Origin: Bacteroidaceae bacterium | GTDB taxonomy: Bacteria; Bacteroidota; Bacteroidia; Bacteroidales; Bacteroidaceae | Direction: 5' to 3' | NCBI GenBank assembly: GCA_017560125.1 | Contig: JAFYOS010000017.1 | Coordinates: 1 to 64,000, forward strand | Length of the DNA: 64,000 nt | Shown: in pieces, positions 1 to 64,000 of the stretch | How the letters are laid out: each line of letters opens with the position of its first letter | How positions within the stretch are numbered: position 1 is the stretch's first letter | Notes under the pieces: generated by a model | Told to the model about the DNA's origin: nothing | Databases searched by the model: none | The model's input: the letters and a program-made list of their open reading frames with translations, nothing else | Program-made: the position numbers and the translations under genes

Positions 1-83
1 CTCTTCCCATCCCGAACAGAGAAGTTAAGCCCAACCGCGCCGATGGTACTGCATTTAGTTGTGGGAGAGTAGGTCGTCGCCAC
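1..83 (+). rRNA. rrf: 5S ribosomal RNA, 3' part
   Basis: The window opens inside a 5S rRNA. The conserved block reading CCCGAACAGAGAAGTTAAGCC, then the GATGGTACTGC segment and the closing GTGGGAGAGTAGGTCGTCGC are all present. The 5' third lies outside the window, so an rRNA operon ends here. The exact 3' end is uncertain by a few bases. Confidence 0.9.
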
Positions 84-94
84 TTTTTTTCTCG

Positions 95-133
95 AGTTCC
101 CTTGGTTCTTACGAACTGAGGGAACTTTTTTTG
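95..133 (+). terminator. Rho-independent terminator of the rRNA operon
   Basis: AGTTCCCT at 95-102 pairs with AGGGAACT at 119-126, with a further GTTC/GAAC pairing inside the loop, and a run of T follows. It lies directly after the 5S rRNA. Confidence 0.8.
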
Positions 134-175
134 TATATATATCCTGCCTCTTGACTATTTTTCAACGGAATTTAA

Positions 176-183
176 TATCTTTG
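176..183 (+). promoter_or_regulatory. Bacteroidota -7 box (TATCTTTG)
   Basis: TATCTTTG matches the TAnnTTTG consensus and lies about 75 bases before the DUF1080 lipoprotein gene. A TTG at 151-153 is a loose -33 partner with slightly long spacing. Confidence 0.4.
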
Positions 184-258
184 TTTTCGATTGAATTGCT
201 GTTGAGGGGAGTACTTCACGCGCTTCTGTTGCGATTATTTTGCTAACTATATAATATA

Positions 259-891
259 ATGTATATGAAATTGAATTTCTTTTTAGCGGCGTTTGCTGCC
301 GCAGTTATCTTCTGCTCATGTTGTGGCGATTGTAAAAAGACAGAATTGTTCAATGGTCGCGACCTTACCGGTTGGGTTGGTTTCGTTGACCCCGCAAGTG
401 ACATTTCGCCCGATGTTATTTACACCGTCAATGATGGTAAAATATGTATTTCCGGTATTCCGTTTGGCTATTTGCGTACCGAAAAGAAGTATTCCGACTA
501 CACTTTGCATGTTGAATGGCGTTGGGTAGGCGAGGGTACAAACAGCGGTCTTTTCCAGCGTGTGCAGGATGGCGATAAATTGTGGTGTACCGCCATCGAA
601 TGCCAATTGTGTAGCGGAAAGGCCGGCGACTATGTTATGCTTGGTGGCGCTAAGATAGAGGAGATTGAATGCGTGGGTGAGTATCCCGTTAAAGACCGTA
701 TAGGCGACTACGAGAACCCTGTAGGCGAGTGGAATAGCGCCGATATTATCTGTGAAGGTAAATCTGTGAAGGTGATGATTAACGGCAAGCAGCAGAACGA
801 GTGTACATGCGAATTTACCGATGGTTATATTGCTTTGCAGAGCGAGGGTGGCCCCATCGAGTTCCGCAATATTTACATAACAGAAAAATAA
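259..891 (+). CDS. DUF1080 (3-keto-disaccharide hydrolase-like) lipoprotein
   Basis: A 210-residue exported protein. A short hydrophobic signal ends in a cysteine-rich lipobox (IFCSCC), so it is probably anchored on the periplasmic side. The mature part has the DUF1080 concanavalin-like pattern: ELFNGRDLTGW near the start, then EWRWVGEGTNSGLFQRV, ECQLCSGKAGDYVM, GEWNSADIICEGKSVKVMINGKQ and a closing EFRNIYI. Proteins of this family act on 3-keto-glycosides or bind glycans; the substrate here is unknown. It is monocistronic, with its own -7 box and a strong terminator. Translation could instead start two codons later at MKLNFF. A second, longer family member lies near 18.6-19.3 kb. Confidence 0.85.
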   Translation: MYMKLNFFLAAFAAAVIFCSCCGDCKKTELFNGRDLTGWVGFVDPASDISPDVIYTVNDGKICISGIPFGYLRTEKKYSDYTLHVEWRWVGEGTNSGLFQRVQDGDKLWCTAIECQLCSGKAGDYVMLGGAKIEEIECVGEYPVKDRIGDYENPVGEWNSADIICEGKSVKVMINGKQQNECTCEFTDGYIALQSEGGPIEFRNIYITEK

Positions 892-915
892 TTGTTACTG
901 TACGATAGAAACATT

Positions 916-945
916 CAGGCCGGAGATATTCTCCGGCCTGTTTTT
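916..945 (+). terminator. Rho-independent terminator
   Basis: A perfect 10-bp stem (CAGGCCGGAG / CTCCGGCCTG, loop ATATT) followed by TTTTT ends the DUF1080 gene. It sits between convergent genes and may also stop transcription from the sodB side. Confidence 0.9.
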
Positions 946-961
946 ATTATGGTTAGAGCGC

Positions 962-1576
962 TTATTGCATTCTGCTCTGCACCAGTTCCCAGTCGATGAT
1001 GTTCCACAGGCGCTGTATATGTTCGGCTCGTCTGTTCTGGTAGTCTAGATAGTAGGCATGCTCCCATACATCGAATCCGAGCAGAGGTGTCATTCCATGA
1101 CGTATGGGGTTGTCGCCATTCTTGCAGCTCATTATGCTCAGTCGGCCCGATGGTTCTTGCGCCAGCCATACCCATCCCGAACCGAAGAGCGACATGGATG
1201 CCTCTTCCATCATTTTGCGGAAATTTTCGAACGAGCCGAAATCGAACCTGATGGCGTTGGCGATGTTGCCTGTCGGGATGTTCTCCTTGGGCGGGTAGGG
1301 GGTGAATTGCTCGAAGTAGAGGACATGGTTCAGTACCTGTCCAGCGTTGTTGAGCAGCGGCCCGTCGGGTGCTTTGGTAATTACCTCGCGCAGTGTCATG
1401 TTGGCGAAACGGGTGTCCTTCAGCAACTTGTTGTAATTATCAATGTATGCACGCAGGTGCTTGCCGAAGTGAAGCTCCACTGTGGCTTGGCTGATGACCG
1501 GTGTGAGTGCGTTGCTCGAATAGTTGAGTACCGGCATGTGATAGCCGACGCTTGTGCTCTGAACTGTTGTATCCAT
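962..1576 (-). CDS. sodB: Iron-type (or cambialistic) superoxide dismutase
   Basis: Converts superoxide to oxygen and hydrogen peroxide in the cytoplasm. The start is placed at MDTTVQSTS, which gives 204 residues, the usual length; the longer frame adds an unlikely leader. The metal ligands are visible: His in ELHFGKHLRAYIDN, His in QVLNHVLYFEQF, and Asp and His in GFDVWEHAYYLDY. The glutamine four residues before the second ligand histidine is the iron-SOD position, and the manganese-type Gln in the later SxxNQD segment is replaced by Gly (CKNGDNP). This fits the iron or cambialistic enzymes of anaerobic Bacteroidota. It is transcribed divergently from pcrA. Confidence 0.95.
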   Translation of the reverse strand: MDTTVQSTSVGYHMPVLNYSSNALTPVISQATVELHFGKHLRAYIDNYNKLLKDTRFANMTLREVITKAPDGPLLNNAGQVLNHVLYFEQFTPYPPKENIPTGNIANAIRFDFGSFENFRKMMEEASMSLFGSGWVWLAQEPSGRLSIMSCKNGDNPIRHGMTPLLGFDVWEHAYYLDYQNRRAEHIQRLWNIIDWELVQSRMQ

Positions 1577-1703
1577 TGTAAATAAAAGGTTATAATTTAA
1601 TAATAATATGATGCATAATTGTGTCATATGGCAATGGCTAAATAAACTGACTAATGTGAGAACAATAGCTTGGGAGATATGTTCGGCGTACGAAAAGTTT
1701 TTT

Positions 1704-1711
1704 TACCTTTG
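1704..1711 (+). promoter_or_regulatory. Bacteroidota -7 box (TACCTTTG) before pcrA
   Basis: TACCTTTG matches TAnnTTTG, 44 bases before the pcrA start, in the divergent sodB/pcrA region. A clear TTTG -33 box is not visible. Confidence 0.45.
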
Positions 1712-1754
1712 CATTGGATTGATAGCGTAATACATTTTTTCTTTCATAAACACA

Positions 1755-4085
1755 ATGCTCATAAACTATAAAGAGGAACTGAATCCTTCGCAACTTGCTG
1801 CCGTCGAATATTGCGACGGCCCTTCGTTGGTTATTGCCGGCGCCGGTTCGGGCAAGACGAGGGTATTGACATATAAAATAGCCTATTTGCTGGAGCATGG
1901 CTACGAGCCTTGGTCCATCATGGCGCTTACATTTACCAATAAGGCAGCCAAGGAGATGAAGGAGCGTATAGCTGCGCGTGTGGGCGAACGCAATGCCCGC
2001 ATGCTGTGGATGAATACGTTCCATAGTATCTTTGCCAAGATTTTGCGTCGCGAGGCGCAGCATTTGGGCTACGAACCCAATTTCACAATTTACGACCAAT
2101 CCGACTCGAAGAGCCTTGTTCGCACCATTGTAAAGGAAATGCAGCTCGACGAGAAAATATATAAGCCCTCAACCGTGGTTGAGCGTATCTCGTCGGCCAA
2201 GAGCAACATGCTCACTCCTGTGGAGTATGCGCGTAGTGCCGACCGCATGCAAAGCGACCAACGCTCGCGCATGCCGTCGATGTGCGAGATATATCGCAGA
2301 TATTGCGACCGCTGTCTTCAGGCCAATGCCATGGACTTCGACGACTTGTTGATAAACACATATAGGCTGTTCGACGAGCATCCCGAGGTGCTCGAATACT
2401 ACACTGAGCGCTTCAAATACATACTGGTTGATGAGTTCCAGGATACCAACTATGTGCAGGGATGCATTGTGTGGCAGTTGACCAAAAAACGCCGCAGGGT
2501 GTGTGTCGTTGGCGACGATGCCCAGAGCATATACTCGTTCCGCGGAGCGAACATCGACAATATACTCGGATTTACGAAGCGTTACACCGAAACGAAGGTT
2601 TTCAAGCTGGAGCAGAACTATCGCTCTACGCAAAATATTGTAAATGCGGCCAATAGCCTCATTGCCAAGAATAGCGAGCAGATAAGGAAAAACGTCTACT
2701 CGGAGTTGAGTGTGGGCGAGCCTTTGATGTTGAAGCAGGCATATTCAGAACTTCGCGAAAGCGAAATTGTTGTAAATGATATTGTTCGCATGCGTCGCAG
2801 TGGATTGTTGCGGTATAGTGACTTTGCTGTACTTTATCGTACTAATGCTCAGTCGCGTATTTTTGAGGAGACGCTTCGTAAATACTCAATCCCTTATCGC
2901 ATATATGGAGGACTGTCGTTCTATCAGCGCAAGGAGATAAAGGATGTAATCGCCTATTTTCGTGTAATATGTAATCCGCACGATGAGGAGGCTCTTAAGC
3001 GTATAATCAACTATCCGGCGCGAGGTATAGGTGAAACGACGGTGAAGAAATTATGTGATACGGCCCATTCTGCAGGTGTTAGTGTGTGGACGGTATTGGA
3101 TGCTCTGGATAAATATAAGTTGAATTTAAATAAGGGCGGCATTCTGAAATTGGCGACATTTACAGGTATGATGAAAGAACTTATAAATGTAGCGCAGTGT
3201 AAAGATGCTTATGAAGCTGCCGATATGGTTGTGAAACGTTCTGGTATATATTCGGAGTTAGAGAATGATCGTACAGTTGAGGCGTTAAGTCAAAAGGAGA
3301 ATATAAATGAATTGTGTAGTGCTATAGATACATTTGTTAAGCGTCGCGACGAAGAAAATAATAGTGAAAGAAAATTGTCAGATTTTTTAGCAGAGGTGTC
3401 TTTGGTCTCGAATGTGGAGGATGAGGAAGAACAGGGTTCTGAAAAAGTATCGCTTATGACCATTCATTCAGCTAAAGGTCTCGAGTTTAAGGTGGTTTTT
3501 GTTGTAGGTGCAGAGGAGGGGCTTTTGCCAAAGTGTTCATTCCTTTCCCCGGGGCGTGAATTAGAGGAAGAACGGCGGCTTTTTTATGTGGCTATTACTC
3601 GTGCGATGGAATATTGTATAATTACATATTCTACGGAGAGACGAGTGTATACTAGTTTTGGCCCAGAACAAAAGAAACGGAAAATGAGTCCTTTCGTTGA
3701 GGATATTGACCGCGCCTATATCCGCATGGCGGGTGCCGGCCAACAGCAGATGCGTCCCGCACGCACACCGCAGCCTCCCGGCATGCCGGCCTTTTCGTTG
3801 ACCAACAGGGTGCGTAGCAACGAAGCGCCACCCGCAGTGGAGCCACGTCGCATTGTGCCGCCACGTCTGCAGCGCATTGCGCCCACAAGCACGACAGCGC
3901 AGTCTGCCGGTGCAGCCGGTAATCCCTTGCGTGTGGGGCTGGTAATAGAGCACAATCGCTTTGGAATAGGCGAGGTTATAAATGTCGAGGGGGCAGGCGA
4001 CAACGCAAAGGCTACCATAAAATTCAGAAATGTGGGCGTGAAGCAGTTGCTGCTGAAGTTCGCACAGTATAAAATAGTACAATAA
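1755..4085 (+). CDS. pcrA: ATP-dependent 3'-5' DNA helicase, UvrD/PcrA family
   Basis: A superfamily 1A helicase of 776 residues used in DNA repair and replication-fork clearance. The Walker A motif AGAGSGKT is at residues 28-35, then motif Ia (ALTFTNKAAKEM), the DEFQDTN Walker B/motif II, VVGDDAQSIYSFRGA (motif III), QNYRS (motif IV), LMTIHSAKGLEF (motif V) and EEERRLFYVAITRA (motif VI). A Pro-rich linker of about 90 residues precedes a C-terminal tudor-like domain ending in KATIKFRNVGVKQLLLKFA, as in PcrA. The middle of the gene, roughly 2700-3700, is visibly richer in A+T than both ends, which suggests a recombinant mosaic. The reading frame is intact. Confidence 0.95.
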   Translation: MLINYKEELNPSQLAAVEYCDGPSLVIAGAGSGKTRVLTYKIAYLLEHGYEPWSIMALTFTNKAAKEMKERIAARVGERNARMLWMNTFHSIFAKILRREAQHLGYEPNFTIYDQSDSKSLVRTIVKEMQLDEKIYKPSTVVERISSAKSNMLTPVEYARSADRMQSDQRSRMPSMCEIYRRYCDRCLQANAMDFDDLLINTYRLFDEHPEVLEYYTERFKYILVDEFQDTNYVQGCIVWQLTKKRRRVCVVGDDAQSIYSFRGANIDNILGFTKRYTETKVFKLEQNYRSTQNIVNAANSLIAKNSEQIRKNVYSELSVGEPLMLKQAYSELRESEIVVNDIVRMRRSGLLRYSDFAVLYRTNAQSRIFEETLRKYSIPYRIYGGLSFYQRKEIKDVIAYFRVICNPHDEEALKRIINYPARGIGETTVKKLCDTAHSAGVSVWTVLDALDKYKLNLNKGGILKLATFTGMMKELINVAQCKDAYEAADMVVKRSGIYSELENDRTVEALSQKENINELCSAIDTFVKRRDEENNSERKLSDFLAEVSLVSNVEDEEEQGSEKVSLMTIHSAKGLEFKVVFVVGAEEGLLPKCSFLSPGRELEEERRLFYVAITRAMEYCIITYSTERRVYTSFGPEQKKRKMSPFVEDIDRAYIRMAGAGQQQMRPARTPQPPGMPAFSLTNRVRSNEAPPAVEPRRIVPPRLQRIAPTSTTAQSAGAAGNPLRVGLVIEHNRFGIGEVINVEGAGDNAKATIKFRNVGVKQLLLKFAQYKIVQ

Positions 4086-4398
4086 TTTCATGCTGGTTGT
4101 GTGCCGTTAATAGATATTTTTGAAGGCAAACAGGTAAGGATGCGCCGGATTTTCGAAAAAATGTTGGCGTTTTGTGATAAAATTGTGCTCGAAATGATAA
4201 AAAATTACGCGCAGTACCGATGATTTTTTTATCGAAATATCGCGTCCAAGCGCATCGTGATGGCAAAATGGCAATTTTTAGGCAATTTGCCCGCAAAACC
4301 GGTTGTTGTGGAATGTTTTGATTGTCATGGTATTATGTTTTTATGGCTGACCGCGATGAAAAAAAGTTTGAAATTTTTAGAAAAAAGTGCTTCTAAAA
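4086..4398. other. Intergenic region with no recognised gene
   Basis: AT-rich spacer between pcrA and the tRNA promoter. Short open frames occur on both strands but show no family signature or codon pattern. No clear terminator hairpin for pcrA was seen. Confidence 0.5.
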
Positions 4399-4430
4399 TT
4401 TGGTTGTATCAAATAAAACGCCTACCTTTG
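4399..4430 (+). promoter_or_regulatory. Promoter of the tRNA cluster
   Basis: TTTG at 4399-4402, a 20-base spacer and TACCTTTG at 4423-4430 match the Bacteroidota housekeeping promoter. The first tRNA begins 19 bases later. Confidence 0.8.
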
Positions 4431-4449
4431 CATCGCATTTGAGAACAAC

Positions 4450-4522
4450 GCGGAAGTAGCTCAGTTGGTAGAGCATAACCTTGCCAAGGTTAGGGTCGCG
4501 GGTCCGAGTCCCGTCTTCCGCT
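4450..4522 (+). tRNA. tRNA-Gly (GCC), first copy
   Basis: A 73-base cloverleaf: acceptor GCGGAAG pairs with CTTCCGC, the anticodon stem AACC/GGTT encloses loop TTGCCAA with anticodon GCC, and the T arm reads GCGGGTCCGAGTCCCGT. CCA is not encoded. Confidence 0.95.
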
Positions 4523-4564
4523 CAACTTAAAGATAGTTGCGTGAGTCGGTGCGATTTACAAGAA

Positions 4565-4647
4565 GCCCAGGTGGCGGAATGGTAGACGCGCTAGTTTCAG
4601 GTACTAGTGTTAGCAATAACGTGCAGGTTCGAGTCCTGTTCTGGGCA
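4565..4647 (+). tRNA. tRNA-Leu (CAG)
   Basis: A class II tRNA of 83 bases: acceptor GCCCAGG pairs with TCTGGGC, D arm GGCGGAATGGTAGACGC, anticodon stem CTAGT/ACTAG with loop TTCAGGT (anticodon CAG), a long variable arm and T arm CAGGTTCGAGTCCTG. Confidence 0.95.
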
Positions 4648-4674
4648 CCGGCGCTGCGCGAGCAAGTTTGAACT

Positions 4675-4758
4675 GGAGGAGTGGCGGAATTGGTAGACGC
4701 GCTACTTTGAGGGGGTAGTGACAATTATGTCGTGTGAGTTCGAGTCTCATCTCCTTCA
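4675..4758 (+). tRNA. tRNA-Leu (GAG)
   Basis: A class II tRNA of 84 bases: acceptor GGAGGAG pairs with CTCCTTC, anticodon stem CTACT/GGTAG with loop TTGAGGG (anticodon GAG), a long variable arm and T arm TGAGTTCGAGTCTCA. It reads a different leucine codon set from its neighbour. Confidence 0.93.
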
Positions 4759-4774
4759 CGAAAACTTAGAAATT

Positions 4775-4847
4775 GCGGAAGTAGCTCAGTTGGTAGAGCA
4801 TAACCTTGCCAAGGTTAGGGTCGCGGGTCCGAGTCCCGTCTTCCGCT
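4775..4847 (+). tRNA. tRNA-Gly (GCC), second copy
   Basis: Identical over its full 73 bases to the first tRNA-Gly of the cluster, with anticodon GCC. It is the last gene of the tRNA transcript. The AT-rich block with the decayed insertion sequence begins just downstream. Confidence 0.95.
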
Positions 4848-4850
4848 CAA

Positions 4851-4882
4851 AGAGAGTCGATGTTTCGGCTCTCTTTTTTTTT
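4851..4882 (+). terminator. Rho-independent terminator of the tRNA cluster
   Basis: A 10-bp stem (AGAGAGTCGA / TCGGCTCTCT, one G-T pair) with a TGTT loop, followed by nine T. Confidence 0.88.
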
Positions 4883-4928
4883 ATGCCCCTTTTGCTGATT
4901 CCTCGGGGCTTGGCTCACCTGCAAATTT

Positions 4929-6158
4929 GGACTCATCGGCAAAGTCTGGGGGCTATGCAAAAAGTTTTGTTAATCTATAAAGGAAGAACTTCAAATCAGT
5001 AACACCTCTCAACTATGCTCTAAACGCCTTGATTTTTGTATTGAAACTTTATGCAAAGCGTTGGTCGAGCGGTTGACAAAATATTTAGTATCTCGTCGTA
5101 GTACTCTTATATCGTACCTGCTATGGTGTTGAATGAGGTAAAACCACAGTTGTCGACCTTGTCATACATCGTGCAAGCAACAGTTTTTTGGTATTCCCAT
5201 TTGGGAAAACAAGCGGACGGTATTCCATTTCACTCCATTTTGCATCCTCGCGTATGTCCGTCTCTTCTTGTATCGCGTCTCATCGGTGCCTGATACGCAG
5301 TTCCTGTACATCCTCACACGCCTCCTTCTGTACATGAAAGCGCGGCCTATCATCTTTATCGCAGAAGGAAAACAGCGCGTCACAATGCGGTTTATGCTGC
5401 CGGACATGTCGAGTGTAACCTCCTTGACAAGGCTCCTATGCCGTTCGGGAATCCTCTTGAGCACATCTATTATATTGTCGGACTTCACGCCCTCAACTAT
5501 TGCGACAAGCGTTCCTTTCCCGCCATGTGCATCGGGATTTGATATTATTGTGTAGAGCTCACCGTTGCTCATGGCCGTCTCGTCAATGCAGAGCCTGGGG
5601 CTATATTCTTCGGGAACAGCAATCATTTGTCGGCGTGTGCTTTTTCGCTCCATGTTCCGTAGTTACTTAGGTGCAGTTTGTAGCTGCTTATATGGCAGAA
5701 AGCCTCAAGCGAACGGGCCGATCGGGGGTATGTTTTCAGGTGTCGCTTTTAAGAAGCCGCGAACTCCTTGGAGTAGTGCGTGCCTTTGTATACGGTATCA
5801 TAACTGTTTATGAAGTATTTTCCACTCGTATGGTTATACCACTTGCGACGGCGAACCTTGAAGTTGACGCGCTTGTCGCGTAGAGGAAAGTCGCGGACAA
5901 CTACCGCATCAAGAAAACCTTTGGATTCTATCTTATGCTCTTTTCGTTCTTCGGGGATGTTGTCAAACTCGTCATGAGACATCTCGACATCACTTTCGTT
6001 ACTAACTATATTTGTTATCTTGAAGTTCTCTACAAAGCTGGCGGGCAGTGTCAGGCGCGCCAACTTTATCAACATCTTTTCGTCCTGCATATTGTCATGT
6101 TTTATACTACGCGAAGAAATATTTTTAGAACATCCCCCAGGCTTTGCAGATGAGCCCC
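4929..6158 (-). mobile_element. Decayed ISL3-family insertion sequence
   Basis: A remnant of about 1.23 kb bounded by imperfect inverted repeats. The left end (4929-4952) begins GGACTCATCGGCAAAG and the right end (6134-6158), read on the minus strand, begins GGGGCTCATCTGCAAAG; both run into CTGGGGG. The inside is filled by a broken transposase gene whose C-terminal stop lies against the left repeat, as expected for this family. No target-site duplication was established. It sits just downstream of the tRNA terminator. Confidence 0.75.
4953..6090 (-). pseudogene. ISL3-family transposase, multiply frameshifted
   Basis: Three reading frames must be joined to recover a full transposase. The N-terminal part (5749-6090) begins MQDEKMLIKL and contains DFPLRDKRVNFKVRRRKWYN and KGTHYSKEFAA. 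The frame then breaks. The centre (about 5340-5653) has LCIDETAMSNGELYTI, DAHGGKGTLVAIVEG and VTLDMSGSINRIV, which carry the DDE-type aspartates. After another shift come RFHVQKEACEDVQEL and RIRHR with a stop where family members usually have Trp. The last part encodes CGFTSFNTIAGTI, a stop, EYYDEIL, and finally LRGVTDLKFFLYRLTKLFA followed by a stop. At least three frameshifts and two or more nonsense codons make it inactive. The family call is from motif memory, not a search. Confidence 0.8.
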
Positions 6159-6243
6159 AAAATTTTCCCTATATGTTTGTCGAATACTAATACATTTCTT
6201 AAATTCGCATATTGAACACATCATTTCTTCTAAGAATATTTAT

Positions 6244-6867
6244 ATGCCAATGATGAAAAGTATTAAAGATAGGTTTGAAGCATTTGGCTTAGTCGATGTT
6301 TTGTCTTTAGATCACTCTATAAAGTGTGATATCAGATATGCCACAACTGACAATTTTACAGGTAGTGTCCTATATAGCGAGGATATGGGAGTGTATTGTG
6401 TGCCTCGATTGGCAGAGGCTGTGGTAGCTGCAAATAGATTGTTGAAGGGTGTTGATAAAAATCTAAGTATAATAATTTTCGATGCGGCGCGCCCTTTGAG
6501 CGTACAGAAGGTGATGTTTGATATTGTAAAAGGGACGTCGCAAGAGCCTTACATAGCGAATCCCTACAAAAATGGCGGTGGATTTCATAACTATGCACTT
6601 GCTGTTGATTTGTCTATTTGTGACTCAAATATGAATTTGTTGAATATGGGTACCGATTATGATTCTTTTCAAGAGGCAGCTCATACCGGCAACGAGGATG
6701 ACTTGCTCTCATTGGGAAAAATAAGCATAGAGGCCTATAATAATAGACGATTACTATACGATATAACCAGTAAAAGTGGATTGACTCCCCATCCCAATGA
6801 GTGGTGGCACTATCAGCTTAGTTATGACGATGCGGATAAGCAACTATACAATCTGTTAAACTTTTAA
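6244..6867 (+). CDS. D-alanyl-D-alanine dipeptidase, VanX/DdpX-like (peptidase M15D)
   Basis: A zinc dipeptidase of 207 residues without signal peptide, so cytoplasmic. It carries DIRYATTDNFTG near residues 29-40, the arginine in FDAARP (residue 83), zinc ligands His115 and Asp122 in GFHNYALAVD, and Glu186 and His189 in NEWWHY. All catalytic positions of VanX are present, although the usual SxHxxGxAxD motif has Gly for Ser and Ala for Gly. No vanH or vanA partner is nearby, so a glycopeptide-resistance role is unlikely; peptidoglycan dipeptide recycling is more probable. It lies 11 bases before an unknown membrane protein gene, and both are AT-rich compared with the flanks, which suggests acquisition. 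Translation may start at the third or fourth codon (MMKS). Confidence 0.87.
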   Translation: MPMMKSIKDRFEAFGLVDVLSLDHSIKCDIRYATTDNFTGSVLYSEDMGVYCVPRLAEAVVAANRLLKGVDKNLSIIIFDAARPLSVQKVMFDIVKGTSQEPYIANPYKNGGGFHNYALAVDLSICDSNMNLLNMGTDYDSFQEAAHTGNEDDLLSLGKISIEAYNNRRLLYDITSKSGLTPHPNEWWHYQLSYDDADKQLYNLLNF

Positions 6868-6878
6868 TTATAAACCAT

Positions 6879-8042
6879 ATGAATAGGATGATGTCATTTT
6901 ATGTCCAGTATAAGAAGATAATAAAACCTATTTTAATTTTTCTTGCAGTTTTAGGACTACTATTTATTGTGTGTTTAATTATTATCCTTTCAGGCGATGT
7001 GGAGCCGCTGGATGTGCTAAAACGTGTCCTTATAGATTGTTTGTACTCTTCTATCGTTGTATTGGTTGTATTGCTTATCAACAACCTTATTGGTAGGGAG
7101 GATCACGAGAAGATACATAATCAAGCTATAGCGACTAGAATCTTAGGCCTGCTCAAGGCTCGAAAAGATAAGGCGTTCGATGACGAGGGTGGTATCAGTC
7201 ATCTGTTCTCGGATGATACTATGGCCGAGATTATGGCAAATAGTGCTTCTCATTTTGCTCCCAAATTGGCCGAGCCGTTGAAGGATTATATAATATCAAA
7301 GAGCGCTTTGATTTATAGTAATTTTGAATACGACGTTGAAGTGATGAAGGGTAAGGGGCATTATATGATATGCCAAACATTGCGATATACGAGGTTTTTT
7401 AAATCTCAGGATGGACAAGTACATCTTTATTGCTGTTTCACTTTTGGCGAAAATCAGTTGGATAAGTATATGTCGCCTAAAAACTTCTTTCACGAAGAGA
7501 TTATCCACCCAGTTCAGATTCAACGCATACAGGATATTGTAGATGCCTCTCATCCGTGTGAACTCGACGAGCTTATTAACGCGCTGCATTTGCATATGAG
7601 CCTTGACGAATGGTGTACCAAAGATGGTGTAAAAGTGCCATCGGGCAATTTACTTGATATCCGGCACACGGTATATCGTGACGAAAGTACCGGCAAGGTT
7701 GAAGCTATACTTTTTGATGGCGTTGTTCCTAAGGGATTGCATGTCAATGAAGATGGAATGTGTGGTTATAGAGGGCATATAGAGTGTAAGTATATGGCTC
7801 CACAGAGTAGTAGATTCTTGTGTGTATTTGTTAATCCCATTATAGATTCTACACGTTTTGCGATAATGTTTGATAGAGACATTGTTTCGGATATAAAGAA
7901 AGATGTCGATTTTATCAAGTTGATTTCAGCCAAGGAGGTTTCGCCGATTACCTATTGTAGTCATACCCCCAGAGCCGAGTTCAGAACCGAGGAGGCTATA
8001 TTCCCCCGTTCCGGTATATGTGTTAATTGGAAGACAGTATAA
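6879..8042 (+). CDS. Unrecognised membrane protein
   Basis: I do not recognise this 387-residue protein. Two hydrophobic segments (about residues 15-39 and 52-70) form a membrane hairpin, and residues 75-387 are a soluble, charged domain that probably faces the cytoplasm. The soluble part has a Cys/aromatic-rich centre (HYMICQTLRYTRFF, VHLYCCFTFGENQLDKY) but no motif I can assign. It follows the VanX-like gene by 11 bases and is probably co-transcribed with it. Its A+T content matches that gene and differs from the SDR gene downstream. Confidence 0.7.
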   Translation: MNRMMSFYVQYKKIIKPILIFLAVLGLLFIVCLIIILSGDVEPLDVLKRVLIDCLYSSIVVLVVLLINNLIGREDHEKIHNQAIATRILGLLKARKDKAFDDEGGISHLFSDDTMAEIMANSASHFAPKLAEPLKDYIISKSALIYSNFEYDVEVMKGKGHYMICQTLRYTRFFKSQDGQVHLYCCFTFGENQLDKYMSPKNFFHEEIIHPVQIQRIQDIVDASHPCELDELINALHLHMSLDEWCTKDGVKVPSGNLLDIRHTVYRDESTGKVEAILFDGVVPKGLHVNEDGMCGYRGHIECKYMAPQSSRFLCVFVNPIIDSTRFAIMFDRDIVSDIKKDVDFIKLISAKEVSPITYCSHTPRAEFRTEEAIFPRSGICVNWKTV

Positions 8043-8082
8043 CCAATAGGTGCTTTGGCAGTAACTATATAATTAAAAATAT

Positions 8083-8817
8083 ATGCGACGAGTATTTGTT
8101 ACAGGTGGTGGGCACGGAATAGGTCGTGCCATTGTAGAGGCCTTTGCTGCACAGGGCGACCGTGTGGCCTTTTGCGATATTGATATCAAACGTGGCGAGC
8201 AGGTGGCTGCTGCCACCGAGGCACGTTTTTTCGCTCTCGATGTGTGCGATAAGGATGCATTGGAGGCTGCCGTGCAAACCTTGTTGGACGAGTGGGGCGA
8301 CCTCGATGTTATTGTGAACAACGTCGGTGTCAGTGGCTTCGAATCGATAACAACCACCACGGTCGAGCATTTCGATGCGGTACTGAATACCAATCTGCGC
8401 CCGGTGTTCATCACCTCGCGCCTGCTGGCTATGCATCGCGAGAAGATGGGCGCTGCGAACCCCTACGGACGCATTGTGAATATGTGCTCTACACGCTATT
8501 TGCAGAGCGAGGCGGGTAGTGAGGCCTATGCAGCTTCGAAGGGTGGCATATGGTCGCTTACGCACGCTTTGGCTGTGTCGTTGGCCCCCTATCATATTAC
8601 CGTTAATTGCATTGCCCCAGGTTGGATAAGCGTGAGTGAGAGCGAGTTCTTGCGCCCCGAGGACCACGCGTTTCATCTATCGGGCAGGGTGGGGTGTGCA
8701 CGGGATATTGCGCACACATGCCTGTTCCTGTGCGACGAGAAGAGCGATTTCATCAACGGGCAATGCTTTACCGTCGATGGCGGTGTAACGAAGAAGATGA
8801 TTTATCCCGAGGAGTAG
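8083..8817 (+). CDS. SDR-family NAD(P)-dependent oxidoreductase
   Basis: A classical short-chain dehydrogenase of 244 residues. The cofactor motif TGGGHGIG is at residues 7-14, NNVG follows the fourth strand, and the catalytic Ser (NMCSTRY) and Tyr-x3-Lys (AYAASKG) are present, then the PGW segment and the C-terminal FINGQCFTVDGG. It could act on a hydroxyacyl, sugar or steroid substrate; the sequence does not say which. Base composition returns to the chromosomal level here after the AT-rich block. It converges with the EEP hydrolase gene, with only 13 bases between them. Confidence 0.9.
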   Translation: MRRVFVTGGGHGIGRAIVEAFAAQGDRVAFCDIDIKRGEQVAAATEARFFALDVCDKDALEAAVQTLLDEWGDLDVIVNNVGVSGFESITTTTVEHFDAVLNTNLRPVFITSRLLAMHREKMGAANPYGRIVNMCSTRYLQSEAGSEAYAASKGGIWSLTHALAVSLAPYHITVNCIAPGWISVSESEFLRPEDHAFHLSGRVGCARDIAHTCLFLCDEKSDFINGQCFTVDGGVTKKMIYPEE

Positions 8818-8830
8818 CCTGACGACTCTT

Positions 8831-9838
8831 TTATCTGCCCAAGCTTATTACCACCGGCAGGTGGTCGCTGTATCCGTTGCGCCATTCGCCGTTTGCGAAT
8901 GTTCGCATGGGGAAGCCCTTGTAGTCGCCCTTGCTGTAGAGCATGTAGGGAGGCTTGTGTATGTGGCATTGGCGATATTTCAGCCCCTCTTTGTCGCACA
9001 TGTTACGGCTGATGATTATCTGGTCGTACAGTTGCCACCTGTCGCGAAAGACTACCGTACCCTGTTTCTGCTTGCGCAGGGTGTTCCACCATGGGTTATA
9101 GAGGTCGCTGCTCTTATTGCACTCGGCAAGCTCGCGTCGTGCTTCCAATATCTCTTTCAGGCTCTTGTTATCGGGGTTGTCGTTTAGGTCGCCTATTACC
9201 GCTATCATGCTTTGCGGGTGGTGCGTGGCTATGGAATCTTTTATGGCCTTCACCCTCGATGCGGCATACTCGCGTGCCGGCGATTTTGCGTGTCGCGACG
9301 GCCAATGGTTCACTATTATGTGTATATCTTCGTCGGCCAGTTTGCCTCGGACGACAAGGTAGCCGCGTGTCTTGTTTTGCCACCCACTGTCGCCATATGG
9401 GACAAGCGTGCTCTGCTCCGGCGTGAACAGCAACGGGTTGTAGAGCAGGGCGCAGTCTATGCCGCGTGTGTCATCGCTCTCGCGGTGTATATATTTCAGA
9501 TTGTATGCCTTTAGCTTGGGGTTGGATACAAGGTGGCTCAGCACGTTGCTGTTCTCGACCTCGCACACACCTATGATGGCGCTGTTGTATGTGTCGCAAA
9601 GGTCGGCCACCACGGTGGCTATGTTCTCTATCTTGCTGTTGTACCTTTTGCTGTCCCATCTGTTCACCCCGCGTGGCAGAAATTCGTAGTCGTTCTTGCC
9701 TTCGCAGTGGATGGTGTCGAACAGATTTTCCATGTTGTAGAAGGCGATGGCACACGCTTGCTGCCTGTTCGTTTGGGCGAATAGGATTGTGCCCAGCAGC
9801 AGTATGGCTGTTATAGCATATGTGCGTGCAAGGCTCAT
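8831..9838 (-). CDS. Secreted endonuclease/exonuclease/phosphatase-fold hydrolase
   Basis: A 335-residue protein with an N-terminal signal (ARTYAITAILLLGTILFAQ) and the EEP fold: FYNMENLFDT at the start, GVCEVEN carrying the metal-binding Glu, NHWPSR with a catalytic His, GDLNDNP and the closing YSDHLPVVI. Family members hydrolyse phosphodiesters or phosphomonoesters in nucleic acids, lipids or sugar phosphates; Bacteroidota have many secreted copies of unknown substrate. It is the last gene of the kdsD-like operon, 6 bases after the DUF115-like gene, which hints at a phosphate-containing glycan or lipid. Confidence 0.88.
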   Translation of the reverse strand: MSLARTYAITAILLLGTILFAQTNRQQACAIAFYNMENLFDTIHCEGKNDYEFLPRGVNRWDSKRYNSKIENIATVVADLCDTYNSAIIGVCEVENSNVLSHLVSNPKLKAYNLKYIHRESDDTRGIDCALLYNPLLFTPEQSTLVPYGDSGWQNKTRGYLVVRGKLADEDIHIIVNHWPSRHAKSPAREYAASRVKAIKDSIATHHPQSMIAVIGDLNDNPDNKSLKEILEARRELAECNKSSDLYNPWWNTLRKQKQGTVVFRDRWQLYDQIIISRNMCDKEGLKYRQCHIHKPPYMLYSKGDYKGFPMRTFANGEWRNGYSDHLPVVISLGR

Positions 9839-9844
9839 GGGGGA

Positions 9845-10585
9845 TTATTTCTGTTCGAAGAGTGAGTCGAAATCTGCGCGTGGGAATATTTCGAGCTTGC
9901 CGCCACGTGTGGCGTTGTATATTTTTATGCCCTTTTGGTCGCACACCTCCTTGGCGCGTGCATAGGCCAACAGGTTGGTGTCAACCTCGGGAGCTGCGTA
10001 TGTGCGCGATGCGTTGAAGAGGCGCTTGTCGAAATAGCTCTCGGCGCTGATGACGCTGTTGTCCTTGGAGTAGTTGCAATCGACGCCAATGAGATATATC
10101 TCCTTGAATCCCATGTAGGCGGCAAATTGTATCATCGAGTATGTTACCGTCTGTCCGCTATATACCACGTCTGCGATGTTGTGCGAGAATCCTATGGGGT
10201 TCTTTGCAAAGAGCATCTTGTAGTATGTCACCCCGGGGATGTGATAGCGTGAGGCGTAGTGCGATTTTATGAAACGGGTGGTGTCGAGGCGTTCTATGTA
10301 CTCCTTGTTGTCGAGTATGATGTGGTTGTCCTGCGCGAAATAGTAGGTCGGCTTGAACGGTATTTCGTCGAATAGCCGTATGAGCGAGTTGCATGCAAAG
10401 GTTGTCTCGTTCTTCAGCATGCGCAGGTCTTCGTGTCGCAGGCTGGGGCCGTTGCCTATCACGAAGCAGCGGCCGCCGTTGTATATGTTCTTGAAACGGC
10501 GCAAACGGCATGTGCTACGCAGCATCAGTGCTCCGTAGAGGTAGTTCATGGCATTCCATGTCTTGTGCCATATTGTGCCTATCAT
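9845..10585 (-). CDS. DUF115 / MptE-like protein of a surface-sugar operon
   Basis: A 246-residue cytoplasmic protein. It starts with a basic helix, then CFVIGNGPSL, the signature loop of DUF115 (6-hydroxymethylpterin pyrophosphokinase MptE-like and Maf-type motility-associated proteins). Further matches are FACNSLIRLF, YYFAQDN and EIYLIGVDCNYS. Bacterial relatives are found with glycan genes, including nonulosonic-acid transfer in flagellin glycosylation. Here it follows a CMP-sugar cytidylyltransferase by 13 bases, so a transferase using a CMP-activated sugar is plausible. This is inference from context. Confidence 0.75.
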   Translation of the reverse strand: MIGTIWHKTWNAMNYLYGALMLRSTCRLRRFKNIYNGGRCFVIGNGPSLRHEDLRMLKNETTFACNSLIRLFDEIPFKPTYYFAQDNHIILDNKEYIERLDTTRFIKSHYASRYHIPGVTYYKMLFAKNPIGFSHNIADVVYSGQTVTYSMIQFAAYMGFKEIYLIGVDCNYSKDNSVISAESYFDKRLFNASRTYAAPEVDTNLLAYARAKEVCDQKGIKIYNATRGGKLEIFPRADFDSLFEQK

Positions 10586-10598
10586 CTGCTTGGTGTTC

Positions 10599-11243
10599 TT
10601 ATGGGCAGTTTGAAATTATTTTCTCGGCAAATTCGAAATCCTCGGGGTAGTCGATGTCTATTCCCTCGATGGGGCCTACCAATGCCATGTAGGGGTTGTC
10701 GCCCACACGCTGGTGGCGCTTTGCCCATATGTCGCGTTGGAAAATGTAGAATGCACTTGTCTCCACAAATACCGGTTCAATGGTCTGTGTGCGGGGAATT
10801 TCCTTCAAGTTGTAGTTGAGCGGCTTGCCCTCGTACCAAGTGAATGTCTGCACCTTCTGGGCCGAGAATGCCGAGTCGTGACGTCCCGATACCACCTCTT
10901 CTATGGCGCAACTGATTGTTTCGGCCTTGATGAAGGGCGATGTGGTGTGTCCCAGCAGATATACATCGGCGTCAATCTCCTTAACGAATGCGTCGTATAT
11001 CTCCTCGCCCAAGGTTTCGTCGCGGTCGAGCTCGCTGTTGCGTTTCAGGAATTTCACGCCTTCGGGCAGGTAGGGGATGATGGCCTCCTGGCTGCAATAT
11101 ACATATACGTCGTTTATTTGGGGCACTCGGGTGAGTGTCTCCAATATGTACCACATGAGGGGCTTGCTGCCCAGCAGCTTCAGGTTCTTGCCTACTACAC
11201 GTTTGCTGTTAAGGCGTATGGGGACGAATGCTACTACTTTCAT
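10599..11243 (-). CDS. CMP-sugar cytidylyltransferase (NeuA/KdsB superfamily)
   Basis: A 214-residue nucleotidyltransferase that activates a sugar acid with CTP. The N-terminal AFVPIRLNSKRVVGKNLKLL matches the NeuA-type nucleotide loop (xxxRxxSKRxxGKNxxxL) better than KdsB. A conserved acidic site is seen in DADVYLLGHTTSPF, and the C-terminal GIDIDYPEDFEFAEKII is the usual NeuA-family ending. The sugar is not clear: sialic, legionaminic or another nonulosonic acid, or Kdo. The upstream neighbour is a KdsD-type isomerase, which favours an 8- or 9-carbon acid made from arabinose-5-phosphate or a relative. No synthase (NeuB/KdsA) lies in the window. Confidence 0.85.
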   Translation of the reverse strand: MKVVAFVPIRLNSKRVVGKNLKLLGSKPLMWYILETLTRVPQINDVYVYCSQEAIIPYLPEGVKFLKRNSELDRDETLGEEIYDAFVKEIDADVYLLGHTTSPFIKAETISCAIEEVVSGRHDSAFSAQKVQTFTWYEGKPLNYNLKEIPRTQTIEPVFVETSAFYIFQRDIWAKRHQRVGDNPYMALVGPIEGIDIDYPEDFEFAEKIISNCP

Positions 11244-11253
11244 ATTCCGTATA

Positions 11254-12201
11254 TTATATGCAACTGAATGTGTCTATCACACCTACAAGGCTGCCTTTGC
11301 TGTTGACAACAACCAACGAGTGGATGTTGTGCTTGCGCATGATGGTCTCGGCCTGTGAGAGCTTTGCTGTTTCGAGTATGGTCTTCGGAGCAGTGCTCAT
11401 TATGTCTTTAACCGTTAATTGGAAGAATTGTTCTTGGTTGCGTTGCATAGCACGGCGTATGTCGCCATCGGTTACGGCGCCCAATATCTGCTCCTCTTCC
11501 ACTACGACAGCTATACCCATCTTGGCCATGCTTATCTGCATGAGCACGTCGCTTATCTTCGATTCGCGGGTTACGATAGGTAGGTCGCTGGTGCGCATGT
11601 AATCCTTCACGCGCGACAACAGACGTCGTCCCAACGAGCCTCCGGGGTGGAACTGTGCAAAATCGGATGCCTTGAAATTGCGTACGGTCATCAGTGCACA
11701 CGCAATGGCGTCGCCCATGGCGAGCGTTGCTGTAGTAGATGATGTGGGGGCAAGGTTCAAGGGGCACGCCTCCTTGCTGACAGCTACATTCAAGTGGCAT
11801 GTAGAGTACTTGGCCAGGAGCGATTGGGGGTTGCCCGACATTGATATAATGGGGATTTTACGGTCGGTGAGCAGCGGTATGAAACGTAGTAGCTCGTCGG
11901 TCTGTCCCGAATTTGAAATAGCCAAAACCACGTCGCCCGAGGTGAACATTCCCAAGTCGCCGTGGAAGGCATCCAGCGGGTTTACAAAGAACGACGGGGT
12001 GCCGGTGCTTGCAAGCGTCGATGCTATTTTGGCACCAATGTGTCCCGATTTACCCACACCGGTCACAATGAGCTTTCCGGTGCTGTTGATAATAAGTTCT
12101 ATTGCTTGTGTGAAGTTCTCGTCGAGTTTTGGGATGAGGTTCAATATAGCATCGGCCTCGTCCTGAAAACATTTTTTTGCTACTTCTATAACGTCTATCA
12201 T
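11254..12201 (-). CDS. kdsD: KpsF/GutQ-family D-arabinose-5-phosphate isomerase
   Basis: Interconverts ribulose-5-phosphate and arabinose-5-phosphate, the first step to Kdo. The 315-residue layout is standard: an SIS domain (GKLIVTGVGKSGHIGAKIASTLASTG, HGDLGM, ISNSGQTDELL, PTSSTTATLAMGDA, FHPGGSLGR) in residues 1-195, then two CBS repeats covering about 205-315. It heads a four-gene minus-strand operon with gaps of 10, 13 and 6 bases. As Kdo is needed for lipid A-core this could be the housekeeping copy, but its linkage to the NeuA-like and DUF115-like genes suggests a dedicated surface-sugar role. Confidence 0.92.
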   Translation of the reverse strand: MIDVIEVAKKCFQDEADAILNLIPKLDENFTQAIELIINSTGKLIVTGVGKSGHIGAKIASTLASTGTPSFFVNPLDAFHGDLGMFTSGDVVLAISNSGQTDELLRFIPLLTDRKIPIISMSGNPQSLLAKYSTCHLNVAVSKEACPLNLAPTSSTTATLAMGDAIACALMTVRNFKASDFAQFHPGGSLGRRLLSRVKDYMRTSDLPIVTRESKISDVLMQISMAKMGIAVVVEEEQILGAVTDGDIRRAMQRNQEQFFQLTVKDIMSTAPKTILETAKLSQAETIMRKHNIHSLVVVNSKGSLVGVIDTFSCI

Positions 12202-12273
12202 AATTGTGTCGTTTTTTATTTATATAGTGACGGATGGTTTATCACTAACTGCGTTCTATATCACAGTTTAGCG

Positions 12274-12281
12274 CAAATATA
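12274..12281 (-). promoter_or_regulatory. Bacteroidota -7 box (TATATTTG) before the kdsD operon
   Basis: On the minus strand the box reads TATATTTG, 73 bases before the isomerase start. No convincing -33 TTTG is at the right spacing. Confidence 0.4.
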
Positions 12282-12360
12282 CGACAAACGAGTGAAAAAA
12301 ATGAAGCTTGCTTCCTTTTTTTCACAATGAGTACGACATAAAAACGAAATTATTACAAAA

Positions 12361-12389
12361 AGGGCGTTCTAAAATTTTTAGAACGCCCT
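12361..12389 (-). terminator. Rho-independent terminator of tatC
   Basis: A near-perfect hairpin (AGGGCGTTCTAAAA / TTTTAGAACGCCCT) followed on the minus strand by a T-rich stretch lies 22 bases after the tatC stop. Confidence 0.85.
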
Positions 12390-12411
12390 CGTGCTATTTT
12401 TTTATATGTCG

Positions 12412-13194
12412 CTATTTCTTTGCAAGCAGTATTCCGAATTCATATAGCATGAACAGGGGCAGGAACACCGTCATCAGTGTGAACGGGTCGCCCGACGGGG
12501 TGATGATGGCAGCCAATATGAGCAATACCACCACTGCATGACGGCGGAATTTCTTCAGGAAGGCTTTGTTTACCACACCTATGCCCGAAAGGATCCACAC
12601 TAGAAGCGGCATTTCGAATACAAGGCCCATTACCAATATCATCATCATGAAGTTGCCCATGTACGACGACAGCGAAATCTGGTTAGTGATGGTTTCGCTC
12701 AGCTGGTACTCGGTAAGGAAACGGAATGTGAACGGGAACACCAGTGTGTAGCCCAGTGCGCAACCCAGGTAGAACATGCTTGTACCAAAGAGGAAGGCAA
12801 AACCGATGTATTTTTCCTCGTTCTTGTATAGCGCCGGCTTGATGAATTTCCACAGCTCGTATATGAAATATGGGAATGCCAATATGAAGGCAAACCAGAA
12901 CGAGGTGGTGATGTGCGTCATGAACTGTGACGCGACATTTATGTTTATAATCTCCACTGCGAATTTGTCGTTTCCGAAATTGGGAAAGAACGGGCCCATT
13001 TCGCCCAGTGACGACAACCAACGATAGAGAAAGAATTGCGATGTTGTGGGTGCCAATACAAATTTATCGAAAATGGTTGGCATGTACGAGAATAGTCCGA
13101 TGATAAGGATTGTTATGACTATTGCTACACGCATCAGGGACCATCGCAGTGCCTCGAGGTGGTCCCAAAAACTCATATTCTGTTCTTCTTCCAT
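12412..13194 (-). CDS. tatC: Twin-arginine translocase subunit TatC
   Basis: The multi-spanning receptor of the Tat pathway, which exports folded proteins. The N-terminal SFWDHLEALRW matches the conserved cytoplasmic signature with the essential Glu of TatC, and FPYFIYELWKFIKPALYKNE is the conserved first cytoplasmic loop. About six membrane spans follow to IITPSGDPFTLMTVFLPLFMLYEFGILL. At 260 residues it is the usual length. The tatA gene is not next to it but about 8 kb away beside a Tat substrate gene. Several Tat substrates lie in this window. Translation could start at the seventh codon (MSFWDH). Confidence 0.95.
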   Translation of the reverse strand: MEEEQNMSFWDHLEALRWSLMRVAIVITILIIGLFSYMPTIFDKFVLAPTTSQFFLYRWLSSLGEMGPFFPNFGNDKFAVEIININVASQFMTHITTSFWFAFILAFPYFIYELWKFIKPALYKNEEKYIGFAFLFGTSMFYLGCALGYTLVFPFTFRFLTEYQLSETITNQISLSSYMGNFMMMILVMGLVFEMPLLVWILSGIGVVNKAFLKKFRRHAVVVLLILAAIITPSGDPFTLMTVFLPLFMLYEFGILLAKK

Positions 13195-13238
13195 GTATTC
13201 GTGTTTCTTTGTTACTCAAAATCTTAGTGAAACAATTT

Positions 13239-13282
13239 CTAAGGAGATATCTGTTTTCCATTAGCAATAGATGTCTCCTTAG
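13239..13282 (-). promoter_or_regulatory. Leader hairpin of tatC
   Basis: CTAAGGAGATATCT (13239-13252) pairs with AGATGTCTCCTTAG (13269-13282), a 14-bp stem with one G-T pair and a 16-base loop. It lies between the putative promoter and the tatC start and lacks a T tract, so it is more likely an mRNA structure than a terminator. Confidence 0.5.
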
Positions 13283-13342
13283 AAGCCGCCGCAATTCTTT
13301 TCATCACCAGGCGGTGCAAATCGCGGCAGTCCGTCTTTTCGG

Positions 13343-13350
13343 CAAAGATA
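13343..13350 (-). promoter_or_regulatory. Bacteroidota -7 box (TATCTTTG) before tatC
   Basis: The minus-strand TATCTTTG lies 149 bases before tatC and would give a leader of about 140 bases that includes the hairpin. No clear -33 element was seen. Confidence 0.4.
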
Positions 13351-14029
13351 ACCATTCTCTGCGAAAAAATCCACGAATAGGGGCAAATAATGATTGTGGC
13401 ATTGGCCGGCAATTAATAACGAGAAATGCGAAGAGAAGTGTTATTGTGTGCTAATGAAGAGATATTGTTGTATATTGTTCCATAAAAAGCAATATTTGCA
13501 CCATTCAATAGTTGAAGAAGTTTATTATGTGGTTTTGTTTGTGAGAATATGTTTTTTTGAAGTATCTAAAGACTGAGAGGCGGTATGGCGGATGTGCCAT
13601 ATGTTGCAAATAGGTATCTGAAAGGGCGATATTTACCACCTGAATAAATTCCAATAACATTTATTAAGCGCATTGTAAATGCTTATCCACTGCAACTGGA
13701 TGGCAACAGAATTATCCGTTGCCCGTTGTGGTTAGGTGTTAGTACTCTAAAATTGCGCTCCAGTACATTGTCTGCAACGCTCCTATCTCGCTTTTGTATG
13801 AACGGTATCTTGCTTTGCGTACTACGGATTTAGGGCGTATTTCCTGTATCAGTTTCTGCGCAGTCTTTAATGCCGTTTTGTGTATATGCATGATAGCCAA
13901 AAGTAAAAATTCCATGACATATTTCCATATTAAAAGTTTTACAAGCAACTTCTGTATTAGACTAATACGTCGTAATTATTAATTTTATCCTTATTGCTCA
14001 ATTACACATTCATCAACACAAATATATGA
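13351..14029. other. AT-rich intergenic region, no recognised gene
   Basis: A spacer of nearly 700 bases between the tatC promoter and the restriction-modification operon. A 69-codon minus-strand frame (13739-13948) begins with a hydrophobic segment and ends in basic residues; I do not recognise it and it has no clear start signal. A region near 13687-13731 folds imperfectly through GGCAAC/GTTGCC and flanking CAAC/GTTG pairings. The composition resembles the methylase genes, so the region may have arrived with them. Confidence 0.45.
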
Positions 14030-15754
14030 CTATAACATGCTTCCTAAAACGGTATCTCTAAACGCATTGAATATATTTAGTTTGACGTGCTTGTATGCTG
14101 GTAGACTTTCAAGATATTCAAGTTCGAAAACTATACGAGGGGCAGTATCCTTGCTATCTTTATTTATCTCTGCTTTATTTCCGATTCTAGCAACACGAAT
14201 AAGATACAAATCTTTTACGCCTTTACCCTTTATATATGGCATGAAATAGTATAGTTTATTCAATGCTATAGTAGAAGGGAACGCTTTAGTCTTTCCTGTA
14301 TAATAAATCTTAGTTGGCGCACCATCCAAGAAATAGTCTTGGTTGTCAGATTTTACCAAACCGACAAGCAGATGTTTGGCTGGGTCAAGAATATACGTCT
14401 TTTTAGGAGCATTTACGACTAGGTCTATATTCTCCTCTGCAAATAAATCGAACTTGAAGACTGGTTGTTTGTCGCGTTTTGTGTATATGGGATTTGAAGA
14501 AACAGGTCCCTCGCTATAGATTGCACGATATAGGCTCTTGCCGACTATCTCAACCACGCCACAAACGAGCGCATTACCCATCAAGAAAGCACGACGACCG
14601 TCTGACACTTCGGGGTGGAATGTATGATTGTCGGGAAACATATTCAGGCGTTCCAATTCGATAGGAATAAGTCTGCGATATCGCCCTGAAGTAGTTTTTA
14701 CAACGTGCTTAAAGCGTGATGGAGCAGCACCTCCCTCACCAGTAATGATAGTGCGAGAAGGTTTGTCAAGATAATCGGGGAAGGCCATTCCGCCCTCAGA
14801 GAAGACATATTCATAGCCATCTTTTGACACGCGATTAATTTTCTTAGCACCCTTCTCATATTGCCACTTGGGAAGTTCCTCATCAGAGATATAGAATTCT
14901 TCGGGCACAAATTCCTCATCGACCAAAATGTCGCCAAGGGTCTGGATGGGGCCATCGTACACAGCTGTCGAATCAACTGAAAGAATGTTGCGGTCAATCA
15001 TGATTCCTGCTGTACCGAATGGGCTATCCTTTTTGTCTTTATTGAAATTGTCAGAAACCTCTTTAATTGTGCCTTCTATCTCAAATTGCGAAACGGTAGT
15101 TTTCTTCTGCACGAAAGGGAACGACTTTGCCATCACACCATCGTAGAAAAGCCAATTGTTAGCATCCTCTACTTGGTTGGCAACCACTGAACCCTTGCGA
15201 TAACCAACTATGTAGGTTCTACGGCGTCTTTGAGGCATACCATAGTCGGCAGCATTGATAACACGCCACTCGATGATATAACCAAGGTCTGCCAATGAAG
15301 CCAAGATGATTGCAAAGTCGCGACCACGCTGAGTAGCAGGCGAATTGATAATTCGGTCTACATTCTCAAGAAATATATAGTTCGGGCGGTTCTCGCCCTT
15401 TTCTTCCAAAATTCTATATATTTGCCACCACAACACACCCTTCTTTCCCTCGATGCCTCCCGAGCGACTAAGAGTTGCTGCTACCGAATAGTCTTGGCAT
15501 GGGAAACCGCCTACCAACAAGTCATGGTCGGGGATTTCATTGGTGGGTACGGTACATATATCATTGTTTGAATGTCCTACACTACCAAATCTCGCTCTAT
15601 AGGCCAACGAAGCATCCTGATGCTTTGTCGATGGTTCCCACTGACTATTCCACACGGTTTGGTAAACATCTGACGCGCCTTCCAAACCGATGCGGAAACC
15701 ACCTACACCAGCAAATAGTTCAACTACACGAATTGTTTTATTTTGTTTGGACAT
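14030..15754 (-). CDS. DNA (cytosine-5-)-methyltransferase, Sau3AI-type
   Basis: Modifies cytosine at C5 and protects the host from the adjacent nuclease. Motif I VELFAGVGGFRIGL is at residues 11-24, the catalytic Cys86 sits in GGFPCQDYS, ENVDR (motif VI) is near 130, and NAADYGMPQRRRR is motif VIII. The C-terminal part holds the target domain, IELERLNMFPDNHT and MGNALVCGVVEIVG (motifs IX and X). At 574 residues it is long because of a C-terminal extension of about 160 residues. It starts one base after the stop of the nuclease gene. GATC is the likely target by family; this cannot be proven from sequence alone. Confidence 0.9.
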   Translation of the reverse strand: MSKQNKTIRVVELFAGVGGFRIGLEGASDVYQTVWNSQWEPSTKHQDASLAYRARFGSVGHSNNDICTVPTNEIPDHDLLVGGFPCQDYSVAATLSRSGGIEGKKGVLWWQIYRILEEKGENRPNYIFLENVDRIINSPATQRGRDFAIILASLADLGYIIEWRVINAADYGMPQRRRRTYIVGYRKGSVVANQVEDANNWLFYDGVMAKSFPFVQKKTTVSQFEIEGTIKEVSDNFNKDKKDSPFGTAGIMIDRNILSVDSTAVYDGPIQTLGDILVDEEFVPEEFYISDEELPKWQYEKGAKKINRVSKDGYEYVFSEGGMAFPDYLDKPSRTIITGEGGAAPSRFKHVVKTTSGRYRRLIPIELERLNMFPDNHTFHPEVSDGRRAFLMGNALVCGVVEIVGKSLYRAIYSEGPVSSNPIYTKRDKQPVFKFDLFAEENIDLVVNAPKKTYILDPAKHLLVGLVKSDNQDYFLDGAPTKIYYTGKTKAFPSTIALNKLYYFMPYIKGKGVKDLYLIRVARIGNKAEINKDSKDTAPRIVFELEYLESLPAYKHVKLNIFNAFRDTVLGSML

Positions 15755-15755
15755 T

Positions 15756-17321
15756 TTATATTGTTTGATTGTTAAACAAATCTATGGTTACACGTTTAGC
15801 TAACCATACTTCTTGAGGCAACATCCTCAATCCATTAATGACAAGCGTTTTGCTTGATTCACTTGAAGTTGATGCGCTTCCCCTCATGAAGACATCATAG
15901 TCGGCCTCTTTGGGGAAATTAGGAGCTTCTTTTTGAGTTCCTGATTTTGGATTGATTATAGGCGAACCATCAGCACGGTATTCTTTCACAATCTTCAGCC
16001 CATTATCTTTTACAAGTGAACGTACGTCTTCCCAAAACCTTCTCACGCTTGTTTCGATAAAGTTGTCAGTAAAATACACACGCTTAAAACCAACAAACTT
16101 AATACTTTCAGGACTCTTAATCTTGGAATCCGTATACTGATAAGCCATAAACAAGAATTGATGTTCTGCAAAGTAATCACGCAAAAAGGACTCATCAAAA
16201 TGTTCTTCATTTATCCATTCCTCAAAGTTTGGAGTAAACATCTTCATCGATTCCTTAGGAACGCCTTTGCTATTCAGAGGAAGGCTCTTGGCAATCAAAC
16301 CAATCTTTGCAAAATCCTCAATAGCATTCAACGACTTTGCTTTACTACCGAACATCTTGAGTACGACTAATTCCGCAAAGTTCTTATCTGTCATATAGTG
16401 AGATGTACCTTCTTTTGCCTTATCAGACCTCAAAGACACACCCAACCAATCGGCGATTTCTGCAAATGTCTTACCTCCATACATTGAGGTCAATTGCTTG
16501 CACTTCTCGTCGATATCTGAATACTTTGTAATAGGGGAAGCTAACTTTTCTAAATGTCTATTTGAAAAATACTGGTCAGCAATAATCGTCGCAAACGAGC
16601 GCTTCAAGCGGAAACGAGGGCTATGCGGAAACTTTGGAGCAGTATCAATCAACATCAATTGGCTACGGAGTTCGCTCGACAGACGAGGATATTGTGCATC
16701 ACGCTCCTTCTGTGTACTATACTCACGATGTATAACTATGAGAAAATCGCGTACAATCAGCCAATCTTGCTTCAGACGGAGTTTGTCATCTGCACTGAAT
16801 TCATAAAACTGAAATCCTAATACAGGGAAATTCTTATACCCATCCAATGCCACAGTTGTGGAAGAATTGTACCAATAGTACACCCATAACATATGAGCCA
16901 ACTTATGCCAAAAATTCGATGTTTCGAACTCCTCATTGATGATTACTGGAATAGACACCGCGGTAATGCTGACAGGTTCTTTACACTCATACACATAAGG
17001 CGAATCCTGTTTCTTAGGCTTAATCACGCCTGTTGTTTTCAACTCTACACGCACTCCATCAACCATTATATCGGGTTCTTGCTTGCAATCCTTATGACAA
17101 CCTAATACAGAAACCTCTATTACATCGCCGGCAATACCTGTAACCTTTGTATGACCTGCATGACTAGCGAACTGTCCTGAGGCATCTACCTCAAGTAGTG
17201 TCTTACCTATTGCAGCTGAAAGTAACTTCTCAACCCTTTCGCGTGTAAACACACGATTTGAAGGAGTATCAATTGGGATTTCGTTGGTCACTCTCAAATC
17301 TTGTATAGTATCGTTCTCCAT
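15756..17321 (-). CDS. Type II restriction endonuclease, Sau3AI/MutH family
   Basis: A 521-residue nuclease, the size of Sau3AI, with an N-terminal MutH-like catalytic domain and a C-terminal DNA-binding (allosteric) domain. The catalytic core is visible as GKTLLEVD near residue 39, AGDVIEVSVLGC near 64, then PDI (Asp84) followed by VELKTTGV with Glu93 and Lys95, the D-(x)n-ExK signature. Sau3AI cuts GATC. The nuclease gene comes first and the methylase second, with no controller gene visible. The pair is AT-rich compared with its flanks. Confidence 0.87.
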   Translation of the reverse strand: MENDTIQDLRVTNEIPIDTPSNRVFTRERVEKLLSAAIGKTLLEVDASGQFASHAGHTKVTGIAGDVIEVSVLGCHKDCKQEPDIMVDGVRVELKTTGVIKPKKQDSPYVYECKEPVSITAVSIPVIINEEFETSNFWHKLAHMLWVYYWYNSSTTVALDGYKNFPVLGFQFYEFSADDKLRLKQDWLIVRDFLIVIHREYSTQKERDAQYPRLSSELRSQLMLIDTAPKFPHSPRFRLKRSFATIIADQYFSNRHLEKLASPITKYSDIDEKCKQLTSMYGGKTFAEIADWLGVSLRSDKAKEGTSHYMTDKNFAELVVLKMFGSKAKSLNAIEDFAKIGLIAKSLPLNSKGVPKESMKMFTPNFEEWINEEHFDESFLRDYFAEHQFLFMAYQYTDSKIKSPESIKFVGFKRVYFTDNFIETSVRRFWEDVRSLVKDNGLKIVKEYRADGSPIINPKSGTQKEAPNFPKEADYDVFMRGSASTSSESSKTLVINGLRMLPQEVWLAKRVTIDLFNNQTI

Positions 17322-17344
17322 ATCGTCGTGTGTCTTATATTCTG

Positions 17345-17377
17345 CAAATGTACAAAATCCCCACCATAAAAGGCAAA
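17345..17377 (-). promoter_or_regulatory. Promoter of the restriction-modification operon
   Basis: Read on the minus strand: TTTG, a 21-base spacer and TACATTTG, a full Bacteroidota consensus. The -7 box lies 23 bases before the nuclease start, so the 5' leader is very short. Confidence 0.72.
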
Positions 17378-17430
17378 TTTTCTAGGAAGTTAAAATTGAT
17401 ACCTTTGGACAAATGGTAAATAGTTACGTG

Positions 17431-17458
17431 ATTCAACAAACTATGAGGTTTGTTGAAT
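17431..17458. repeat. Intergenic inverted repeat
   Basis: ATTCAACAAAC and GTTTGTTGAAT form a perfect 11-bp stem with loop TATGAG upstream of the restriction-modification promoter. It may be an operator or a remnant of insertion; no T tract follows on the minus strand. Confidence 0.45.
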
Positions 17459-17549
17459 TTGATTTTCAATTCCAGTTTGCTGTTTTGGTGGTATGACTTG
17501 CAAACGCTGTATCACTTTCACGCAAGATGTTTCACCTTACCATCAAAAA

Positions 17550-17579
17550 AATCCACCTCTTTGCATGAAGAGGTGGATT
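17550..17579 (-). terminator. Rho-independent terminator of the tatA/DUF1080 operon
   Basis: A perfect 12-bp stem (AATCCACCTCTT / AAGAGGTGGATT, 6-base loop) followed on the minus strand by TTTTT, 23 bases after the TIM-barrel gene. Confidence 0.9.
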
Positions 17580-17602
17580 CCCTTATAATTAGTATGTATT
17601 AT

Positions 17603-18490
17603 TTACTTACCATATGTCGCAGGAACGAAGGCTGCATCCAACAGGTAGTTGATGCTCACCTTTGCGCCGTCCATTGTGGTGCCTTTGCAACCTTCAATCT
17701 CCACGATGATGTCCTGAACGCCGGCGGTAGCTACGTTCTTGAAGATGGCGTCGAAGCCCACCATGCCGCTCTGGCCCACCTCGCGATGGTCTTTCACGTG
17801 CAGAAGCGCGAAGCGTCCGGGGTATTTCTCGAAGAACTCCACGGGCGATTTCTTGCCCATTACAGTCCAGTAGAGGTCGAGCTCATAGAATACCAATTCG
17901 GGGTCTGTGTTCTCTATCATGTACTCGAGCATCACGCGGTTCTCTACGTTTACCATCTCGTGTGAGTGGTTGTGGTAGCCATATTTCAAGCCGGCAGCGT
18001 TACACAATTTGCCAATCTCGTTGAAATAGTCGCAAGTAACCTTCAGCTCCTTGAGTGTAGCGGGACGGTTCAACCAGGGGTTAACGATGTATTTCATGCC
18101 AGCAGCCTTGTGGTCGGCGATAGCCTGTGCCCACCATTTGAGGCCTTCGCTGAAGTCGCCCGACTCAATCTCCTCGGCTGTCAGGTTTCTGTTGCAGTGC
18201 GAAGAAATTACCTTTATGCCATATTTCTCGGCTGTAGCCTTGAAATCCTCGGGCGCGTAGCCATAGAACTTGCCGCCGCCATATCCGGCTGCTTCTATTC
18301 CGGTGTAACCCATCTCGGCGAGTCCTTTGAAGATGGCGTCAAGGTTGTTGCCCGATCTTGCAATGGTGTCGCGGATAGAGTAGAGCTGTATAGATATTTC
18401 CTTTTTGGGTGCCGATGCCTTTTGGGCTGTTGTGCACGATGTGAATATTGCGCCGATGAGCAACAGGGCGCAGATGATGTTGCGTGTCAT
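17603..18490 (-). CDS. Sugar phosphate isomerase/epimerase-like TIM-barrel lipoprotein
   Basis: A 295-residue member of the xylose isomerase-like (AP endonuclease 2) TIM-barrel superfamily. Starting at MTRNIICALL gives a clean lipoprotein signal with Cys19 (IFTSC), so it acts on the periplasmic side. Likely metal-binding residues occur in ISSHCNRN, KYGYHNHSHEM, YELDLYWTVMG, LLHVKDHRE and the final IIVEIEG. It is the last gene after a DUF1080 lipoprotein and a Tat-exported Gfo/Idh/MocA protein. In the glycoside-oxidation route described for Bacteroides thetaiotaomicron (as I recall it), TIM-barrel proteins of this type act on the keto-sugar product. The role here is inference. Confidence 0.85.
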   Translation of the reverse strand: MTRNIICALLLIGAIFTSCTTAQKASAPKKEISIQLYSIRDTIARSGNNLDAIFKGLAEMGYTGIEAAGYGGGKFYGYAPEDFKATAEKYGIKVISSHCNRNLTAEEIESGDFSEGLKWWAQAIADHKAAGMKYIVNPWLNRPATLKELKVTCDYFNEIGKLCNAAGLKYGYHNHSHEMVNVENRVMLEYMIENTDPELVFYELDLYWTVMGKKSPVEFFEKYPGRFALLHVKDHREVGQSGMVGFDAIFKNVATAGVQDIIVEIEGCKGTTMDGAKVSINYLLDAAFVPATYGK

Positions 18491-18512
18491 TGTTTTGATC
18501 TCTCTATTTACA

Positions 18513-18550
18513 TAATTCGTTGGCAAACACGGATGCTTGCCAACGAATTA
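18513..18550 (-). repeat. Intercistronic hairpin
   Basis: TAATTCGTTGGCAA and TTGCCAACGAATTA form a perfect 14-bp stem around a 10-base loop. It lies between the DUF1080 and TIM-barrel genes and lacks a T tract, so it may tune mRNA stability or partial termination. Confidence 0.6.
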
Positions 18551-18569
18551 CACTATTCAACATTTTTTA

Positions 18570-19340
18570 TTATTCAAGAATCTTAACCTTGATGTTGCGG
18601 AACCATACATCGTCGCCGTGATCCTGGAAACCGATGTAACCCTCGCGTGCCTCGCCACCGCAGTTGTTAAGAAGTGCGAATGCATCGGGCCAACGCTCCT
18701 CAGAGAACTTAGATGCCTGAAGCATCTCTGTCCATTGGGGTGTCCACAAGTGGTACTCTACAACAGCCTCGTCGTTCTGATAGTGAACTACAGTGCCTTT
18801 GTAAACCATGATCTTAACCTTGTTCCACTCGCCAGCGGGCTTAGAGTTCTGGGGCTTAGCGGGAATCATGTCGTAGAGTGAAGATGACTGGCGGTTGCCG
18901 TCCTTACCCAATTTAGCATCGGGGTGGTTCTCGTTGTCAAGTACCTGGCACTCAGGTGCTGAAATGTAGATGGGTTTGCCGGGGAGCTCCTGTGCAAGAT
19001 AGAAGATACCAGAGTTACCACCCTTAGAGATCTTCCACTCGAGCTCGAGCTCGAAGTTTTTGAACTTCTGTGCAGCGAAGATGATGTCGCCGCCCTCGCC
19101 TGTCTGTGCCTCACCGCCACCTGAACCTGAGAATTTCAGGCAACCGTCCTCGATTGTCCAGCGTGAAGGAACGTGGTCTTTGTTATAACCTCTCCAACCG
19201 TCGAGGCTTGTACCGTCGAACAATACGATTGTGTTAGCGTCGTTGTCTGCTGCAGCCTGACCTGCTTTCTGTGAACCGCCGCATGATGCGATGATAGCGC
19301 ATGCCATAGCGCATGCTACTGTTTTGAATATTTTTTTCAT
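18570..19340 (-). CDS. DUF1080 (3-keto-glycoside hydrolase/lyase-like) lipoprotein
   Basis: A 256-residue lipoprotein with signal peptide and Cys20 (IIASC). The DUF1080 fold is seen from TIVLFDGTSLDGWRGY through FELELEWKISKGGNSGIFYL, APECQVLDN, PAGEWNKVKIMVYKG, and the closing GYIGFQDHGDDVWFRNIKVK. The two elements GNSGIFY and PECQVLDN are typical of family enzymes acting on 3-keto-glycosides. It follows an exported Gfo/Idh/MocA protein by 69 bases and precedes a TIM-barrel lipoprotein, an order that suggests oxidation at C3, cleavage, and processing of the product on the periplasmic side. Confidence 0.9.
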   Translation of the reverse strand: MKKIFKTVACAMACAIIASCGGSQKAGQAAADNDANTIVLFDGTSLDGWRGYNKDHVPSRWTIEDGCLKFSGSGGGEAQTGEGGDIIFAAQKFKNFELELEWKISKGGNSGIFYLAQELPGKPIYISAPECQVLDNENHPDAKLGKDGNRQSSSLYDMIPAKPQNSKPAGEWNKVKIMVYKGTVVHYQNDEAVVEYHLWTPQWTEMLQASKFSEERWPDAFALLNNCGGEAREGYIGFQDHGDDVWFRNIKVKILE

Positions 19341-19361
19341 TGTGTGTTGTATTAAATTTAT

Positions 19362-19392
19362 GCACTCTCCTACCCGTGGGGCAGGAGAGTGC
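19362..19392 (-). repeat. Intercistronic hairpin
   Basis: GCACTCTCCT and AGGAGAGTGC form a perfect 10-bp stem, with an inner CCC/GGG pairing, between the oxidoreductase and DUF1080 genes. No T tract follows, so it is probably an mRNA-processing or stability element. Confidence 0.55.
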
Positions 19393-19409
19393 TGTTAATA
19401 TGTTTCTAA

Positions 19410-20891
19410 TTAGAACTTGGGCATGTCGGGCAACTTCCAACCATCGCGGTAGGTGTGCTTGATGAGCTCCTGTGCAAATTCGTTTGCGTTAACAGGCTCT
19501 GTCCATGTCTTGTTGAATGTGGGGTGACCATCCTTGATGCTGAAACCGTCCTTGATGATTGAGCGGATTGTTGCATCCTCGGGGATGTTTGTGAAGCGCA
19601 TGTTCTCGCCGTCCCACTCGAGTACGCGGTTGAGTGACTGCAAACGTACTGCGAGTACACCCATAACAACCATTTCGTTGAAGGGACCTGCTACTGAGAA
19701 ATCCGACTCAGAGAGTACGCGGTTTTCGGGGCTCTCTTTACATGCACGAATCCAATCCTGCTGGTGCTTGTTCTCGCCCTTAATTTCGCGGCATACCTTG
19801 GGAGCGTTGGGCACGCGACCTGATACCAAGTAGGGGTTACGTCCGTAGCAACCGCAGATAAGAGTGTCTTTTGTACCGTAGAAGATAGCTGCACCACCTG
19901 CGTCGTTGAGGTTCTTGCCGGGAGCAAGGCCTGCGGGACGCTCGGGGAGAAGACCACCATCGTACCAATATACATCAACCTCGGGCATTGCAACCTTAGG
20001 CATGTTGTCGCGCTGGGGGAATGTATAGTGTACAAACTGTGCGTTGGGAGCAGACTCGTTGAGCAACATTGTTGAGCTACCCTCTACCTTTGTGGGGTAT
20101 TTAAGGTTCAAGCCCTTGAATACGGGGTGCAAGATGTGGCAAGCCATATCTCCGAGAGCACCTGTACCGAAGTCCCACCATCCACGCCAGTTCCAGGGAG
20201 TGTAGATTGAGTTGTAAGGACGCTCCTTGGCCGGGCCGATGAAGAGATCCCAATCCATTGTAGAGGGGACTTTCTCTCTCTTCTCGGGACGCTCAAGGCC
20301 CTGGGGCCAGATAGGACGGTCGGTGAATGTGTCAACGCGCTTGATCTCGCCGATCTCGCCGTTCCAGATCCACTCGCACACTTTGCGTACACCTTCGTCC
20401 GATGCACCCTGGTTACCCATCTGTGTAGCTACTTTGTATTTCTTTGCAAGGTTTGTCAGCAAACGTGACTCGTAAACTGAGTGTGTAAGGGGCTTCTCGC
20501 AATATACGTGCTTGCCTGCTACGATAGCCTCGGCAGCGATGATTGCGTGAGTGTGGTCGGCTGTTGCTACCATTACGGCATCAGCATCCTTCAACATCTC
20601 ATCGTACATCTTGCGATAGTCCTTGTATCTTTTAGCGTTGGGATAACGGTCGAATACGCCTTTAGCGTACTTCCAGTCGATATCGCAAAGACCGATAATG
20701 TTCTCAGTCTCGAGACCACGAAGCACTGATGCACCACGTCCGCCGACTCCGACACCTAAAATATTAAGTTTATCACTGGGAGCTGTATGTCCGAAATCTT
20801 TACCCAATACGGTATTAGGTACTACTGCAAGACCGATAGCTGCAGCTGCACCGTTCTGAAGGAACTTCCTTCTTGACATTCCGTTTGACAT
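19410..20891 (-). CDS. Tat-exported Gfo/Idh/MocA oxidoreductase
   Basis: A 493-residue NAD(P)-dependent oxidoreductase with a Tat signal (SRRKFLQNGAAAAIGLAVVPNTVLG), so it is folded with cofactor before export. The Rossmann motif GVGVGGRG is at residues 46-53 and the conserved EKP is at 132-134 (YCEKPLTHS); GNQGASDEG and HILHPVFKGL match the substrate domain. The closest relatives are the glycosyl-hydrolase-family-109-like or 3-keto-forming oxidoreductases of Bacteroidota. Residue ALGDMACH near the middle fits the bacterial-inositol/glycoside oxidising clade. It is 41 bases after tatA. How the periplasmic cofactor is reoxidised is not shown by the sequence. Confidence 0.92.
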   Translation of the reverse strand: MSNGMSRRKFLQNGAAAAIGLAVVPNTVLGKDFGHTAPSDKLNILGVGVGGRGASVLRGLETENIIGLCDIDWKYAKGVFDRYPNAKRYKDYRKMYDEMLKDADAVMVATADHTHAIIAAEAIVAGKHVYCEKPLTHSVYESRLLTNLAKKYKVATQMGNQGASDEGVRKVCEWIWNGEIGEIKRVDTFTDRPIWPQGLERPEKREKVPSTMDWDLFIGPAKERPYNSIYTPWNWRGWWDFGTGALGDMACHILHPVFKGLNLKYPTKVEGSSTMLLNESAPNAQFVHYTFPQRDNMPKVAMPEVDVYWYDGGLLPERPAGLAPGKNLNDAGGAAIFYGTKDTLICGCYGRNPYLVSGRVPNAPKVCREIKGENKHQQDWIRACKESPENRVLSESDFSVAGPFNEMVVMGVLAVRLQSLNRVLEWDGENMRFTNIPEDATIRSIIKDGFSIKDGHPTFNKTWTEPVNANEFAQELIKHTYRDGWKLPDMPKF

Positions 20892-20932
20892 AGTAAATTA
20901 TTTTTTGGGGTTTGTAATATTGTTGTTATTTT

Positions 20933-21127
20933 TTATTTGTTCTCTTTGTCGCAATTTTCGATATCATCTTCTATGTCTTTCATGCCCTTCTTGAAGCTTT
21001 TTACGCCCTTGCCAAGGCCCTGCATGAGTTCGGGAATTTTCTTACCACCGAAAAGAAGAAGTATGATGATGGCGATGATGATAATCTCTGTACCGCCGAT
21101 GTTACCTAAAAAAAGTAAGTTGCTCAT
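20933..21127 (-). CDS. tatA: Sec-independent translocase protein TatA
   Basis: The pore-forming subunit of the Tat system, 64 residues. A short N-terminal membrane helix ([24 protein letters not shown]) with the conserved [16 protein letters not shown] is followed by an amphipathic helix and an acidic tail, as in TatA/E. It is the first gene of an operon whose next gene encodes a Tat substrate, and lies about 8 kb from tatC. Confidence 0.94.
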
Positions 21128-21368
21128 TGTGTGTATCTGTTATTTTTATGTTAGTTCTTGTCTATCAAGCAGCCCGCAGTCCTCTGTACTCTGCGGAGTG
21201 TTTCATGTCGGCTAAGTTACTGAATATTTTTATAAATACAAAAAAATATACAATGTGTGAAAGATTTTTTTTGAAATTTCTCTTTCACTGCTCTTGTAAT
21301 GCCCCGGCGTTTACAGTAATTTATACAAATTAGAGCTTTTGGTATGGCGGGGGTAAGTGCCGAATGTG

Positions 21369-23249
21369 TCAGGCGAGTTCGCTCAGCTCGAGCCAGCGCA
21401 TACCCTTCTCGTCGAGCATGTCGATGAGCTCGGCCACGCGCATCGATGTCTTCAGCAGCGTGTCGTTGTCCAATGTGCCACTGCTCATCTCCTCCTCGAG
21501 GCGTTTTTTCTCCTCTTCGAGCATGGGGATTTCCTTCTCGAGCTCTTCGAATTCGCGCTTCTCCTTGAACGTCATTTTGCGCTTGTCGTTGCTCTGCTGG
21601 CGCTTCTCCTTTGTTTCGGCGGCAGGCTTGCTCTTGCTTGCCGACTGGGTAGCCTTGGCCGCTGAGGCCTTTTCCTCCTCGCGCCAATCGCGATAGTCGG
21701 TGTAGTTGCCAGGGAAATCCTTTATGTCGCCACCGCCACGGAATACGAATATATGATCCACCACCTTATCCATGAAATAGCGGTCGTGGCTCACCACGAT
21801 GACGCATCCCTTGAAGTCGGCAAGATACTCTTCGAGCACCTGCAGTGTGTCTATATCGAGGTCGTTGGTGGGCTCGTCGAGCACCAGGAAATTGGGCGAC
21901 GACATCAGCACCGTACACAGGTACAGACGGCGTCGTTCGCCTCCGCTGAGCTTGTACACGAAGTCGTGCTGCTTCGATGGCGAGAATAGGAAATGTTGCA
22001 GGAACTGCGACGCTGTCAACGACTTACCGCCCACGTTTATCACCTCGGCGATGTCCTTTACGGCATCAATCACTTTCATGCTTTCGTCGAATTGCATGCC
22101 GTCCTGGCTGTAGTAGCCCCATTTCACCGTTTCGCCCACCTCTATGGTGCCGCTGTCCTGTTCCACGCGACCGAGCAACATCTTTATGAATGTGGATTTG
22201 CCGGTGCCGTTGTTGCCCACGATGCCCAGTTTCTCGTATCGTGCGAAATTGTAATAGAAATCCTTGGTTATCACCCTGTCGCCGAATGCCTTGTTCAGTG
22301 CGCGCATTTCGAAAATCTTCTTGCCTATGTAGCGGGCGTTGTTTCCGAGTGTTACCGATGCTTCGCGGCGCAGGGCGGCAGCCTTCTCCTCCAGTTTGTA
22401 GAAGGCGTCTATGCGATATTTGGCCTTTGTGGCGCGTGCCTGCGGTTGGCGGCGCATCCAGTCGAGCTCCTTGCGCATGAGGTTGCGTGCTCGCGCAGCC
22501 TCGGCCTCGGCGTTCTCGAGCCTCTCATCGCGCTTGCGCAGAAAATAGCTGTAGTTGCCCTTGTAGCGATATATGCGGTTGTCGTCAATCTCTATTATCT
22601 CGTTGCATACCCTGTCGAGGAAGTAGCGGTCGTGGGTGACCATCAGCAGGCTGCAATTGAGGCGTGCGAGATACTCCTCGAGCCATTCCACCATCTCCAT
22701 GTCGAGGTGGTTGGTGGGCTCGTCGAGAATCATCAGGTCGGGCTCCTCCAGAAGTACCGAGGCCAGCGCCACACGCTTCATCTGACCACCCGACAGGGTT
22801 TCCACCCTCTGCTCGAAATCGTTAATCTTCAGCTGCGACAGCACCTGCTTCACCTTGGTTTCGAAATCCCATGCCGACAGGCGCTCCATCTCCTCCATGG
22901 CGTCGTGTAGTTCGCGGTCGTCGCCCGAAGCGAGCGCTCTTTCGTAGCGCGATATTGCACCGGCCTTGTCGCTATTGCGTTGCAGGCAGGCGTCGAGCAC
23001 TTTGGTACCTGGTGCGAAGAGAGGCTCCTGTTCCAGGTAGCCCACCTTTACATCCTTGCGAAAGACTATAGAGCCCGAGTCGTAGTTCTCGCCTCCGGCC
23101 ACTATTTTCAGTAGGGTGCTTTTGCCCTTGCCGTTGCGGGCTATGAGCCCTATCCTTTGTCGCTCCTCGATGGAGAATGATATATTTTCGAACAGTGTGA
23201 GAGCACCGAAGCTTTTCGTCAGTCCCTCTACTTGCAAATCTATTGCCAT
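21369..23249 (-). CDS. uup: ABC-F family ATPase, Uup-like
   Basis: A soluble protein of 626 residues with two ABC domains and no membrane part. Domain 1 has Walker A ARNGKGKST (37-45, unusual for its Arg and Lys), LSGGQMKR and LMILDEPTNHLD; domain 2 has GNNGTGKST, LSGGERRR and FLVLDEPTNDLD. A charged linker joins them, and a C-terminal coiled coil (about residues 530-620, ending DEKGMRWLELSEL) matches Uup rather than EttA. Uup proteins act on ribosomes or branched DNA. It appears to be transcribed alone. Confidence 0.92.
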   Translation of the reverse strand: MAIDLQVEGLTKSFGALTLFENISFSIEERQRIGLIARNGKGKSTLLKIVAGGENYDSGSIVFRKDVKVGYLEQEPLFAPGTKVLDACLQRNSDKAGAISRYERALASGDDRELHDAMEEMERLSAWDFETKVKQVLSQLKINDFEQRVETLSGGQMKRVALASVLLEEPDLMILDEPTNHLDMEMVEWLEEYLARLNCSLLMVTHDRYFLDRVCNEIIEIDDNRIYRYKGNYSYFLRKRDERLENAEAEAARARNLMRKELDWMRRQPQARATKAKYRIDAFYKLEEKAAALRREASVTLGNNARYIGKKIFEMRALNKAFGDRVITKDFYYNFARYEKLGIVGNNGTGKSTFIKMLLGRVEQDSGTIEVGETVKWGYYSQDGMQFDESMKVIDAVKDIAEVINVGGKSLTASQFLQHFLFSPSKQHDFVYKLSGGERRRLYLCTVLMSSPNFLVLDEPTNDLDIDTLQVLEEYLADFKGCVIVVSHDRYFMDKVVDHIFVFRGGGDIKDFPGNYTDYRDWREEEKASAAKATQSASKSKPAAETKEKRQQSNDKRKMTFKEKREFEELEKEIPMLEEEKKRLEEEMSSGTLDNDTLLKTSMRVAELIDMLDEKGMRWLELSELA

Positions 23250-23339
23250 GTGATATGTTTTAGCGTCTGCGAAGATATAAAAAAGATTAGAATTTTACAC
23301 GGGGTAGAGCGATGATTATCCCGTTGCCTATATATAATA

Positions 23340-23371
23340 AATAAGGTAGCCCAGTGCAGAGCTACCTTATT
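23340..23371 (-). terminator. Rho-independent terminator of the ROK kinase gene
   Basis: AATAAGGTAGC and GCTACCTTATT form an 11-bp stem, then a T-rich stretch on the minus strand, 23 bases after the kinase stop. Confidence 0.82.
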
Positions 23372-23394
23372 TTGCCTATCGGTATTAAAATCTG

Positions 23395-24360
23395 TTATTC
23401 CCAAGCCAATGCACTTGCACCAAGGATAGCCGCATCGGAATCCTTCAGCTGCGAAATAAGTATCTGTGCCTTGCCTTTGAAAATGGGCATCACGTTCTTA
23501 TCAACAGCCTTCTTCACGGGGTCGAGAATGTATTTGCCCGATTTTGTAAGACCGCCGAAGAGGACGATAGCCTCGGGGCTCGAGAACTTGATGAAATCGG
23601 CCAAAGCCTCGCCAAGCATAGTACCAGTCTGCTTGAATATCTCCTTGGCAATCTTGTCGCCCTTCTTTGCAGCAAGGAATACATCCTTCGATGTGATATT
23701 CTTCATGCCACGCAATGTGCTGGGTGTCTTGTCCTTCTTCAGTATCTCCTTGGCTGTGCGTGCAACGCCTGTAGCCGAGCAGTACGCCTCGAGACAACCG
23801 GTCTGACCACATCCGCACTTACGTCCCTCTTTGCCGCGTACCATGGTAACGTGGCCCAGCTCACCAGCGAAGCCGTCGCAACCATAAACAAGCTGTCCGT
23901 TGATGACGATACCGCTACCAACGCCTGTACCCAATGTGATGACGATGAAGTTCTTCATGCCTTTGGCTGCACCATATTTCATCTCGCCGATAGCTGCTGC
24001 ATTGGCATCGTTGGTCGCGAATACGGGAACGCCCGCCTTCTCCGAGAATACTTTGCACAGCTCGAGTACGCCTTTCCAAGGAAGGTTGGGAGCGTTCTCT
24101 ATGGTACCTGCGTAGTAGTTGGCGTTGGGAGCACCGATGCCGATACCGCGAATGCGGCCTTCGGCGCCTACCTCCTTCACCAAGCGTTGAACTACGCCGT
24201 TCATTGCATCAACGAAATCGTTGAAATCACTATATTGCGGGGTTGCTATGCTCTCGTCACGTGCAAGGATTTCGCCATTGGCATCCACTATTCCGATTTT
24301 TGTACCTGTACCGCCGACGTCGATGCCGACAACAAGATTTTTTTCAGTCTCTGTAGTCAT
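23395..24360 (-). CDS. ROK-family sugar kinase, probably glucokinase
   Basis: Phosphorylates glucose or a related hexose in the cytoplasm; 321 residues. The phosphate loop GIDVGGTGTKIGIVD is at the N-terminus, then GIGIGAPN, NDANAAAIGE (catalytic Asp), LGTGVGSGIVINGQL and the ROK signature ELGHVTM followed by the zinc-binding CGCGQTGCLEAYCS. No DNA-binding domain is present, so it is a kinase rather than a ROK repressor. It lies between the two oxidative glycoside modules and could phosphorylate sugars they release, though no operon link is shown. Confidence 0.9.
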   Translation of the reverse strand: MTTETEKNLVVGIDVGGTGTKIGIVDANGEILARDESIATPQYSDFNDFVDAMNGVVQRLVKEVGAEGRIRGIGIGAPNANYYAGTIENAPNLPWKGVLELCKVFSEKAGVPVFATNDANAAAIGEMKYGAAKGMKNFIVITLGTGVGSGIVINGQLVYGCDGFAGELGHVTMVRGKEGRKCGCGQTGCLEAYCSATGVARTAKEILKKDKTPSTLRGMKNITSKDVFLAAKKGDKIAKEIFKQTGTMLGEALADFIKFSSPEAIVLFGGLTKSGKYILDPVKKAVDKNVMPIFKGKAQILISQLKDSDAAILGASALAWE

Positions 24361-24431
24361 AAATACTTATTAAATTGTTTGATAATTATCGTTGCAAGGG
24401 CGGCTAACATGGTTGCAACCGCTCTACCATG

Positions 24432-24462
24432 CAAATATAATTAAAAAGCATATCAATGCAAC
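24432..24462 (-). promoter_or_regulatory. Promoter of the ROK kinase gene
   Basis: Read on the minus strand: GTTG, a 19-base spacer and TATATTTG, 71 bases before the start. The -7 box is a full match, the -33 box three of four. Confidence 0.5.
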
Positions 24463-24563
24463 ATATTTCGATAATAATAATTATCGGACAGCTCTATTGG
24501 GGTTTGATTGCTGAAAATGTGTACGTTTGGCGTGGCTGCGCCTTGTGCGCGTGCGCCTGTACC

Positions 24564-25337
24564 TTAATATATATGTACGCTTGCTCCCTTGGCCGATGGC
24601 AGGAAATTTATACCCCACCAGCACATCTGCAACAGGATGAACGAAAAGACGAGCAGCGCAAACAGCGTGTTTGTGTCGCGGTTGGCGGGGCGCATGTGCA
24701 GATAGAGCAGATAGCTGAGCCATGTGGCCAGGGCCCATGTCTCTTTGGGGTCCCATGTCCAGTAGTCACCCCATGCCTCTTTGGCCCACAGGGCGCCCAT
24801 CACCATGCCAAGGGACAGGAAACTCCATCCGACGCGCACAAGGCTGTCGCAGACGCTCAGTTCCTTGTCGTTTGTAGGTGCTTTCCTGAACCATAGATAT
24901 AACGCGAAGAGCGTTGCGGCTCCCATCATGGCATACGAGAACATATATACTATCACATGCGGCACGAACCACGGGCTTTGCAGCGCCGGCATCAATGTGG
25001 TGCTGTGTATTTCGGGCTTGGCGATATTTATGCATGCAAACATGATTGACATGAACGAGCCGAAGGCGAGCATCCAGCTATATCTGTTCCGTGCATACAG
25101 GAATATTCCTATCACCGACAGGAAGAACGAGTACCATAGTCGTGTTTCGCCCATGGTGCGCAGTGGCGGGCGTTCGAGGCTTATCCACAGTTCTGCTATG
25201 AATGTGAGGAAGATTGCCGAGCCCACCGTCGATGCGGCGATGGCTCCGCCCCTGTTGCCGCGGAAGGCGAGCAGAGTGCCGGCCAGCCAGCATATTCCGG
25301 CTATTGCTGCGTATATGTAAAATGATTCCCAGTTCAT
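24564..25337 (-). CDS. ccsA: Cytochrome c biogenesis protein CcsA/ResC
   Basis: A 257-residue polytopic membrane protein of System II cytochrome c maturation, which carries haem to the outer side and attaches it to CxxCH motifs. The tryptophan-rich haem-handling signature WGDYWTWDPKETWAL is intact, with about eight membrane spans and conserved histidines (VPHVIVYM, LHMRP). It starts 4 bases after resB. Being last in an operon headed by a tetraheme cytochrome strongly suggests that it matures that cytochrome. Confidence 0.93.
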   Translation of the reverse strand: MNWESFYIYAAIAGICWLAGTLLAFRGNRGGAIAASTVGSAIFLTFIAELWISLERPPLRTMGETRLWYSFFLSVIGIFLYARNRYSWMLAFGSFMSIMFACINIAKPEIHSTTLMPALQSPWFVPHVIVYMFSYAMMGAATLFALYLWFRKAPTNDKELSVCDSLVRVGWSFLSLGMVMGALWAKEAWGDYWTWDPKETWALATWLSYLLYLHMRPANRDTNTLFALLVFSFILLQMCWWGINFLPSAKGASVHIY

Positions 25338-25341
25338 TGTG

Positions 25342-26529
25342 CTACTCCTTTCTTCTTGTGCCCATGATGAACATCATTGCTCCGGCTGCAAGTACCAGCC
25401 ACATGGCTGTTTGTACGATTCCGTACCAACCGTCTTTGACGCATTGCAGGATGCTTGTGGTGCTCCATTTGCCACGCGAATTATCGTATCCCGATTGATA
25501 GATGCGCCATGCTCCTATTTTTGCGGGCTTGTTGACGGCTATATCGTAGGTCTGCTTTTCGCCATCGCGCTCAATTTCTATCTTCGACAGGAATTTCTTT
25601 ATCTCTCTGCGTGGCATTATGAGCTCCTCGCCGTTGGGAAGGGGTAGGGTGGCGGCCGCGAATATGTGGCTGCCACAGCTTACCCATCCTTCGGCCGATT
25701 GCTTGCCGTCGGTGGCTTTTATGTAGGCTGCCGTTGTGGCCCCCACGTGGTTCATCTCTATGTATGCCGAGTCGTTGGGCTTGCGGCCGGCCATGTCGAT
25801 GTATTGGGTACACTTTATTTGCCACTGACCTATTTTGCCGTTGCTCTTTTCGCCCTCTATGGTCATGTACTCTTTCGATGGTGCGCCGCCCGAAACTATT
25901 TTTATCTGTGGCGGGTATTCATCGAGCGTGAACTCCTTGAGCCTGATGCTGAAGGGTAGCTCGGCTCGTGCGCCTTTATCGTCGATGCCTATACCTACGG
26001 GATAACCCTGTATGGCTGTGATGTCTATTTTGGTCTTGTCGCTACTGCCGAAGATTGCTGCAGTCAGTATGGTGAAGAAGGCTGCGTGTATTATCTTCGA
26101 TGGCAGGCGCCCTTTTTTAATATTCCTTATATCGTCTATGGCCTTTACTCCGGTGAGCGTGGTGAAGTGGAGCAGGAATATATTGAATATCCACGACGAT
26201 TTCATGTTGGTGAGGCCAAGGACGCCGAGCACGCCTGTCGTGGCTCCGTCCTGCGGTATCAATCCGAAAATAAGTGTAAGCACTAGCATCGATGCAAGCG
26301 ATGCCATGTACGACGGGCGTCCCGTGAACGAGGCCACCCATTTCCATCGTTCCTTGTAGAACGACAGCAGTATTACTATATATAGGTAGTTTATTGCCAG
26401 CACTGCTCCCCACGGATGGGCAAGCAGGGCGCTTGGCACCTCGCCTATAAATAGCTGTAACGCTGTACCCGCAAAGAACATGCGGGCACAGCGTTTTACT
26501 ATTGTTTTATAATGTAGCGGAAGCATCAT
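25342..26529 (-). CDS. resB: Cytochrome c biogenesis protein ResB
   Basis: The partner of CcsA in System II. About 395 residues: four membrane spans (two in residues 20-60, one near 75-95, one at the C-terminus, GYGIVQTAMWLVLAAGAMMFIMG region) with a large periplasmic domain between. GTALQLFIGEVPS, LIFGLIPQDG, HFTTLTGVKAIDDIRN and the late GAWRIYQSGYD with VLAAGAMMFIMG match ResB-like proteins. The start is set at the first ATG (MMLPLHY); the longer frame uses a TTG that overlaps the upstream gene. It lies 4 bases after that gene. Confidence 0.88.
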   Translation of the reverse strand: MMLPLHYKTIVKRCARMFFAGTALQLFIGEVPSALLAHPWGAVLAINYLYIVILLSFYKERWKWVASFTGRPSYMASLASMLVLTLIFGLIPQDGATTGVLGVLGLTNMKSSWIFNIFLLHFTTLTGVKAIDDIRNIKKGRLPSKIIHAAFFTILTAAIFGSSDKTKIDITAIQGYPVGIGIDDKGARAELPFSIRLKEFTLDEYPPQIKIVSGGAPSKEYMTIEGEKSNGKIGQWQIKCTQYIDMAGRKPNDSAYIEMNHVGATTAAYIKATDGKQSAEGWVSCGSHIFAAATLPLPNGEELIMPRREIKKFLSKIEIERDGEKQTYDIAVNKPAKIGAWRIYQSGYDNSRGKWSTTSILQCVKDGWYGIVQTAMWLVLAAGAMMFIMGTRRKE

Positions 26530-26533
26530 GTGG

Positions 26534-27442
26534 TTATGCAAGCTTCCATTGTGCGCGGATAAGCTCGACAGCAGCTTTCACGGTCTGCTCTCTCTCGCCC
26601 TTTGTGCCACATTCGAAGCTCACGTAGTGGGGGTACTCCAACTGCTTCAGTGCGCGGAATCCTTCAACGTAGTTGTCGAGCTCGCCATCCTCGCCGGGCA
26701 TGATGCGACGGCCACGGCTGGCGATGTGTACGTGCTGAAGGTAATCCTTGCCGGCTGCCATCAGGGCTGCGTAGTCCGATGTCTCCTCCTGCATGTGCCA
26801 GAAATCGCCCATGCACTTCACGCCTGCGCTCTTCGAGTCGCGGCAGATGGCTGCAGCGTCTGCTACCTGGCGCAGATAGTGTGCCTCGCCACGGTTCAGG
26901 GGCTCAAGGATTACTGTGGTGTTGTGCTTCAATGCAAATTCGCCCAGTTCGTGCATCTGCTCGCAAAGGTATTCGCGTGTCTCACGTGTGTGGGGCTTGC
27001 AGGGGTTCTGATGGTTGAATGCGGGTACCATGATTACACCTGTTGAACCGAGCTCGCCTGCTGCTGCGATGATGTCGCGCATGGTTGAATCGAATTCGGC
27101 TTTTACGCTCTCCTCCTCGGCAAGGATGAAGCCTCTGAAACCTGCACAGATGGCCGACACCTTGATGTTTCTGCCCGAAAGCGCCTGCTGTATCTCTTCT
27201 ACTCTGCTTGCGAGGTTGCCACCCCAGGGCTCAAAACCTACGATGCCCATGCTCTCCATGTAGTCGAGCTTTTCGCCGAGGTTTTTACCAGGTGCTGTTC
27301 CCTCCTGAAATGATATGCGGAGCTCGGTTGTGTTTTTCTCCTCTGCGCCTGCGCACGATGTGAGGATTGAGGCACCCGAGGCTGTTGCGGCTACTGTTGC
27401 AGCGCCACAAATTGAGCTTGTAAGGAATTGTCTTCTATTCAT
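26534..27442 (-). CDS. Tat-exported TIM-barrel sugar isomerase/epimerase-like lipoprotein
   Basis: A 302-residue xylose isomerase-like TIM-barrel protein with both a twin-arginine motif (NRRQFLT) and a lipobox (LTSC, Cys30), thus a Tat-translocated lipoprotein. The barrel has GIVGFEPWGGN, KVSAICAGFRGF, TVILEPLNRGE (a metal-binding Glu), GVKCMGDFWHMQEE, LQHVHIASRGRR and HYVSFECG with the last Glu. Tat export implies folding, probably with metal, in the cytoplasm. It lies 20 bases after the Gfo/Idh/MocA gene and just before resB. It differs from the other TIM-barrel lipoprotein of the window, which has a Sec-type signal. Confidence 0.88.
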   Translation of the reverse strand: MNRRQFLTSSICGAATVAATASGASILTSCAGAEEKNTTELRISFQEGTAPGKNLGEKLDYMESMGIVGFEPWGGNLASRVEEIQQALSGRNIKVSAICAGFRGFILAEEESVKAEFDSTMRDIIAAAGELGSTGVIMVPAFNHQNPCKPHTRETREYLCEQMHELGEFALKHNTTVILEPLNRGEAHYLRQVADAAAICRDSKSAGVKCMGDFWHMQEETSDYAALMAAGKDYLQHVHIASRGRRIMPGEDGELDNYVEGFRALKQLEYPHYVSFECGTKGEREQTVKAAVELIRAQWKLA

Positions 27443-27462
27443 AGTATAGTGTGTGTTTGTGA

Positions 27463-28815
27463 TTACTTACCGGGAGTCTCTATTTGGTATTCGGGCGCTG
27501 TCATGTCCACAGGACCGAGCTCAAGCTTCTCGGGCATGAGGTCGAGGTCCGATTTGGTGATTTCGTCCCATGTGATAGTGGTGCCTTTGTATGCCGACTC
27601 GCGTCCCATGATAGCTGCGAGACAAGAGATAGCGCACTCTGAAGCCTCTTCGTAGCCCTCGCCCTTGCGGATGTGGTTCACCCAGTCAACATGCTCAAGG
27701 ATGTAGGGGTTGTGCTGCTTGAACTCGGCGTTTGCCTTCTCCTCGTCGTATTTCCAGATTACATTGCCCTTGAGGTCTTTAATCTCCTTTGTTACGCTGT
27801 TCCAAGAACCCTTTGTTCCCTGGATGAACTCGCTGATGTTGCTGCTGCAACCGTCTATCTGGCGGCACATACTATGCAAGTGTACGCCGTTCTCCATTTC
27901 GAAGTCGATGCTGAAGTTGTCGTACTGGTCACCTGTTATGCGACGGTGGCGGCTACCGAAACCTGTAGCTTTGGCAATCTTGTAGCCCGACATCCAAAGG
28001 AATACGTCGATGTTGTGAACGTGCTGCTCAACGATGTGGTCGCCCGAAAGCCACTTCCAGTTAACCCAGTCGCGAATCATCCACTCCATGTCGCTCCAGC
28101 CCTGCTCGCGGTTTTTGTACCACAGCATGCTCTGGTTCCAATATACGTTACCGCCTGTAATCTCGCCAATGAGGCCGGCCTGAATCTGTTTGTATGCCTC
28201 TACATAGCAACGCTCGTGACGGCGCTGGATACCGGTAATGACGCTAAGGTTCTTGGCCTTTGCCTGCTTGGCTGCAGCCATCACTGTACGGTAGCCCTTG
28301 GGATCAACCGCGATTGGTTTCTCCATGAATGAGTGCTTGTTCTTCTGTGTAGCGTACTGGAAATGTACGGGGCGGAAATTGGGAGGTGTGGTCAGAATAA
28401 CCATATCGATACCTGCGTCGATTACCTTCTTGTAAGCGTCGAAGCCTACGAAGCAGTTCTCGGCGGGAACCTCCTGCTGGTATTGTGCTTTCAAGTGGTT
28501 GCGCACGCCCTCTACTTTCTCGGGGAATACGTCACCCAATGCCACTACCTTGATGTTGTTGGCTGCAGCCAATACATCCTGCACGGCACCACGACCGCGA
28601 CCACCGCAACCAACGAGGCCCACTTTGAGCTCTCTACCGTCGATAGCCTTGTCGGGGAGCTCGGGTACATAGAATTCTCCGGGCTGTTTCAGGGGAACCA
28701 ATTTCTCCTCTTTGTTACATGCTGCGAGAAGTGCCGATGCGCCTACTACGCTTCCTACACCAAGTATTGAAGATGCTTTCAAGAAGCCTCTTCTGTTCAT
28801 TTTCTCATTACTCAT
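27463..28815 (-). CDS. Tat-exported Gfo/Idh/MocA oxidoreductase lipoprotein
   Basis: A 450-residue oxidoreductase with a twin-arginine signal (NRRGFLKASSILGVG) that ends in a lipobox (LLAAC, Cys33), so it is probably tethered to the membrane after Tat export. The nucleotide-binding GLVGCGGRGRG is at 66-76 and FMEKPIAVDP at 164-173 (EKP 165-167). The sequence IVEQHVHNIDVFLWM holds conserved catalytic histidines. The fold suggests oxidation of a sugar hydroxyl with tightly bound NAD(P). Its place between a tetraheme cytochrome gene and a TIM-barrel gene is the basis for a proposed electron link. Confidence 0.92.
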   Translation of the reverse strand: MSNEKMNRRGFLKASSILGVGSVVGASALLAACNKEEKLVPLKQPGEFYVPELPDKAIDGRELKVGLVGCGGRGRGAVQDVLAAANNIKVVALGDVFPEKVEGVRNHLKAQYQQEVPAENCFVGFDAYKKVIDAGIDMVILTTPPNFRPVHFQYATQKNKHSFMEKPIAVDPKGYRTVMAAAKQAKAKNLSVITGIQRRHERCYVEAYKQIQAGLIGEITGGNVYWNQSMLWYKNREQGWSDMEWMIRDWVNWKWLSGDHIVEQHVHNIDVFLWMSGYKIAKATGFGSRHRRITGDQYDNFSIDFEMENGVHLHSMCRQIDGCSSNISEFIQGTKGSWNSVTKEIKDLKGNVIWKYDEEKANAEFKQHNPYILEHVDWVNHIRKGEGYEEASECAISCLAAIMGRESAYKGTTITWDEITKSDLDLMPEKLELGPVDMTAPEYQIETPGK

Positions 28816-28847
28816 AGTATAATATATTTGTATTAGTTTTATTTCGG

Positions 28848-30374
28848 TTATTTAATCTCCTCGGGTACTTCGCATACTACGCGGAAGCCGATGCCACGGA
28901 TATCAGAGTACCACCAGATGCTCTTGGGATTCTGCGGGTCGGTGCGCAACCACTCGTCGTGGCGGGTGTAGTCGCGTGCTGCGCAACGAAGGTCGGCCGC
29001 GTCGCTTGCATATGTACCTCCGCGCACCACAAATTCGTCGCCGCTGTCGGGGCCTTTGGGGTCCTTGTCGCCGTCGTTCAGCATGCTGTATGCATTCTCG
29101 TCGTAGCGGTCAGAGCAGTATTCCATTACGTTACCCAACATGTTTTTCAAGCCGAAGGGGTTGGCCAATACTTTGCTGGGCTCCTGTGAACGGTTCTTAC
29201 TATTGTTTGCGTAAATTACATAGCTGTTTATGCTTGTGGTGTCGGCTCCGAACATCTCGTTCCAGAAGCCACCGTTTGTATAGTCCTTGGGACTACCCTC
29301 GAAGAAGTAGGGGGTCGATGTGCCACCACGAACGGCGTACTCCCATTCGGCCTCGGTGGGCAGACGGTACTTCTTGCCGGTCTTCAGTGAGAGCCACTGG
29401 CAGAATGTCTCGGCTGCATAGTGTGTCATGGTGATGGCGGGACGGTCGCCCATTCCCCAGCCCTGGTCGGGTGAACCGAATGGCGGTGTGGGGCCGCTCA
29501 CTGCGTCAACGTCGGGGCTCGAATTGTTTTCGTAGATTACTGTGGGCGGTGTGCGACCTTCGGACATCGTCTCGGCGTAGAATGCCCAATACTGATCCCA
29601 TGTAATCTCCATTTCGCCCATGAAGAACGACGAAATTTCTATATTGCGCTGGGGTGCTTCGTTAGCCTTGTGGAAGGGCTCCGATTCGGGTGAACCCATG
29701 GTGAACGAACCGCCGGGGATGGCAATCATGCTGATAGACGCCGAGGTGCCGGGTACTGTCTCCACGAAGTTCTCGAATGCGGTAATCTGTGTAGCTGCGG
29801 GGTGTATCTCGCCACTGCTCTTGGGCGCTTCGGTCATGGCCGCGTGCTTGTAGTTGGGGTTGTAGTGGCCGGCGTCGAGGTGACAGCTGATACACTGCAA
29901 GCCAAGTTTCTCCTCGTTGTCGTCGTAGTAGAGGTGGGCTGTGACGCCATTGTCGCTGATGCCCTCGGGGTAGATATTTACGTGACAAGCCTTGCACGAT
30001 TCGTTGTAAACGATTTTTTGAGCATACTCGAGCTCGCCTTTGCTATCCCAATCGATATCCTCTTTGCTCTTGGTAAGATACGACCAAATGTCCTTTACAC
30101 CTGTTGTGATTTTGGCCTGTGTGTAGTCCCATGTGCCTTTGGGAGGCAGGTGGCAGGCTGCACAGTCGGTCTTTACGCCGCTTTTGCTGTTGTGGTGCAT
30201 AGACTGCTTCCAGCTCATCTCCGAGTCGGTGTGATAGTGACACGACATACACGAGTCGTTTGTCGAGCTCTTGTCCCAAATGGAATTGAATACCAGAATG
30301 AGAGAAAATACAAGTGCAATTCCTCCTAGTATAGCCAAGAAGATTATCTTCTTTTTGTTGCCTGAATTTGACAT
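28848..30374 (-). CDS. Tetraheme NapC/NirT-like cytochrome c fused to a SUMF1/FGE-like domain
   Basis: A 508-residue fusion. A membrane anchor (residues 10-31) is followed by four CxxCH haem sites (42-46, 71-75, 127-131, 161-165) in a NapC/NrfH-like arrangement; such proteins pass electrons between quinol and periplasmic redox partners. From about residue 215 to the end is a SUMF1/EgtB/PvdO-type domain (MIAIPGGSFTMGS, RNIEISSFFMGEMEIT, YRLPTEAEWEYAVRGG, GNVMEYCSDRY, FVVRGGTY, GIGFRVV). The domain lacks the paired cysteines near the end that copper-dependent formylglycine-generating enzymes need (it has ASDAADLRCAARDY), so it is unlikely to activate sulfatases. It heads an operon with two Tat lipoprotein enzymes and ResB/CcsA. 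Confidence 0.92.
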   Translation of the reverse strand: MSNSGNKKKIIFLAILGGIALVFSLILVFNSIWDKSSTNDSCMSCHYHTDSEMSWKQSMHHNSKSGVKTDCAACHLPPKGTWDYTQAKITTGVKDIWSYLTKSKEDIDWDSKGELEYAQKIVYNESCKACHVNIYPEGISDNGVTAHLYYDDNEEKLGLQCISCHLDAGHYNPNYKHAAMTEAPKSSGEIHPAATQITAFENFVETVPGTSASISMIAIPGGSFTMGSPESEPFHKANEAPQRNIEISSFFMGEMEITWDQYWAFYAETMSEGRTPPTVIYENNSSPDVDAVSGPTPPFGSPDQGWGMGDRPAITMTHYAAETFCQWLSLKTGKKYRLPTEAEWEYAVRGGTSTPYFFEGSPKDYTNGGFWNEMFGADTTSINSYVIYANNSKNRSQEPSKVLANPFGLKNMLGNVMEYCSDRYDENAYSMLNDGDKDPKGPDSGDEFVVRGGTYASDAADLRCAARDYTRHDEWLRTDPQNPKSIWWYSDIRGIGFRVVCEVPEEIK

Positions 30375-30425
30375 AATTTATAGTTAGTTTAGTCTGTTTC
30401 CGAATGCGGTTTTCGTTGTATCAAG

Positions 30426-30433
30426 CAAAGATA
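30426..30433 (-). promoter_or_regulatory. Bacteroidota -7 box (TATCTTTG) of the cytochrome operon
   Basis: The minus-strand TATCTTTG lies 52 bases before the tetraheme cytochrome start. The -33 partner is weak. Confidence 0.45.
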
Positions 30434-30557
30434 GTGATTATATTTTATAATAAAGAATTGCAGCGCTTTTTTTTGCTGCTTTCGGCGAATTTTTGCTTGT
30501 AAGGATATTTCTATTACAAATCAATGTTAAAATTACAAGCCTCTTCGAAAAAAGTGT

Positions 30558-30565
30558 TATATTTG
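30558..30565 (+). promoter_or_regulatory. Bacteroidota -7 box (TATATTTG) of the DUF3472 gene
   Basis: TATATTTG lies 78 bases before the start, in the region shared with the divergent cytochrome operon. A clear -33 TTTG is missing. Confidence 0.45.
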
Positions 30566-30642
30566 CCCGATAATAGCATGTGCAGTTTTGCATGGCTGTT
30601 TTTCCTGTGTTTTAGGAAATTTAATATTAAATATCACAATAC

Positions 30643-33108
30643 ATGAAAACTTATTTGAAATTTTTCTTGGCAGCAGTGATGGCCTTGTCATTCACCGCAT
30701 TGCATGCTCAGAAAGAGATTACGGTTGCTTTGGGCGACTCCGTTACATTTACCTCCACAAACGAGGGTATCAAGTATGCGTGGTCACTTTCGACAGATGG
30801 TAAAACCTTCTACACAATCCCCGATGCAACGGAACGCACTCTGAAGGTGCGCGTTTTTGGTGAGAACTACTATCGTGTGAGATGGACTAACGCCGACAAC
30901 AAATCGACCTACGCCGATACGGTGAAGGTGGTTATGCCTGCCTACAACTACGCCCTCAAGAACTACAGCGTTACAGCCGGTCAGGGTTATGTAGAGGTTG
31001 ACGGCAAGGATGGCAGCGGTATCTCCATCCCTTACCAGAAGACAATCGAGGGCAATAGCAACAAGTTGGGTGTCACCGAGAAGCTCACCAATTGGTCTAA
31101 TGCCAATGCCCATGCAGCCTACTTCATAAATACTCCTGCAGGTATTGTAAACCTCAAAATGAATGTGACATTCCGCAAGAACTGCATGGCGCAGTTCCGC
31201 ATGCGTGTCTATGACACAGATACCCCCGATTCGCTCATTGCCGAGAATATAATCAGCTTCAATGGTACAGGCGAGCCCATAGAGATACCTGTAATCACAT
31301 TCAAGCTAGGCAAGCCCGGTTACCACAAGTACGACCTTGAGTGTATTCGCGGAAATACCAACGTCGAGAGCATCAACAAGTGGATTTTCGACCTGGAACA
31401 GAACGTGGAGCCCTTCTCGCCCACCATTCTGATGTCGCCCTCAATCCACATCATGGGCTGGACAAGTAGCAACCCCAAGCTCCCCTCGGGCGACGCTTTC
31501 GATTGGGCATACGAGGAGGTTAAAATCCCCGGTGGCGACAGCATTGTGAATGCTATTTATGTGATGTCGCTTGGTGTGCTTGCCGGTTACATGGGTATTC
31601 AGGTAGGTGCCGACGGTGCTCACCGTACAGTGCTCTTCTCGCAGTGGGATTCGGGTGATACCGATACAGATCCCAACCTCCCCGACCACCTCCGTTCTAC
31701 AGCGGTGGATACCGGCGATGGTGTCATTGCACAGCGCTTCGGTGGCGAGGGTACAGGTGTGCAGTCGTTCCGCAACAACGGTGCATTCTGGGATTTTAAT
31801 AAATATGTACAGTTCATCACACACTGCCGCAACGAGCTTGCCACATACGAAACCGTCGAGAACGGTAAGACCGTGACCAAGCAGCAGCGCAACATGCTTA
31901 TATCGGCATGGTGGAATGCTCAGGACGAAAAGGGATGGCAGTATATGTCAACCCTTCGTGTGGCAAACAGAAGTACATTTATCGATTCATGGTACTCGTT
32001 TGTTGAGTGCTATGTGAATGGCAATGGTCAGCGCAAGCGCATCGGTTACTTTAGAAACGGATATGCGAAGGCAAGAAAAGAGCAAGGTGGCAAGTGGTTC
32101 CACATGAACAAGGCATCGTTCGGCCACAACAACGGTGGAACCCACATGGGTGCTCGCAACGACATATGGCAGGATGTCGATCCCGAGGATAAATTTGCAT
32201 GGTTGATGATAACCGGTGGTTTCACCAACAAGGCTCACATCGGTACATGCCAGGTTCCTATGCGTACAACCCACACACCCGTCGATACCATCAACCTCGA
32301 CCTGTTGTTGGCACGCGAGGAGCTCGCATTCGAGAACGAAAGACGTCGCCTCGATTCAATCAGTGCTATGAACGCAGCCATGTATGACAAGAGCGACTGG
32401 GAGCTTCTTTCGTTCACAAGCGAAGAGAAGACCGGCGAGGGTACAAACGGTTTCGCCAAGCTGATTATCGACAACGACAAGGAGACATACTGGCATTCGC
32501 AGTGGAAGAGCTCTACAGCCAAGGTGCCTCATACATTTGTTATCGACATGAAGCAGGAGCTCGATATCAATGCATTCTATTTTGCAATGAGCGGTGGCGA
32601 GGCTCGCTTCCAGCAGGATATTACCATCCAGGGTAGTCTTGATAACGAAAATTGGACTACCATCTACGAGAACAACGACTGTCCCAAGCCCGTAACAGGC
32701 AAGAGCACAGGCGAGTATGTACTCAATATGGACTCGACAGCTACTGCACGCTACCTGAAACTGACCATCAACAAGGTACATACAGGTGTTAATTTCGCCC
32801 GTATCAACGAATTCTCGGTATTGAAGCTCGAAGTACCCACATTGATAGAGGATTTGAAGGCCGACAAGAAGGTTCGTTTCTATACCAAGGGTGCAAGCAT
32901 CTGCGTAGATGCTCCCTGCAACATGGCGAGCGCCAAGGTATCGGTATATTCAGCCGACGGCCAGATTGTTACAAGCTGTGTAACCGAGGATGTTACCGCC
33001 AACGATGTTATCAGCGTTCACTCGTTCAGCATTGTTCCCGGTATATACGTTGTAACCCTCGAGGATGCCACAGGCAAGACCTACACCGGCAAGGTTGCTG
33101 TGAAATAG
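30643..33108 (+). CDS. Secreted DUF3472 protein with discoidin domain and possible type IX secretion tail
   Basis: An 821-residue exported protein with signal MKTYLKFFLAAVMALSFTALHA. After an Ig-like start come a DUF5077-type segment (about 95-270; AAYFINTPAGIVNLKMNV), a DUF3472 domain (about 275-520; GYMGIQVGADGAHRTVLFSQWD, FGHNNGGTHMG), a coiled linker, an F5/8 type C (discoidin) domain (about 580-730; KLIIDNDKETYWHSQW, ARYLKLTI) that usually binds glycans, and a C-terminal beta domain (KVSVYSADGQIV, GIYVVTLEDATGKTYTGKVAVK) like type IX secretion sorting domains. The enzymatic activity is not known. It is divergent from the cytochrome operon and ends in a strong terminator. Confidence 0.85.
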   Translation: MKTYLKFFLAAVMALSFTALHAQKEITVALGDSVTFTSTNEGIKYAWSLSTDGKTFYTIPDATERTLKVRVFGENYYRVRWTNADNKSTYADTVKVVMPAYNYALKNYSVTAGQGYVEVDGKDGSGISIPYQKTIEGNSNKLGVTEKLTNWSNANAHAAYFINTPAGIVNLKMNVTFRKNCMAQFRMRVYDTDTPDSLIAENIISFNGTGEPIEIPVITFKLGKPGYHKYDLECIRGNTNVESINKWIFDLEQNVEPFSPTILMSPSIHIMGWTSSNPKLPSGDAFDWAYEEVKIPGGDSIVNAIYVMSLGVLAGYMGIQVGADGAHRTVLFSQWDSGDTDTDPNLPDHLRSTAVDTGDGVIAQRFGGEGTGVQSFRNNGAFWDFNKYVQFITHCRNELATYETVENGKTVTKQQRNMLISAWWNAQDEKGWQYMSTLRVANRSTFIDSWYSFVECYVNGNGQRKRIGYFRNGYAKARKEQGGKWFHMNKASFGHNNGGTHMGARNDIWQDVDPEDKFAWLMITGGFTNKAHIGTCQVPMRTTHTPVDTINLDLLLAREELAFENERRRLDSISAMNAAMYDKSDWELLSFTSEEKTGEGTNGFAKLIIDNDKETYWHSQWKSSTAKVPHTFVIDMKQELDINAFYFAMSGGEARFQQDITIQGSLDNENWTTIYENNDCPKPVTGKSTGEYVLNMDSTATARYLKLTINKVHTGVNFARINEFSVLKLEVPTLIEDLKADKKVRFYTKGASICVDAPCNMASAKVSVYSADGQIVTSCVTEDVTANDVISVHSFSIVPGIYVVTLEDATGKTYTGKVAVK

Positions 33109-33130
33109 TATTCACCAAGGCATATATGAT

Positions 33131-33168
33131 AGCGAGCCGAGGCATTTGTGCTTCGGCTCGCTCTTTTT
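33131..33168 (+). terminator. Rho-independent terminator
   Basis: AGCGAGCCGAGGCA and TGCTTCGGCTCGCT form a 14-bp stem with one G-T pair, followed by TTTTT; it ends the DUF3472 gene. Confidence 0.9.
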
Positions 33169-33186
33169 AGTGCCAATTATCGTACG

Positions 33187-34476
33187 CTACTCCCTTGCTA
33201 TAATCATTAGGTTGGTCATTGCCTGTTCGTCGCCCATCAATGCGGCCTCGGTGAAGGCCTTTTTGGCCGCATTGCGTTTGTGCATGCGATATTCGATAAC
33301 CCCCATGAGATTAAGCGCGCGGGCATCGTTGCTGTATTGTTGCAGCTCGCTCATCAGTGCGTCGTAGCTGGGCGTGCTGTTGGTGGCAAGCTCGTTCACG
33401 ATGCGGTTCAACCGTGGGGCAATGGTGTCGGGCGTGTTGCGGTAATATATTCGCGCACAGCATGCCTGGCGCTGGTTATCAAGGGCGCCGTTGCCCAATT
33501 GGCGCAGTATGTCGCCGCTTAGATAACCGTTGACGAGCGTCTCGCGTCGGGCGGGCGATTTTTCGGCCCTGAAAATAGTTACCATCGAGTCGCCACCGGC
33601 TATATTACCACTGCCTATCGATTCGTATATGAGCTCCCAGTTCCTGCCGCCGTCGAGCACTTCGAATACCGAGTCGGGCAGGTTGCAATAGTACTTCAGT
33701 TTGTCGCGAAGCGAGCCGGCGCGGCGCACTCCCAGCCCCTCGCGCTTTTCATCGGGAGCGCTGTAGCCAACCAATTGCACCACCTCGATCCGGGCCAGCG
33801 AATCGGCTGTCATCGAGGCTATTAGGCCGGCGAGCGTATCTATCAGGTTTATATTGTGCATGTAGCTGTTCTCGAGAATGTGGCTCGCAGGACGAAAATT
33901 TACAGCGTAGCTGCTTTCGCTGTACGGAGGTATGCTGCCCGTGGCAAGCGGCTCGTAGTATGCCATGGGGTAAATGCAGCGGTGGCGATACGAGGCGCGG
34001 TCGGCCTCGCTCTCCCTGTTGCTCACGCGGTGGCAACTGAGCGGCGATGCTTCGGGCAGGTATATGTACATGGAATCGTATTCGGTGGTGGTGCCGTTCT
34101 TGTCGGTGAACGTATATGTGGTTATGCTCATAAGGCTGTCGCCCACCATCGCCTCGGGGATGGTAAGCGTGCAGCGCTGCATGCCCACTCGACTGAGTAT
34201 GGGGGTGTATCCGTTCCTGTGTATAAATTTTTTTCGGTAGTTCTTGCCTTGGAAACAGCGTGTGGTGTCGTTTATGCAGGTGTCGGGGCAATATATGCAG
34301 CACTGCATTTCGAGCTGCTTGTTGCTTGGGATGTCATCGATATAATAGTTCAGCGCTATGTACCAGCAGCTGTCGTTGTGCGTGGTTGTATAGCCGTCGG
34401 GGATGATTACCTGTGCTCTTGTAGCAACAGCGAGCAGTGTGAGCAATGTTGTTGCTAAAATAGATATTCGTTTCAT
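33187..34476 (-). CDS. OmpA-like periplasmic/outer-membrane protein (DUF3868-type)
   Basis: A 429-residue exported protein when started at MKRISILATTLLTLLAVATRA, a clean signal peptide. The N-terminal half has a cysteine cluster (MQCCIYCPDTCINDTTRC) and a beta-rich domain. The centre holds an OmpA-like module (NFRPASHILENSYMHN, ARIEVVQLVGYSAPDEKREGLGVRRAGSLRDKL), like Bacteroidota proteins tied to fimbrial and surface structures. The C-terminus has helical, TPR-like repeats (NDARALNLMGVIEYRMHKRNAAKKAFTEAALMGD). It probably links the outer membrane to peptidoglycan or a surface fibre. The exact role is unknown. Confidence 0.72.
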   Translation of the reverse strand: MKRISILATTLLTLLAVATRAQVIIPDGYTTTHNDSCWYIALNYYIDDIPSNKQLEMQCCIYCPDTCINDTTRCFQGKNYRKKFIHRNGYTPILSRVGMQRCTLTIPEAMVGDSLMSITTYTFTDKNGTTTEYDSMYIYLPEASPLSCHRVSNRESEADRASYRHRCIYPMAYYEPLATGSIPPYSESSYAVNFRPASHILENSYMHNINLIDTLAGLIASMTADSLARIEVVQLVGYSAPDEKREGLGVRRAGSLRDKLKYYCNLPDSVFEVLDGGRNWELIYESIGSGNIAGGDSMVTIFRAEKSPARRETLVNGYLSGDILRQLGNGALDNQRQACCARIYYRNTPDTIAPRLNRIVNELATNSTPSYDALMSELQQYSNDARALNLMGVIEYRMHKRNAAKKAFTEAALMGDEQAMTNLMIIARE

Positions 34477-34501
34477 GTTCAAAGGATTTGGGGTTAATAA
34501 T

Positions 34502-34540
34502 AGGGGTGCAATCATCGATGTGGTTCGATGTTGCACCCCT
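34502..34540 (-). terminator. Strong hairpin after the HAD gene
   Basis: AGGGGTGCAA pairs with TTGCACCCCT and the inner CATCGA with TCGATG (one bulged base, loop TGTGGT). It lies between the lipid-headgroup operon and the OmpA-like gene. The T tract on the minus strand is poor, so termination may be partial. Confidence 0.55.
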
Positions 34541-34634
34541 GTTGTTATTGTTCTCCTTTATAAAACGAATAATATCTTGTGTGGCTCTCCTGTTTTGTGT
34601 TCTTTATATTTTTATATGGTTTTTTAGCGGTTGC

Positions 34635-35342
34635 TCAAAATTGCATGATGGCGGTCAGCTCCGCTATGTCGCCAATTATGGCCGTAGGTTCCGCGCCGGG
34701 AATGATGGGCTCCTCTTCCCAGCATATTTTTTTTAGCCATACGGCTTTGCAGCCTATCGACAGCGAGGGGTATATGTCCTTGCGGTACGAATCGCCTATA
34801 ACGATTACCTCATTGGCTTGCAGGCCGAGCGCTTTAACCCCAAGGGCGAATAGGCGCGGGTCGGGCTTGCGTATGCCCACTACGGCCGATTCTATAATGG
34901 AACCGAAATATTTGTCGAGCGAGAATTCCTTGAGCACCACGGGCATGTTGCCGTAGAAATTTGTCACCAGTACCGTGGGGTATTTTTCGGAGAGCGCCTT
35001 GACGATGGAGCAGCTCTTTTTTATACACTTTTTCACTTGCGAATAGCACCCCTCGACTATTTTCTGCTGTGTGCAGCTGTCAATGGGCTTGCCCGCTGCC
35101 GCCAGATAGTCGGCCTCTATTGCTATTTTCAGTTCCAGCAGACGGCGGAAAGTGTGCGTGGGCTCTATTATACGTTGCTTGGCAAGTGTGCGCTCGGCAT
35201 GTACGTATGCTTCGCGGAAGAGGGGCTTCTCGATGCCCGCTCCGGCTTGCACAAATTGTTCCCATATGACCTCGCTCCAATGTATGCCGTTGGTGTCTAT
35301 GGTGCCTCCGTAGTCGAATATGATGCCTTTAATTGAATTCAT
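34635..35342 (-). CDS. HAD-family phosphatase of the lipid-headgroup operon
   Basis: A 235-residue cytoplasmic HAD hydrolase. Motif I FDYGGTID has Gly-Gly in place of the usual D-G-T pattern, so the second catalytic Asp is missing; VLVTNFYGN is motif II, the lysine is in GIRKPDP, and VIGDSYRKDI is motif IV. The changed motif I may mean altered or lost phosphatase chemistry. It overlaps the CDP-alcohol phosphotransferase by 14 bases, so it is probably translationally coupled and may remove the phosphate from a headgroup or lipid intermediate. This role is inference from context. Confidence 0.85.
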   Translation of the reverse strand: MNSIKGIIFDYGGTIDTNGIHWSEVIWEQFVQAGAGIEKPLFREAYVHAERTLAKQRIIEPTHTFRRLLELKIAIEADYLAAAGKPIDSCTQQKIVEGCYSQVKKCIKKSCSIVKALSEKYPTVLVTNFYGNMPVVLKEFSLDKYFGSIIESAVVGIRKPDPRLFALGVKALGLQANEVIVIGDSYRKDIYPSLSIGCKAVWLKKICWEEEPIIPGAEPTAIIGDIAELTAIMQF

Positions 35343-36282
35343 TGTCGTTCTCTATTTCTTTGGTCAATCGTCTGCACAGCGCTTCGTGGCGGTGGCGCAT
35401 GTATATGAACAGCGCTCCCAATATCACAATCTCGAAGAACAGGTAGAGCCACAGATGGCCGGTGAGCATTGCGAACCACAGGAACAGCGCGCGGCTGTTA
35501 AACGTGAGTATGTTGGTGTATTTCATCAGCGGCAGACTGCCTTTGCGGAATGCATTGCGAAGGCCTGTCGGTATTTTGCTGCCGAATTTGTTGTTCACTT
35601 TCTGTATGAAGGTCTGAAAAGCGGGCGACATGCGCTCCTGGTTGGCCGTGTAGCCTATGTAGGCATTAAGGAATATCTTCCAGAAGAAATTGCCCTTCCA
35701 GGGGGTTTCCTTGTATCTTATGCGCTGTGCGTCGGAATTGTCGAATTCGTTGCCATTCTCCTCCTTTATGAAATAGAGATGTATGTTGCGATAGTAATCG
35801 GCTAATTGGCACTGTGAACCGTGAATCCAGAAGCCGGCAAACGAGCACAATATCCATATTATCACACCCCATTCATGCTCGGGGGCGAAGGGGATGGGGC
35901 GAAAGGTTTCGCGGACGGCTATGGCCAGGTATATCATGAAAAACCACACATCGCCGGCAAAGCCGTCGAGTATTCTGCCCCAGCGTGTTTTTTGTCCGGT
36001 GAGGCGTGCAAGCTGCCCGTCGGTGCTGTCGTACAGGTTGGCCCACAACAGCAGGAATATGCCCTGTATGTTCCATCGCAGCTCGGTGGATATGAAGCAT
36101 ATACCGGCCGCTATTCCCAATATTATCGAGAATATGGTTATAGCATTGGGGTGCACGCCCAGTTTGCGGAAAAAGAGAGCACATCGGTATCCGTAGGGAC
36201 GATATATCCACAGGTCGATGAACTCCTCGGTGTCGTACGATTTTATCGTCGTTTTATATTCTTTGTTATTTTCTTCGTTCAT
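35329..36282 (-). CDS. CDP-alcohol phosphotransferase family protein
   Basis: A 317-residue integral membrane enzyme that joins a CDP-linked alcohol to a second alcohol with release of CMP. The family signature is complete: D-STD-G-QLAR at LYDSTDGQLARLTG followed by GRILDGFAGD, i.e. Dx2DGx2ARx8Gx3Dx3D. Several membrane spans follow, with a long polar insert (about residues 165-245; IHLYFIKEENGNEF, WKGNFFWKIFLNAYIGY) that is not typical of phosphatidylglycerol- or phosphatidylserine-type enzymes. It overlaps the ATP-grasp gene by 17 bases. With a sugar/alcohol nucleotidyltransferase in the same operon it resembles inositol- or polyol-phospholipid synthases. Confidence 0.9.
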   Translation of the reverse strand: MNEENNKEYKTTIKSYDTEEFIDLWIYRPYGYRCALFFRKLGVHPNAITIFSIILGIAAGICFISTELRWNIQGIFLLLWANLYDSTDGQLARLTGQKTRWGRILDGFAGDVWFFMIYLAIAVRETFRPIPFAPEHEWGVIIWILCSFAGFWIHGSQCQLADYYRNIHLYFIKEENGNEFDNSDAQRIRYKETPWKGNFFWKIFLNAYIGYTANQERMSPAFQTFIQKVNNKFGSKIPTGLRNAFRKGSLPLMKYTNILTFNSRALFLWFAMLTGHLWLYLFFEIVILGALFIYMRHRHEALCRRLTKEIENDNEFN

Positions 36283-37105
36283 AGTCGGTCTTGTTTTCTA
36301 TGAGCATTGCAATCTCCTCGGCTGCCTCTTTGCAATAGGCCGAGAAGCTTGGGAAATCGTTAATATCTATTATGTATATCTGCCCATCTGCGGTAACAAT
36401 GCAGTCGCCGCCGAATATCTCTATGCCTATGGCGCTGGCGGCTTTGAATGCCATGCTTCTGAGCAGTTCTTCGTCGAACGGGTGGTTCTGTGTGGCCCCG
36501 TTGTGCTTTTCCAATCCGAATTTCGTGGTTGCGGGGTTGGGGTGGTGCCAACGGAAGAATCCGCGTCCCGATATGCCGTAAAATTTTATTATGTCACCCT
36601 CTATGTGCTCGCAACATACAGCCTCGCTCACCCCTCTTTCGTTCATCGATTGCAGTGCCTTGGCATATTCATAGGTCGATGCTACATGGCACACATCGTC
36701 GGGGTGCGATGACCAGCCGTTGCCCCTTTTCAGCCATACGGGGAAGTGGGGCGGTGGGGCGGTGGTGTCATCGGTGTTCACTATGCGGTATTGTGGCTGG
36801 GCGATGCCCTCTCTTTGCAATATTTCGGTGAATAGCCTTCGCGAGCAGTTGTTTACCCCCGCAACGCTGTTCACAACGATTGTTCCCGCTGCCTCGCACT
36901 GCGATATCTGCTCCAATGTAGTAGCTGTGCGCGACATGTGGTACAGCGCATGGCAGCCTTCGGGCACATTGCCGTGCTTGTCGGGGAATACCACGCTGTG
37001 TCCTCTTTGTGTGAACCTTTCGGCTATGCACATGAGCAGTCGCGTGTCCTTGTCGCACATGTTGGGCGAGTCCTCGGGGCTTCTCGCTATTGCAGCTATT
37101 TTCAT
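36266..37105 (-). CDS. ATP-grasp (RimK-like) ligase
   Basis: About 279 residues with an ATP-grasp layout. An N-terminal pre-ATP domain ends in VNSVAGVNNCSRRLFTEILQREGI, then PVWLKRGNGWSSH (ATP-binding lysine), the strand AVCCEHIEGDIIKFYGISG and the metal-binding end IFGGDCIVTADGQIYIIDINDFPSFS with the Asp/Asn pair. Such enzymes make amide or similar bonds by acyl-phosphate, as in RimK. The start at MKIAAIA gives a four-base ATGA overlap with the nucleotidyltransferase; an earlier ATG at 37114 is possible. Within this operon it may add an amino acid or acid to the headgroup. The substrate is unknown. Confidence 0.82.
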   Translation of the reverse strand: MKIAAIARSPEDSPNMCDKDTRLLMCIAERFTQRGHSVVFPDKHGNVPEGCHALYHMSRTATTLEQISQCEAAGTIVVNSVAGVNNCSRRLFTEILQREGIAQPQYRIVNTDDTTAPPPHFPVWLKRGNGWSSHPDDVCHVASTYEYAKALQSMNERGVSEAVCCEHIEGDIIKFYGISGRGFFRWHHPNPATTKFGLEKHNGATQNHPFDEELLRSMAFKAASAIGIEIFGGDCIVTADGQIYIIDINDFPSFSAYCKEAAEEIAMLIENKTDYERRK

Positions 37106-37800
37106 TCCTTGCATAAGAATTTTTCGGCAACCTCAATGTCGCTTGCGTGGTCTATATCTACTATCTTGTCGAATGGGCACGCCTTCAGGCGCAGGCCATC
37201 GGCTATAAGCTGCCGTTGGAAATTGCGCATGCGCGACTGGCCGCTGTCGATGCATCGCTTCAGGGTGTCGAGCGCCTTCTCGCTTAATCCGTAAATGCCG
37301 CCCGAGATGTATTTGCACTGCGCATTCCATTCGTCGTGGAAGCCGGTGATGTCGTCGTTGTCGTCGGTGCCTACATATAGCGGTTTTTCGTCGTCGATGA
37401 ACGGGGTGACTGCCATCACGCCATCGTTGTCCTTGTGCTCGAGCATTGCAAGGTAGCGGGCGAAGTCCTCTTCGCGGAAAATGGTGTCCACCGTGGTCAG
37501 GCAAAATGTTCCTCCGCGAAGCAACGGGCTCAGCTCATACAGGCTGTGCATCGAGCTGGGCGTGTCCTTCACCACGATGTTTATGGGGAATTGCTTGCTT
37601 AGCTCCTCGAGCAGTGCCAGCGTTTCGGGTTGCTTGCTGTTTATTACTATGTTCACCGACTCGGCTCCGTGGCGGCAAAAAAGTTTTACAAGGCGCTCTA
37701 TGATGGGAGTGCCTTGTATTCTTACGAGTGGTTTGGGAAGTGTAATTCCCTCTTGTGCCAGACGCGAACCTTCGCCTGCCGATATTATGGCAAATTTCAT
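37102..37800 (-). CDS. Nucleotidyltransferase (sugar/alcohol-phosphate NTP transferase)
   Basis: A 232-residue MobA/GlmU-type nucleotidyltransferase. The signature AGEGSRLAQEGITLPKPLVRIQGTPIIERLV is at residues 8-38 (Gly-rich loop, then the KPL lysine), and a metal site lies in CLTTVDTIF and the late VDIDHASDIEVAE. The LicC and inositol-1-phosphate cytidylyltransferase groups have this size and ending. It starts 4 bases after pdxA and overlaps the ATP-grasp gene. Next to a CDP-alcohol phosphotransferase it probably makes the CDP-activated headgroup. The donor nucleotide is inferred. Confidence 0.87.
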   Translation of the reverse strand: MKFAIISAGEGSRLAQEGITLPKPLVRIQGTPIIERLVKLFCRHGAESVNIVINSKQPETLALLEELSKQFPINIVVKDTPSSMHSLYELSPLLRGGTFCLTTVDTIFREEDFARYLAMLEHKDNDGVMAVTPFIDDEKPLYVGTDDNDDITGFHDEWNAQCKYISGGIYGLSEKALDTLKRCIDSGQSRMRNFQRQLIADGLRLKACPFDKIVDIDHASDIEVAEKFLCKE

Positions 37801-37804
37801 TGCG

Positions 37805-38899
37805 TTAGTCGTTGTCGTTCTGTTGCAGGTTCAGACGGTTGCTGTCGTCACGCTTTTCGAAGTATTGCTTGCGCAACGGGTTGCGGTGGGTATACTCGTC
37901 GTTCTTGCGGTTGCGATAGATGTCGATGGCTGCGTATATTGCCTGTCGGAACGAATTTTCGTCGGCGCATCCCTTACCGGCAATGTCGTATGCCACTCCG
38001 TGTGCGGGCGATGTGCGTACAACCGACAGTCCGGCTGTGAAATTCACGCCGTTGTCCATGCCCAATGCCTTCATGGGGGCAAGGCCCTGGTCGTGGTACA
38101 TTGCCAGTATGCCGTCAAATCGGGTGTAGTTGCAGCTACCCATGAAACCATCGGCGGGGAACGGGCCGTAGCACAATATTCCCTCCTGGTTCATGCGCTC
38201 TATGGTGGGCTTGATGACAGTCTGCTCCTCGGTACCTATCAGGCCGTTGTCGCCGGCATGCGGGTTGAGCGCAAGTACGGCTATTTTGGGCGCGTTTATA
38301 TTGAAATCGACCTTCAAGCTCTTGTTGAACAGCTTTATTTTCTCCTCCAACAGCTCGGGGGTGATGGCATCTGCCACGTTGCGCAAGGGGATGTGCGAGG
38401 TCACGAGCGCGAAGCGCAGTTCGTCGCTGCACAGAATCATCAGTGCCTTTTCGTCGTTCTCCATGCGCTGCTGAAGATACTCGGTGTGGCCGGGGAAATC
38501 GAAGCTGTCGCTTTGTATGGCATCCTTGTTTATGGGCGCTGTTACAAGGACATCCACTTTGCCCTCTTTGCAGGCGGCGATGGCCTTTTCCAATGCTTCG
38601 AAGGCAGCCTTGCCACTCTCTTTGGTGGTGGTGCCGAGCTCAATGTGTACCTCGTCGTCGTTGCAGTTTATTATGTTCAGTTTGTCGCCCTGCGCTTCCG
38701 ATTCGTTTTCTATGGCATTATAGACGGTGGGCAGTTCGAGAGCCTTCTTGTGATAAGCTGCCAATTTGGGCGAGCCATATACTATGGGGGTGCAAAGCTC
38801 AAATATTTCGGGCTCGGCAAATGTCTTTAGTATCACTTCGTAGCCAATGCCGTTGATGTCGCCCTGTGTAATTCCTATGCGTATTTTATTGTCGCTCAT
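37805..38899 (-). CDS. pdxA: 4-hydroxythreonine-4-phosphate dehydrogenase
   Basis: An NAD-dependent oxidative decarboxylase of the DXP-independent-of-host pyridoxal 5'-phosphate pathway (PdxA/PdxJ route); 364 residues. The N-terminal IGITQGDINGIGYEV, TAPINKDAIQ, FPGHTEYL, TSHIPLRNV (metal His), NPHAGDNGLIGTEE and MYHDQGLAPMKALG (metal His) are diagnostic, as is RTSPAHGVAYDIAGKG. It follows the DUF4837 gene by 4 bases and precedes the headgroup genes by 4, so all share one message. Confidence 0.95.
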   Translation of the reverse strand: MSDNKIRIGITQGDINGIGYEVILKTFAEPEIFELCTPIVYGSPKLAAYHKKALELPTVYNAIENESEAQGDKLNIINCNDDEVHIELGTTTKESGKAAFEALEKAIAACKEGKVDVLVTAPINKDAIQSDSFDFPGHTEYLQQRMENDEKALMILCSDELRFALVTSHIPLRNVADAITPELLEEKIKLFNKSLKVDFNINAPKIAVLALNPHAGDNGLIGTEEQTVIKPTIERMNQEGILCYGPFPADGFMGSCNYTRFDGILAMYHDQGLAPMKALGMDNGVNFTAGLSVVRTSPAHGVAYDIAGKGCADENSFRQAIYAAIDIYRNRKNDEYTHRNPLRKQYFEKRDDSNRLNLQQNDND

Positions 38900-38903
38900 G
38901 CTT

Positions 38904-39977
38904 CTATTTCTTTATATCGGTTTTAACTGTGTCTTCTATAATAATCTCGGGTATTTGCATGCTGTTCTCTATCTGCTTGTCGGCAGGCAACTTCAGTGTG
39001 AAGAGTGATGCCTCGAGCTGTCGCATCATTTCGCGTTTCTTGGTGCTGGGGGCATACACGAAGGCTTCGGTTACAATTACCCTGCCATTCACCTCATCGA
39101 CAAACGAGTGCGAAACGAACGGGCCGCCCATCATGTCGTTCTCCATTGCCCAAAGGCCGCGTGCCTCCTGCATATATCTGTCGCGGAACGAATTGTCCTT
39201 TACCGTTACCAGCAGCGAATCGGTGGTCATGTAGCGTCCCTCTTTGCCGCGGATATATTTTTTCAGTATCTCATTGCGCTTCTTTACGAAGTATTCGTGT
39301 GTGAAGGTGTTCTTGTCGGTATAGGGGAAGCTATATACCACTACATTCATAATGGTTTCCTTGCCGCCGTGGTTCATGTCCGATGCCCACAGGAAATTGT
39401 CGCGGCTCTTTATTGCGGTGAGCGATGCGGGGATGCGCATGTCGCAATCGAATTTTTTCTGTATCGAATCGAGGAATGCGCGGTTGTGGCTCTTCTTCAG
39501 GTTGTCGAGCTCGCGGTTCATCTCGGCAGATGTGAAGAAATCGATTATTGTTTGTCCGTGCTTCTCTACAAATTCCTGAAAATCGGTCGCATTGGGGCTC
39601 TGAATGGTGAGCACCATCTGGGGCGACGCATACTTGTCGCGTGTGTACTTGAATTTCGATTGCGTGTAGCGTGCGGGGTCTATCTGTATATCGATGATGT
39701 TGCGATAGGGCTTGAACAGATGCGAGAATGCCGAGGGGCTTGTCTGCGACACGCGGAACGATGCTTCGGACTGTGGCAGGCCGGGGATGTCCGATGTGAG
39801 CACATCGTTGAGGGCGCGGCCGGCCGGTGCATCCCACAGGTCGTGGTTGCACACAACGAGCAGCTCGTAGGGCAGTCCCACCGAGGTCTGTGTGAAAAGG
39901 CCTGCGGCTCCGCTGTTCTTGTCGCTGCAGCCGGTAAATGTTATTATAGCCAATAGTAGGAAAAGATATTTTTTCAT
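38904..39977 (-). CDS. DUF4837 family lipoprotein
   Basis: A 357-residue lipoprotein (MKKYLFLLLAIITFTGC, lipobox FTGC) of a family restricted to Bacteroidota, with no known role. GLPYELLVVCNHDLWD near the start, then FKPYRNIIDIQIDP, ENDMMGGPFVSHSFVDE and TEAFVYAPSTKKREMMRQLEA fit the family. It lies 19 bases after rlmN and 4 before pdxA; this order recurs in Bacteroides-type genomes as I recall it. Confidence 0.85.
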   Translation of the reverse strand: MKKYLFLLLAIITFTGCSDKNSGAAGLFTQTSVGLPYELLVVCNHDLWDAPAGRALNDVLTSDIPGLPQSEASFRVSQTSPSAFSHLFKPYRNIIDIQIDPARYTQSKFKYTRDKYASPQMVLTIQSPNATDFQEFVEKHGQTIIDFFTSAEMNRELDNLKKSHNRAFLDSIQKKFDCDMRIPASLTAIKSRDNFLWASDMNHGGKETIMNVVVYSFPYTDKNTFTHEYFVKKRNEILKKYIRGKEGRYMTTDSLLVTVKDNSFRDRYMQEARGLWAMENDMMGGPFVSHSFVDEVNGRVIVTEAFVYAPSTKKREMMRQLEASLFTLKLPADKQIENSMQIPEIIIEDTVKTDIKK

Positions 39978-39996
39978 TTTATACTGTTGTTATGTT

Positions 39997-41034
39997 TTAA
40001 TCCTTCTTTTTGCTCTGTTTCAGTGTTGACAACATGCCGCATGCCGCGAAAATGTCCTCGCCGCGCGAAGCACGTATCGTTGTGAAGATACCGTTCTTTG
40101 TAAGGAAGTCCCTTAGGCGCACCATCTCCTCCTCGCCCACACCTTCGAGTGGCACAGAGGGTATCGCGTGGTAGCGTATGAGGTTTATGCGGCAGTCTAG
40201 CCCTTCGAGCAGCTTTATCAGTTCTCTGCCGTGGTAGAGCGTTTCGTTCACTCCCTTGAATACGATATATTCGAATGTCAGTCGGCGCTGGTGGCTGAAA
40301 TCGTATCCACGTAACAGTTCGACGGCCTCTTTTATCGAATAACCCCTTTCGGCAGGCATTAGTTCGCTGCGCTTTTCGGGGATGGGGTGGTGCAGGCTTA
40401 TCGCAATGTGGTAGTCGCCGGCTTCGAGCAGCGGTTTCAGTCCTTTGCGAAGGCCTACGGTCGATACGGTTATGCGGTGGGGGCTCATGCCTGTTCCGTA
40501 GTCGGCGGTGAGCACCCTGATGGCTTGTAGCAGATTGGACAGGTTGTCGCAAGGCTCTCCCATGCCCATGAATACAAGGTTGGTCAGCTTGTCGAATTCG
40601 GGTAGGGCGTATATCTGGTTCAATATCTCGTTGGCCGTAAGGTTGGCTGTGTAATTCTGCTTTCCTGTCATGCAGAAAAGGCAGTTCATTTTGCAGCCCA
40701 CCTGCGACGATATACACAACGTTGCGCGGTCGCCGTCGGGGATATATACAGCCTCGACGAAACGGTTGTCGCTTGTGGCATACAGATATTTAATGGTGCC
40801 ATCGACCGATTTTACCCCTTCGACGGGTGCTTTCAGTCCTATTTCGTATTTCTCGGCGAGTTTCTCGCGGTTCTTGACAGACAGGTTGGACATCTTTTCG
40901 ATTGAATCCACTCGTTTTTTGTAAATCCAATCGGCAATTTGTTTTGCTGTGAAGCGTGGCATACCTTCGGCAGCAACAACATCCTGTAGTTGCTCCAAGG
41001 TCATTCCAAGCAGATATTTCTTTTCGTTTGTCAT
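39997..41034 (-). CDS. rlmN: 23S rRNA (adenine2503-C2)-methyltransferase RlmN
   Basis: A radical-SAM methylase of 345 residues that methylates A2503 of 23S rRNA (and A37 of some tRNAs). The cluster-binding CKMNCLFC has Cys114, Cys118 and Cys121 (Cx3Cx2C), followed by MTGKQNYTANLTANEILNQI. NLVFMGMGEPCDNL, ISLHHPIPEKRSELMPAE and the C-terminal catalytic cysteine in EDIFAACGML are present. It heads a seven-gene operon with a consensus promoter. Confidence 0.96.
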   Translation of the reverse strand: MTNEKKYLLGMTLEQLQDVVAAEGMPRFTAKQIADWIYKKRVDSIEKMSNLSVKNREKLAEKYEIGLKAPVEGVKSVDGTIKYLYATSDNRFVEAVYIPDGDRATLCISSQVGCKMNCLFCMTGKQNYTANLTANEILNQIYALPEFDKLTNLVFMGMGEPCDNLSNLLQAIRVLTADYGTGMSPHRITVSTVGLRKGLKPLLEAGDYHIAISLHHPIPEKRSELMPAERGYSIKEAVELLRGYDFSHQRRLTFEYIVFKGVNETLYHGRELIKLLEGLDCRINLIRYHAIPSVPLEGVGEEEMVRLRDFLTKNGIFTTIRASRGEDIFAACGMLSTLKQSKKKD

Positions 41035-41063
41035 ATTATTGATATATAGCTACACTCAATTGG

Positions 41064-41094
41064 CAAAGATAGTGCAAGCCGAGAGGAGAGCAAA
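41064..41094 (-). promoter_or_regulatory. Promoter of the rlmN operon
   Basis: Read on the minus strand: TTTG, a 19-base spacer and TATCTTTG, 30 bases before rlmN. It is a full consensus match and lies within the first of two repeated elements. Confidence 0.75.
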
Positions 41095-41201
41095 ATAAAT
41101 TTATTTATTTTTTCTCCCGAGGCGCCGCCTATCTTATGTAAAGATAGTGCAAGCCGCCTTTCGCTCTTCTGTTTGAGATATCCCGAGGCGCCGCCTATCT
41201 T
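41064..41201. repeat. Intergenic repeats flanking the rlmN promoter
   Basis: Two short sequences each occur twice: AAAGATAGTGCAAGCCG at 41065-41081 and 41140-41156, and CCCGAGGCGCCGCCTATCTT at 41116-41135 and 41182-41201. They alternate, and the CTATCTT and AAGATAG ends can pair to form small hairpins. The first repeat includes the rlmN -7 box. Similar elements upstream of genes are, from memory, common in Bacteroidota intergenic DNA. Confidence 0.8.
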
Positions 41202-41235
41202 CGGCTATCATGAAATAGCGTGGTGGCGTTGCAAT

Positions 41236-43275
41236 CTATTGTGGTCTGTACTCGGCCGGCAAATTGGGCACATATATTATGTTGTCGAGTGCATTTCTGC
41301 CATCGCGGTCGGTAACAACGAATGTGAACATCCACTTGTTCAGTCGTATGCCGCCGTCGGGGTTGTTGGGTAGCTTGATGAACACCTTGTTCCACCCCTG
41401 GCGAAGCACTATCGGGGTGACGGGGCGGGCTGTGAAATTTTCATTCAGCAAATCTTTTTCGTTGTCTATCGGCTTGCCGCTGTTCTCCCATGCGGGTGGC
41501 ATTATCTCGTTGTTGTTGAGCCATATGCGCGAGCCGCGACGATCCCATTTGTCGCTGTCGGGCGCGTAGTCCCTCTCGGAACGACCGTAATTTTGGAATT
41601 CAATCTGCGCGCCGGCTTGCTGTGCCACGGGCGAGTAGATATACGTCCATGCATATGCGGTTGTGCCTGTGCGCGGGTTGTCGAAGTGCGAGGGCACTAT
41701 GGCGCCCCATGTGTGACGCAGATAGATGCCGGCGCCGGTGGCCACCCTTGTGCCGTACTCTTTACCCTCGTACAGGTAGTGCTCCTTGCAGCCCTCGCTC
41801 TCGGGTGGCAACATCTTGCCTGCGTCGCCCCCATTGGGGAAGGCATCGGTAACCGTCCATTGTATGTTGCATTGCCTTACATAGGGTATCTGTTCGCTGC
41901 GCAGCGAGTGGGCTTTGTGGAATAGGAAGCGTCGCTCCCAGTCGGCAAATTCGGCGTACTCGGCTGTGTGTGAATGGAGCGCGGTGCCGCCCTTTTCTAT
42001 GTATTGTGTGCCACCGCCTTTCCATGCTCTTTCGCACGAGGCCAGTATATTGGCATACATGTTGTTCTGTACTATTATATCCTGCGGATGGGGCAGCTTG
42101 CGGTCGTTCCACAAGGCGGTGATGGTGCCGGCAGTTTCGCTGTCGCCACGCTCGCTGTAATATATGTTGCTCTTGTAAATGCCGGCAACGTCGGCATATA
42201 CATCGAAATGGTTTACATAATTGTAACGGCAGTCGATATTGGGTATTCCTGCCACCTTGCGTCCGGCGGTTGACCACATCTGTGTCATGTCGAAGCCAGC
42301 ATCGGTCGAAATGCGTACGCCGCGTATGGGGTTCCACACGATAACCTTTTTGCCCAGCGAGTGAACCTTGTCGGTCATTGTTTTCAGGAAGCCGGGATAG
42401 GTGATGCTCTCCTCGTCGGCACCAATGTGTATGTATGGAGCAAGTGGGAATGTTGCGGCTACCTCGTCGAGTATCTCCTTTAGCTCCTGCACGCCCTTGT
42501 CGCTCTGCATGGAGTGACCCATCGCCTTTTTGAACGCGGCGCTATGGCCTGGCATGTCTATTTCGGGTATAATGGTGATGCCGCGCTCGGCTGCAAAGGC
42601 CTCCAGCTCGCGACACTGCTCCTGTGTGTAGTACATCCCCGGGAAACGGCTCATGGAGCTGTCGGCGGTCAGTTGCGGATATTTTTTCACTTCGAAGCGC
42701 CATGCCTGATTTTCGGTCATGTGAAAATGAAACGTATTCACCTTGAAACGGGCGAGCAGTTCAATCTCCTTTCTTATCTCGTCCATGGGGATGAAGCTGC
42801 GGCCTACGTCGTGCATGAATCCTCGCAGTTTGAATGCCGGCCAATCGACAATTTCCACGCATTCGAGTGCCGCCTTGCCGTCGTATCCTTCGGCCAGTTG
42901 CATCATGGTCTGCACGGCGCGTATGATGCCTGTCGTGGTGATGGCCTTTATGGTTACCTTGCTTGGCTCCACCTTCAACGAGTAGGCCTCGTCGGGGTAG
43001 CCGGCAAGCGCGTAGTCGTAGGCGCCGGGTATAGTGGCAACCATCTCCACTGCAATTTCGGGGGCACTTGCCTTGTCGGTTACGCCGCCGCACAGCTTGG
43101 CGAAATCCATAAGAAGGGGCACGCGCTCTTCTGCGGTAATCCTAATCCTCTTGTTCAATGGAAAAGAGCCCTCGCTCCTTGTGACCGCCTTTGGGGTGGG
43201 GAGCAGATGCTCTATTTTTGCTTCGGTGGCGGTGAACATGGCTGCCGCCAATAAAAACAAAATATATTTTTTCAT
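41236..43275 (-). CDS. Beta-N-acetylhexosaminidase (GH20)
   Basis: Removes terminal N-acetylglucosamine or -galactosamine from glycans. Starting at MKKYILFLLAAAMFTATEA gives 679 residues with a signal peptide; the longer frame lacks one. The N-terminal GH20b-like domain (LLPTPKAVTRSEGSFPL) precedes the barrel: LRGFMHDVGRSFIP, FHFHMTENQAWRFE, PEIDMPGHS and the catalytic Asp-Glu in YIHIGADEE. After the barrel is a C-terminal beta domain of about 150 residues (QIEFQNYGRSERDY, SRIWLNNNEIMPP, KVFIKLPN) that may bind carbohydrate. It is downstream of the carboxyltransferase gene with a terminator between them. Confidence 0.93.
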   Translation of the reverse strand: MKKYILFLLAAAMFTATEAKIEHLLPTPKAVTRSEGSFPLNKRIRITAEERVPLLMDFAKLCGGVTDKASAPEIAVEMVATIPGAYDYALAGYPDEAYSLKVEPSKVTIKAITTTGIIRAVQTMMQLAEGYDGKAALECVEIVDWPAFKLRGFMHDVGRSFIPMDEIRKEIELLARFKVNTFHFHMTENQAWRFEVKKYPQLTADSSMSRFPGMYYTQEQCRELEAFAAERGITIIPEIDMPGHSAAFKKAMGHSMQSDKGVQELKEILDEVAATFPLAPYIHIGADEESITYPGFLKTMTDKVHSLGKKVIVWNPIRGVRISTDAGFDMTQMWSTAGRKVAGIPNIDCRYNYVNHFDVYADVAGIYKSNIYYSERGDSETAGTITALWNDRKLPHPQDIIVQNNMYANILASCERAWKGGGTQYIEKGGTALHSHTAEYAEFADWERRFLFHKAHSLRSEQIPYVRQCNIQWTVTDAFPNGGDAGKMLPPESEGCKEHYLYEGKEYGTRVATGAGIYLRHTWGAIVPSHFDNPRTGTTAYAWTYIYSPVAQQAGAQIEFQNYGRSERDYAPDSDKWDRRGSRIWLNNNEIMPPAWENSGKPIDNEKDLLNENFTARPVTPIVLRQGWNKVFIKLPNNPDGGIRLNKWMFTFVVTDRDGRNALDNIIYVPNLPAEYRPQ

Positions 43276-43290
43276 AATAAGTGTCCTGAT

Positions 43291-43339
43291 ACAAAAAATG
43301 GAAGCAGCCTTACCGTCGGTTATGTGTGACGATAAGGCT
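43291..43339 (-). terminator. Rho-independent terminator of the carboxyltransferase gene
   Basis: AGCCTTACCGTC and GACGATAAGGCT form a 12-bp stem with one mismatch, followed on the minus strand by a run of six T. It sits just ahead of the GH20 start. Confidence 0.75.
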
Positions 43340-43351
43340 ACTTGTTGTTCT

Positions 43352-45130
43352 CTATTCAAAAAGGCCGTCGCGCTGTATGTAGGCGATGATGTCGCCACGG
43401 CGCACCTGCTCTCCCTGCTGGGCGCACACCTCTACCACGCGTCCGCCGAGCCCTGTGGAGACTGATTGCAACTCGCCCCACGGTGTTATTATCGTGCAGA
43501 ATAGCTCGTCGGGGGCAAAATGCTTGCCTATTGCGGGCGGCATCGAAGCGCCGTCGTATGATACCTCCCACAGCAATTGTCCCTTCTCGGGGGCAGCTAT
43601 CGGCTCGGCCTTGGCATGCTTAATGGCTTTTATGTCCTCTATGCTTACGCCCTGTTTTGCGAGCTCTCCCTCCTTGGCCTTCTCTATATCGGCAAGGAAG
43701 CGCTCCTTGGCTATGCCGCTCTTGTAGTCGCGATATTGGCGGTCGTGCATGGCAAATTCGAAGAGCTCCTCGTCGTCCTCGCCGCGCTCCCAGCCGAGCT
43801 CTTCCATCTCCTTGATGTATTTATCGAGCACATCGGGATAGAAACTCTGCGGATCGACGGTGGTGAATTCGTAACCCTTCTCCTTGGCGAGCTCAACGAT
43901 TTCGGGAGCTACTTCGCCGGGCAACTGACCGCTCTTGCCAAGTATCATTCCCCACATGCTTTCGTCCATGCGGCTGAAACGCGGCTCGTCCTGTGCACGG
44001 CTCAGCAGGTTCATCAGTGCAATGTTCTTTACATACTGGCTGAAGGGGGTTACAAGGGGTGGATAACCTACGCGCGGCCACACATAGGCAACCTCGTTGA
44101 ACAGCTCTACCATGAGCTCGTCGATGGTATTGTATATGGGCTTACCCTTGCTCTGCAATATGCCGTTGATGCCTTTATATACACCGGCAAGGTCGGACAT
44201 CATGGAGCCCATCATGCCGCCGGGCAATCCGCTTGTGAGCAGCAGCGAGCTCATCAGCTTGTTGTTGCTGTCCATGAAGTAGCCCAACCACTCGTCTATG
44301 AACTGCTGTGTAAGGCTGCGTGCCTTCATGTAGGCGTTCATATCTATTTCGGGTACCTTGAAGCCGGCGTCCTTCAGCATAGCCTGCACGCTGATGATGT
44401 CGGGATGCACCTTGCCCCACGACAGGGGCTCGATGGCGGTGTCGATGATGTCGCAACCATTCTCGCACACTTCCAATATGGATGCCATCGATAGTCCGGG
44501 GCCGCTGTGGCCATGGTACTGTATGATTACATCGGGATGCTTCTCCTTGATGCTCTTTACCAGACGGCCCAGGAATGCCGGACGACCGATACCGGCCATA
44601 TCCTTTAGGCATATTTCGGGCGCGCCGGCCTCAATCAGCTTGTCGGCCATGTCGCTGTAATATTCCACGGTGTGGATGGGCGACGATGTGATGCATAGTG
44701 TGGCCTGGGGTATCATTCCCGCCTCGAGTGCATATTTTATTGAAGGTATGATGTTGCGTACATCGTTCAATCCGCAGAAAATGCGGGTGATGTCGGTGCC
44801 TTGCGCCTTCTTCACCTTGTACATCAGGCGGCGTACATCGGCCGGAACGGGGAACATGCGAAGGGCATTCAGTGCTCGGTCGAGCATGTGTGTCTGTATG
44901 CCGGCTTCGTGAAAATATTTAGTGAAGGCGCGAACTGCCTTGTTGGGGTTCTCGCCTGCCATAAGATTAACCTGTTCAAAAGCGCCTCCATTGGTCTCGA
45001 CGCGTGCAAAGCATCCCATTTCCACTATCACCGGGGCTATCTTCTCCAGCTGTTCTGCCAACGGCTGGAATTTACCGGACGATTGAAACATATCGCGGTA
45101 AACCAAACTGAACTTTATCTCTTTTTTCAT
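43352..45130 (-). CDS. Pyruvate carboxylase subunit B / oxaloacetate decarboxylase alpha-like carboxyltransferase
   Basis: A 592-residue carboxyltransferase of central metabolism or sodium-pump type. The start is set at MKKEIKFSLVYRDMF; the longer frame adds a doubtful leader. The TIM barrel has VYRDMFQSSGKF, MGCFARVETNGGAFEQVN, FCGLNDVRNI, the lysine in CLKDMAGIGRP, QYHGHSGPGLSMASILEV and EPLSWGKVHPD. The conserved C-terminal half (MNAYMKARSL, NEVAYVWPRVGYPPLVTPFSQYV) follows. At the end is the start of a biotinyl-like domain (GGRVVEVCAQQGEQVRRGDIIAYI) that stops before the AMK motif, with QRDGLFE in its place. No biotinyl lysine is encoded. No other carboxylase subunit gene is nearby. Confidence 0.87.
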   Translation of the reverse strand: MKKEIKFSLVYRDMFQSSGKFQPLAEQLEKIAPVIVEMGCFARVETNGGAFEQVNLMAGENPNKAVRAFTKYFHEAGIQTHMLDRALNALRMFPVPADVRRLMYKVKKAQGTDITRIFCGLNDVRNIIPSIKYALEAGMIPQATLCITSSPIHTVEYYSDMADKLIEAGAPEICLKDMAGIGRPAFLGRLVKSIKEKHPDVIIQYHGHSGPGLSMASILEVCENGCDIIDTAIEPLSWGKVHPDIISVQAMLKDAGFKVPEIDMNAYMKARSLTQQFIDEWLGYFMDSNNKLMSSLLLTSGLPGGMMGSMMSDLAGVYKGINGILQSKGKPIYNTIDELMVELFNEVAYVWPRVGYPPLVTPFSQYVKNIALMNLLSRAQDEPRFSRMDESMWGMILGKSGQLPGEVAPEIVELAKEKGYEFTTVDPQSFYPDVLDKYIKEMEELGWERGEDDEELFEFAMHDRQYRDYKSGIAKERFLADIEKAKEGELAKQGVSIEDIKAIKHAKAEPIAAPEKGQLLWEVSYDGASMPPAIGKHFAPDELFCTIITPWGELQSVSTGLGGRVVEVCAQQGEQVRRGDIIAYIQRDGLFE

Positions 45131-45316
45131 AATTTGCGAAATTAGTAGAACTTCAAGTGTAAAGGTAATGTAAAATTTCAAAAATACCATAATGTCCAAT
45201 GAAAAAATCCACTCATTTTACATTTGTTTAAGAAACCGCCCGCCCGCCTCTGCAGGGCTTCGGGTGGCATATTGCTACTATAATTTATATCGCGCGCGAG
45301 AAAACGTGCAATTTGT

Positions 45317-45347
45317 TTTGCATTAAGCGCAGTTTGCATTAAATTTG
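45317..45347 (+). promoter_or_regulatory. Promoter of the serine dehydratase operon
   Basis: TTTG at 45317-45320, a 19-base spacer and TAAATTTG at 45340-45347, a full Bacteroidota consensus, 37 bases before the start. Confidence 0.8.
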
Positions 45348-45384
45348 CCTAATTTTAATAATATCCAACCATATACCTAAACCT

Positions 45385-46593
45385 ATGAAATCCCTTCGTT
45401 CACTATTTCGCATAGGACTGGGCCCGTCAAGTAGCCACACTATGGGTCCCAACCGCGCGGCCTTGCAATTTGCCGACAGGTGCAAAGATGTCGATTCGTA
45501 CAGAGTAACGCTTTACGGAAGCCTTGCTGCTACCGGGCAAGGACACATGACCGACGTTGCCATTATAAATGTGCTTGAACCCATAGCGCCGCTCGAGATT
45601 GTGTGGGAACCCGAGGTGTTCCTTCCCTTCCACCCCAACGGCATGAAATTCGAGGGCATAAAGGATGGCAAGGTAATAGACGAATGGGTGATATACAGCG
45701 TTGGTGGCGGCGAACTTGCCAACGAAAGCACCGTGAAGAATGACGATGACATATACCCCTTGACCACCATGCACGATATCATGCAGTGGAGCGACGATAC
45801 AGGCTGCGCCTTCTGGGAATATGTCGAAATGTACGAGGGCCCCGAAATATGGGATTTCCTGAAAACCGTATGGGATACGATGCAGGCTACCATAGCCCGC
45901 GGTCTTGAGCACGAGGGCGTGCTGCCCGGTGGCTTGGGCTTGCAACGCAAGGCCGGCACCTATCTGCTGAAGTCCAATTCCTACAGCTCGTCGGTGCGCA
46001 GCAAGGCAAGGGTATATGCCTATGCGCTTGCTACATCCGAGGAGAATGCAAGCGGCGCTACGGTGGTAACAGCTCCCACATGTGGTTCGTGTGGAGTGCT
46101 TCCGGCCGTACTGCACCATCTTGCAAGCAACTATCAGTTCAGTGAGCCCCGCATATTAAGAGCGCTTGCCACTGCCGGTCTCATAGGAAATATTGTAAAG
46201 GAAAATGCCTCAATCTCGGGAGCCGAGGTAGGTTGCCAGGGCGAGGTTGGAGTGGCATGTGCTATGGCCGCAGCCGCAGCCTGCCAGTTGTTCGGCGGTA
46301 CAATCAACCAGATTGAGTATGCAGCCGAGATGGGCCTCGAGCACCATTTGGGCCTCACATGCGATCCCATGTGCGGTCTTGTTCAGGTGCCCTGCATCGA
46401 GCGAAACGCCATTGCAGCGTCGCGTGCTCTCGATTCATGTACATATGCCATGCTCTCGGACGGCAAGCACAAGATTACCTTCGACCACATTGTCGAGGTT
46501 ATGCGCGACACCGGTCACGACCTTCCCGCTCTGTACAAGGAAACATCAACCGGCGGTATAGCAAAAATCGAATTCAAGAAAAAGAAGAAATAA
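45385..46593 (+). CDS. sdaA: L-serine ammonia-lyase (iron-sulfur serine dehydratase)
   Basis: Converts L-serine to pyruvate and ammonia; 402 residues with beta and alpha domains fused in one chain. GPSSSHTMGPNRAA is at residues 13-26, then GGGELANE, TAPTCGSCGVLPAVLHHL, ASISGAEVGCQGEVGVACAMAA and CDPMCGLVQVPCIERNA, which carry the conserved cysteines that hold the oxygen-sensitive 4Fe-4S cluster. It is followed after 17 bases by an S9 peptidase, so serine from peptide breakdown could feed it. Confidence 0.95.
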   Translation: MKSLRSLFRIGLGPSSSHTMGPNRAALQFADRCKDVDSYRVTLYGSLAATGQGHMTDVAIINVLEPIAPLEIVWEPEVFLPFHPNGMKFEGIKDGKVIDEWVIYSVGGGELANESTVKNDDDIYPLTTMHDIMQWSDDTGCAFWEYVEMYEGPEIWDFLKTVWDTMQATIARGLEHEGVLPGGLGLQRKAGTYLLKSNSYSSSVRSKARVYAYALATSEENASGATVVTAPTCGSCGVLPAVLHHLASNYQFSEPRILRALATAGLIGNIVKENASISGAEVGCQGEVGVACAMAAAAACQLFGGTINQIEYAAEMGLEHHLGLTCDPMCGLVQVPCIERNAIAASRALDSCTYAMLSDGKHKITFDHIVEVMRDTGHDLPALYKETSTGGIAKIEFKKKKK

Positions 46594-46610
46594 TATAAAC
46601 ATAATCCAAA

Positions 46611-49100
46611 ATGAAAAAATTATTATTGCTGTTGGCACTTCCCATGCTCGCACTCACCATGCAGGCCAAGGAAGTGGCTAAAAACGAAGATTGCAAACGC
46701 GTACGTCCCAATTACGCTCTTGCCGAGAGATTCTCGCCCAAGAAAATAGGACGCTTGGTAAAATCGACATCCGTTACTCCCCACTGGTTCTCGGATGGCA
46801 AGAAATTCTGGTATTCGTGGACCTATGAGAATGGCACACGCTACTACATTGTAGATGCCAAGAGCGGCAAGAAAAAAGAGATGTGGGACATGGCAAAGCT
46901 CGCTGCCGAAATCACCGAAAAGACAGGTGATCCCTACGATGCACAGCACCTTCCCATTCAGAATGTCCAGTTGCGCAACGATCGCTACGTGCGCATCGGC
47001 ATCCAGTCGAAGCTCGAGATTCCCAAGCAGCTCAAGCGTTGGGAGCGCAACGACTCTGCCAAGATTGCGAAAATAAAGAAAGAAAACCAGAAAGAGAACA
47101 AATATTTCCATTTCGAGTACGACCTCGAGAAGGGCGAGCTCATCGAGCGCACTAACGACGAGATTGAGGATCTCTATCCTTCGTACCCCCACTGGGCAAA
47201 CGTATCGCCCGATGGCAAGTATGTAATCTACGAGAAAAACTGGAACATCTGGTACATGTCTATGGAGGATCTCGAGAAATTGCGCATCTGGGACAAGGAT
47301 TCAACCGTGGTTGAACACCAGCTCACAAAGAACGGTCGTCCCGGCAAATGCTACGCATGGCACCCCGTAGGCACCGAGAAGGTCGATAGCACTGCTCGTT
47401 TCGGTGTGAACGCCCTTTGGTCGCCCGATTCACGTCACTTCGTGATGTTGCACCAGAAGGACTCGATGTTGAAGAATTTCTGGGTAATCAATTCGCTCAG
47501 CTCACCCCGTCCTACACTCGAAACCTACAAATATCAGATGCCCGGCGAGCCCGGCCCCATCGTTACTATGGAGCTTTTCGATATGGAGAACAAGAACAGC
47601 AAGTTCATAAATATTGCCAAGTTCAAGGAGCAGACAGTGGAGCTCTTCAATAAGCCCGGCAAACTTGCCAATATGTACAAGCGTCCCCGCAACCGCGTAT
47701 GGCTCGGTACAGACAAGGAATTCTATTTCCAGCGTACAAGCCGCGACCTGAAGAAAATCGAGGTTTGCCGCGTTAGCGTCGATACCGACAGCGCCATCAC
47801 CATTGTGCACGAAGAGATGAATACCTCTATCGAGGCGCGTCAGATTAAGGTGGTTAACGGTGGCAAGAACTTCATCCAGTGGTCGGAGCGTACGGGTTGG
47901 GCAATGCTCTACCTTTACGACATGGATGGCAACCTTGTGAACCCCATCACCGAGGGTGATTTCCATGTAGATGAGATTTTGGCTGTCAACGACAAAGAGA
48001 AGAAGGTATATTTCACTGCTAACGGCTACAACAAGGACGAGAACCCCTATTACTGCCACCTGTTCAGCGTAGGCTACGACGGCAAGGGCCTCAAACAACT
48101 CGACAAGGGCGATCTTAACGGCCGCTTCAGCGTGGTTGAGGATGGTAGCTCGTTCATCGCCAACAGCTCGCGTGTGGATACAGTGCCCACATCGATACTT
48201 TATAGCGCATCGGGCAAGCAGCTTGCTCACCTCGAGACAGCCGACCTTTCGCGCCTCTTCGAAGCAGGTTACAAATATCCCGAGCGCTTCAAGGTGAAGG
48301 CCGACGATGGTATCACCGACCTCTATGGCGTGATGTACAAGCCCTTCGATTTCGATTCAACCAAGTGCTATCCCTTGATTGAATATGTATATCCCGGCCC
48401 CCAGACCGAGGCTGTGAACGAAAGCTGGTCATCGGGTATGAACCGCATCGACCGCCTTGCACAGATGGGATTCATTGTGATAACCATCGGTAACCGCGGT
48501 GGTCATCCCAACCGTTCTAAGTGGTACCACAATTTCGGTTACGGTAACCTTCGCGACTACGGACTTGCCGACAAGAAGGTTGCGGCTCAGCAGCTTATTG
48601 CACGTCACTCGTTCATCGACGGCGAGCGCGTAGGTATCCACGGTCACTCGGGTGGTGGTTTCATGTCAACAGCGGCTATCCTCTACTATCCCGATTTCTT
48701 CAAGGCTGCCGTTTCGTGTGCAGGTAACCACGATAACCGCATCTACAACCGTTGGTGGAGCGAGAAACACCATGGTATCAAGGAAGTTATAAACGAGACC
48801 GACACTACATTCGCTTATCGCATTAGCAACAACCAGGAGCTTGCAAGCCGTCTGAAAGGACACCTGATGTTGGTGACTGGCGACATGGACAACAACGTGA
48901 ACCCCGCGAATACCATCCGCGTAATTAACGCGCTCATCAGAGCAAATAAGCGTTTCGATATCCTGTTGTTGCCCGGACAGCGTCACTCATTCAGCGACAT
49001 GGACGAGTACTTCTTCTGGAAGATGGCCGACCACTTCAGCCGCTACTTGCTTGGCGAATCGAAGACCGAAACAGATATCAAAGAGATAAACAACGACTAA
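46611..49100 (+). CDS. Secreted prolyl oligopeptidase-family (S9) peptidase
   Basis: A dipeptidyl-peptidase-4-like serine peptidase of 829 residues. A signal peptide (MKKLLLLLALPMLALTMQA) is followed by a beta-propeller-like N-terminal half (PHWFSDGKKFWYSW, YPHWANVSPDGKYVIY, ALWSPDSRHFVML) and an alpha/beta-hydrolase half. The catalytic triad is visible: Ser in GHSGGG, Asp in TGDMDNNVNP and His in GQRHSFSD. It cleaves short peptides in the periplasm or at the surface. It is downstream of sdaA in one transcription unit and ends in a very strong hairpin. Confidence 0.94.
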   Translation: MKKLLLLLALPMLALTMQAKEVAKNEDCKRVRPNYALAERFSPKKIGRLVKSTSVTPHWFSDGKKFWYSWTYENGTRYYIVDAKSGKKKEMWDMAKLAAEITEKTGDPYDAQHLPIQNVQLRNDRYVRIGIQSKLEIPKQLKRWERNDSAKIAKIKKENQKENKYFHFEYDLEKGELIERTNDEIEDLYPSYPHWANVSPDGKYVIYEKNWNIWYMSMEDLEKLRIWDKDSTVVEHQLTKNGRPGKCYAWHPVGTEKVDSTARFGVNALWSPDSRHFVMLHQKDSMLKNFWVINSLSSPRPTLETYKYQMPGEPGPIVTMELFDMENKNSKFINIAKFKEQTVELFNKPGKLANMYKRPRNRVWLGTDKEFYFQRTSRDLKKIEVCRVSVDTDSAITIVHEEMNTSIEARQIKVVNGGKNFIQWSERTGWAMLYLYDMDGNLVNPITEGDFHVDEILAVNDKEKKVYFTANGYNKDENPYYCHLFSVGYDGKGLKQLDKGDLNGRFSVVEDGSSFIANSSRVDTVPTSILYSASGKQLAHLETADLSRLFEAGYKYPERFKVKADDGITDLYGVMYKPFDFDSTKCYPLIEYVYPGPQTEAVNESWSSGMNRIDRLAQMGFIVITIGNRGGHPNRSKWYHNFGYGNLRDYGLADKKVAAQQLIARHSFIDGERVGIHGHSGGGFMSTAAILYYPDFFKAAVSCAGNHDNRIYNRWWSEKHHGIKEVINETDTTFAYRISNNQELASRLKGHLMLVTGDMDNNVNPANTIRVINALIRANKRFDILLLPGQRHSFSDMDEYFFWKMADHFSRYLLGESKTETDIKEINND

Positions 49101-49114
49101 TTGCCGTTATTCAT

Positions 49115-49154
49115 GAAAACAATCAGCGCCCCGAAAAGGGCGCTGATTGTTTTC
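49115..49154. terminator. Bidirectional Rho-independent terminator
   Basis: A perfect 17-bp stem (GAAAACAATCAGCGCCC / GGGCGCTGATTGTTTTC) with a 6-base loop lies between the convergent S9 peptidase and anti-sigma genes. The A- and T-rich bases of the stem foot serve both strands. Confidence 0.9.
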
Positions 49155-49166
49155 ATTACGGTTGTG

Positions 49167-50033
49167 CTATTCCGGCTTTCTCATTATGTCGTTCAGCGTT
49201 ATGGGGTAGTCGTAGGCAATGGTAGTAATCTCTGCCAAAACCCTTTTTTGCGATGTGTCGGCATCTTCCATCACGATCTTGATGTTTGTAAATGCCTCTT
49301 TTTCGGCCGAGAAGAGAAGCACACAGAATGGGTGGTGCTTTGCGGCGGGCTTGGTTTCGAATGTGATGGTCTGCTCCTCTTTTGATACCGTTATCGATTC
49401 AATCCTGTCGGCTGGGATGTTGTATAGTGGCAGCCCCTCCTTGGTGCGGCATGGCTCGTGTGTGGGCGACTCCTCCAAGTCGTTTAGCACATAGCTTGTG
49501 TCACCTATTTTTGTCAGCACATTGCTCATCATATTAAAAAAAGATTCGCAGTTCACCGGGTGGAAGGGGATTGCCGATTTGCCCTTGAATGCGCCGTTTT
49601 GCCACAGCTGCAACGAGTCCTTGTCGTATATGGCTACTGTGCTCTGTCTGTCGTTCCACTCCTCGCGCATGTAGGTGGTGCTGTCCTTTTTTAGAAAATA
49701 GATCTTGCCGTCTGTTGCCTGCCCTGTCTCCATGTGGTAGCTCTTCACTTCGAGATAGAGGGTGTTTTTATTCGATATTTTTTCTATTGCGCGCTCAATC
49801 ATTTCCGTGGTGATGCCTGTGGCGTAGCTCTTTTCTACCACATTTATCTGTGTGAAGAAAATGAGCGCCACTGCGAGCACGGCTGCCACAGAGGCTATGC
49901 GCATATAAAGCACTCTTCTTGTGGCTGTTTTCTGCTTGCCGGGTGAGAAGGTTATTTTGCATTCGGGGGTGTGCTTGGGGGTCAGAATATCCTTTACAAT
50001 CTTGTTGTCCTGTTCGAAATTATTGTTGTTCAT
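49167..50033 (-). CDS. Membrane anti-sigma-like protein with LolA-like periplasmic domain
   Basis: A 288-residue protein with a short cytoplasmic N-terminus (about 43 residues), one membrane helix (about 44-61, RIASVAAVLAVALIFF) and a periplasmic beta-rich domain (65-288; NTLYLEVKSYHMETGQATDGKIYFLKKD, KDSLQLWQNGAFKG, PLYNIPADRIESITV) that resembles LolA-fold proteins. It starts 20 bases after the ECF sigma gene, the usual position of an anti-sigma factor. The cytoplasmic part has no zinc-binding HxxxCxxC, so it belongs to a different anti-sigma type. The signal it senses is not known. Confidence 0.75.
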   Translation of the reverse strand: MNNNNFEQDNKIVKDILTPKHTPECKITFSPGKQKTATRRVLYMRIASVAAVLAVALIFFTQINVVEKSYATGITTEMIERAIEKISNKNTLYLEVKSYHMETGQATDGKIYFLKKDSTTYMREEWNDRQSTVAIYDKDSLQLWQNGAFKGKSAIPFHPVNCESFFNMMSNVLTKIGDTSYVLNDLEESPTHEPCRTKEGLPLYNIPADRIESITVSKEEQTITFETKPAAKHHPFCVLLFSAEKEAFTNIKIVMEDADTSQKRVLAEITTIAYDYPITLNDIMRKPE

Positions 50034-50053
50034 GGTGTGTGGTTTTTTAGTGG

Positions 50054-50557
50054 TTAGTTCTCTTTTTCTATAAGCTTTCGAAGCTTTTCGATGCCGTAAC
50101 GGTAGCGCGATTTCACGCTCGCCTCGGGTATTTCCAGTATTTCGGCTATTTCGCGAAATGTCTTTTCGCCATGTATGTGCAGCCTTATCGCCTCGCTCTG
50201 TTCGTGCGGGATGCTGTTCAGTAGGCTGTTTATAAGCGCATATTCTTGTTCGAAATCGCGTGGTTGCAGGTCGGCCTTCTCCACAACCTCTCTGCTCTCC
50301 AAATCGACAAAGCCGAGCTGCGGTCTGCGCCGTTTAAGCGTGTTGCAGTTGTTCGAGAGGCTGCGGAAAATGTAGCTTTTCAGGTTTTTGGTGCTTTCTA
50401 CTATCCCAGGGGTTTTGCACAGGGTTATGAACAGGTCCTGCAACATATCTTCGGCCTCCTCTGCGCTTCCCAAATGGTAGCAGGCGTAGCAGAACAGTGC
50501 CTTTTTCTCTGCTTCCATTGTGTCGGCAATCAATTTTTGTATTTCATTTTGTTTCAT
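50054..50557 (-). CDS. ECF-family RNA polymerase sigma factor
   Basis: A 167-residue sigma-70-type factor with only regions 2 and 4. Region 2 is seen as FCYACYHLGSAEEAEDMLQDLFITL and LKSYIFRSLSNNC; region 4 as INSLLNSIPHEQSEAIRLHIHGEKTFREIAEILEIPEASVKSRYRYGIEKLRKLI. It probably controls its own operon and an unlinked envelope set. It is followed by its likely anti-sigma. The promoter upstream does not match TAnnTTTG, consistent with autoregulation. Confidence 0.92.
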   Translation of the reverse strand: MKQNEIQKLIADTMEAEKKALFCYACYHLGSAEEAEDMLQDLFITLCKTPGIVESTKNLKSYIFRSLSNNCNTLKRRRPQLGFVDLESREVVEKADLQPRDFEQEYALINSLLNSIPHEQSEAIRLHIHGEKTFREIAEILEIPEASVKSRYRYGIEKLRKLIEKEN

Positions 50558-50719
50558 TTTGTTATCGTTTGTAGTTCAATTTATTTAGAAGCTTCTGATA
50601 TTAAGAAACGAAATTAACAAAATAGATTTAGAAGCCCTTTTCTTTTTTTATAAAAATCTTATCGCGCCCGTTCCCATTATAAAAAGCGGAGAAAATGCAG
50701 TTTTCTTCCGCTTCTATTA

Positions 50720-50727
50720 TATATTTG
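50720..50727 (+). promoter_or_regulatory. Bacteroidota -7 box (TATATTTG) of the RmlD-like gene
   Basis: TATATTTG lies 22 bases before the start codon, so the leader is very short. The -33 element is not clear. Confidence 0.45.
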
Positions 50728-50748
50728 CATGTTATTTGCATATAGATT

Positions 50749-51618
50749 ATGAAAAAGATATTGGTTACAGGTGCAAGTGGGTTTGTGGGCAGTCGAGTGG
50801 TGGCCGGCATGAAGGATGGCTTCGAACTGCTTACCCCTTCGCATGGCGCATTCGATATTACATCGGCCTCGTCGGTTGACGAGTATATAAAGCGGCACCG
50901 TCCCGAGGCTATTCTGCATTTGGCTGCCATTTCCAATACGTGGTACTGCCAGCAGCACCCCGACGAGAGCTATCGTATCAATGTGCGTGGCGTCGAGAAT
51001 ATAGCTGGGGCTGCAGCTCGCCATGGTGCGAAATTTGTTTTCTTCTCGTCCGACCAGGTGTATAATGGCAACTGCGAGAATGGGCCGCTTTCCGAGGATA
51101 TTGCCGTTGCGCCCGAAAACCACTATGGCTGCCATAAACTGCAGGCCGAGGATCGCGCCATGCAGTTGTGCGAAGACTGCGTAGTCCTGCGTGCTACATG
51201 GATGTACGATATTCCGCGCGAGGGGATGCCCACGCACAATAATTTTGTAACGAACATGCGTAGCGCCATAGAGCAGCAGGTGCCGTTGGCCTTTGCCACA
51301 CGCGAGTACAGGGGCATCACCTCCATAGATGAGGTGGTAAGGAATATTCCGCACACATTCGCTCTGCCTGGCGGCGTGTATAATTTTGGTGCCGAGAACA
51401 GGTTGAATACCTACGAAACGGCGTCGGCCTATTTCGATATGCTGCAATGCGGTATAGAAAAGGAAAAAATAGTAGTGCCCGACTACGACCGCTTCCCCGA
51501 GCACGAGCGCAACATCAGCATCAGTATGAAGAAGGCGACCGAGGCTTCGGGTGGTGTCATCCGTTTCAGCGACACCCTTACAGGGCTTCGGCTATTTGCC
51601 GAGCACCATTTTTTGTAA
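50749..51618 (+). CDS. RmlD-like dTDP-4-dehydrorhamnose reductase family protein
   Basis: A 289-residue extended SDR of the sugar-reductase type. The cofactor motif TGASGFVGSRV is at residues 7-17; ILHLAAISNTWYCQQHPDESYRINVRGVENI, SSDQVYNG and YGCHKLQAED (catalytic Tyr-x3-Lys) match the RmlD family. Specific dTDP-rhamnose residues cannot be confirmed and no rmlABC genes are near, so the substrate is open. It is a single-gene unit ending in a perfect 18-bp hairpin. Confidence 0.87.
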   Translation: MKKILVTGASGFVGSRVVAGMKDGFELLTPSHGAFDITSASSVDEYIKRHRPEAILHLAAISNTWYCQQHPDESYRINVRGVENIAGAAARHGAKFVFFSSDQVYNGNCENGPLSEDIAVAPENHYGCHKLQAEDRAMQLCEDCVVLRATWMYDIPREGMPTHNNFVTNMRSAIEQQVPLAFATREYRGITSIDEVVRNIPHTFALPGGVYNFGAENRLNTYETASAYFDMLQCGIEKEKIVVPDYDRFPEHERNISISMKKATEASGGVIRFSDTLTGLRLFAEHHFL

Positions 51619-51629
51619 CCGCGTCATTG

Positions 51630-51670
51630 CAATAAAAAAGCAGCACCCGAGTGGTGCTGCTTTTTTATTG
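51630..51670. terminator. Bidirectional Rho-independent terminator
   Basis: CAATAAAAAAGCAGCACC pairs perfectly over 18 bases with GGTGCTGCTTTTTTATTG around a 5-base loop, between the RmlD-like gene and the convergent gene for the unrecognised protein. Confidence 0.92.
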
Positions 51671-51753
51671 CTTTATCTTCAGCCTTGCTTTTTGTGGAAT
51701 TTGCAACCCACTGCATAGGTTTCCACTTCTATGCTCAATGAAAAACAGATGTA

Positions 51754-52926
51754 TTACCTATCCAATAGATTTTTCAAAAATTGTTTAGATTTGTCAATGT
51801 CTATTTTGTTGATAAATGGGTCTTCTTGTAACATCTCGTTAATGGTTTTACCATTAAATTGAGCAGCACCTCTTGTTCCTCTGCCGGCCCAATGGTGTTG
51901 TAGGAATGTGGTGTCTTGTAGCTTATTGTGGAATACCGACGCCAATATCGTATTTACTATTCCCGTGTCGTCGATGCCTACAAAGAAAAACATAAATACG
52001 CTCTTCTCCTTGCCCATGCACATGAGAAATTTGTCTATATTATATGCCTTGGGATTGGAATCAAGATATAACACCTTGGTCTTAATATCTGTATATGATT
52101 CTGAATTTTCAAAATTCCTAATATAGTCACCTAATTCGTTCTTTGTGTCATAAGTAGGAAGTAGCTGCTCTATATCGCGTAAATTTTTTAATAGCTTATT
52201 ACGCTCCTCTTGTCCGGAGGTAATTAATACTTCAATTAGTCTGCCTCGTATATTTACATTGTCTATGTGGGCCGCTACTAAAATGGCGTCTTTTACATCG
52301 TCGCATCGTTTGCGCAAATCTTGCAAAAGAACATTGTACTCCTCCGAGCCCACAAATTCAACCGCTCTACTAGGTGCATTGAAAAGATTGTCTATTTCTG
52401 CTTCGCCCAGCACTGCTTTGGCCTTGTCCGGCTTGATGTTGTTCGTGCTTTCTACCAACCTTTCAATATTTTCCTGCCATGTAAAGCCTTGGTGATATGC
52501 GAACAAATCTTCGAAATCTTCGGGCTTGTTGCACTTGTCTATCTCTTCAAGATTCTTGCGGATATTACCACCGGTAAGGCTACCTCTTATATTGTCTGTT
52601 CTTAAATCCTTGGAGCTATGGCTTATTTTGTTCAGAAATGTTGTGTTGATCAAATATATTACATTGTCCAAATCCTTCTTGACCAGCACGACAAAGCAGG
52701 GGATGCGGTCATATTTCTCGAGCTTCGATAGCGATAATACTACATTGGAAAAAGAACTATTTTTACTATAACAAAAAACCACAGCAAAGAAATTTGTATG
52801 ATAAACAGCTTTGCCATCTTTTACCATGGCAAATTTGTCGCATACGGTTTTTATCATTTCTTCTTTTGTGTTGATGTTTTTATTGCTCTCTATAAGCTCA
52901 ACAAATTCATGAACCAATGTATTCAT
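51754..52926 (-). CDS. Unrecognised protein, candidate restriction endonuclease
   Basis: A 390-residue soluble protein I do not recognise. It starts 12 bases after the stop of a DNA methyltransferase gene and both are AT-rich, the usual setting of a type II nuclease. Visible elements are AVVFCYSKNSSF, CFVVLVKKDLDNVIYLINTTFLNKISHSSKDLR, DNIRGSLTGGNI, FTWQENIERLVES, a helical middle part, and a C-terminal FLQHHWAGRGTRGAAQFNGKTINEML. No PD-(D/E)xK or HNH motif could be assigned with confidence. A nuclease role is inference from context only. Confidence 0.6.
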   Translation of the reverse strand: MNTLVHEFVELIESNKNINTKEEMIKTVCDKFAMVKDGKAVYHTNFFAVVFCYSKNSSFSNVVLSLSKLEKYDRIPCFVVLVKKDLDNVIYLINTTFLNKISHSSKDLRTDNIRGSLTGGNIRKNLEEIDKCNKPEDFEDLFAYHQGFTWQENIERLVESTNNIKPDKAKAVLGEAEIDNLFNAPSRAVEFVGSEEYNVLLQDLRKRCDDVKDAILVAAHIDNVNIRGRLIEVLITSGQEERNKLLKNLRDIEQLLPTYDTKNELGDYIRNFENSESYTDIKTKVLYLDSNPKAYNIDKFLMCMGKEKSVFMFFFVGIDDTGIVNTILASVFHNKLQDTTFLQHHWAGRGTRGAAQFNGKTINEMLQEDPFINKIDIDKSKQFLKNLLDR

Positions 52927-52938
52927 TATTTAATCGGT

Positions 52939-53898
52939 CTAGTTTGATTTTTTTGTTTTGCTCTTTTGCTCCTGCAAAGTGTTTCGCTCCCAAAAAACAC
53001 CATCTGAATAGCCCTGAATGGTGTTGTTTTCCACGGCGCTCATCAATCTTTTTATTGTCCAGTAACAATATTCTCTGTTTATTTCCACTCCACAAAAATT
53101 GCGTCCAAGTTTCTGTGCAACAACAGCAGCGGTTCCACTACCAACAAATGGGTCGAATACTTTGTCACCGGGTTTGCTGGAGGCCAGGATTAGTTTGGCA
53201 TATAATTTCTCGGGCTTCTGCGTTGGGTGGTCGGTGTTCTCGGGCATCGACCAAAATGGCACACTTATATCATCCCAGAAATTGGACGGGAAGGTTATGC
53301 GGAAATTACCCTGCTCGGACTCCTCCCAGTCTTTGGGCTTGCCATCTACTTTGTATGGTGCTATAACCTTGCGCTTCATTTTAACGGCCTCGACATCAAA
53401 ATAGTAATTATTTTTATCATTCACAGCAAACCAAATATCTTCCATGGAGTTTTTCCAATTTGTTTTTGCGCCTCTTCCTTTTTCGCGTTGCCAGGTGATG
53501 CGGTTTATGATAGTAAGCCGCTCTTCTATAACCCTTTGCATGGACGATGAACATTTCCAGTCGCCACACATATAGAGGGTGCCGTTGGGGGCAAGTTTGT
53601 CGCATACCTTATTAAACCAGCTTCTTAAATAATCTTCATAGTCATCACTCTTCATGCTGGAGAATTTTTTTCCGTGAAAATTCTTATCAAGATTATATGG
53701 GGGGTCAATGATTATCAAATCAAAATGCTTGTCGGGTATCAGGTCGATACAATCGAGCAAATCTGCATTGATTATGCAGTTATCGACAAATGAAGATTTG
53801 ATATCATTTACAGATAAAATTTTTCTCTCCAGTTCCGGGATTTCGCTTTCCGATACGGTTAATGTCCTGTTTCTTTCAGCTCTGATTTTTTCTGCCAT
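52939..53898 (-). CDS. DNA methyltransferase, beta class (adenine-N6 or cytosine-N4)
   Basis: A 319-residue amino-methyltransferase. The catalytic motif IV DPPYNL is at residues 65-70 and the SAM-binding motif I DPFVGSGTAA at 249-258, preceded by HPTQKPEKL; this order (IV before I, target domain between) defines the beta class, as in M.RsrI or M.HinfI. DPPY suggests adenine, though cytosine-N4 is not excluded. The target site cannot be read from sequence. It precedes the unrecognised 390-residue protein and probably forms a type II restriction-modification pair with it. Confidence 0.92.
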   Translation of the reverse strand: MAEKIRAERNRTLTVSESEIPELERKILSVNDIKSSFVDNCIINADLLDCIDLIPDKHFDLIIIDPPYNLDKNFHGKKFSSMKSDDYEDYLRSWFNKVCDKLAPNGTLYMCGDWKCSSSMQRVIEERLTIINRITWQREKGRGAKTNWKNSMEDIWFAVNDKNNYYFDVEAVKMKRKVIAPYKVDGKPKDWEESEQGNFRITFPSNFWDDISVPFWSMPENTDHPTQKPEKLYAKLILASSKPGDKVFDPFVGSGTAAVVAQKLGRNFCGVEINREYCYWTIKRLMSAVENNTIQGYSDGVFWERNTLQEQKSKTKKSN

Positions 53899-54055
53899 AT
53901 GCTATGAATGTCTTATTACTTGTTCCGGTGTCTATATTTTGCGCTAAGATAGTATTTTTATAAGAAATACGAGCTATTATTAGTTCATCGGCGTAGTATT
54001 ATTTTCGATTTACCTATCGCATTTCTGCTGTTTAATGATGCGCCTGTGTGATATC

Positions 54056-54093
54056 AAAAAAAATCAGCACCAAACGGTGCTGATTTTTTTTTT
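54056..54093. terminator. Rho-independent terminator after the ACT gene
   Basis: AATCAGCACC and GGTGCTGATT pair around AAAC, flanked by runs of A and T that give a T tail on either strand. It ends the PaaK/ACT operon. Confidence 0.88.
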
Positions 54094-54105
54094 AGGTATG
54101 CTTGT

Positions 54106-54534
54106 TTATAATAGATTGGACAAGTCCTTTTCGGCAATAAAATCGAGCTTGTTCAATATTATGGTTTCGCGTGTGCGCTCGGTGTTGTCGGTGCGGAATA
54201 CCATGATTCCGTTGTCGCCCAACATGAACGAATATAAATATGAAATACCGATATTCGCCTCGCTGAAGAGCTTTATGGTGTCGGCGGCGCGACCAACCTG
54301 GTTTTCGAGCTTTATGGCAAATACGTCCGAGAGGTTTACCGAAATGCCGGCGTTTTTCAATGTCTCGTATGCGCGTGTGGGCTCCGAACAGATGATGCGA
54401 TAGATACCATATTCTGTTGTGTCGGCTATGGTGCTGGCGATCAACTGTATGTTGCCTTCCTTCAACAGGTCGAGCACTTTCTGTAGTGTTCCCTGTCTGT
54501 TTTCCATGAATACGGATAGCTGATGTATTGTCAT
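54106..54534 (-). CDS. Tandem ACT-domain protein
   Basis: A 142-residue protein with two ACT-like repeats (SVFMENRQGTLQKVLDLLKEGNIQLIAS at the start and AIKLENQVGRAADTIKLFSEANIGISYLYSF in the second half). ACT domains bind amino acids and regulate enzymes. It lies 25 bases after a PaaK-type CoA ligase, a pairing common in anaerobes, where it is thought to sense an aromatic or branched amino acid. The ligand here is unknown. Confidence 0.87.
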   Translation of the reverse strand: MTIHQLSVFMENRQGTLQKVLDLLKEGNIQLIASTIADTTEYGIYRIICSEPTRAYETLKNAGISVNLSDVFAIKLENQVGRAADTIKLFSEANIGISYLYSFMLGDNGIMVFRTDNTERTRETIILNKLDFIAEKDLSNLL

Positions 54535-54559
54535 ATCTGTATGTATTTAGTGGTTATTC

Positions 54560-55858
54560 CTAAAATGTTTTGCGCAGGTCTTTTACGCGTACCGCCTTGC
54601 CCTCGCTCTTGGGCAACGCACCCTTGGGCATGAGCTTGACGTGCGGTGTCACGAGTATCTCGTCCTTCAGCTGACGGGTTATTTCGCGTGTGAGCGCCTG
54701 AAGACGTGCGTAGTCGTCGGTGAACATATCGTTCAATTCCACCTCGATGGTCATTTCGTCGTTTGTTTCCTTTGTTTCCAATGTGATAAGGTAGTCGGTG
54801 CTCAATTCCTTGAACTGCAACAATATGGTCTCTATCTGTATGGGGAAAATATTTACACCCTTCAGGATTATCATGTCGTCGCTGCGGCCCTTCATGCGGT
54901 CGAGACGTGCGTGGTGGCGTCCGCAGGGACATTCGCCTGGAAGTATGCGGGTGAGGTCGCGTGTGCGGTATCTGAGCAGGGGCATAGCCTCGCGGTTGAT
55001 GGTGGTGAGCACCAATTCGCCCACTTCGCCCTCGGGAACGGGCTCAAGGGTTTCGGGGTCGACAATCTCCACTATGTAGTAGTCCTCCCAGATGTGAAGA
55101 CCGTTCTGCTCGGTACATTCGAATGCCACGCCGGGGCCACACATCTCGGACATACCGAACGAATTGTATGCCTTCACACCCAGCATCTCCTCGATGCGGC
55201 GGCGCTGCTCCTCGGAGTGGGGCTCGGCACCGATGATGAGTGTGGTCAGCTTGGTATCGCGACGAGGGTCTATTCCCATCTCCTCCATCACTTCTGAAAT
55301 GCGTGCTGCATAGCTGGGGATGGCGTGAACGGCTGTTGTGCCGAAGTCGGTCATGAATTTAATTTGTCGTTTGGTGTTTCCGGCAGCAGCGGGAACGGTG
55401 AGCATGCCCAGACGCTCGGCGCCATACTGGAATCCCAAACCACCGGTGAACATGCCGTAGCCCGACGAGTTCTGGAATACGTCGGTGGGGCGAAGGCCTA
55501 CCATGTGCAGACAGCGTGCAACGGCATTGGCCCACTCGTCAAGGTCCTTCTGTGTGTGAAGGATTACTGTGGGGTTGCCTGTTGTTCCGCTCGACGAGTG
55601 CAGACGGGTTGCTTTCTCCAAAGGCACCGATGCAATGCCGAAGGGGTATGTGTCGCGCAAATCCTGCTTTGTGGTAAAGGGTATTTTGCGCAGGTCGTCG
55701 AGCGTTTGTATATCTTCGGGTTTCAGATTGTTTTCTTCGAATCTTTTTTTGTAGAAGGGTGAGTTCATGCAGTGGTTTACTGTTTTTTTCAGTCTTTCCA
55801 ACTGCAATTTCTCTATTTCGGGACGAGTCATCGTCTCCAATTCTTTGTGTAAATACAT
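54560..55858 (-). CDS. paaK: Phenylacetate-CoA ligase family protein
   Basis: A 432-residue adenylate-forming ligase that activates an aryl acid with ATP and CoA. The adenylation motif SSSGTTGNPTVI, YGMFTGGLGFQYGAE, NSFGMSEMCGPG, YRTRDLTR and the C-terminal lysine in LPKSEGKAVRVKDL are in place, with a small C-terminal lid. Anaerobic gut Bacteroidota use such enzymes with indolepyruvate/aryl-acid metabolism. It is co-transcribed with the ACT protein. The substrate (phenylacetate, indoleacetate or other) is inferred from family only. Confidence 0.92.
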   Translation of the reverse strand: MYLHKELETMTRPEIEKLQLERLKKTVNHCMNSPFYKKRFEENNLKPEDIQTLDDLRKIPFTTKQDLRDTYPFGIASVPLEKATRLHSSSGTTGNPTVILHTQKDLDEWANAVARCLHMVGLRPTDVFQNSSGYGMFTGGLGFQYGAERLGMLTVPAAAGNTKRQIKFMTDFGTTAVHAIPSYAARISEVMEEMGIDPRRDTKLTTLIIGAEPHSEEQRRRIEEMLGVKAYNSFGMSEMCGPGVAFECTEQNGLHIWEDYYIVEIVDPETLEPVPEGEVGELVLTTINREAMPLLRYRTRDLTRILPGECPCGRHHARLDRMKGRSDDMIILKGVNIFPIQIETILLQFKELSTDYLITLETKETNDEMTIEVELNDMFTDDYARLQALTREITRQLKDEILVTPHVKLMPKGALPKSEGKAVRVKDLRKTF

Positions 55859-55899
55859 GTTTATTGTGTTTGATTTTATACTCCTTGTTTCACAGTTTG

Positions 55900-55907
55900 C
55901 AAATTTA
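55900..55907 (-). promoter_or_regulatory. Bacteroidota -7 box (TAAATTTG) of the PaaK operon
   Basis: The minus-strand TAAATTTG lies 42 bases before the ligase start. No clear -33 partner. Confidence 0.45.
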
Positions 55908-55945
55908 GGAAAAGTAAACGGTATTTGATAATTATATCCTAATAA

Positions 55946-55977
55946 ATTGATAAAATATGTTGTAGGAGCTATATTTG
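55946..55977 (+). promoter_or_regulatory. Promoter of the PAP2 phosphatase gene
   Basis: ATTG, a 20-base spacer and TATATTTG (55970-55977) lie 23 bases before the start, giving a very short leader. Confidence 0.55.
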
Positions 55978-55999
55978 CACGTGCAGTAGCTATATATAT

Positions 56000-56548
56000 A
56001 TGATAATGAAAAGGTTTTTTCTCTGTTTTGTGGCACTGGTGCTGCTATGCGGCGCCGCACATTCGCAGTGGCGCGATAGGGTGAAGACATCGACCGATGT
56101 CATGATGTTTGTGCCCTTTGCGGCGGGTGCCTGTCTTGCTTATGCCGAAAAGGATGTCGATGGATTATACCAATTGGCCGGTAGCGGCGTTGCAAGTGTG
56201 GCTGTGGCCTATGCGCTGAAATACACCATAGATAAGAAACGTCCCGATGGTAGCGATAATCACTCCTTCCCCTCCAATCATACAGGCTTCGCCTTTATGG
56301 GAGCCACGTTCATACAGCAGCGCTATGGCTGGCGCTATGCATTGCCTGCTTATGCCGTTGGCGCTTATGTGGCGTGGGGCAGGGTATATTCGCGTCGCCA
56401 CGATGCGTGGGATGTCCTTGCCGGAGCACTCATAGGCAGTGGCTGTGCAATAGCCATCACCAGCCCCTTTGCGAAAAAGCATTCGCTTACGCTTCTTCCC
56501 TGCCTGTCGGACGATGGGGGCGGAGTGCATGCCTCGCTTACATTCTGA
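56000..56548 (+). CDS. PAP2-family phosphatase
   Basis: A 182-residue membrane-associated or periplasmic phosphatase with signal peptide (FFLCFVALVLLCGAAHS). The three PAP2 motifs are visible: KYTIDKKRP (Kx6RP), PSNHTG (PSGH-type with Asn for Gly) and RVYSRRHDAWDVLAG (Rx5Hx3D). Family members dephosphorylate lipids such as undecaprenyl pyrophosphate or phosphatidic acid. Translation may start at the third codon (MKRFF). It converges with the sulfatase gene. Confidence 0.9.
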   Translation: MIMKRFFLCFVALVLLCGAAHSQWRDRVKTSTDVMMFVPFAAGACLAYAEKDVDGLYQLAGSGVASVAVAYALKYTIDKKRPDGSDNHSFPSNHTGFAFMGATFIQQRYGWRYALPAYAVGAYVAWGRVYSRRHDAWDVLAGALIGSGCAIAITSPFAKKHSLTLLPCLSDDGGGVHASLTF

Positions 56549-56550
56549 GC

Positions 56551-58071
56551 CTACTGCTTTCTTGCGGGTAGCGTGATGGGGAATGTGGGGTTATCCACAT
56601 GCTCTTTGTAGATGATGTCGGTGAGCTCCGCTACCTTTTCGGGATAGAGGTTTGCGATGTTGATATCTTCGTGGGTATCGAACAGCAGGTTGTACAGGCT
56701 GCTTTTTCCCTTATTCACTATCAGTTTCCAGTCGCCTTTACGCACTGCGATGCTGTTCTGCCCTGCAAATTCCCAATAGAGAAAATCGTGCTCTTTCTGC
56801 ATGTGCTCCTTGCCTGTCAATAGGGGCGCGAACGATATGCCGTCGAAGTGGTCGCGGTATCCGGGTGTGGTGTTGCGGTAGCGCTCCTCGTAGTTGTCGA
56901 TGCCGGCAAGCTCGCAGAATGTAGGCATCAGGTCGTAGAAGGCACACTGGTGGTCGCTCACACGGCCTTCGCCGATGATGCCTTTCCAATAGGCAATGAA
57001 CGGCACCCTTATGCCGCCTTCGTGCATAGAGCGCTTAATGCCGCGCAGTTCGTCCTTGGTATTGAAGAATGCGGGGTCGGCGCCACCTTCGGCGTGCGGG
57101 CCGTTGTCGCTGGTGAACAGCACCAAGGTGTTCTCGCTCAGGCCTTTCTCCTCGAGCAGGCTAAGTATCTCGCCCATGTAGCAGTCGAGGCGTGTGACCA
57201 TGGCTGCAAATTGTGCGTGCGCCTCTTTGGTGGGGTTGTATCGCGACCATTTGTCGCCACCATACTCCTTTTCCTCTTTGAATATCTTGCGGTAGCGGGC
57301 CAATAGCGAGTCGTCGGGCTGTGCAAGCTCGGCGTGGGGCAGGGTGTAGGTGAACAGCCCAAAGAAGGGCTGCTCCTCGTTTTGCAGCGAAAGCCACTCC
57401 ATTGCTTCGCGGTGTATGATGTCCGAGGCATATTGCGGCCTTTTCTTGTATTCGTCGCCATGCATCGGGTGTTTCGTGTTCTCCCCGAGTGTCACTCTTA
57501 TTGTCTCTTTGTCGCCCCTTCTTTTGCTGTACCTGTTCAGGAAATTAGGGTAGTACAGGTGAGCCTGGAACTGGCATATGTAGCCGTAGTACTCGTCTAT
57601 TCCGCGCTTGTCGGGGGTGTATGCCGAGCCTTCGTAGCCAGCGGCCCATTTGCCGAACATGCCGGTTGTGTAGCCGTTGTCCTTCATTATCTGCGGGATG
57701 TTCACGTGCGCCGTGTCGTAGGGATGCTGTCCCGCAACGGCATAGTCGTTGTTGTTACCATACTTGACGCTGCCGCTCCAGTACTCTTTGTTGCCGCGCA
57801 CCTCGGTGTGGCCGCAGTGCTGGCCTGTCATCAGCGAGCAGCGCGATGGCGCGCTGACGGGACATCCGCAATAGGCCTGTGTGAAGCGTATTCCGTTTTG
57901 CGCCATTCTGTCGAGGTTGGGTGTGGCAATGTATTTCTGTCCGTAGCATCCTACATCGCCATATCCAAGGTCGTCGCATAGTACCACCAGTATGTTGGGC
58001 TTTTTCTCCTGTGCGTTCAGTGTGCCGGCAAGCATCGTGGTGCCTAGCAGCAGTATGTTTTTGTAATCCAT
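56551..58071 (-). CDS. Secreted sulfatase (S1 family, serine type)
   Basis: Hydrolyses sulfate esters, usually on sulfated glycans. 506 residues with signal peptide (MDYKNILLLGTTMLAGTLNA). PNILVVLCDDLGYGD holds the calcium-binding aspartates, and the active-site motif reads SAPSRCSLMTG: the formylglycine residue is made from Ser (S-x-P-S-R), so maturation would need the radical-SAM anSME rather than FGE. GKWAAGY, FTSDNGPH and the C-terminal RKGDWKLI are as in the family. It starts 4 bases after a glycosyltransferase gene and is thus in a polysaccharide operon, which is unusual. Confidence 0.93.
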   Translation of the reverse strand: MDYKNILLLGTTMLAGTLNAQEKKPNILVVLCDDLGYGDVGCYGQKYIATPNLDRMAQNGIRFTQAYCGCPVSAPSRCSLMTGQHCGHTEVRGNKEYWSGSVKYGNNNDYAVAGQHPYDTAHVNIPQIMKDNGYTTGMFGKWAAGYEGSAYTPDKRGIDEYYGYICQFQAHLYYPNFLNRYSKRRGDKETIRVTLGENTKHPMHGDEYKKRPQYASDIIHREAMEWLSLQNEEQPFFGLFTYTLPHAELAQPDDSLLARYRKIFKEEKEYGGDKWSRYNPTKEAHAQFAAMVTRLDCYMGEILSLLEEKGLSENTLVLFTSDNGPHAEGGADPAFFNTKDELRGIKRSMHEGGIRVPFIAYWKGIIGEGRVSDHQCAFYDLMPTFCELAGIDNYEERYRNTTPGYRDHFDGISFAPLLTGKEHMQKEHDFLYWEFAGQNSIAVRKGDWKLIVNKGKSSLYNLLFDTHEDINIANLYPEKVAELTDIIYKEHVDNPTFPITLPARKQ

Positions 58072-58075
58072 GGCG

Positions 58076-59185
58076 CTATTTCTGTTTGTGTGGTTTGTTC
58101 CAAAAATCGAGATATTGCAAAGCTATCTGTGCGTTGTTGTGATATCGCTTTACAAGCTCGATGCTCTCACGCTTCATGCGTGCAATCTCTCCGCGGTTCA
58201 ATATAATCTGTTCAAGCTTGTTGAATACGTCCTGCTCGTCGGGTAGTACATTTACCATAGGGCGCAGCTTCTTTTCGCCAAGCAGGTTGTAGTACTCCTC
58301 CTCGGCGCCGCCCACTACTATTTTTCCTTTGGTCAGTGCAAGCAGTGCGTTCATGCCAGGCGAGTAGCCATATAGCTGGTCGAGCAGCACGTCGCACTCT
58401 TCTACCATCCGCGAGTACTCCTCGAAGGGCACATTCTCGGCCTTCAGTATCTCGCATTGCTCGGGGTACTTCTCTTTCAGGCGCAGCAGGGCGCGAAGCA
58501 TGATGTCGGTGCCTTTGTACTGGCTGCGGCTTTTCTGTATTCCTATGAAAAATTTTACCTTGTCGCTCTCCTGTACGCGTAGCAGTTCGGCGCAGTCGGC
58601 CTCTATGGGCATGGGTATGTGGGTGAGCTTGTCGCCATATTTTTCGCTGTATGCAGCGTAGTATTCGTACATGCCGGCCACTATTCCGTCGCAGTCGTCG
58701 GCGATGGCGTAGTTGAGGCGCTCCTTAGCCGTACCCTGCCAGTCGGCAATCAGTTCGCGTGTGCTTGCGTTGTCTATGGGCGCGTCTCCTATATTGAAAT
58801 CGGAGTAGCGGAATATTTTTCTCTCGGTTCCGGCCTTTACCCACAGCGCATCCATGCCCATTGCACCAAGGAACACCTTTTTATTGTGGCGGCGCAGATA
58901 GCGGTAGAATGGCAATATGCGCTCGGCCTTCAGCTCAAGGAACATAGGATTAATCAGTTGCACCACATCGTATCCTCGCATTTTGGGCAGTAGTGCAATG
59001 GCTTTCAGCAGATACCTTATGCCGGCAAACGGCTTTCCTTCGTGGCGCACGAGCGATATGTCGCGCTTGTAGTTCTTCCAGAAATCGCCGTTGCTCAGCA
59101 CGCATACCTTGTGGCCGGCCTTTCGCAGTCCTTCGGCCAGTCCCCAATGTACGTTGCTGTATTCGCCAATGAGTAGTATCTTCAT
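58076..59185 (-). CDS. Glycosyltransferase, GT4-like (GT-B fold)
   Basis: A 369-residue GT-B type transferase with an N-terminal MKILLIGEYSNVHWGLAEGLRKAGHKVCVLS and a C-terminal half with FFIGIQKSRSQYKGTDIMLRALLRLKEKYP, LDQLYGYSPGMNALLALTKGKIVVGG, where the EX7E-type region would lie (the usual EG(x)P is GYSPGMNALLAL). It probably adds a sugar to a surface polysaccharide from a nucleotide donor. It is 3 bases after the GT2 gene. The donor and acceptor are unknown. Confidence 0.85.
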   Translation of the reverse strand: MKILLIGEYSNVHWGLAEGLRKAGHKVCVLSNGDFWKNYKRDISLVRHEGKPFAGIRYLLKAIALLPKMRGYDVVQLINPMFLELKAERILPFYRYLRRHNKKVFLGAMGMDALWVKAGTERKIFRYSDFNIGDAPIDNASTRELIADWQGTAKERLNYAIADDCDGIVAGMYEYYAAYSEKYGDKLTHIPMPIEADCAELLRVQESDKVKFFIGIQKSRSQYKGTDIMLRALLRLKEKYPEQCEILKAENVPFEEYSRMVEECDVLLDQLYGYSPGMNALLALTKGKIVVGGAEEEYYNLLGEKKLRPMVNVLPDEQDVFNKLEQIILNRGEIARMKRESIELVKRYHNNAQIALQYLDFWNKPHKQK

Positions 59186-59188
59186 TTT

Positions 59189-60181
59189 TTACTGTGGTTT
59201 TTGCGAGGGTAATATCTTTCGCAGGATTTTTAGCCCAGTGCGGCTGTTCGACAGCGCGGCAAATATCCTGTATTTCAGCGAGTAGTTCTTATAGGGTAAC
59301 GGGTATAGCCCAAGGGGATATAACCCCTCGCGGCATGCCTCCTCCACCTCCTTGGCGCTCCAGTCGTTGTAGAACAGGTTCAGCAGTGTATCGACCGTGA
59401 GCATGGTCAGCTTGCGATTGAGGGCGGCACGTTGCTCCATGGTGCACACCTCCTGTTGTTCGAAGCGGAAGGCGGTCAATCGTTCGAGCAGTCTGAACAG
59501 GTGGCTTATTCTGCGCGCCTCGTGCAACGAATCGCTGTTGACGGTTATCGAGCTTTCGCGACGGCAGTAGTTGTAGGCAATGCAGTTGCACACTATCAGC
59601 TTCTTGCCGTAGTAGTATATTTTTGTATTGAAATCCTCGTCTTCGTGCATCACCCCTTCGGCAAATCTTATGCTGTTCCTGTCGGCAATCTCTTTTCTGA
59701 ATATATACATCCAGGGGCAGCCGCTGAGGTTGTTGCGCGATACATATTCTGCGGCGCAGTTGTAATGGCGCAGTTTTGTGTGGCGGGTAGCCGGTTGCAG
59801 CGCCTGTTGCTTGCTGTGGCACGTTCTGTAGCTGTGCTGAAGAATGTCGGGGTGTTCGCGTTTTAATATATCTATGCATGTGGCGAAGGCATCGGCAGCA
59901 ATCGAGTCGTCGGCATCCACAAATTGTATGTACGTTCCCTGTGCCGCTTCCATTCCGCGGTTGCGGGCTGCGCCGGGGCCGCCGTGGCGGGCTGCTATCA
60001 GCCTGATGGGGGTGTCGGGGTAGGCTTGCTCTATCCACTGGGGCGGCATGTCCGAGCCGTCATCAACCACTACTATTTCGTGGTCGCTTGCGGGCATGCG
60101 CAGTGCAACGATGCTGTCAATGCAACCTTGCAACAGCTCGCGCGACAGATTGTAGTGGGGTACAATGAACGATATGAGCAT
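59189..60181 (-). CDS. Glycosyltransferase family 2
   Basis: A 330-residue GT-A transferase. The N-terminal FIVPHYNLSRELLQGCIDSIVAL, VVVDDGSD and the metal-binding FVDADDSIAADAF (DxD region), RNRGMEAAQG and the later EDEDFNTKIYYYG are typical for GT2 enzymes of capsule and O-antigen loci. It lies 9 bases after another GT2 gene in the same operon. The linkage made is unknown. Confidence 0.92.
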   Translation of the reverse strand: MLISFIVPHYNLSRELLQGCIDSIVALRMPASDHEIVVVDDGSDMPPQWIEQAYPDTPIRLIAARHGGPGAARNRGMEAAQGTYIQFVDADDSIAADAFATCIDILKREHPDILQHSYRTCHSKQQALQPATRHTKLRHYNCAAEYVSRNNLSGCPWMYIFRKEIADRNSIRFAEGVMHEDEDFNTKIYYYGKKLIVCNCIAYNYCRRESSITVNSDSLHEARRISHLFRLLERLTAFRFEQQEVCTMEQRAALNRKLTMLTVDTLLNLFYNDWSAKEVEEACREGLYPLGLYPLPYKNYSLKYRIFAALSNSRTGLKILRKILPSQKPQ

Positions 60182-60190
60182 GGTGTTTCC

Positions 60191-61162
60191 TTAGCACAGC
60201 TTCTTGTGCATCATGGCTATTAGTTTGCAATGGAATTTTGCTCCGAACAGCGCAAACGGTATGAATTTCAATTTGCGCATATTGGGTATTTCCATGTTGA
60301 AGAGTGTTTTTATGTCGATGTTTATCCCTTTGAGCAGTTCGAAGGCTTTGTTTCTTTCGGCCTTTGTGCCGTCGCTGCATCGCATCAGGTCGGTCAGTGT
60401 GTCGAGGGTGCCAAGCAGTATCTCGTTGGCCTCGACCGCAAGGTTGTACTCCTCCTTGACCTTTTTGTACAGTATTACCTTGTTCTTGTACAGGCAATAT
60501 TGCGATTTGAACGAGTAGGTGCGTGTTATTCCATCCTCGTGGGCGTAGTAGTAATATATGCCGCCGTCGGAATAATACACGTTGTCGCAATTTTCGTATA
60601 GTGTGGGAGTGACAAGCAAATCCTCGAATACCTCGCCCTCGGGATATCGTGTAAAAAAGAACATGTCGGCGCGGTATATCTTGTTCCAGGCATAGCAGTG
60701 CTCATAGCCCTTGCGCTTGATGTAGTCGATGAATATTTCGCGGTTGCCCGATACCTTTTCGGCGTTGAAGGTGAGCAGGTGGCTTTGCGGCGATTCGTAG
60801 TGGATGTTCACGGGGTATTCCAATATGTCGATATCTGGGTTGGCCTGCAGTATGCGCATGTTGTAATAGTAGGTGCCCGATGCCACTATGTCGTCGCCAT
60901 CGACGAATGTGATGTATTCGCCTTGCGCGACAGCTATTCCTGCGTTGCGGGCCGATGAAAGACCGCCGTTCTTCTTGTGTATTACTTTTACCTTGTCGCA
61001 CTCCTTTGCGTATCTGTCGCATATGGCGCCACAGTTGTCGGGTGAGCCGTCGTCAACCAAAATCAGCTCGAAGTCGGTATATGTTTGCAATAGAATGCTT
61101 TCTATGCAATTTTGCAGGTGTCTTCGTACTTTATATACCGGAACTATGATGCTTAATTTCAT
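60191..61162 (-). CDS. Glycosyltransferase family 2
   Basis: A 323-residue GT-A transferase. SIIVPVYKVRRHLQNCIESILLQTYTDFELILVDDGSPDNCG at the start, NGGLSSARNAGIAVAQGEYITFVDGDDIVAS with the DxD region, and EVFEDLLVTPTLYENC are all GT2 hallmarks. It heads the minus-strand glycosyltransferase-sulfatase operon, divergent from the flippase gene. Confidence 0.93.
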   Translation of the reverse strand: MKLSIIVPVYKVRRHLQNCIESILLQTYTDFELILVDDGSPDNCGAICDRYAKECDKVKVIHKKNGGLSSARNAGIAVAQGEYITFVDGDDIVASGTYYYNMRILQANPDIDILEYPVNIHYESPQSHLLTFNAEKVSGNREIFIDYIKRKGYEHCYAWNKIYRADMFFFTRYPEGEVFEDLLVTPTLYENCDNVYYSDGGIYYYYAHEDGITRTYSFKSQYCLYKNKVILYKKVKEEYNLAVEANEILLGTLDTLTDLMRCSDGTKAERNKAFELLKGINIDIKTLFNMEIPNMRKLKFIPFALFGAKFHCKLIAMMHKKLC

Positions 61163-61209
61163 TTTTTCTGCTGGATGTATCCTGTTTGTGGATATGTTTG
61201 TCTATTATG

Positions 61210-61217
61210 CAAAGATA
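61210..61217 (-). promoter_or_regulatory. Bacteroidota -7 box (TATCTTTG) of the glycosyltransferase operon
   Basis: The minus-strand TATCTTTG lies 48 bases before the first glycosyltransferase. An ATTG 22 bases further is a weak -33. Confidence 0.45.
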
Positions 61218-61287
61218 ATAAATATTATATAAATAACGGCAATGCTGCCTTTTTATTTGCTGAAAGGGGCAATTCTTTTCCATCTGC

Positions 61288-61318
61288 TTCGTCATTCGCC
61301 CAAAATGTATTATCTTCG
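61288..61318 (+). promoter_or_regulatory. Possible promoter of the flippase gene
   Basis: TTCG, a 19-base spacer and TATCTTCG resemble the consensus with one change in each box, 20 bases before the start. Confidence 0.3.
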
Positions 61319-61337
61319 CATCTTCTAAATACAACGG

Positions 61338-62858
61338 ATGACAATGGTTAAGGAAGGGAAAAACAGCGAAAAACAGGGAGGCTACGAACGCGCCATAAAA
61401 TATATGGGCATTTTTGGCGGCACCCAGAGCTTTTCCATCCTATTGGGTATCATCAAAAATAAATTTGCAGCAAAGCTTATAGGTGCATCGGGCCTTGGCA
61501 TGATAGCCATGTACAACCGCACCCTGCAGATGCTTTGCGACTCCACCAACCTCAGCCTCTCTTTCAGTGCCATACGCCGCATTGCCGGCGCCTATGAAGA
61601 GGGCAACGAAGAGGCGTTGCGCCATTGGATAAAAGTGCTTCGCAGCTGGGCTTTTCTCACTGCCATTGCAGGTGTCATCGTGTCGGTGCTGCTCACCCCG
61701 CTGCTTGGCGAATGGAATTTCGAGGGCAACGACTACTACACATCGCGTTTCTATTTTCTGTCGCCCGTGGTGGGCTTCATGGCTATCACCGCCAGCGAAC
61801 TGGCCATACTGAAGGGAGTGCAACGGCTCTACAAGGTGGCGATGTACACCCTGTGGTCGTCGCTCTTCGGTCTGGTGATATCCGTGCCGTTTTACTATTT
61901 CATGGGCATTGCGGGTATTTTTCCATCCATCTTTTTGGTGAGCCTTTCGCAGATGGTAATGCTGTTGGCATACTCGTTGCCTATTTATCGCTACCGCATA
62001 GCTCCGTTCTCACGGAAAATACTGGGCGACGGCCTCGAGATGGTGAAATTCGGCATGGGCTACATATTTGCCGCTATGATGGGCTCGGGCTCCATGTGGT
62101 TCGTGTGCAAAATGCTGCACGATATAGGCAACAGCATCACCGTGGGCATATACTCGACAAGCTATTTCTTGTTGATGTTGTTGCCGGGCGTGTTGTTCGC
62201 GGCCATCGACTCCGATTTTTATCCGCGCCTGTCGGCGTTGGCCAAGGATAGGGCGGCTACCAACCGCCTGATAAACGAGCAGGCCGATGTGCAACTGCTC
62301 ATACAGGCACCCATACTCATTGCCTATTCTGTGGCATTGCCCGTTCTGGTGCCCCTTTTCTACGATGCCGAATTTATGACGGCTGTGCCCATGACACAGA
62401 TAGCCATGTTCGGTATGCTGGTGCGCACAATGACCTATCCTATGTCCTATCTGCCCCTTGCACATGGCAATTCCAAGGTGTACATGTTGCAGGAGGGTAT
62501 CTACGACCTGCTTTTTGCGCTGTTCGTTATTCTTGGATATAAATATGGCGGCTTGCTCGGCGTGGGCCTGTCGATGGCGGCCGTGCTGTTGGCCGATTGG
62601 TTCATTGTGTACGTTATTACCAACCGCAAATACTCTTTCTGCTTCGAAAAGAGCGTATATGTAAATTTCATTTTGCAGGCTGCTGTTTTTGTTGCCATGG
62701 TTGCGACCATGCGACTGATGCCCACCGGGTTGGGTTACTGGGCAACCGGTGCTATTTATTTCCTCATGTCGGTCCTGTTGTCGTTCTATCTCCTGTCGAA
62801 GAAGATGAGCTATGTGGATAGATTGTTGAACCGCATCAAACGCATTTTACGATGGTAA
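61338..62858 (+). CDS. wzx: Lipopolysaccharide/O-antigen flippase (Wzx-like, MOP superfamily)
   Basis: A 506-residue polytopic membrane protein with about 12-14 spans. YMGIFGGTQSFSILLGIIKNKFAAKLIGASGLGMIAMYNRTLQML is typical of the polysaccharide biosynthesis/O-antigen translocase group; later, DSDFYPRLSALAKDR matches the mid-protein signature. It flips lipid-linked glycan units across the inner membrane. Its stop overlaps the next glycosyltransferase gene by 7 bases. A wzy polymerase is not in the window. Confidence 0.9.
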   Translation: MTMVKEGKNSEKQGGYERAIKYMGIFGGTQSFSILLGIIKNKFAAKLIGASGLGMIAMYNRTLQMLCDSTNLSLSFSAIRRIAGAYEEGNEEALRHWIKVLRSWAFLTAIAGVIVSVLLTPLLGEWNFEGNDYYTSRFYFLSPVVGFMAITASELAILKGVQRLYKVAMYTLWSSLFGLVISVPFYYFMGIAGIFPSIFLVSLSQMVMLLAYSLPIYRYRIAPFSRKILGDGLEMVKFGMGYIFAAMMGSGSMWFVCKMLHDIGNSITVGIYSTSYFLLMLLPGVLFAAIDSDFYPRLSALAKDRAATNRLINEQADVQLLIQAPILIAYSVALPVLVPLFYDAEFMTAVPMTQIAMFGMLVRTMTYPMSYLPLAHGNSKVYMLQEGIYDLLFALFVILGYKYGGLLGVGLSMAAVLLADWFIVYVITNRKYSFCFEKSVYVNFILQAAVFVAMVATMRLMPTGLGYWATGAIYFLMSVLLSFYLLSKKMSYVDRLLNRIKRILRW

Positions 62859-63844
62859 AAAAGGTATCTGTTCTTGTTGCTGTTCACAATAGCGCGCAGT
62901 GGTTGCCCCGCTGTTTCGCTTCGCTCGCTTCGCAAACGTACGATAATATCGAGGTCGTTTGTGTCGATGACGCTTCCACCGACAATTCGTTGCAGGTGCT
63001 CAGCGAATATGCAGCAAAATTCGCTTTCCTGAAGGTGGCTTCGCTGCCCCGCAACAGCGGCCCCGCCGTGGCGCGCAACGAGGCATTCCGCCTCTCCACA
63101 GGTGACTATATAATGATGCTCGACAGCGATGACTGGCTGTCGTCCGACGCGATTGAAAAGGCTGTTGTCGTGCTCGATAGCTATGACGACACCGCTTCGG
63201 TGCTCTTCGATATGGTCTATCACGATGCGGAAACGGGCAACGAACGCCCATTTGCGAGCAAAAGCACGCAGGATGTCCTCGATGGACGCGATGCCATGCG
63301 CATGGCGCTCGATTGGGATATCCACGGCCTCTATCTTGCCCGCCGCCATCTGTACGAAAAATATCCTTTCGATACGGCCGCTTTTCTCTATAGCGACGAC
63401 AATACGGCAAGGCGTCACTATCTCCATTCGGGCAAGGTGCGTTTTTGCGATGGCATATACTACTATTTCCAGCGCCCGAGCAGCCTGATGCACAATCCCG
63501 GCGTGCACTATGCCGATTGGATGGAGGCCACTGCCAGCCTCAAGCGTATGCTGGTAGAGGAGGGCGAGAGCGACAAATATATCAATCATATCGAGGCGCG
63601 CCTTTGGCAGAATATAGTGGCCGTGTGCGGCTACTATTGGCGCTATGGCAAAGCCCTTTCGCCGGTGGAGCGTGCTTCGCTTCTTGGACGCATCGAGTCG
63701 CACCACGCGGCTATAGAGCTTCGTCGTCTTCCGCTTGCTCTGAAGTGCAAATTCGGCTTCATCCCCTTCAAGCGTTTCTTCGGGATTTTCATGTTGCAGG
63801 AGCGCCTCTATTTTTATCTTCGCAAATTGGTGAAAGGAATATGA
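62852..63844 (+). CDS. Glycosyltransferase family 2
   Basis: A 330-residue GT-A transferase with SVLVAVHNSAQWLPRCFASLASQTYDNIEVVCVDDASTDNS, PAVARNEAFRLSTGDYIMMLDSDDWLSSD (DxD region) and a family-typical C-terminal half. The ATG overlaps the flippase stop, and its own stop overlaps the start of the M23 peptidase gene in an ATGA. It is thus translationally coupled to both neighbours. Confidence 0.92.
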   Translation: MVKKVSVLVAVHNSAQWLPRCFASLASQTYDNIEVVCVDDASTDNSLQVLSEYAAKFAFLKVASLPRNSGPAVARNEAFRLSTGDYIMMLDSDDWLSSDAIEKAVVVLDSYDDTASVLFDMVYHDAETGNERPFASKSTQDVLDGRDAMRMALDWDIHGLYLARRHLYEKYPFDTAAFLYSDDNTARRHYLHSGKVRFCDGIYYYFQRPSSLMHNPGVHYADWMEATASLKRMLVEEGESDKYINHIEARLWQNIVAVCGYYWRYGKALSPVERASLLGRIESHHAAIELRRLPLALKCKFGFIPFKRFFGIFMLQERLYFYLRKLVKGI

Positions 63845-64000
63845 AAAGCATTCGTACGATAATATCACTCTTATTTATATGTTGCTCCCTTGTGCTTCGG
63901 GCACAGGTGGCCGATTTTGGCCTGCCGTTCGATTTCCCTGTGCTTTTCAGCGGTAATTTTGCCGAGCTACGCTCCAACCATTTCCATGGCGGTGTCGATT
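63841..64000 (+). CDS. M23-family peptidase, 5' part only
   Basis: The first 53 codons of a gene cut by the window edge. A signal peptide (MKSIRTIISLLFICCSLVLRAQ) is followed by FPVLFSGNFAELRSNHFHGGVD, the typical start of M23 zinc metallopeptidases in Bacteroidota, where the HFHxGxD carries metal ligands. These enzymes cleave peptidoglycan cross-links. The gene starts in an ATGA overlap with the glycosyltransferase. Confidence 0.85.
   Translation, partial: MKSIRTIISLLFICCSLVLRAQVADFGLPFDFPVLFSGNFAELRSNHFHGGVD

Follow-up and report, generated by a model that had tools for sequence, protein, structure and literature searches.

Within the window, the whole stretch of 64,000 nucleotides that was analyzed, five co-directional genes occupy positions 24564..30374 of the minus strand with intergenic gaps of 4–32 bases. 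Gene 1 (28848..30374) encodes a NapC/NrfH-like tetraheme cytochrome fused to a SUMF1/FGE-like domain (Pfam PF03264 and PF03781). It is followed after 32 bases (28816–28847) by gene 2 (27463..28815), which encodes a Gfo/Idh/MocA oxidoreductase (PF01408/PF22725) with a Tat signal and a lipobox at Cys33, and after a further 20 bases (27443–27462) by gene 3 (26534..27442), which encodes a xylose-isomerase-like TIM barrel (PF01261) with a Tat signal and a lipobox. Gene 4 (25342..26529) encodes ResB of system II heme attachment (PF05140), and gene 5 (24564..25337) encodes a CcsA/CcsB-type heme lyase subunit (PF01578). With the ATG at 26529 as the start of ResB, genes 3 and 4 lie 4 bases apart; the mechanically assigned TTG start (26541) overlaps the 3'-end of the TIM-barrel gene. 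ResB and CcsA are also separated by 4 bases (25338–25341). The coordinates and spacing in the first-pass annotation were thus correct, and the Pfam matches for all five genes agree with the identities it had assigned.

Proteins Encoded by the Five Genes

The gene 1 product is composed of an N-terminal membrane anchor, a tetraheme domain (residues 6–173), and a SUMF1/FGE-like domain (residues 214–468). The tetraheme domain matches PF03264 (NapC/NirT) with an E value of 4e-25 (88.9 bits against a cut-off of 24.1), a helix is predicted at residues 7–35, and the four CxxCH motifs (C42, C71, C127, and C161) are invariant in 18 of 18 aligned sequences. The anchored tetraheme domain is common to gene 1 and the NrfH/NapC quinol dehydrogenases, from which gene 1 differs by the fused SUMF1 domain, the motif at heme 1, and the absence of an NrfA match from the genome. 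The methionine of CxxCHxM is a ligand of heme 1 in the NrfH type. This motif is not found at heme 1 of gene 1; the sequence is CxxCHxH in 18/18 gene 1-type proteins versus CxxCHxM in 17/17 NapC/NirT proteins of the order with a length of about 200 residues, which was the basis for considering them NrfH-like, and the potential of this heme may therefore differ from that in NrfH. Since gene 1 is the only NapC/NirT match of the genome and NrfA (PF02335) has zero matches in it, a role for gene 1 as part of a nitrite reductase was rejected. The heme domain is poorly predicted, with pLDDT values below 50 across most of residues 106–183. Two loops (residues 271–301 and 476–491) are conserved in the subfamily and modeled with low confidence, and they are a possible partner surface.

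The SUMF1-like domain was matched to PF03781 (FGE-sulfatase) with an E value of 7e-39 and to the formylglycine-generating enzyme (FGE) 6s07 with an E value of 5e-18. The best Foldseek match is PvdO, which NCBIfam names dihydropyoverdine dehydrogenase, and FGE was also matched. The fold is therefore common to gene 1, PvdO, FGE, and other SUMF1-fold proteins, but the gene 1 subfamily is set apart by the motifs DA-x-x-x-(P/A)-(T/S) and DPQxPKSxW, by the fusion to heme domains, and by the absence of the FGE cysteine pair from gene 1. The two cysteines of the FGE sequence MCHRSYC, which we take to be the active-site copper site, align to a gap and an alanine of gene 1, and an FGE-type pair was not seen in any of 18 aligned fusion sequences. 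Gene 1 was rejected as a formylglycine-generating enzyme because the pair is missing.

Gene 2 has the fold, the Rossmann glycine motif (G69/G71), the EKP lysine (K166), and the HxxD histidine (H267, with D270) of the Gfo/Idh/MocA family, and these residues are invariant in two alignments (n = 20 and n = 23). Also invariant in both is D95, the residue that closes strand 2 and presumably favors NAD over NADP. The model (pLDDT 87) is closest to sugar C3-oxidizing and related enzymes, the nearest folds being DgpA, a sulfoquinovosidase, and levoglucosan dehydrogenase. The genome holds no close paralogue of gene 2 (next match, E = 3e-7), and membership of the BT_2158 family was rejected at 25 bits against a cut-off of 750 (NCBIfam NF058561). 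No flavin site was recognized in genes 1 and 2. The nucleotide of Gfo/Idh/MocA enzymes stays bound and, once they are outside the cytoplasm, cannot be swapped for a fresh one, which raises the question of how exported members of the family are reset after a net oxidation.

Read from the sequence, the gene 2 and gene 3 products both begin with RR, then a hydrophobic segment, and then a cysteine in a lipobox-like setting (LLAAC and ILTSC, respectively). The gene 3 product (PF01261, E = 1e-30) was matched to 3kws with 389 bits and to 6wn6, annotated as "3-keto-D-glucoside 4-epimerase" and presumably YcjR, with 92 bits. Residues E180, D213, H239, and E277 are invariant in 5/5 sequences, and we take these to be the Glu-Asp-His-Glu metal ligands. 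Through this sequence relationship and the conserved ligand set, gene 3 resembles a YcjR-like epimerase and would by that resemblance act on 3-keto sugars. The combination of a Gfo/Idh dehydrogenase with a 3-keto-glucoside 4-epimerase is also found in Escherichia coli, where YcjS is a glucoside 3-dehydrogenase of the Gfo/Idh family. The YcjS–YcjR pair works in the cytoplasm with free NAD, whereas genes 2 and 3 both bear export signals.

ResB (PF05140, E = 7e-10) and the CcsA-type protein (PF01578, E = 1e-30) are both above the Pfam cut-offs, and together they constitute a system II for cytochrome c maturation. The gene 5 product contains the sequence WGDYWTWDPKE; its score against TIGR03144 is 131 bits, below the NCBIfam cut-off of 187.6. 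Heme-attachment genes beside a cytochrome gene are likewise listed for the nrf operon of Bacteroides (BT1414-18), which has its own ResB/CcsA (PMC10434189).

Conservation and Genomic Context

The tetraheme–SUMF1 fusion was found in 37 further loci, which may represent fewer lineages since the same species can occur twice. Gene 1 is directly followed by gene 2 in 35 of the 37; in the two exceptions (L038 and L042), a relative of gene 2 lies about 4 and 9 kb from the gene 1-type gene. The TIM-barrel orthologue is next to the pair in 18/37, and ResB and/or CcsA in 3/37 (L148; L150, where the locus is cut by the contig end; and L056, where the two are one fused protein). The first-pass annotation had taken the five genes as the unit. 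These loci support its view that a cytochrome partners an exported Gfo/Idh/MocA protein, but a conserved five-gene operon was rejected, and the conserved unit is gene 1 plus gene 2. The association is more than chance because gene 2 is without a close paralogue, gene 1 is the sole NapC/NirT match of the genome, and the two are so consistently adjacent. The Gfo protein has a lipobox in 38/38 fusion loci versus 1/20 other loci, and the Tat RR is present in all 58. Gene 1 was absent from 8 of 8 genomes sampled from the same genus.

SUMF1 relatives were collected with the patterns RLPTEAEW and TDPQxPKSxW, and the best 80 of 508 relatives were analyzed; the sharing of DPQxPKS is partly a selection effect, since the search patterns picked the relatives. 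These comprise fusions (L056–L062), 33 better-scoring loci (L063–L095, E values up to 5e-33), and 40 lower-scoring loci (L096–L135, E values of 2e-31 or worse). Among these best 80, a SUMF1 gene lacking the tetraheme domain is followed by a related Gfo gene in other phyla in 20/33 better-scoring versus 1/40 lower-scoring loci, and Gfo is absent beside SUMF1 in 13/33. In this count L063 is positive though its Gfo gene is cut (91 bits), L066 is a miss because the sequence ends at the SUMF1 gene, and L099 has a Gfo gene but falls by score in the lower set. The Gfo proteins of L068 (29%) and L069 (32–33%) are weak relatives, and in L068 an ApbE gene lies between SUMF1 and Gfo. The first-pass test of conservation across Planctomycetota holds for SUMF1 with Gfo and fails for the tetraheme cytochrome, the NapC-type fusion being seen only in Bacteroidota among the loci sampled. 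The first-pass annotation gave the SUMF1-like domain no role, and it is this domain that is the partner common to the phyla. Trees of the SUMF1 domain and of Gfo are correlated (r = 0.86 over 45 pairs, against 0.26 as the highest value among 2000 permutations), a value confounded by shared descent.

Other redox components are found around SUMF1 within the same best 80 of 508 relatives. A PSCyt1 heme domain is joined to the SUMF1 protein in five loci, with Gfo adjacent in one of these (L073) and not beside the other four. ApbE is the transferase that supplies flavin in extracytoplasmic electron transfer. Its gene is no more than two genes away in 12/33 better-scoring standalone loci (that of L087 detected by tblastn alone), compared with 2/40 lower-scoring loci that have it anywhere and 0/37 further fusion loci. 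Both PSCyt1 and ApbE are present in L083 and L086, and therefore the carriers do not simply substitute for one another.

Three minus-strand genes that are probably linked to the unit lie 3.7 kb downstream of the five-gene block (17603–20891): a BT_2158-family glycoside 3-dehydrogenase with a Tat-type signal (19410..20891; NF058561, 907 bits, cut-off 750), a 3-keto-disaccharide hydrolase (18570..19340; PF06439, E = 6e-52), and a BT2156-like TIM-barrel isomerase/epimerase (17603..18526; PF01261, E = 3e-16). They are of the same kinds as BT2156-58 in a table of PMC10434189. BT2158 of Bacteroides thetaiotaomicron is described as a periplasmic glycoside 3-dehydrogenase (PMC11300592). The BT2156–BT2158 pathway resembles the present unit in that a TIM-barrel protein and an exported dehydrogenase of the Gfo/Idh/MocA family are combined for glycosides. 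Gene 2 differs in being outside the BT_2158 family, and passages of the source on that cluster mention neither a cytochrome nor a SUMF1 protein with it. In L148, BT_2158-type and 3-keto-disaccharide hydrolase genes are found upstream of gene 1, one gene away from it. ThuA is near the unit in five loci, and 3-keto neighbors (ThuA or BT2158-type) occur in a minority of the other loci. The lactose 3-dehydrogenase LacABC is a GMC-type flavoprotein with cytochrome subunits, whereas the present enzyme is a nucleotide-binding Gfo/Idh/MocA protein with a SUMF1–tetraheme partner. The two have in common a membrane-bound dehydrogenase for what is, in LacABC with its DUF1080 hydrolase, described as periplasmic C3 oxidation of glycosides (PMC9007349).

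Proposed Function and Alternatives

The genes, their domains, the export signals, the conserved partnership, and the genomic context are observed directly. Our preferred explanation, to which we give not quite an even chance, is that genes 1–3 encode an exported, membrane-tethered sugar or glycoside dehydrogenase unit that retains its NAD and is drained of electrons to quinone. The gene 2 product would fold around NAD in the cytoplasm and leave through Tat with the cofactor trapped. As a lipoprotein, it would oxidize a ring hydroxyl of a glycoside or sugar, most likely at C3, and dock to the SUMF1-like domain of gene 1. Electrons would then pass through the four hemes to membrane menaquinone, returning the bound NADH to NAD, and gene 3 would rearrange the keto product by epimerase-type chemistry. 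ResB/CcsA would attach the hemes, in this genome next to the client cytochrome, and the unit would aid the nearby 3-keto-glycoside pathway of the BT2156-58 type. The binding of the partners, the retention of NAD, the cofactor hand-over, the substrate, the direction of electron flow, and the step from hydride to single electrons are thus what we propose. This explanation is supported by the adjacency of genes 1 and 2, the SUMF1–Gfo pairing in other phyla, the PSCyt1 fusions and ApbE neighbors, the Gfo lipobox, the SUMF1/Gfo tree correlation, the likeness of the TIM-barrel and Gfo proteins to 3-keto and C3 enzymes, the nearby 3-keto module, and the absence of NrfA. Against it, transfer of hydride from NADH to heme is poor without a two-to-one electron switch, and a flavin site was not recognized in genes 1 and 2. 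Characterized NapC-type cytochromes are mostly quinol oxidizers, which is the opposite direction, and the NAD-dependent sulfoquinovosidases, GFOR, and GH109, all relatives of Gfo/Idh, run redox-neutral cycles that require no acceptor. The Gfo-less standalone loci, the 3-keto module found only in a minority, and the same-genus genomes lacking gene 1 also count against it. A description of the gene 1–gene 2 pair was not found in the openly licensed papers searched, in line with the first-pass annotation, which knew of no described system with such a gene set. A partner that is joined to hemes or adjacent to a flavin transferase is a concrete candidate answer to how exported Gfo/Idh/MocA enzymes are reset. 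If correct, periplasmic sugar oxidation would be a respiratory reaction in anaerobic Bacteroidales, and the branch of SUMF1-fold proteins that profile libraries label formylglycine-generating enzyme would gain a putative role.

Electrons may instead flow from menaquinol through gene 1 to the nucleotide of gene 2 for the reduction of a keto sugar as an anaerobic electron sink, an alternative that we consider unlikely. Known members of the NapC/NirT family mostly feed periplasmic reductases, a source of 3-keto sugar (for example, 3-keto-glucose from the neighboring hydrolase) is 3.7 kb away, and a regulator of the hemerythrin + LuxR type beside the locus in L056, with similar genes in L057 and L058, would fit respiratory control. 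However, menaquinol has a potential of about -0.07 V and a secondary alcohol couple one of about -0.2 V, so that the reduction would run uphill without removal of the product. The heme 1 potential may not be that of NrfH, and PSCyt1 and ApbE beside SUMF1 in other loci are no indication of a quinol donor. We also consider it unlikely that SUMF1/gene 1 is a scaffold or a sugar-binding lid for Gfo, with no electron transfer between them and the hemes serving another partner. SUMF1 relatives such as PorK, which was matched, are structural, and Gfo is missing beside SUMF1 in 13 of the 33 better-scoring standalone loci, but SUMF1 is joined to two unrelated heme domains and is adjoined by ApbE in loci lacking the tetraheme domain. 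It is rather improbable that gene 2 works without net redox change as an NAD-retaining glycosidase or epimerase, in the manner of GH109, sulfoquinovosidase, or GFOR, with gene 1 serving only to rescue enzyme trapped with NADH; such a role poorly explains the 35/37 linkage and the repeated joining of heme domains, and the redox-neutral relatives manage without a gene 1-type rescue. There is very little chance that the SUMF1 domain works as a formylglycine-generating enzyme in which heme replaces O2 and the Gfo pairing is incidental. The fold and sequence matches favor this assignment, but the FGE cysteines are not retained and the conserved neighbor is a Gfo gene rather than a sulfatase.

A broader and quite improbable reading is that the SUMF1 fold of this subfamily is a redox hub, in which a relay accepts the hydride of NADH trapped in a partner Gfo/Idh enzyme and hands single electrons to the carrier that each lineage has fused to it or placed beside it. 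This relay may be FMN that ApbE attaches close to the conserved DA-x-x-x-(P/A)-(T/S) loop, or it may be a different cofactor. The carriers would be tetraheme NapC in Bacteroidales, PSCyt1 in Verrucomicrobiota, and flavoprotein chains in Flavobacteriia, Sphingobacteriia, and Planctomycetota. Such a hub, if real, would be a general route to running NAD-dependent dehydrogenases outside the cytoplasm. ApbE flavinylates the motif S/T-G-A-S/T. At the putative flavinylation site gene 1 reads DAVSGPTPP, which does not contain this motif. Among the aligned standalone proteins, the exact SGAT is found only in L064 and L066, with ApbE in the available stretch of neither, and the ApbE-bearing loci mostly have RPT or RPS at this position.

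The Five Genes and Their Genome

The five closely packed genes that the first-pass annotation had placed here were found at that location, with intergenic gaps of 32, 20, 4, and 4 bases in the sequence, and the domain identities it had proposed were borne out by Pfam and NCBIfam. Gene 1 (28848..30374, minus strand) encodes an N-terminal anchor, followed by a NapC/NirT tetrahaem domain and then a SUMF1/FGE-like domain. The products of gene 2 (27463..28815, minus strand), a Gfo/Idh/MocA protein (Gfo), and gene 3 (26534..27442, minus strand), a TIM barrel, each have an RR signal and a lipobox-like cysteine. Genes 4 (25342..26529, minus strand) and 5 (24564..25337, minus strand) encode ResB and a CcsA-type protein, respectively. 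Next to gene 1 and transcribed divergently from it, a gene at 30643-33108 (plus strand) encodes an 821 aa protein that contains DUF3472 and F5/8 type C domains. A TatC-like gene was recognized by eye at 12412-13194 (minus strand), and the same window codes for three or more proteins with RR signals. Two genes at 14030-17321 (minus strand), one C5 DNA methyltransferase-like (574 aa) and one immediately upstream of it (521 aa), look by eye like a restriction-modification pair in a lower-GC stretch.

The assembly around the window comprises 2.6 Mb in 37 contigs and is 98.5% complete and 6.4% contaminated. Gene 1 is the sole NapC/NirT match of this genome, NrfA has no match in it, and its one copy of ApbE lies away from the gene 1 locus. 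A second CcsA gene is found on contig C34 (locus L055, 2490-5655), where it adjoins a frame that is ResB-like by sequence, without an NCBIfam match; a MauG/di-haem-enzyme-like gene on C34 scores under the NCBIfam cut-offs. The C34 segment 2490-5655 thus appears to hold a second haem-attachment pair next to a second c-type cytochrome. This contig is short and may be foreign to the genome. Since gene 1 is absent from all eight same-genus genomes sampled (threshold E 1e-60), it is an accessory gene here.

Pairing of the SUMF1-like Protein with the Gfo

We consider it well supported, and very probable, that the SUMF1-like protein and the Gfo are functional partners. Full-length matches to gene 1 were found in the source genome, in 18 of the 148 other genomes of the order sample (49-65% identity), and in 11 of the 150 others of the family sample; the remaining matches in the order sample are mostly SUMF1 domains alone. 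A scan by gene 1 alignment (patterns RLPTEAEW and TDPQxPKSxW), from which the best 80 of 508 relatives were retained, added seven named records (Bacteroidales SUG1207, two Tannerella MAGs, a Sunxiuqinia MAG, two Bacteroidia MAGs, and a Bacteroidetes MAG). The 37 further fusion loci are these seven, 19 from the order sample (one genome has two), and 11 from the family sample. Gene 2 lies directly downstream of gene 1 in 35 of the 37; in the two exceptions (L038 and L042) a gene 2 relative is about 4 and 9 kb away.

The rest of the cluster is found less often. A TIM orthologue follows in 18 of the 37 loci (L036-L040, L056-L058, and 10 of the 11 family loci; L158 ends at a contig edge), and ResB and/or CcsA follow in three (L148, L150, which is cut, and L056, where they form a single 730-residue protein). 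A hemerythrin plus LuxR-type regulator (Pfam; 5892-6836, minus strand) adjoins the L056 cytochrome locus, similar genes were found by similarity in L057 and L058, and a LuxR-type gene comes after the TIM gene in L036.

The best 80 of 508 relatives also included SUMF1 proteins without the tetrahaem domain, from 33 better-scoring loci (L063-L095, E up to 5e-33; Planctomycetota, Verrucomicrobiota, Flavobacteriia, Sphingobacteriia, Chitinophagia, and others) and 40 weaker ones (L096-L135). Within these, a same-strand gene 2 relative follows SUMF1 in 20 of the 33, counting L063 (Gfo cut) and L068 (ApbE between SUMF1 and Gfo), and in one of the 40 (L099). A Gfo was not found in the other 13 better-scoring loci; L066, one of them, stops at its SUMF1 gene. 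Six loci (L064, by Pfam, L071, L074, L075, L079, and L080) have a TIM-barrel gene from a different branch close to the pair.

The tree distances of the SUMF1 domains and the Gfo proteins are correlated (r 0.86, 45 pairs; best of 2000 permutations 0.26). This correlation is partly due to shared species history; r is 0.81 for the fusion loci alone (26 pairs) and 0.66 for the standalone loci alone (19 pairs; best permutation 0.57). All 58 Gfo proteins have an RR signal. The lipobox cysteine is present in 38 of 38 fusion loci, source included, whereas it is present in only one of the 20 others (L087), and so the cytochrome-anchored SUMF1 goes with a lipid-anchored Gfo. Lipid anchoring of the Gfo follows lineage and may have been a single event.

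Redox Parts Around SUMF1 and the Case for Electron Transfer

Within the best 80 of 508 relatives, PSCyt1 haem domains (Pfam) are joined to SUMF1 in five loci (L065, L072, L073, L083, and L086), whose record titles name Verrucomicrobiota groups; a Gfo adjoins the fusion in L073 and is missing beside the other four. Again among the best 80 of 508 relatives, 12 of the 33 better-scoring loci have ApbE no more than two genes away from SUMF1, and two of the 40 weaker ones (L099 and L100) contain it; it was found in none of the 37 fusion loci. ApbE stands beside SUMF1, or SUMF1 and Gfo, in L067, L068, L070, L071, L080, L082, L083, L085, L086, L087, L092, L094, and L099; seven ApbE assignments were confirmed by Pfam. 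No flavinylation target was recognized among the neighbours inspected in these 13 loci. PSCyt1 and ApbE occur together in L083 and L086, in L070 and L092 a YceI gene separates SUMF1 from ApbE, and the exact ApbE-type motif DAVSGATTP is found within the SUMF1 domain at about aa 105-120 in L064 and L066 (Flavobacteriia).

It is likely that the SUMF1 protein and the Gfo form an electron-transfer partnership, since unrelated redox parts are found fused to SUMF1 or beside it. The best single reading, which we hold tentatively, is that electrons would pass from sugar to quinone, with oxidation at C3 of glycosides. The weakest link of this sugar-to-quinone reading is how hydride would be passed on to haem; no cofactor that could serve this step was found. 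The open-licence library searched yielded no description of a fusion between SUMF1 and NapC, nor of SUMF1 paired with a Gfo.

Identity of the Cytochrome and SUMF1 Domains

An identity as FGE was rejected for the SUMF1 domain, as gene 1 lacks the FGE cysteine pair; the domain's top Foldseek match is PvdO, an oxidoreductase by name. NapC/NirT matches are common in the order (62 of 119 genomes), and NapC/NirT proteins of about 200 residues there were taken as NrfH-like. At haem 1, 17 of 17 of these have CxxCHxM, whereas 18 of 18 sequences of the gene 1 family have CxxCHxH, which rules out an ordinary NrfH. Partial NapC/NirT matches (positions of about 5-99) were also seen in frames of about 500 residues in several genomes of the order (for example, in G117:C243 and G046:C88), and these frames appear to encode another type of cytochrome.
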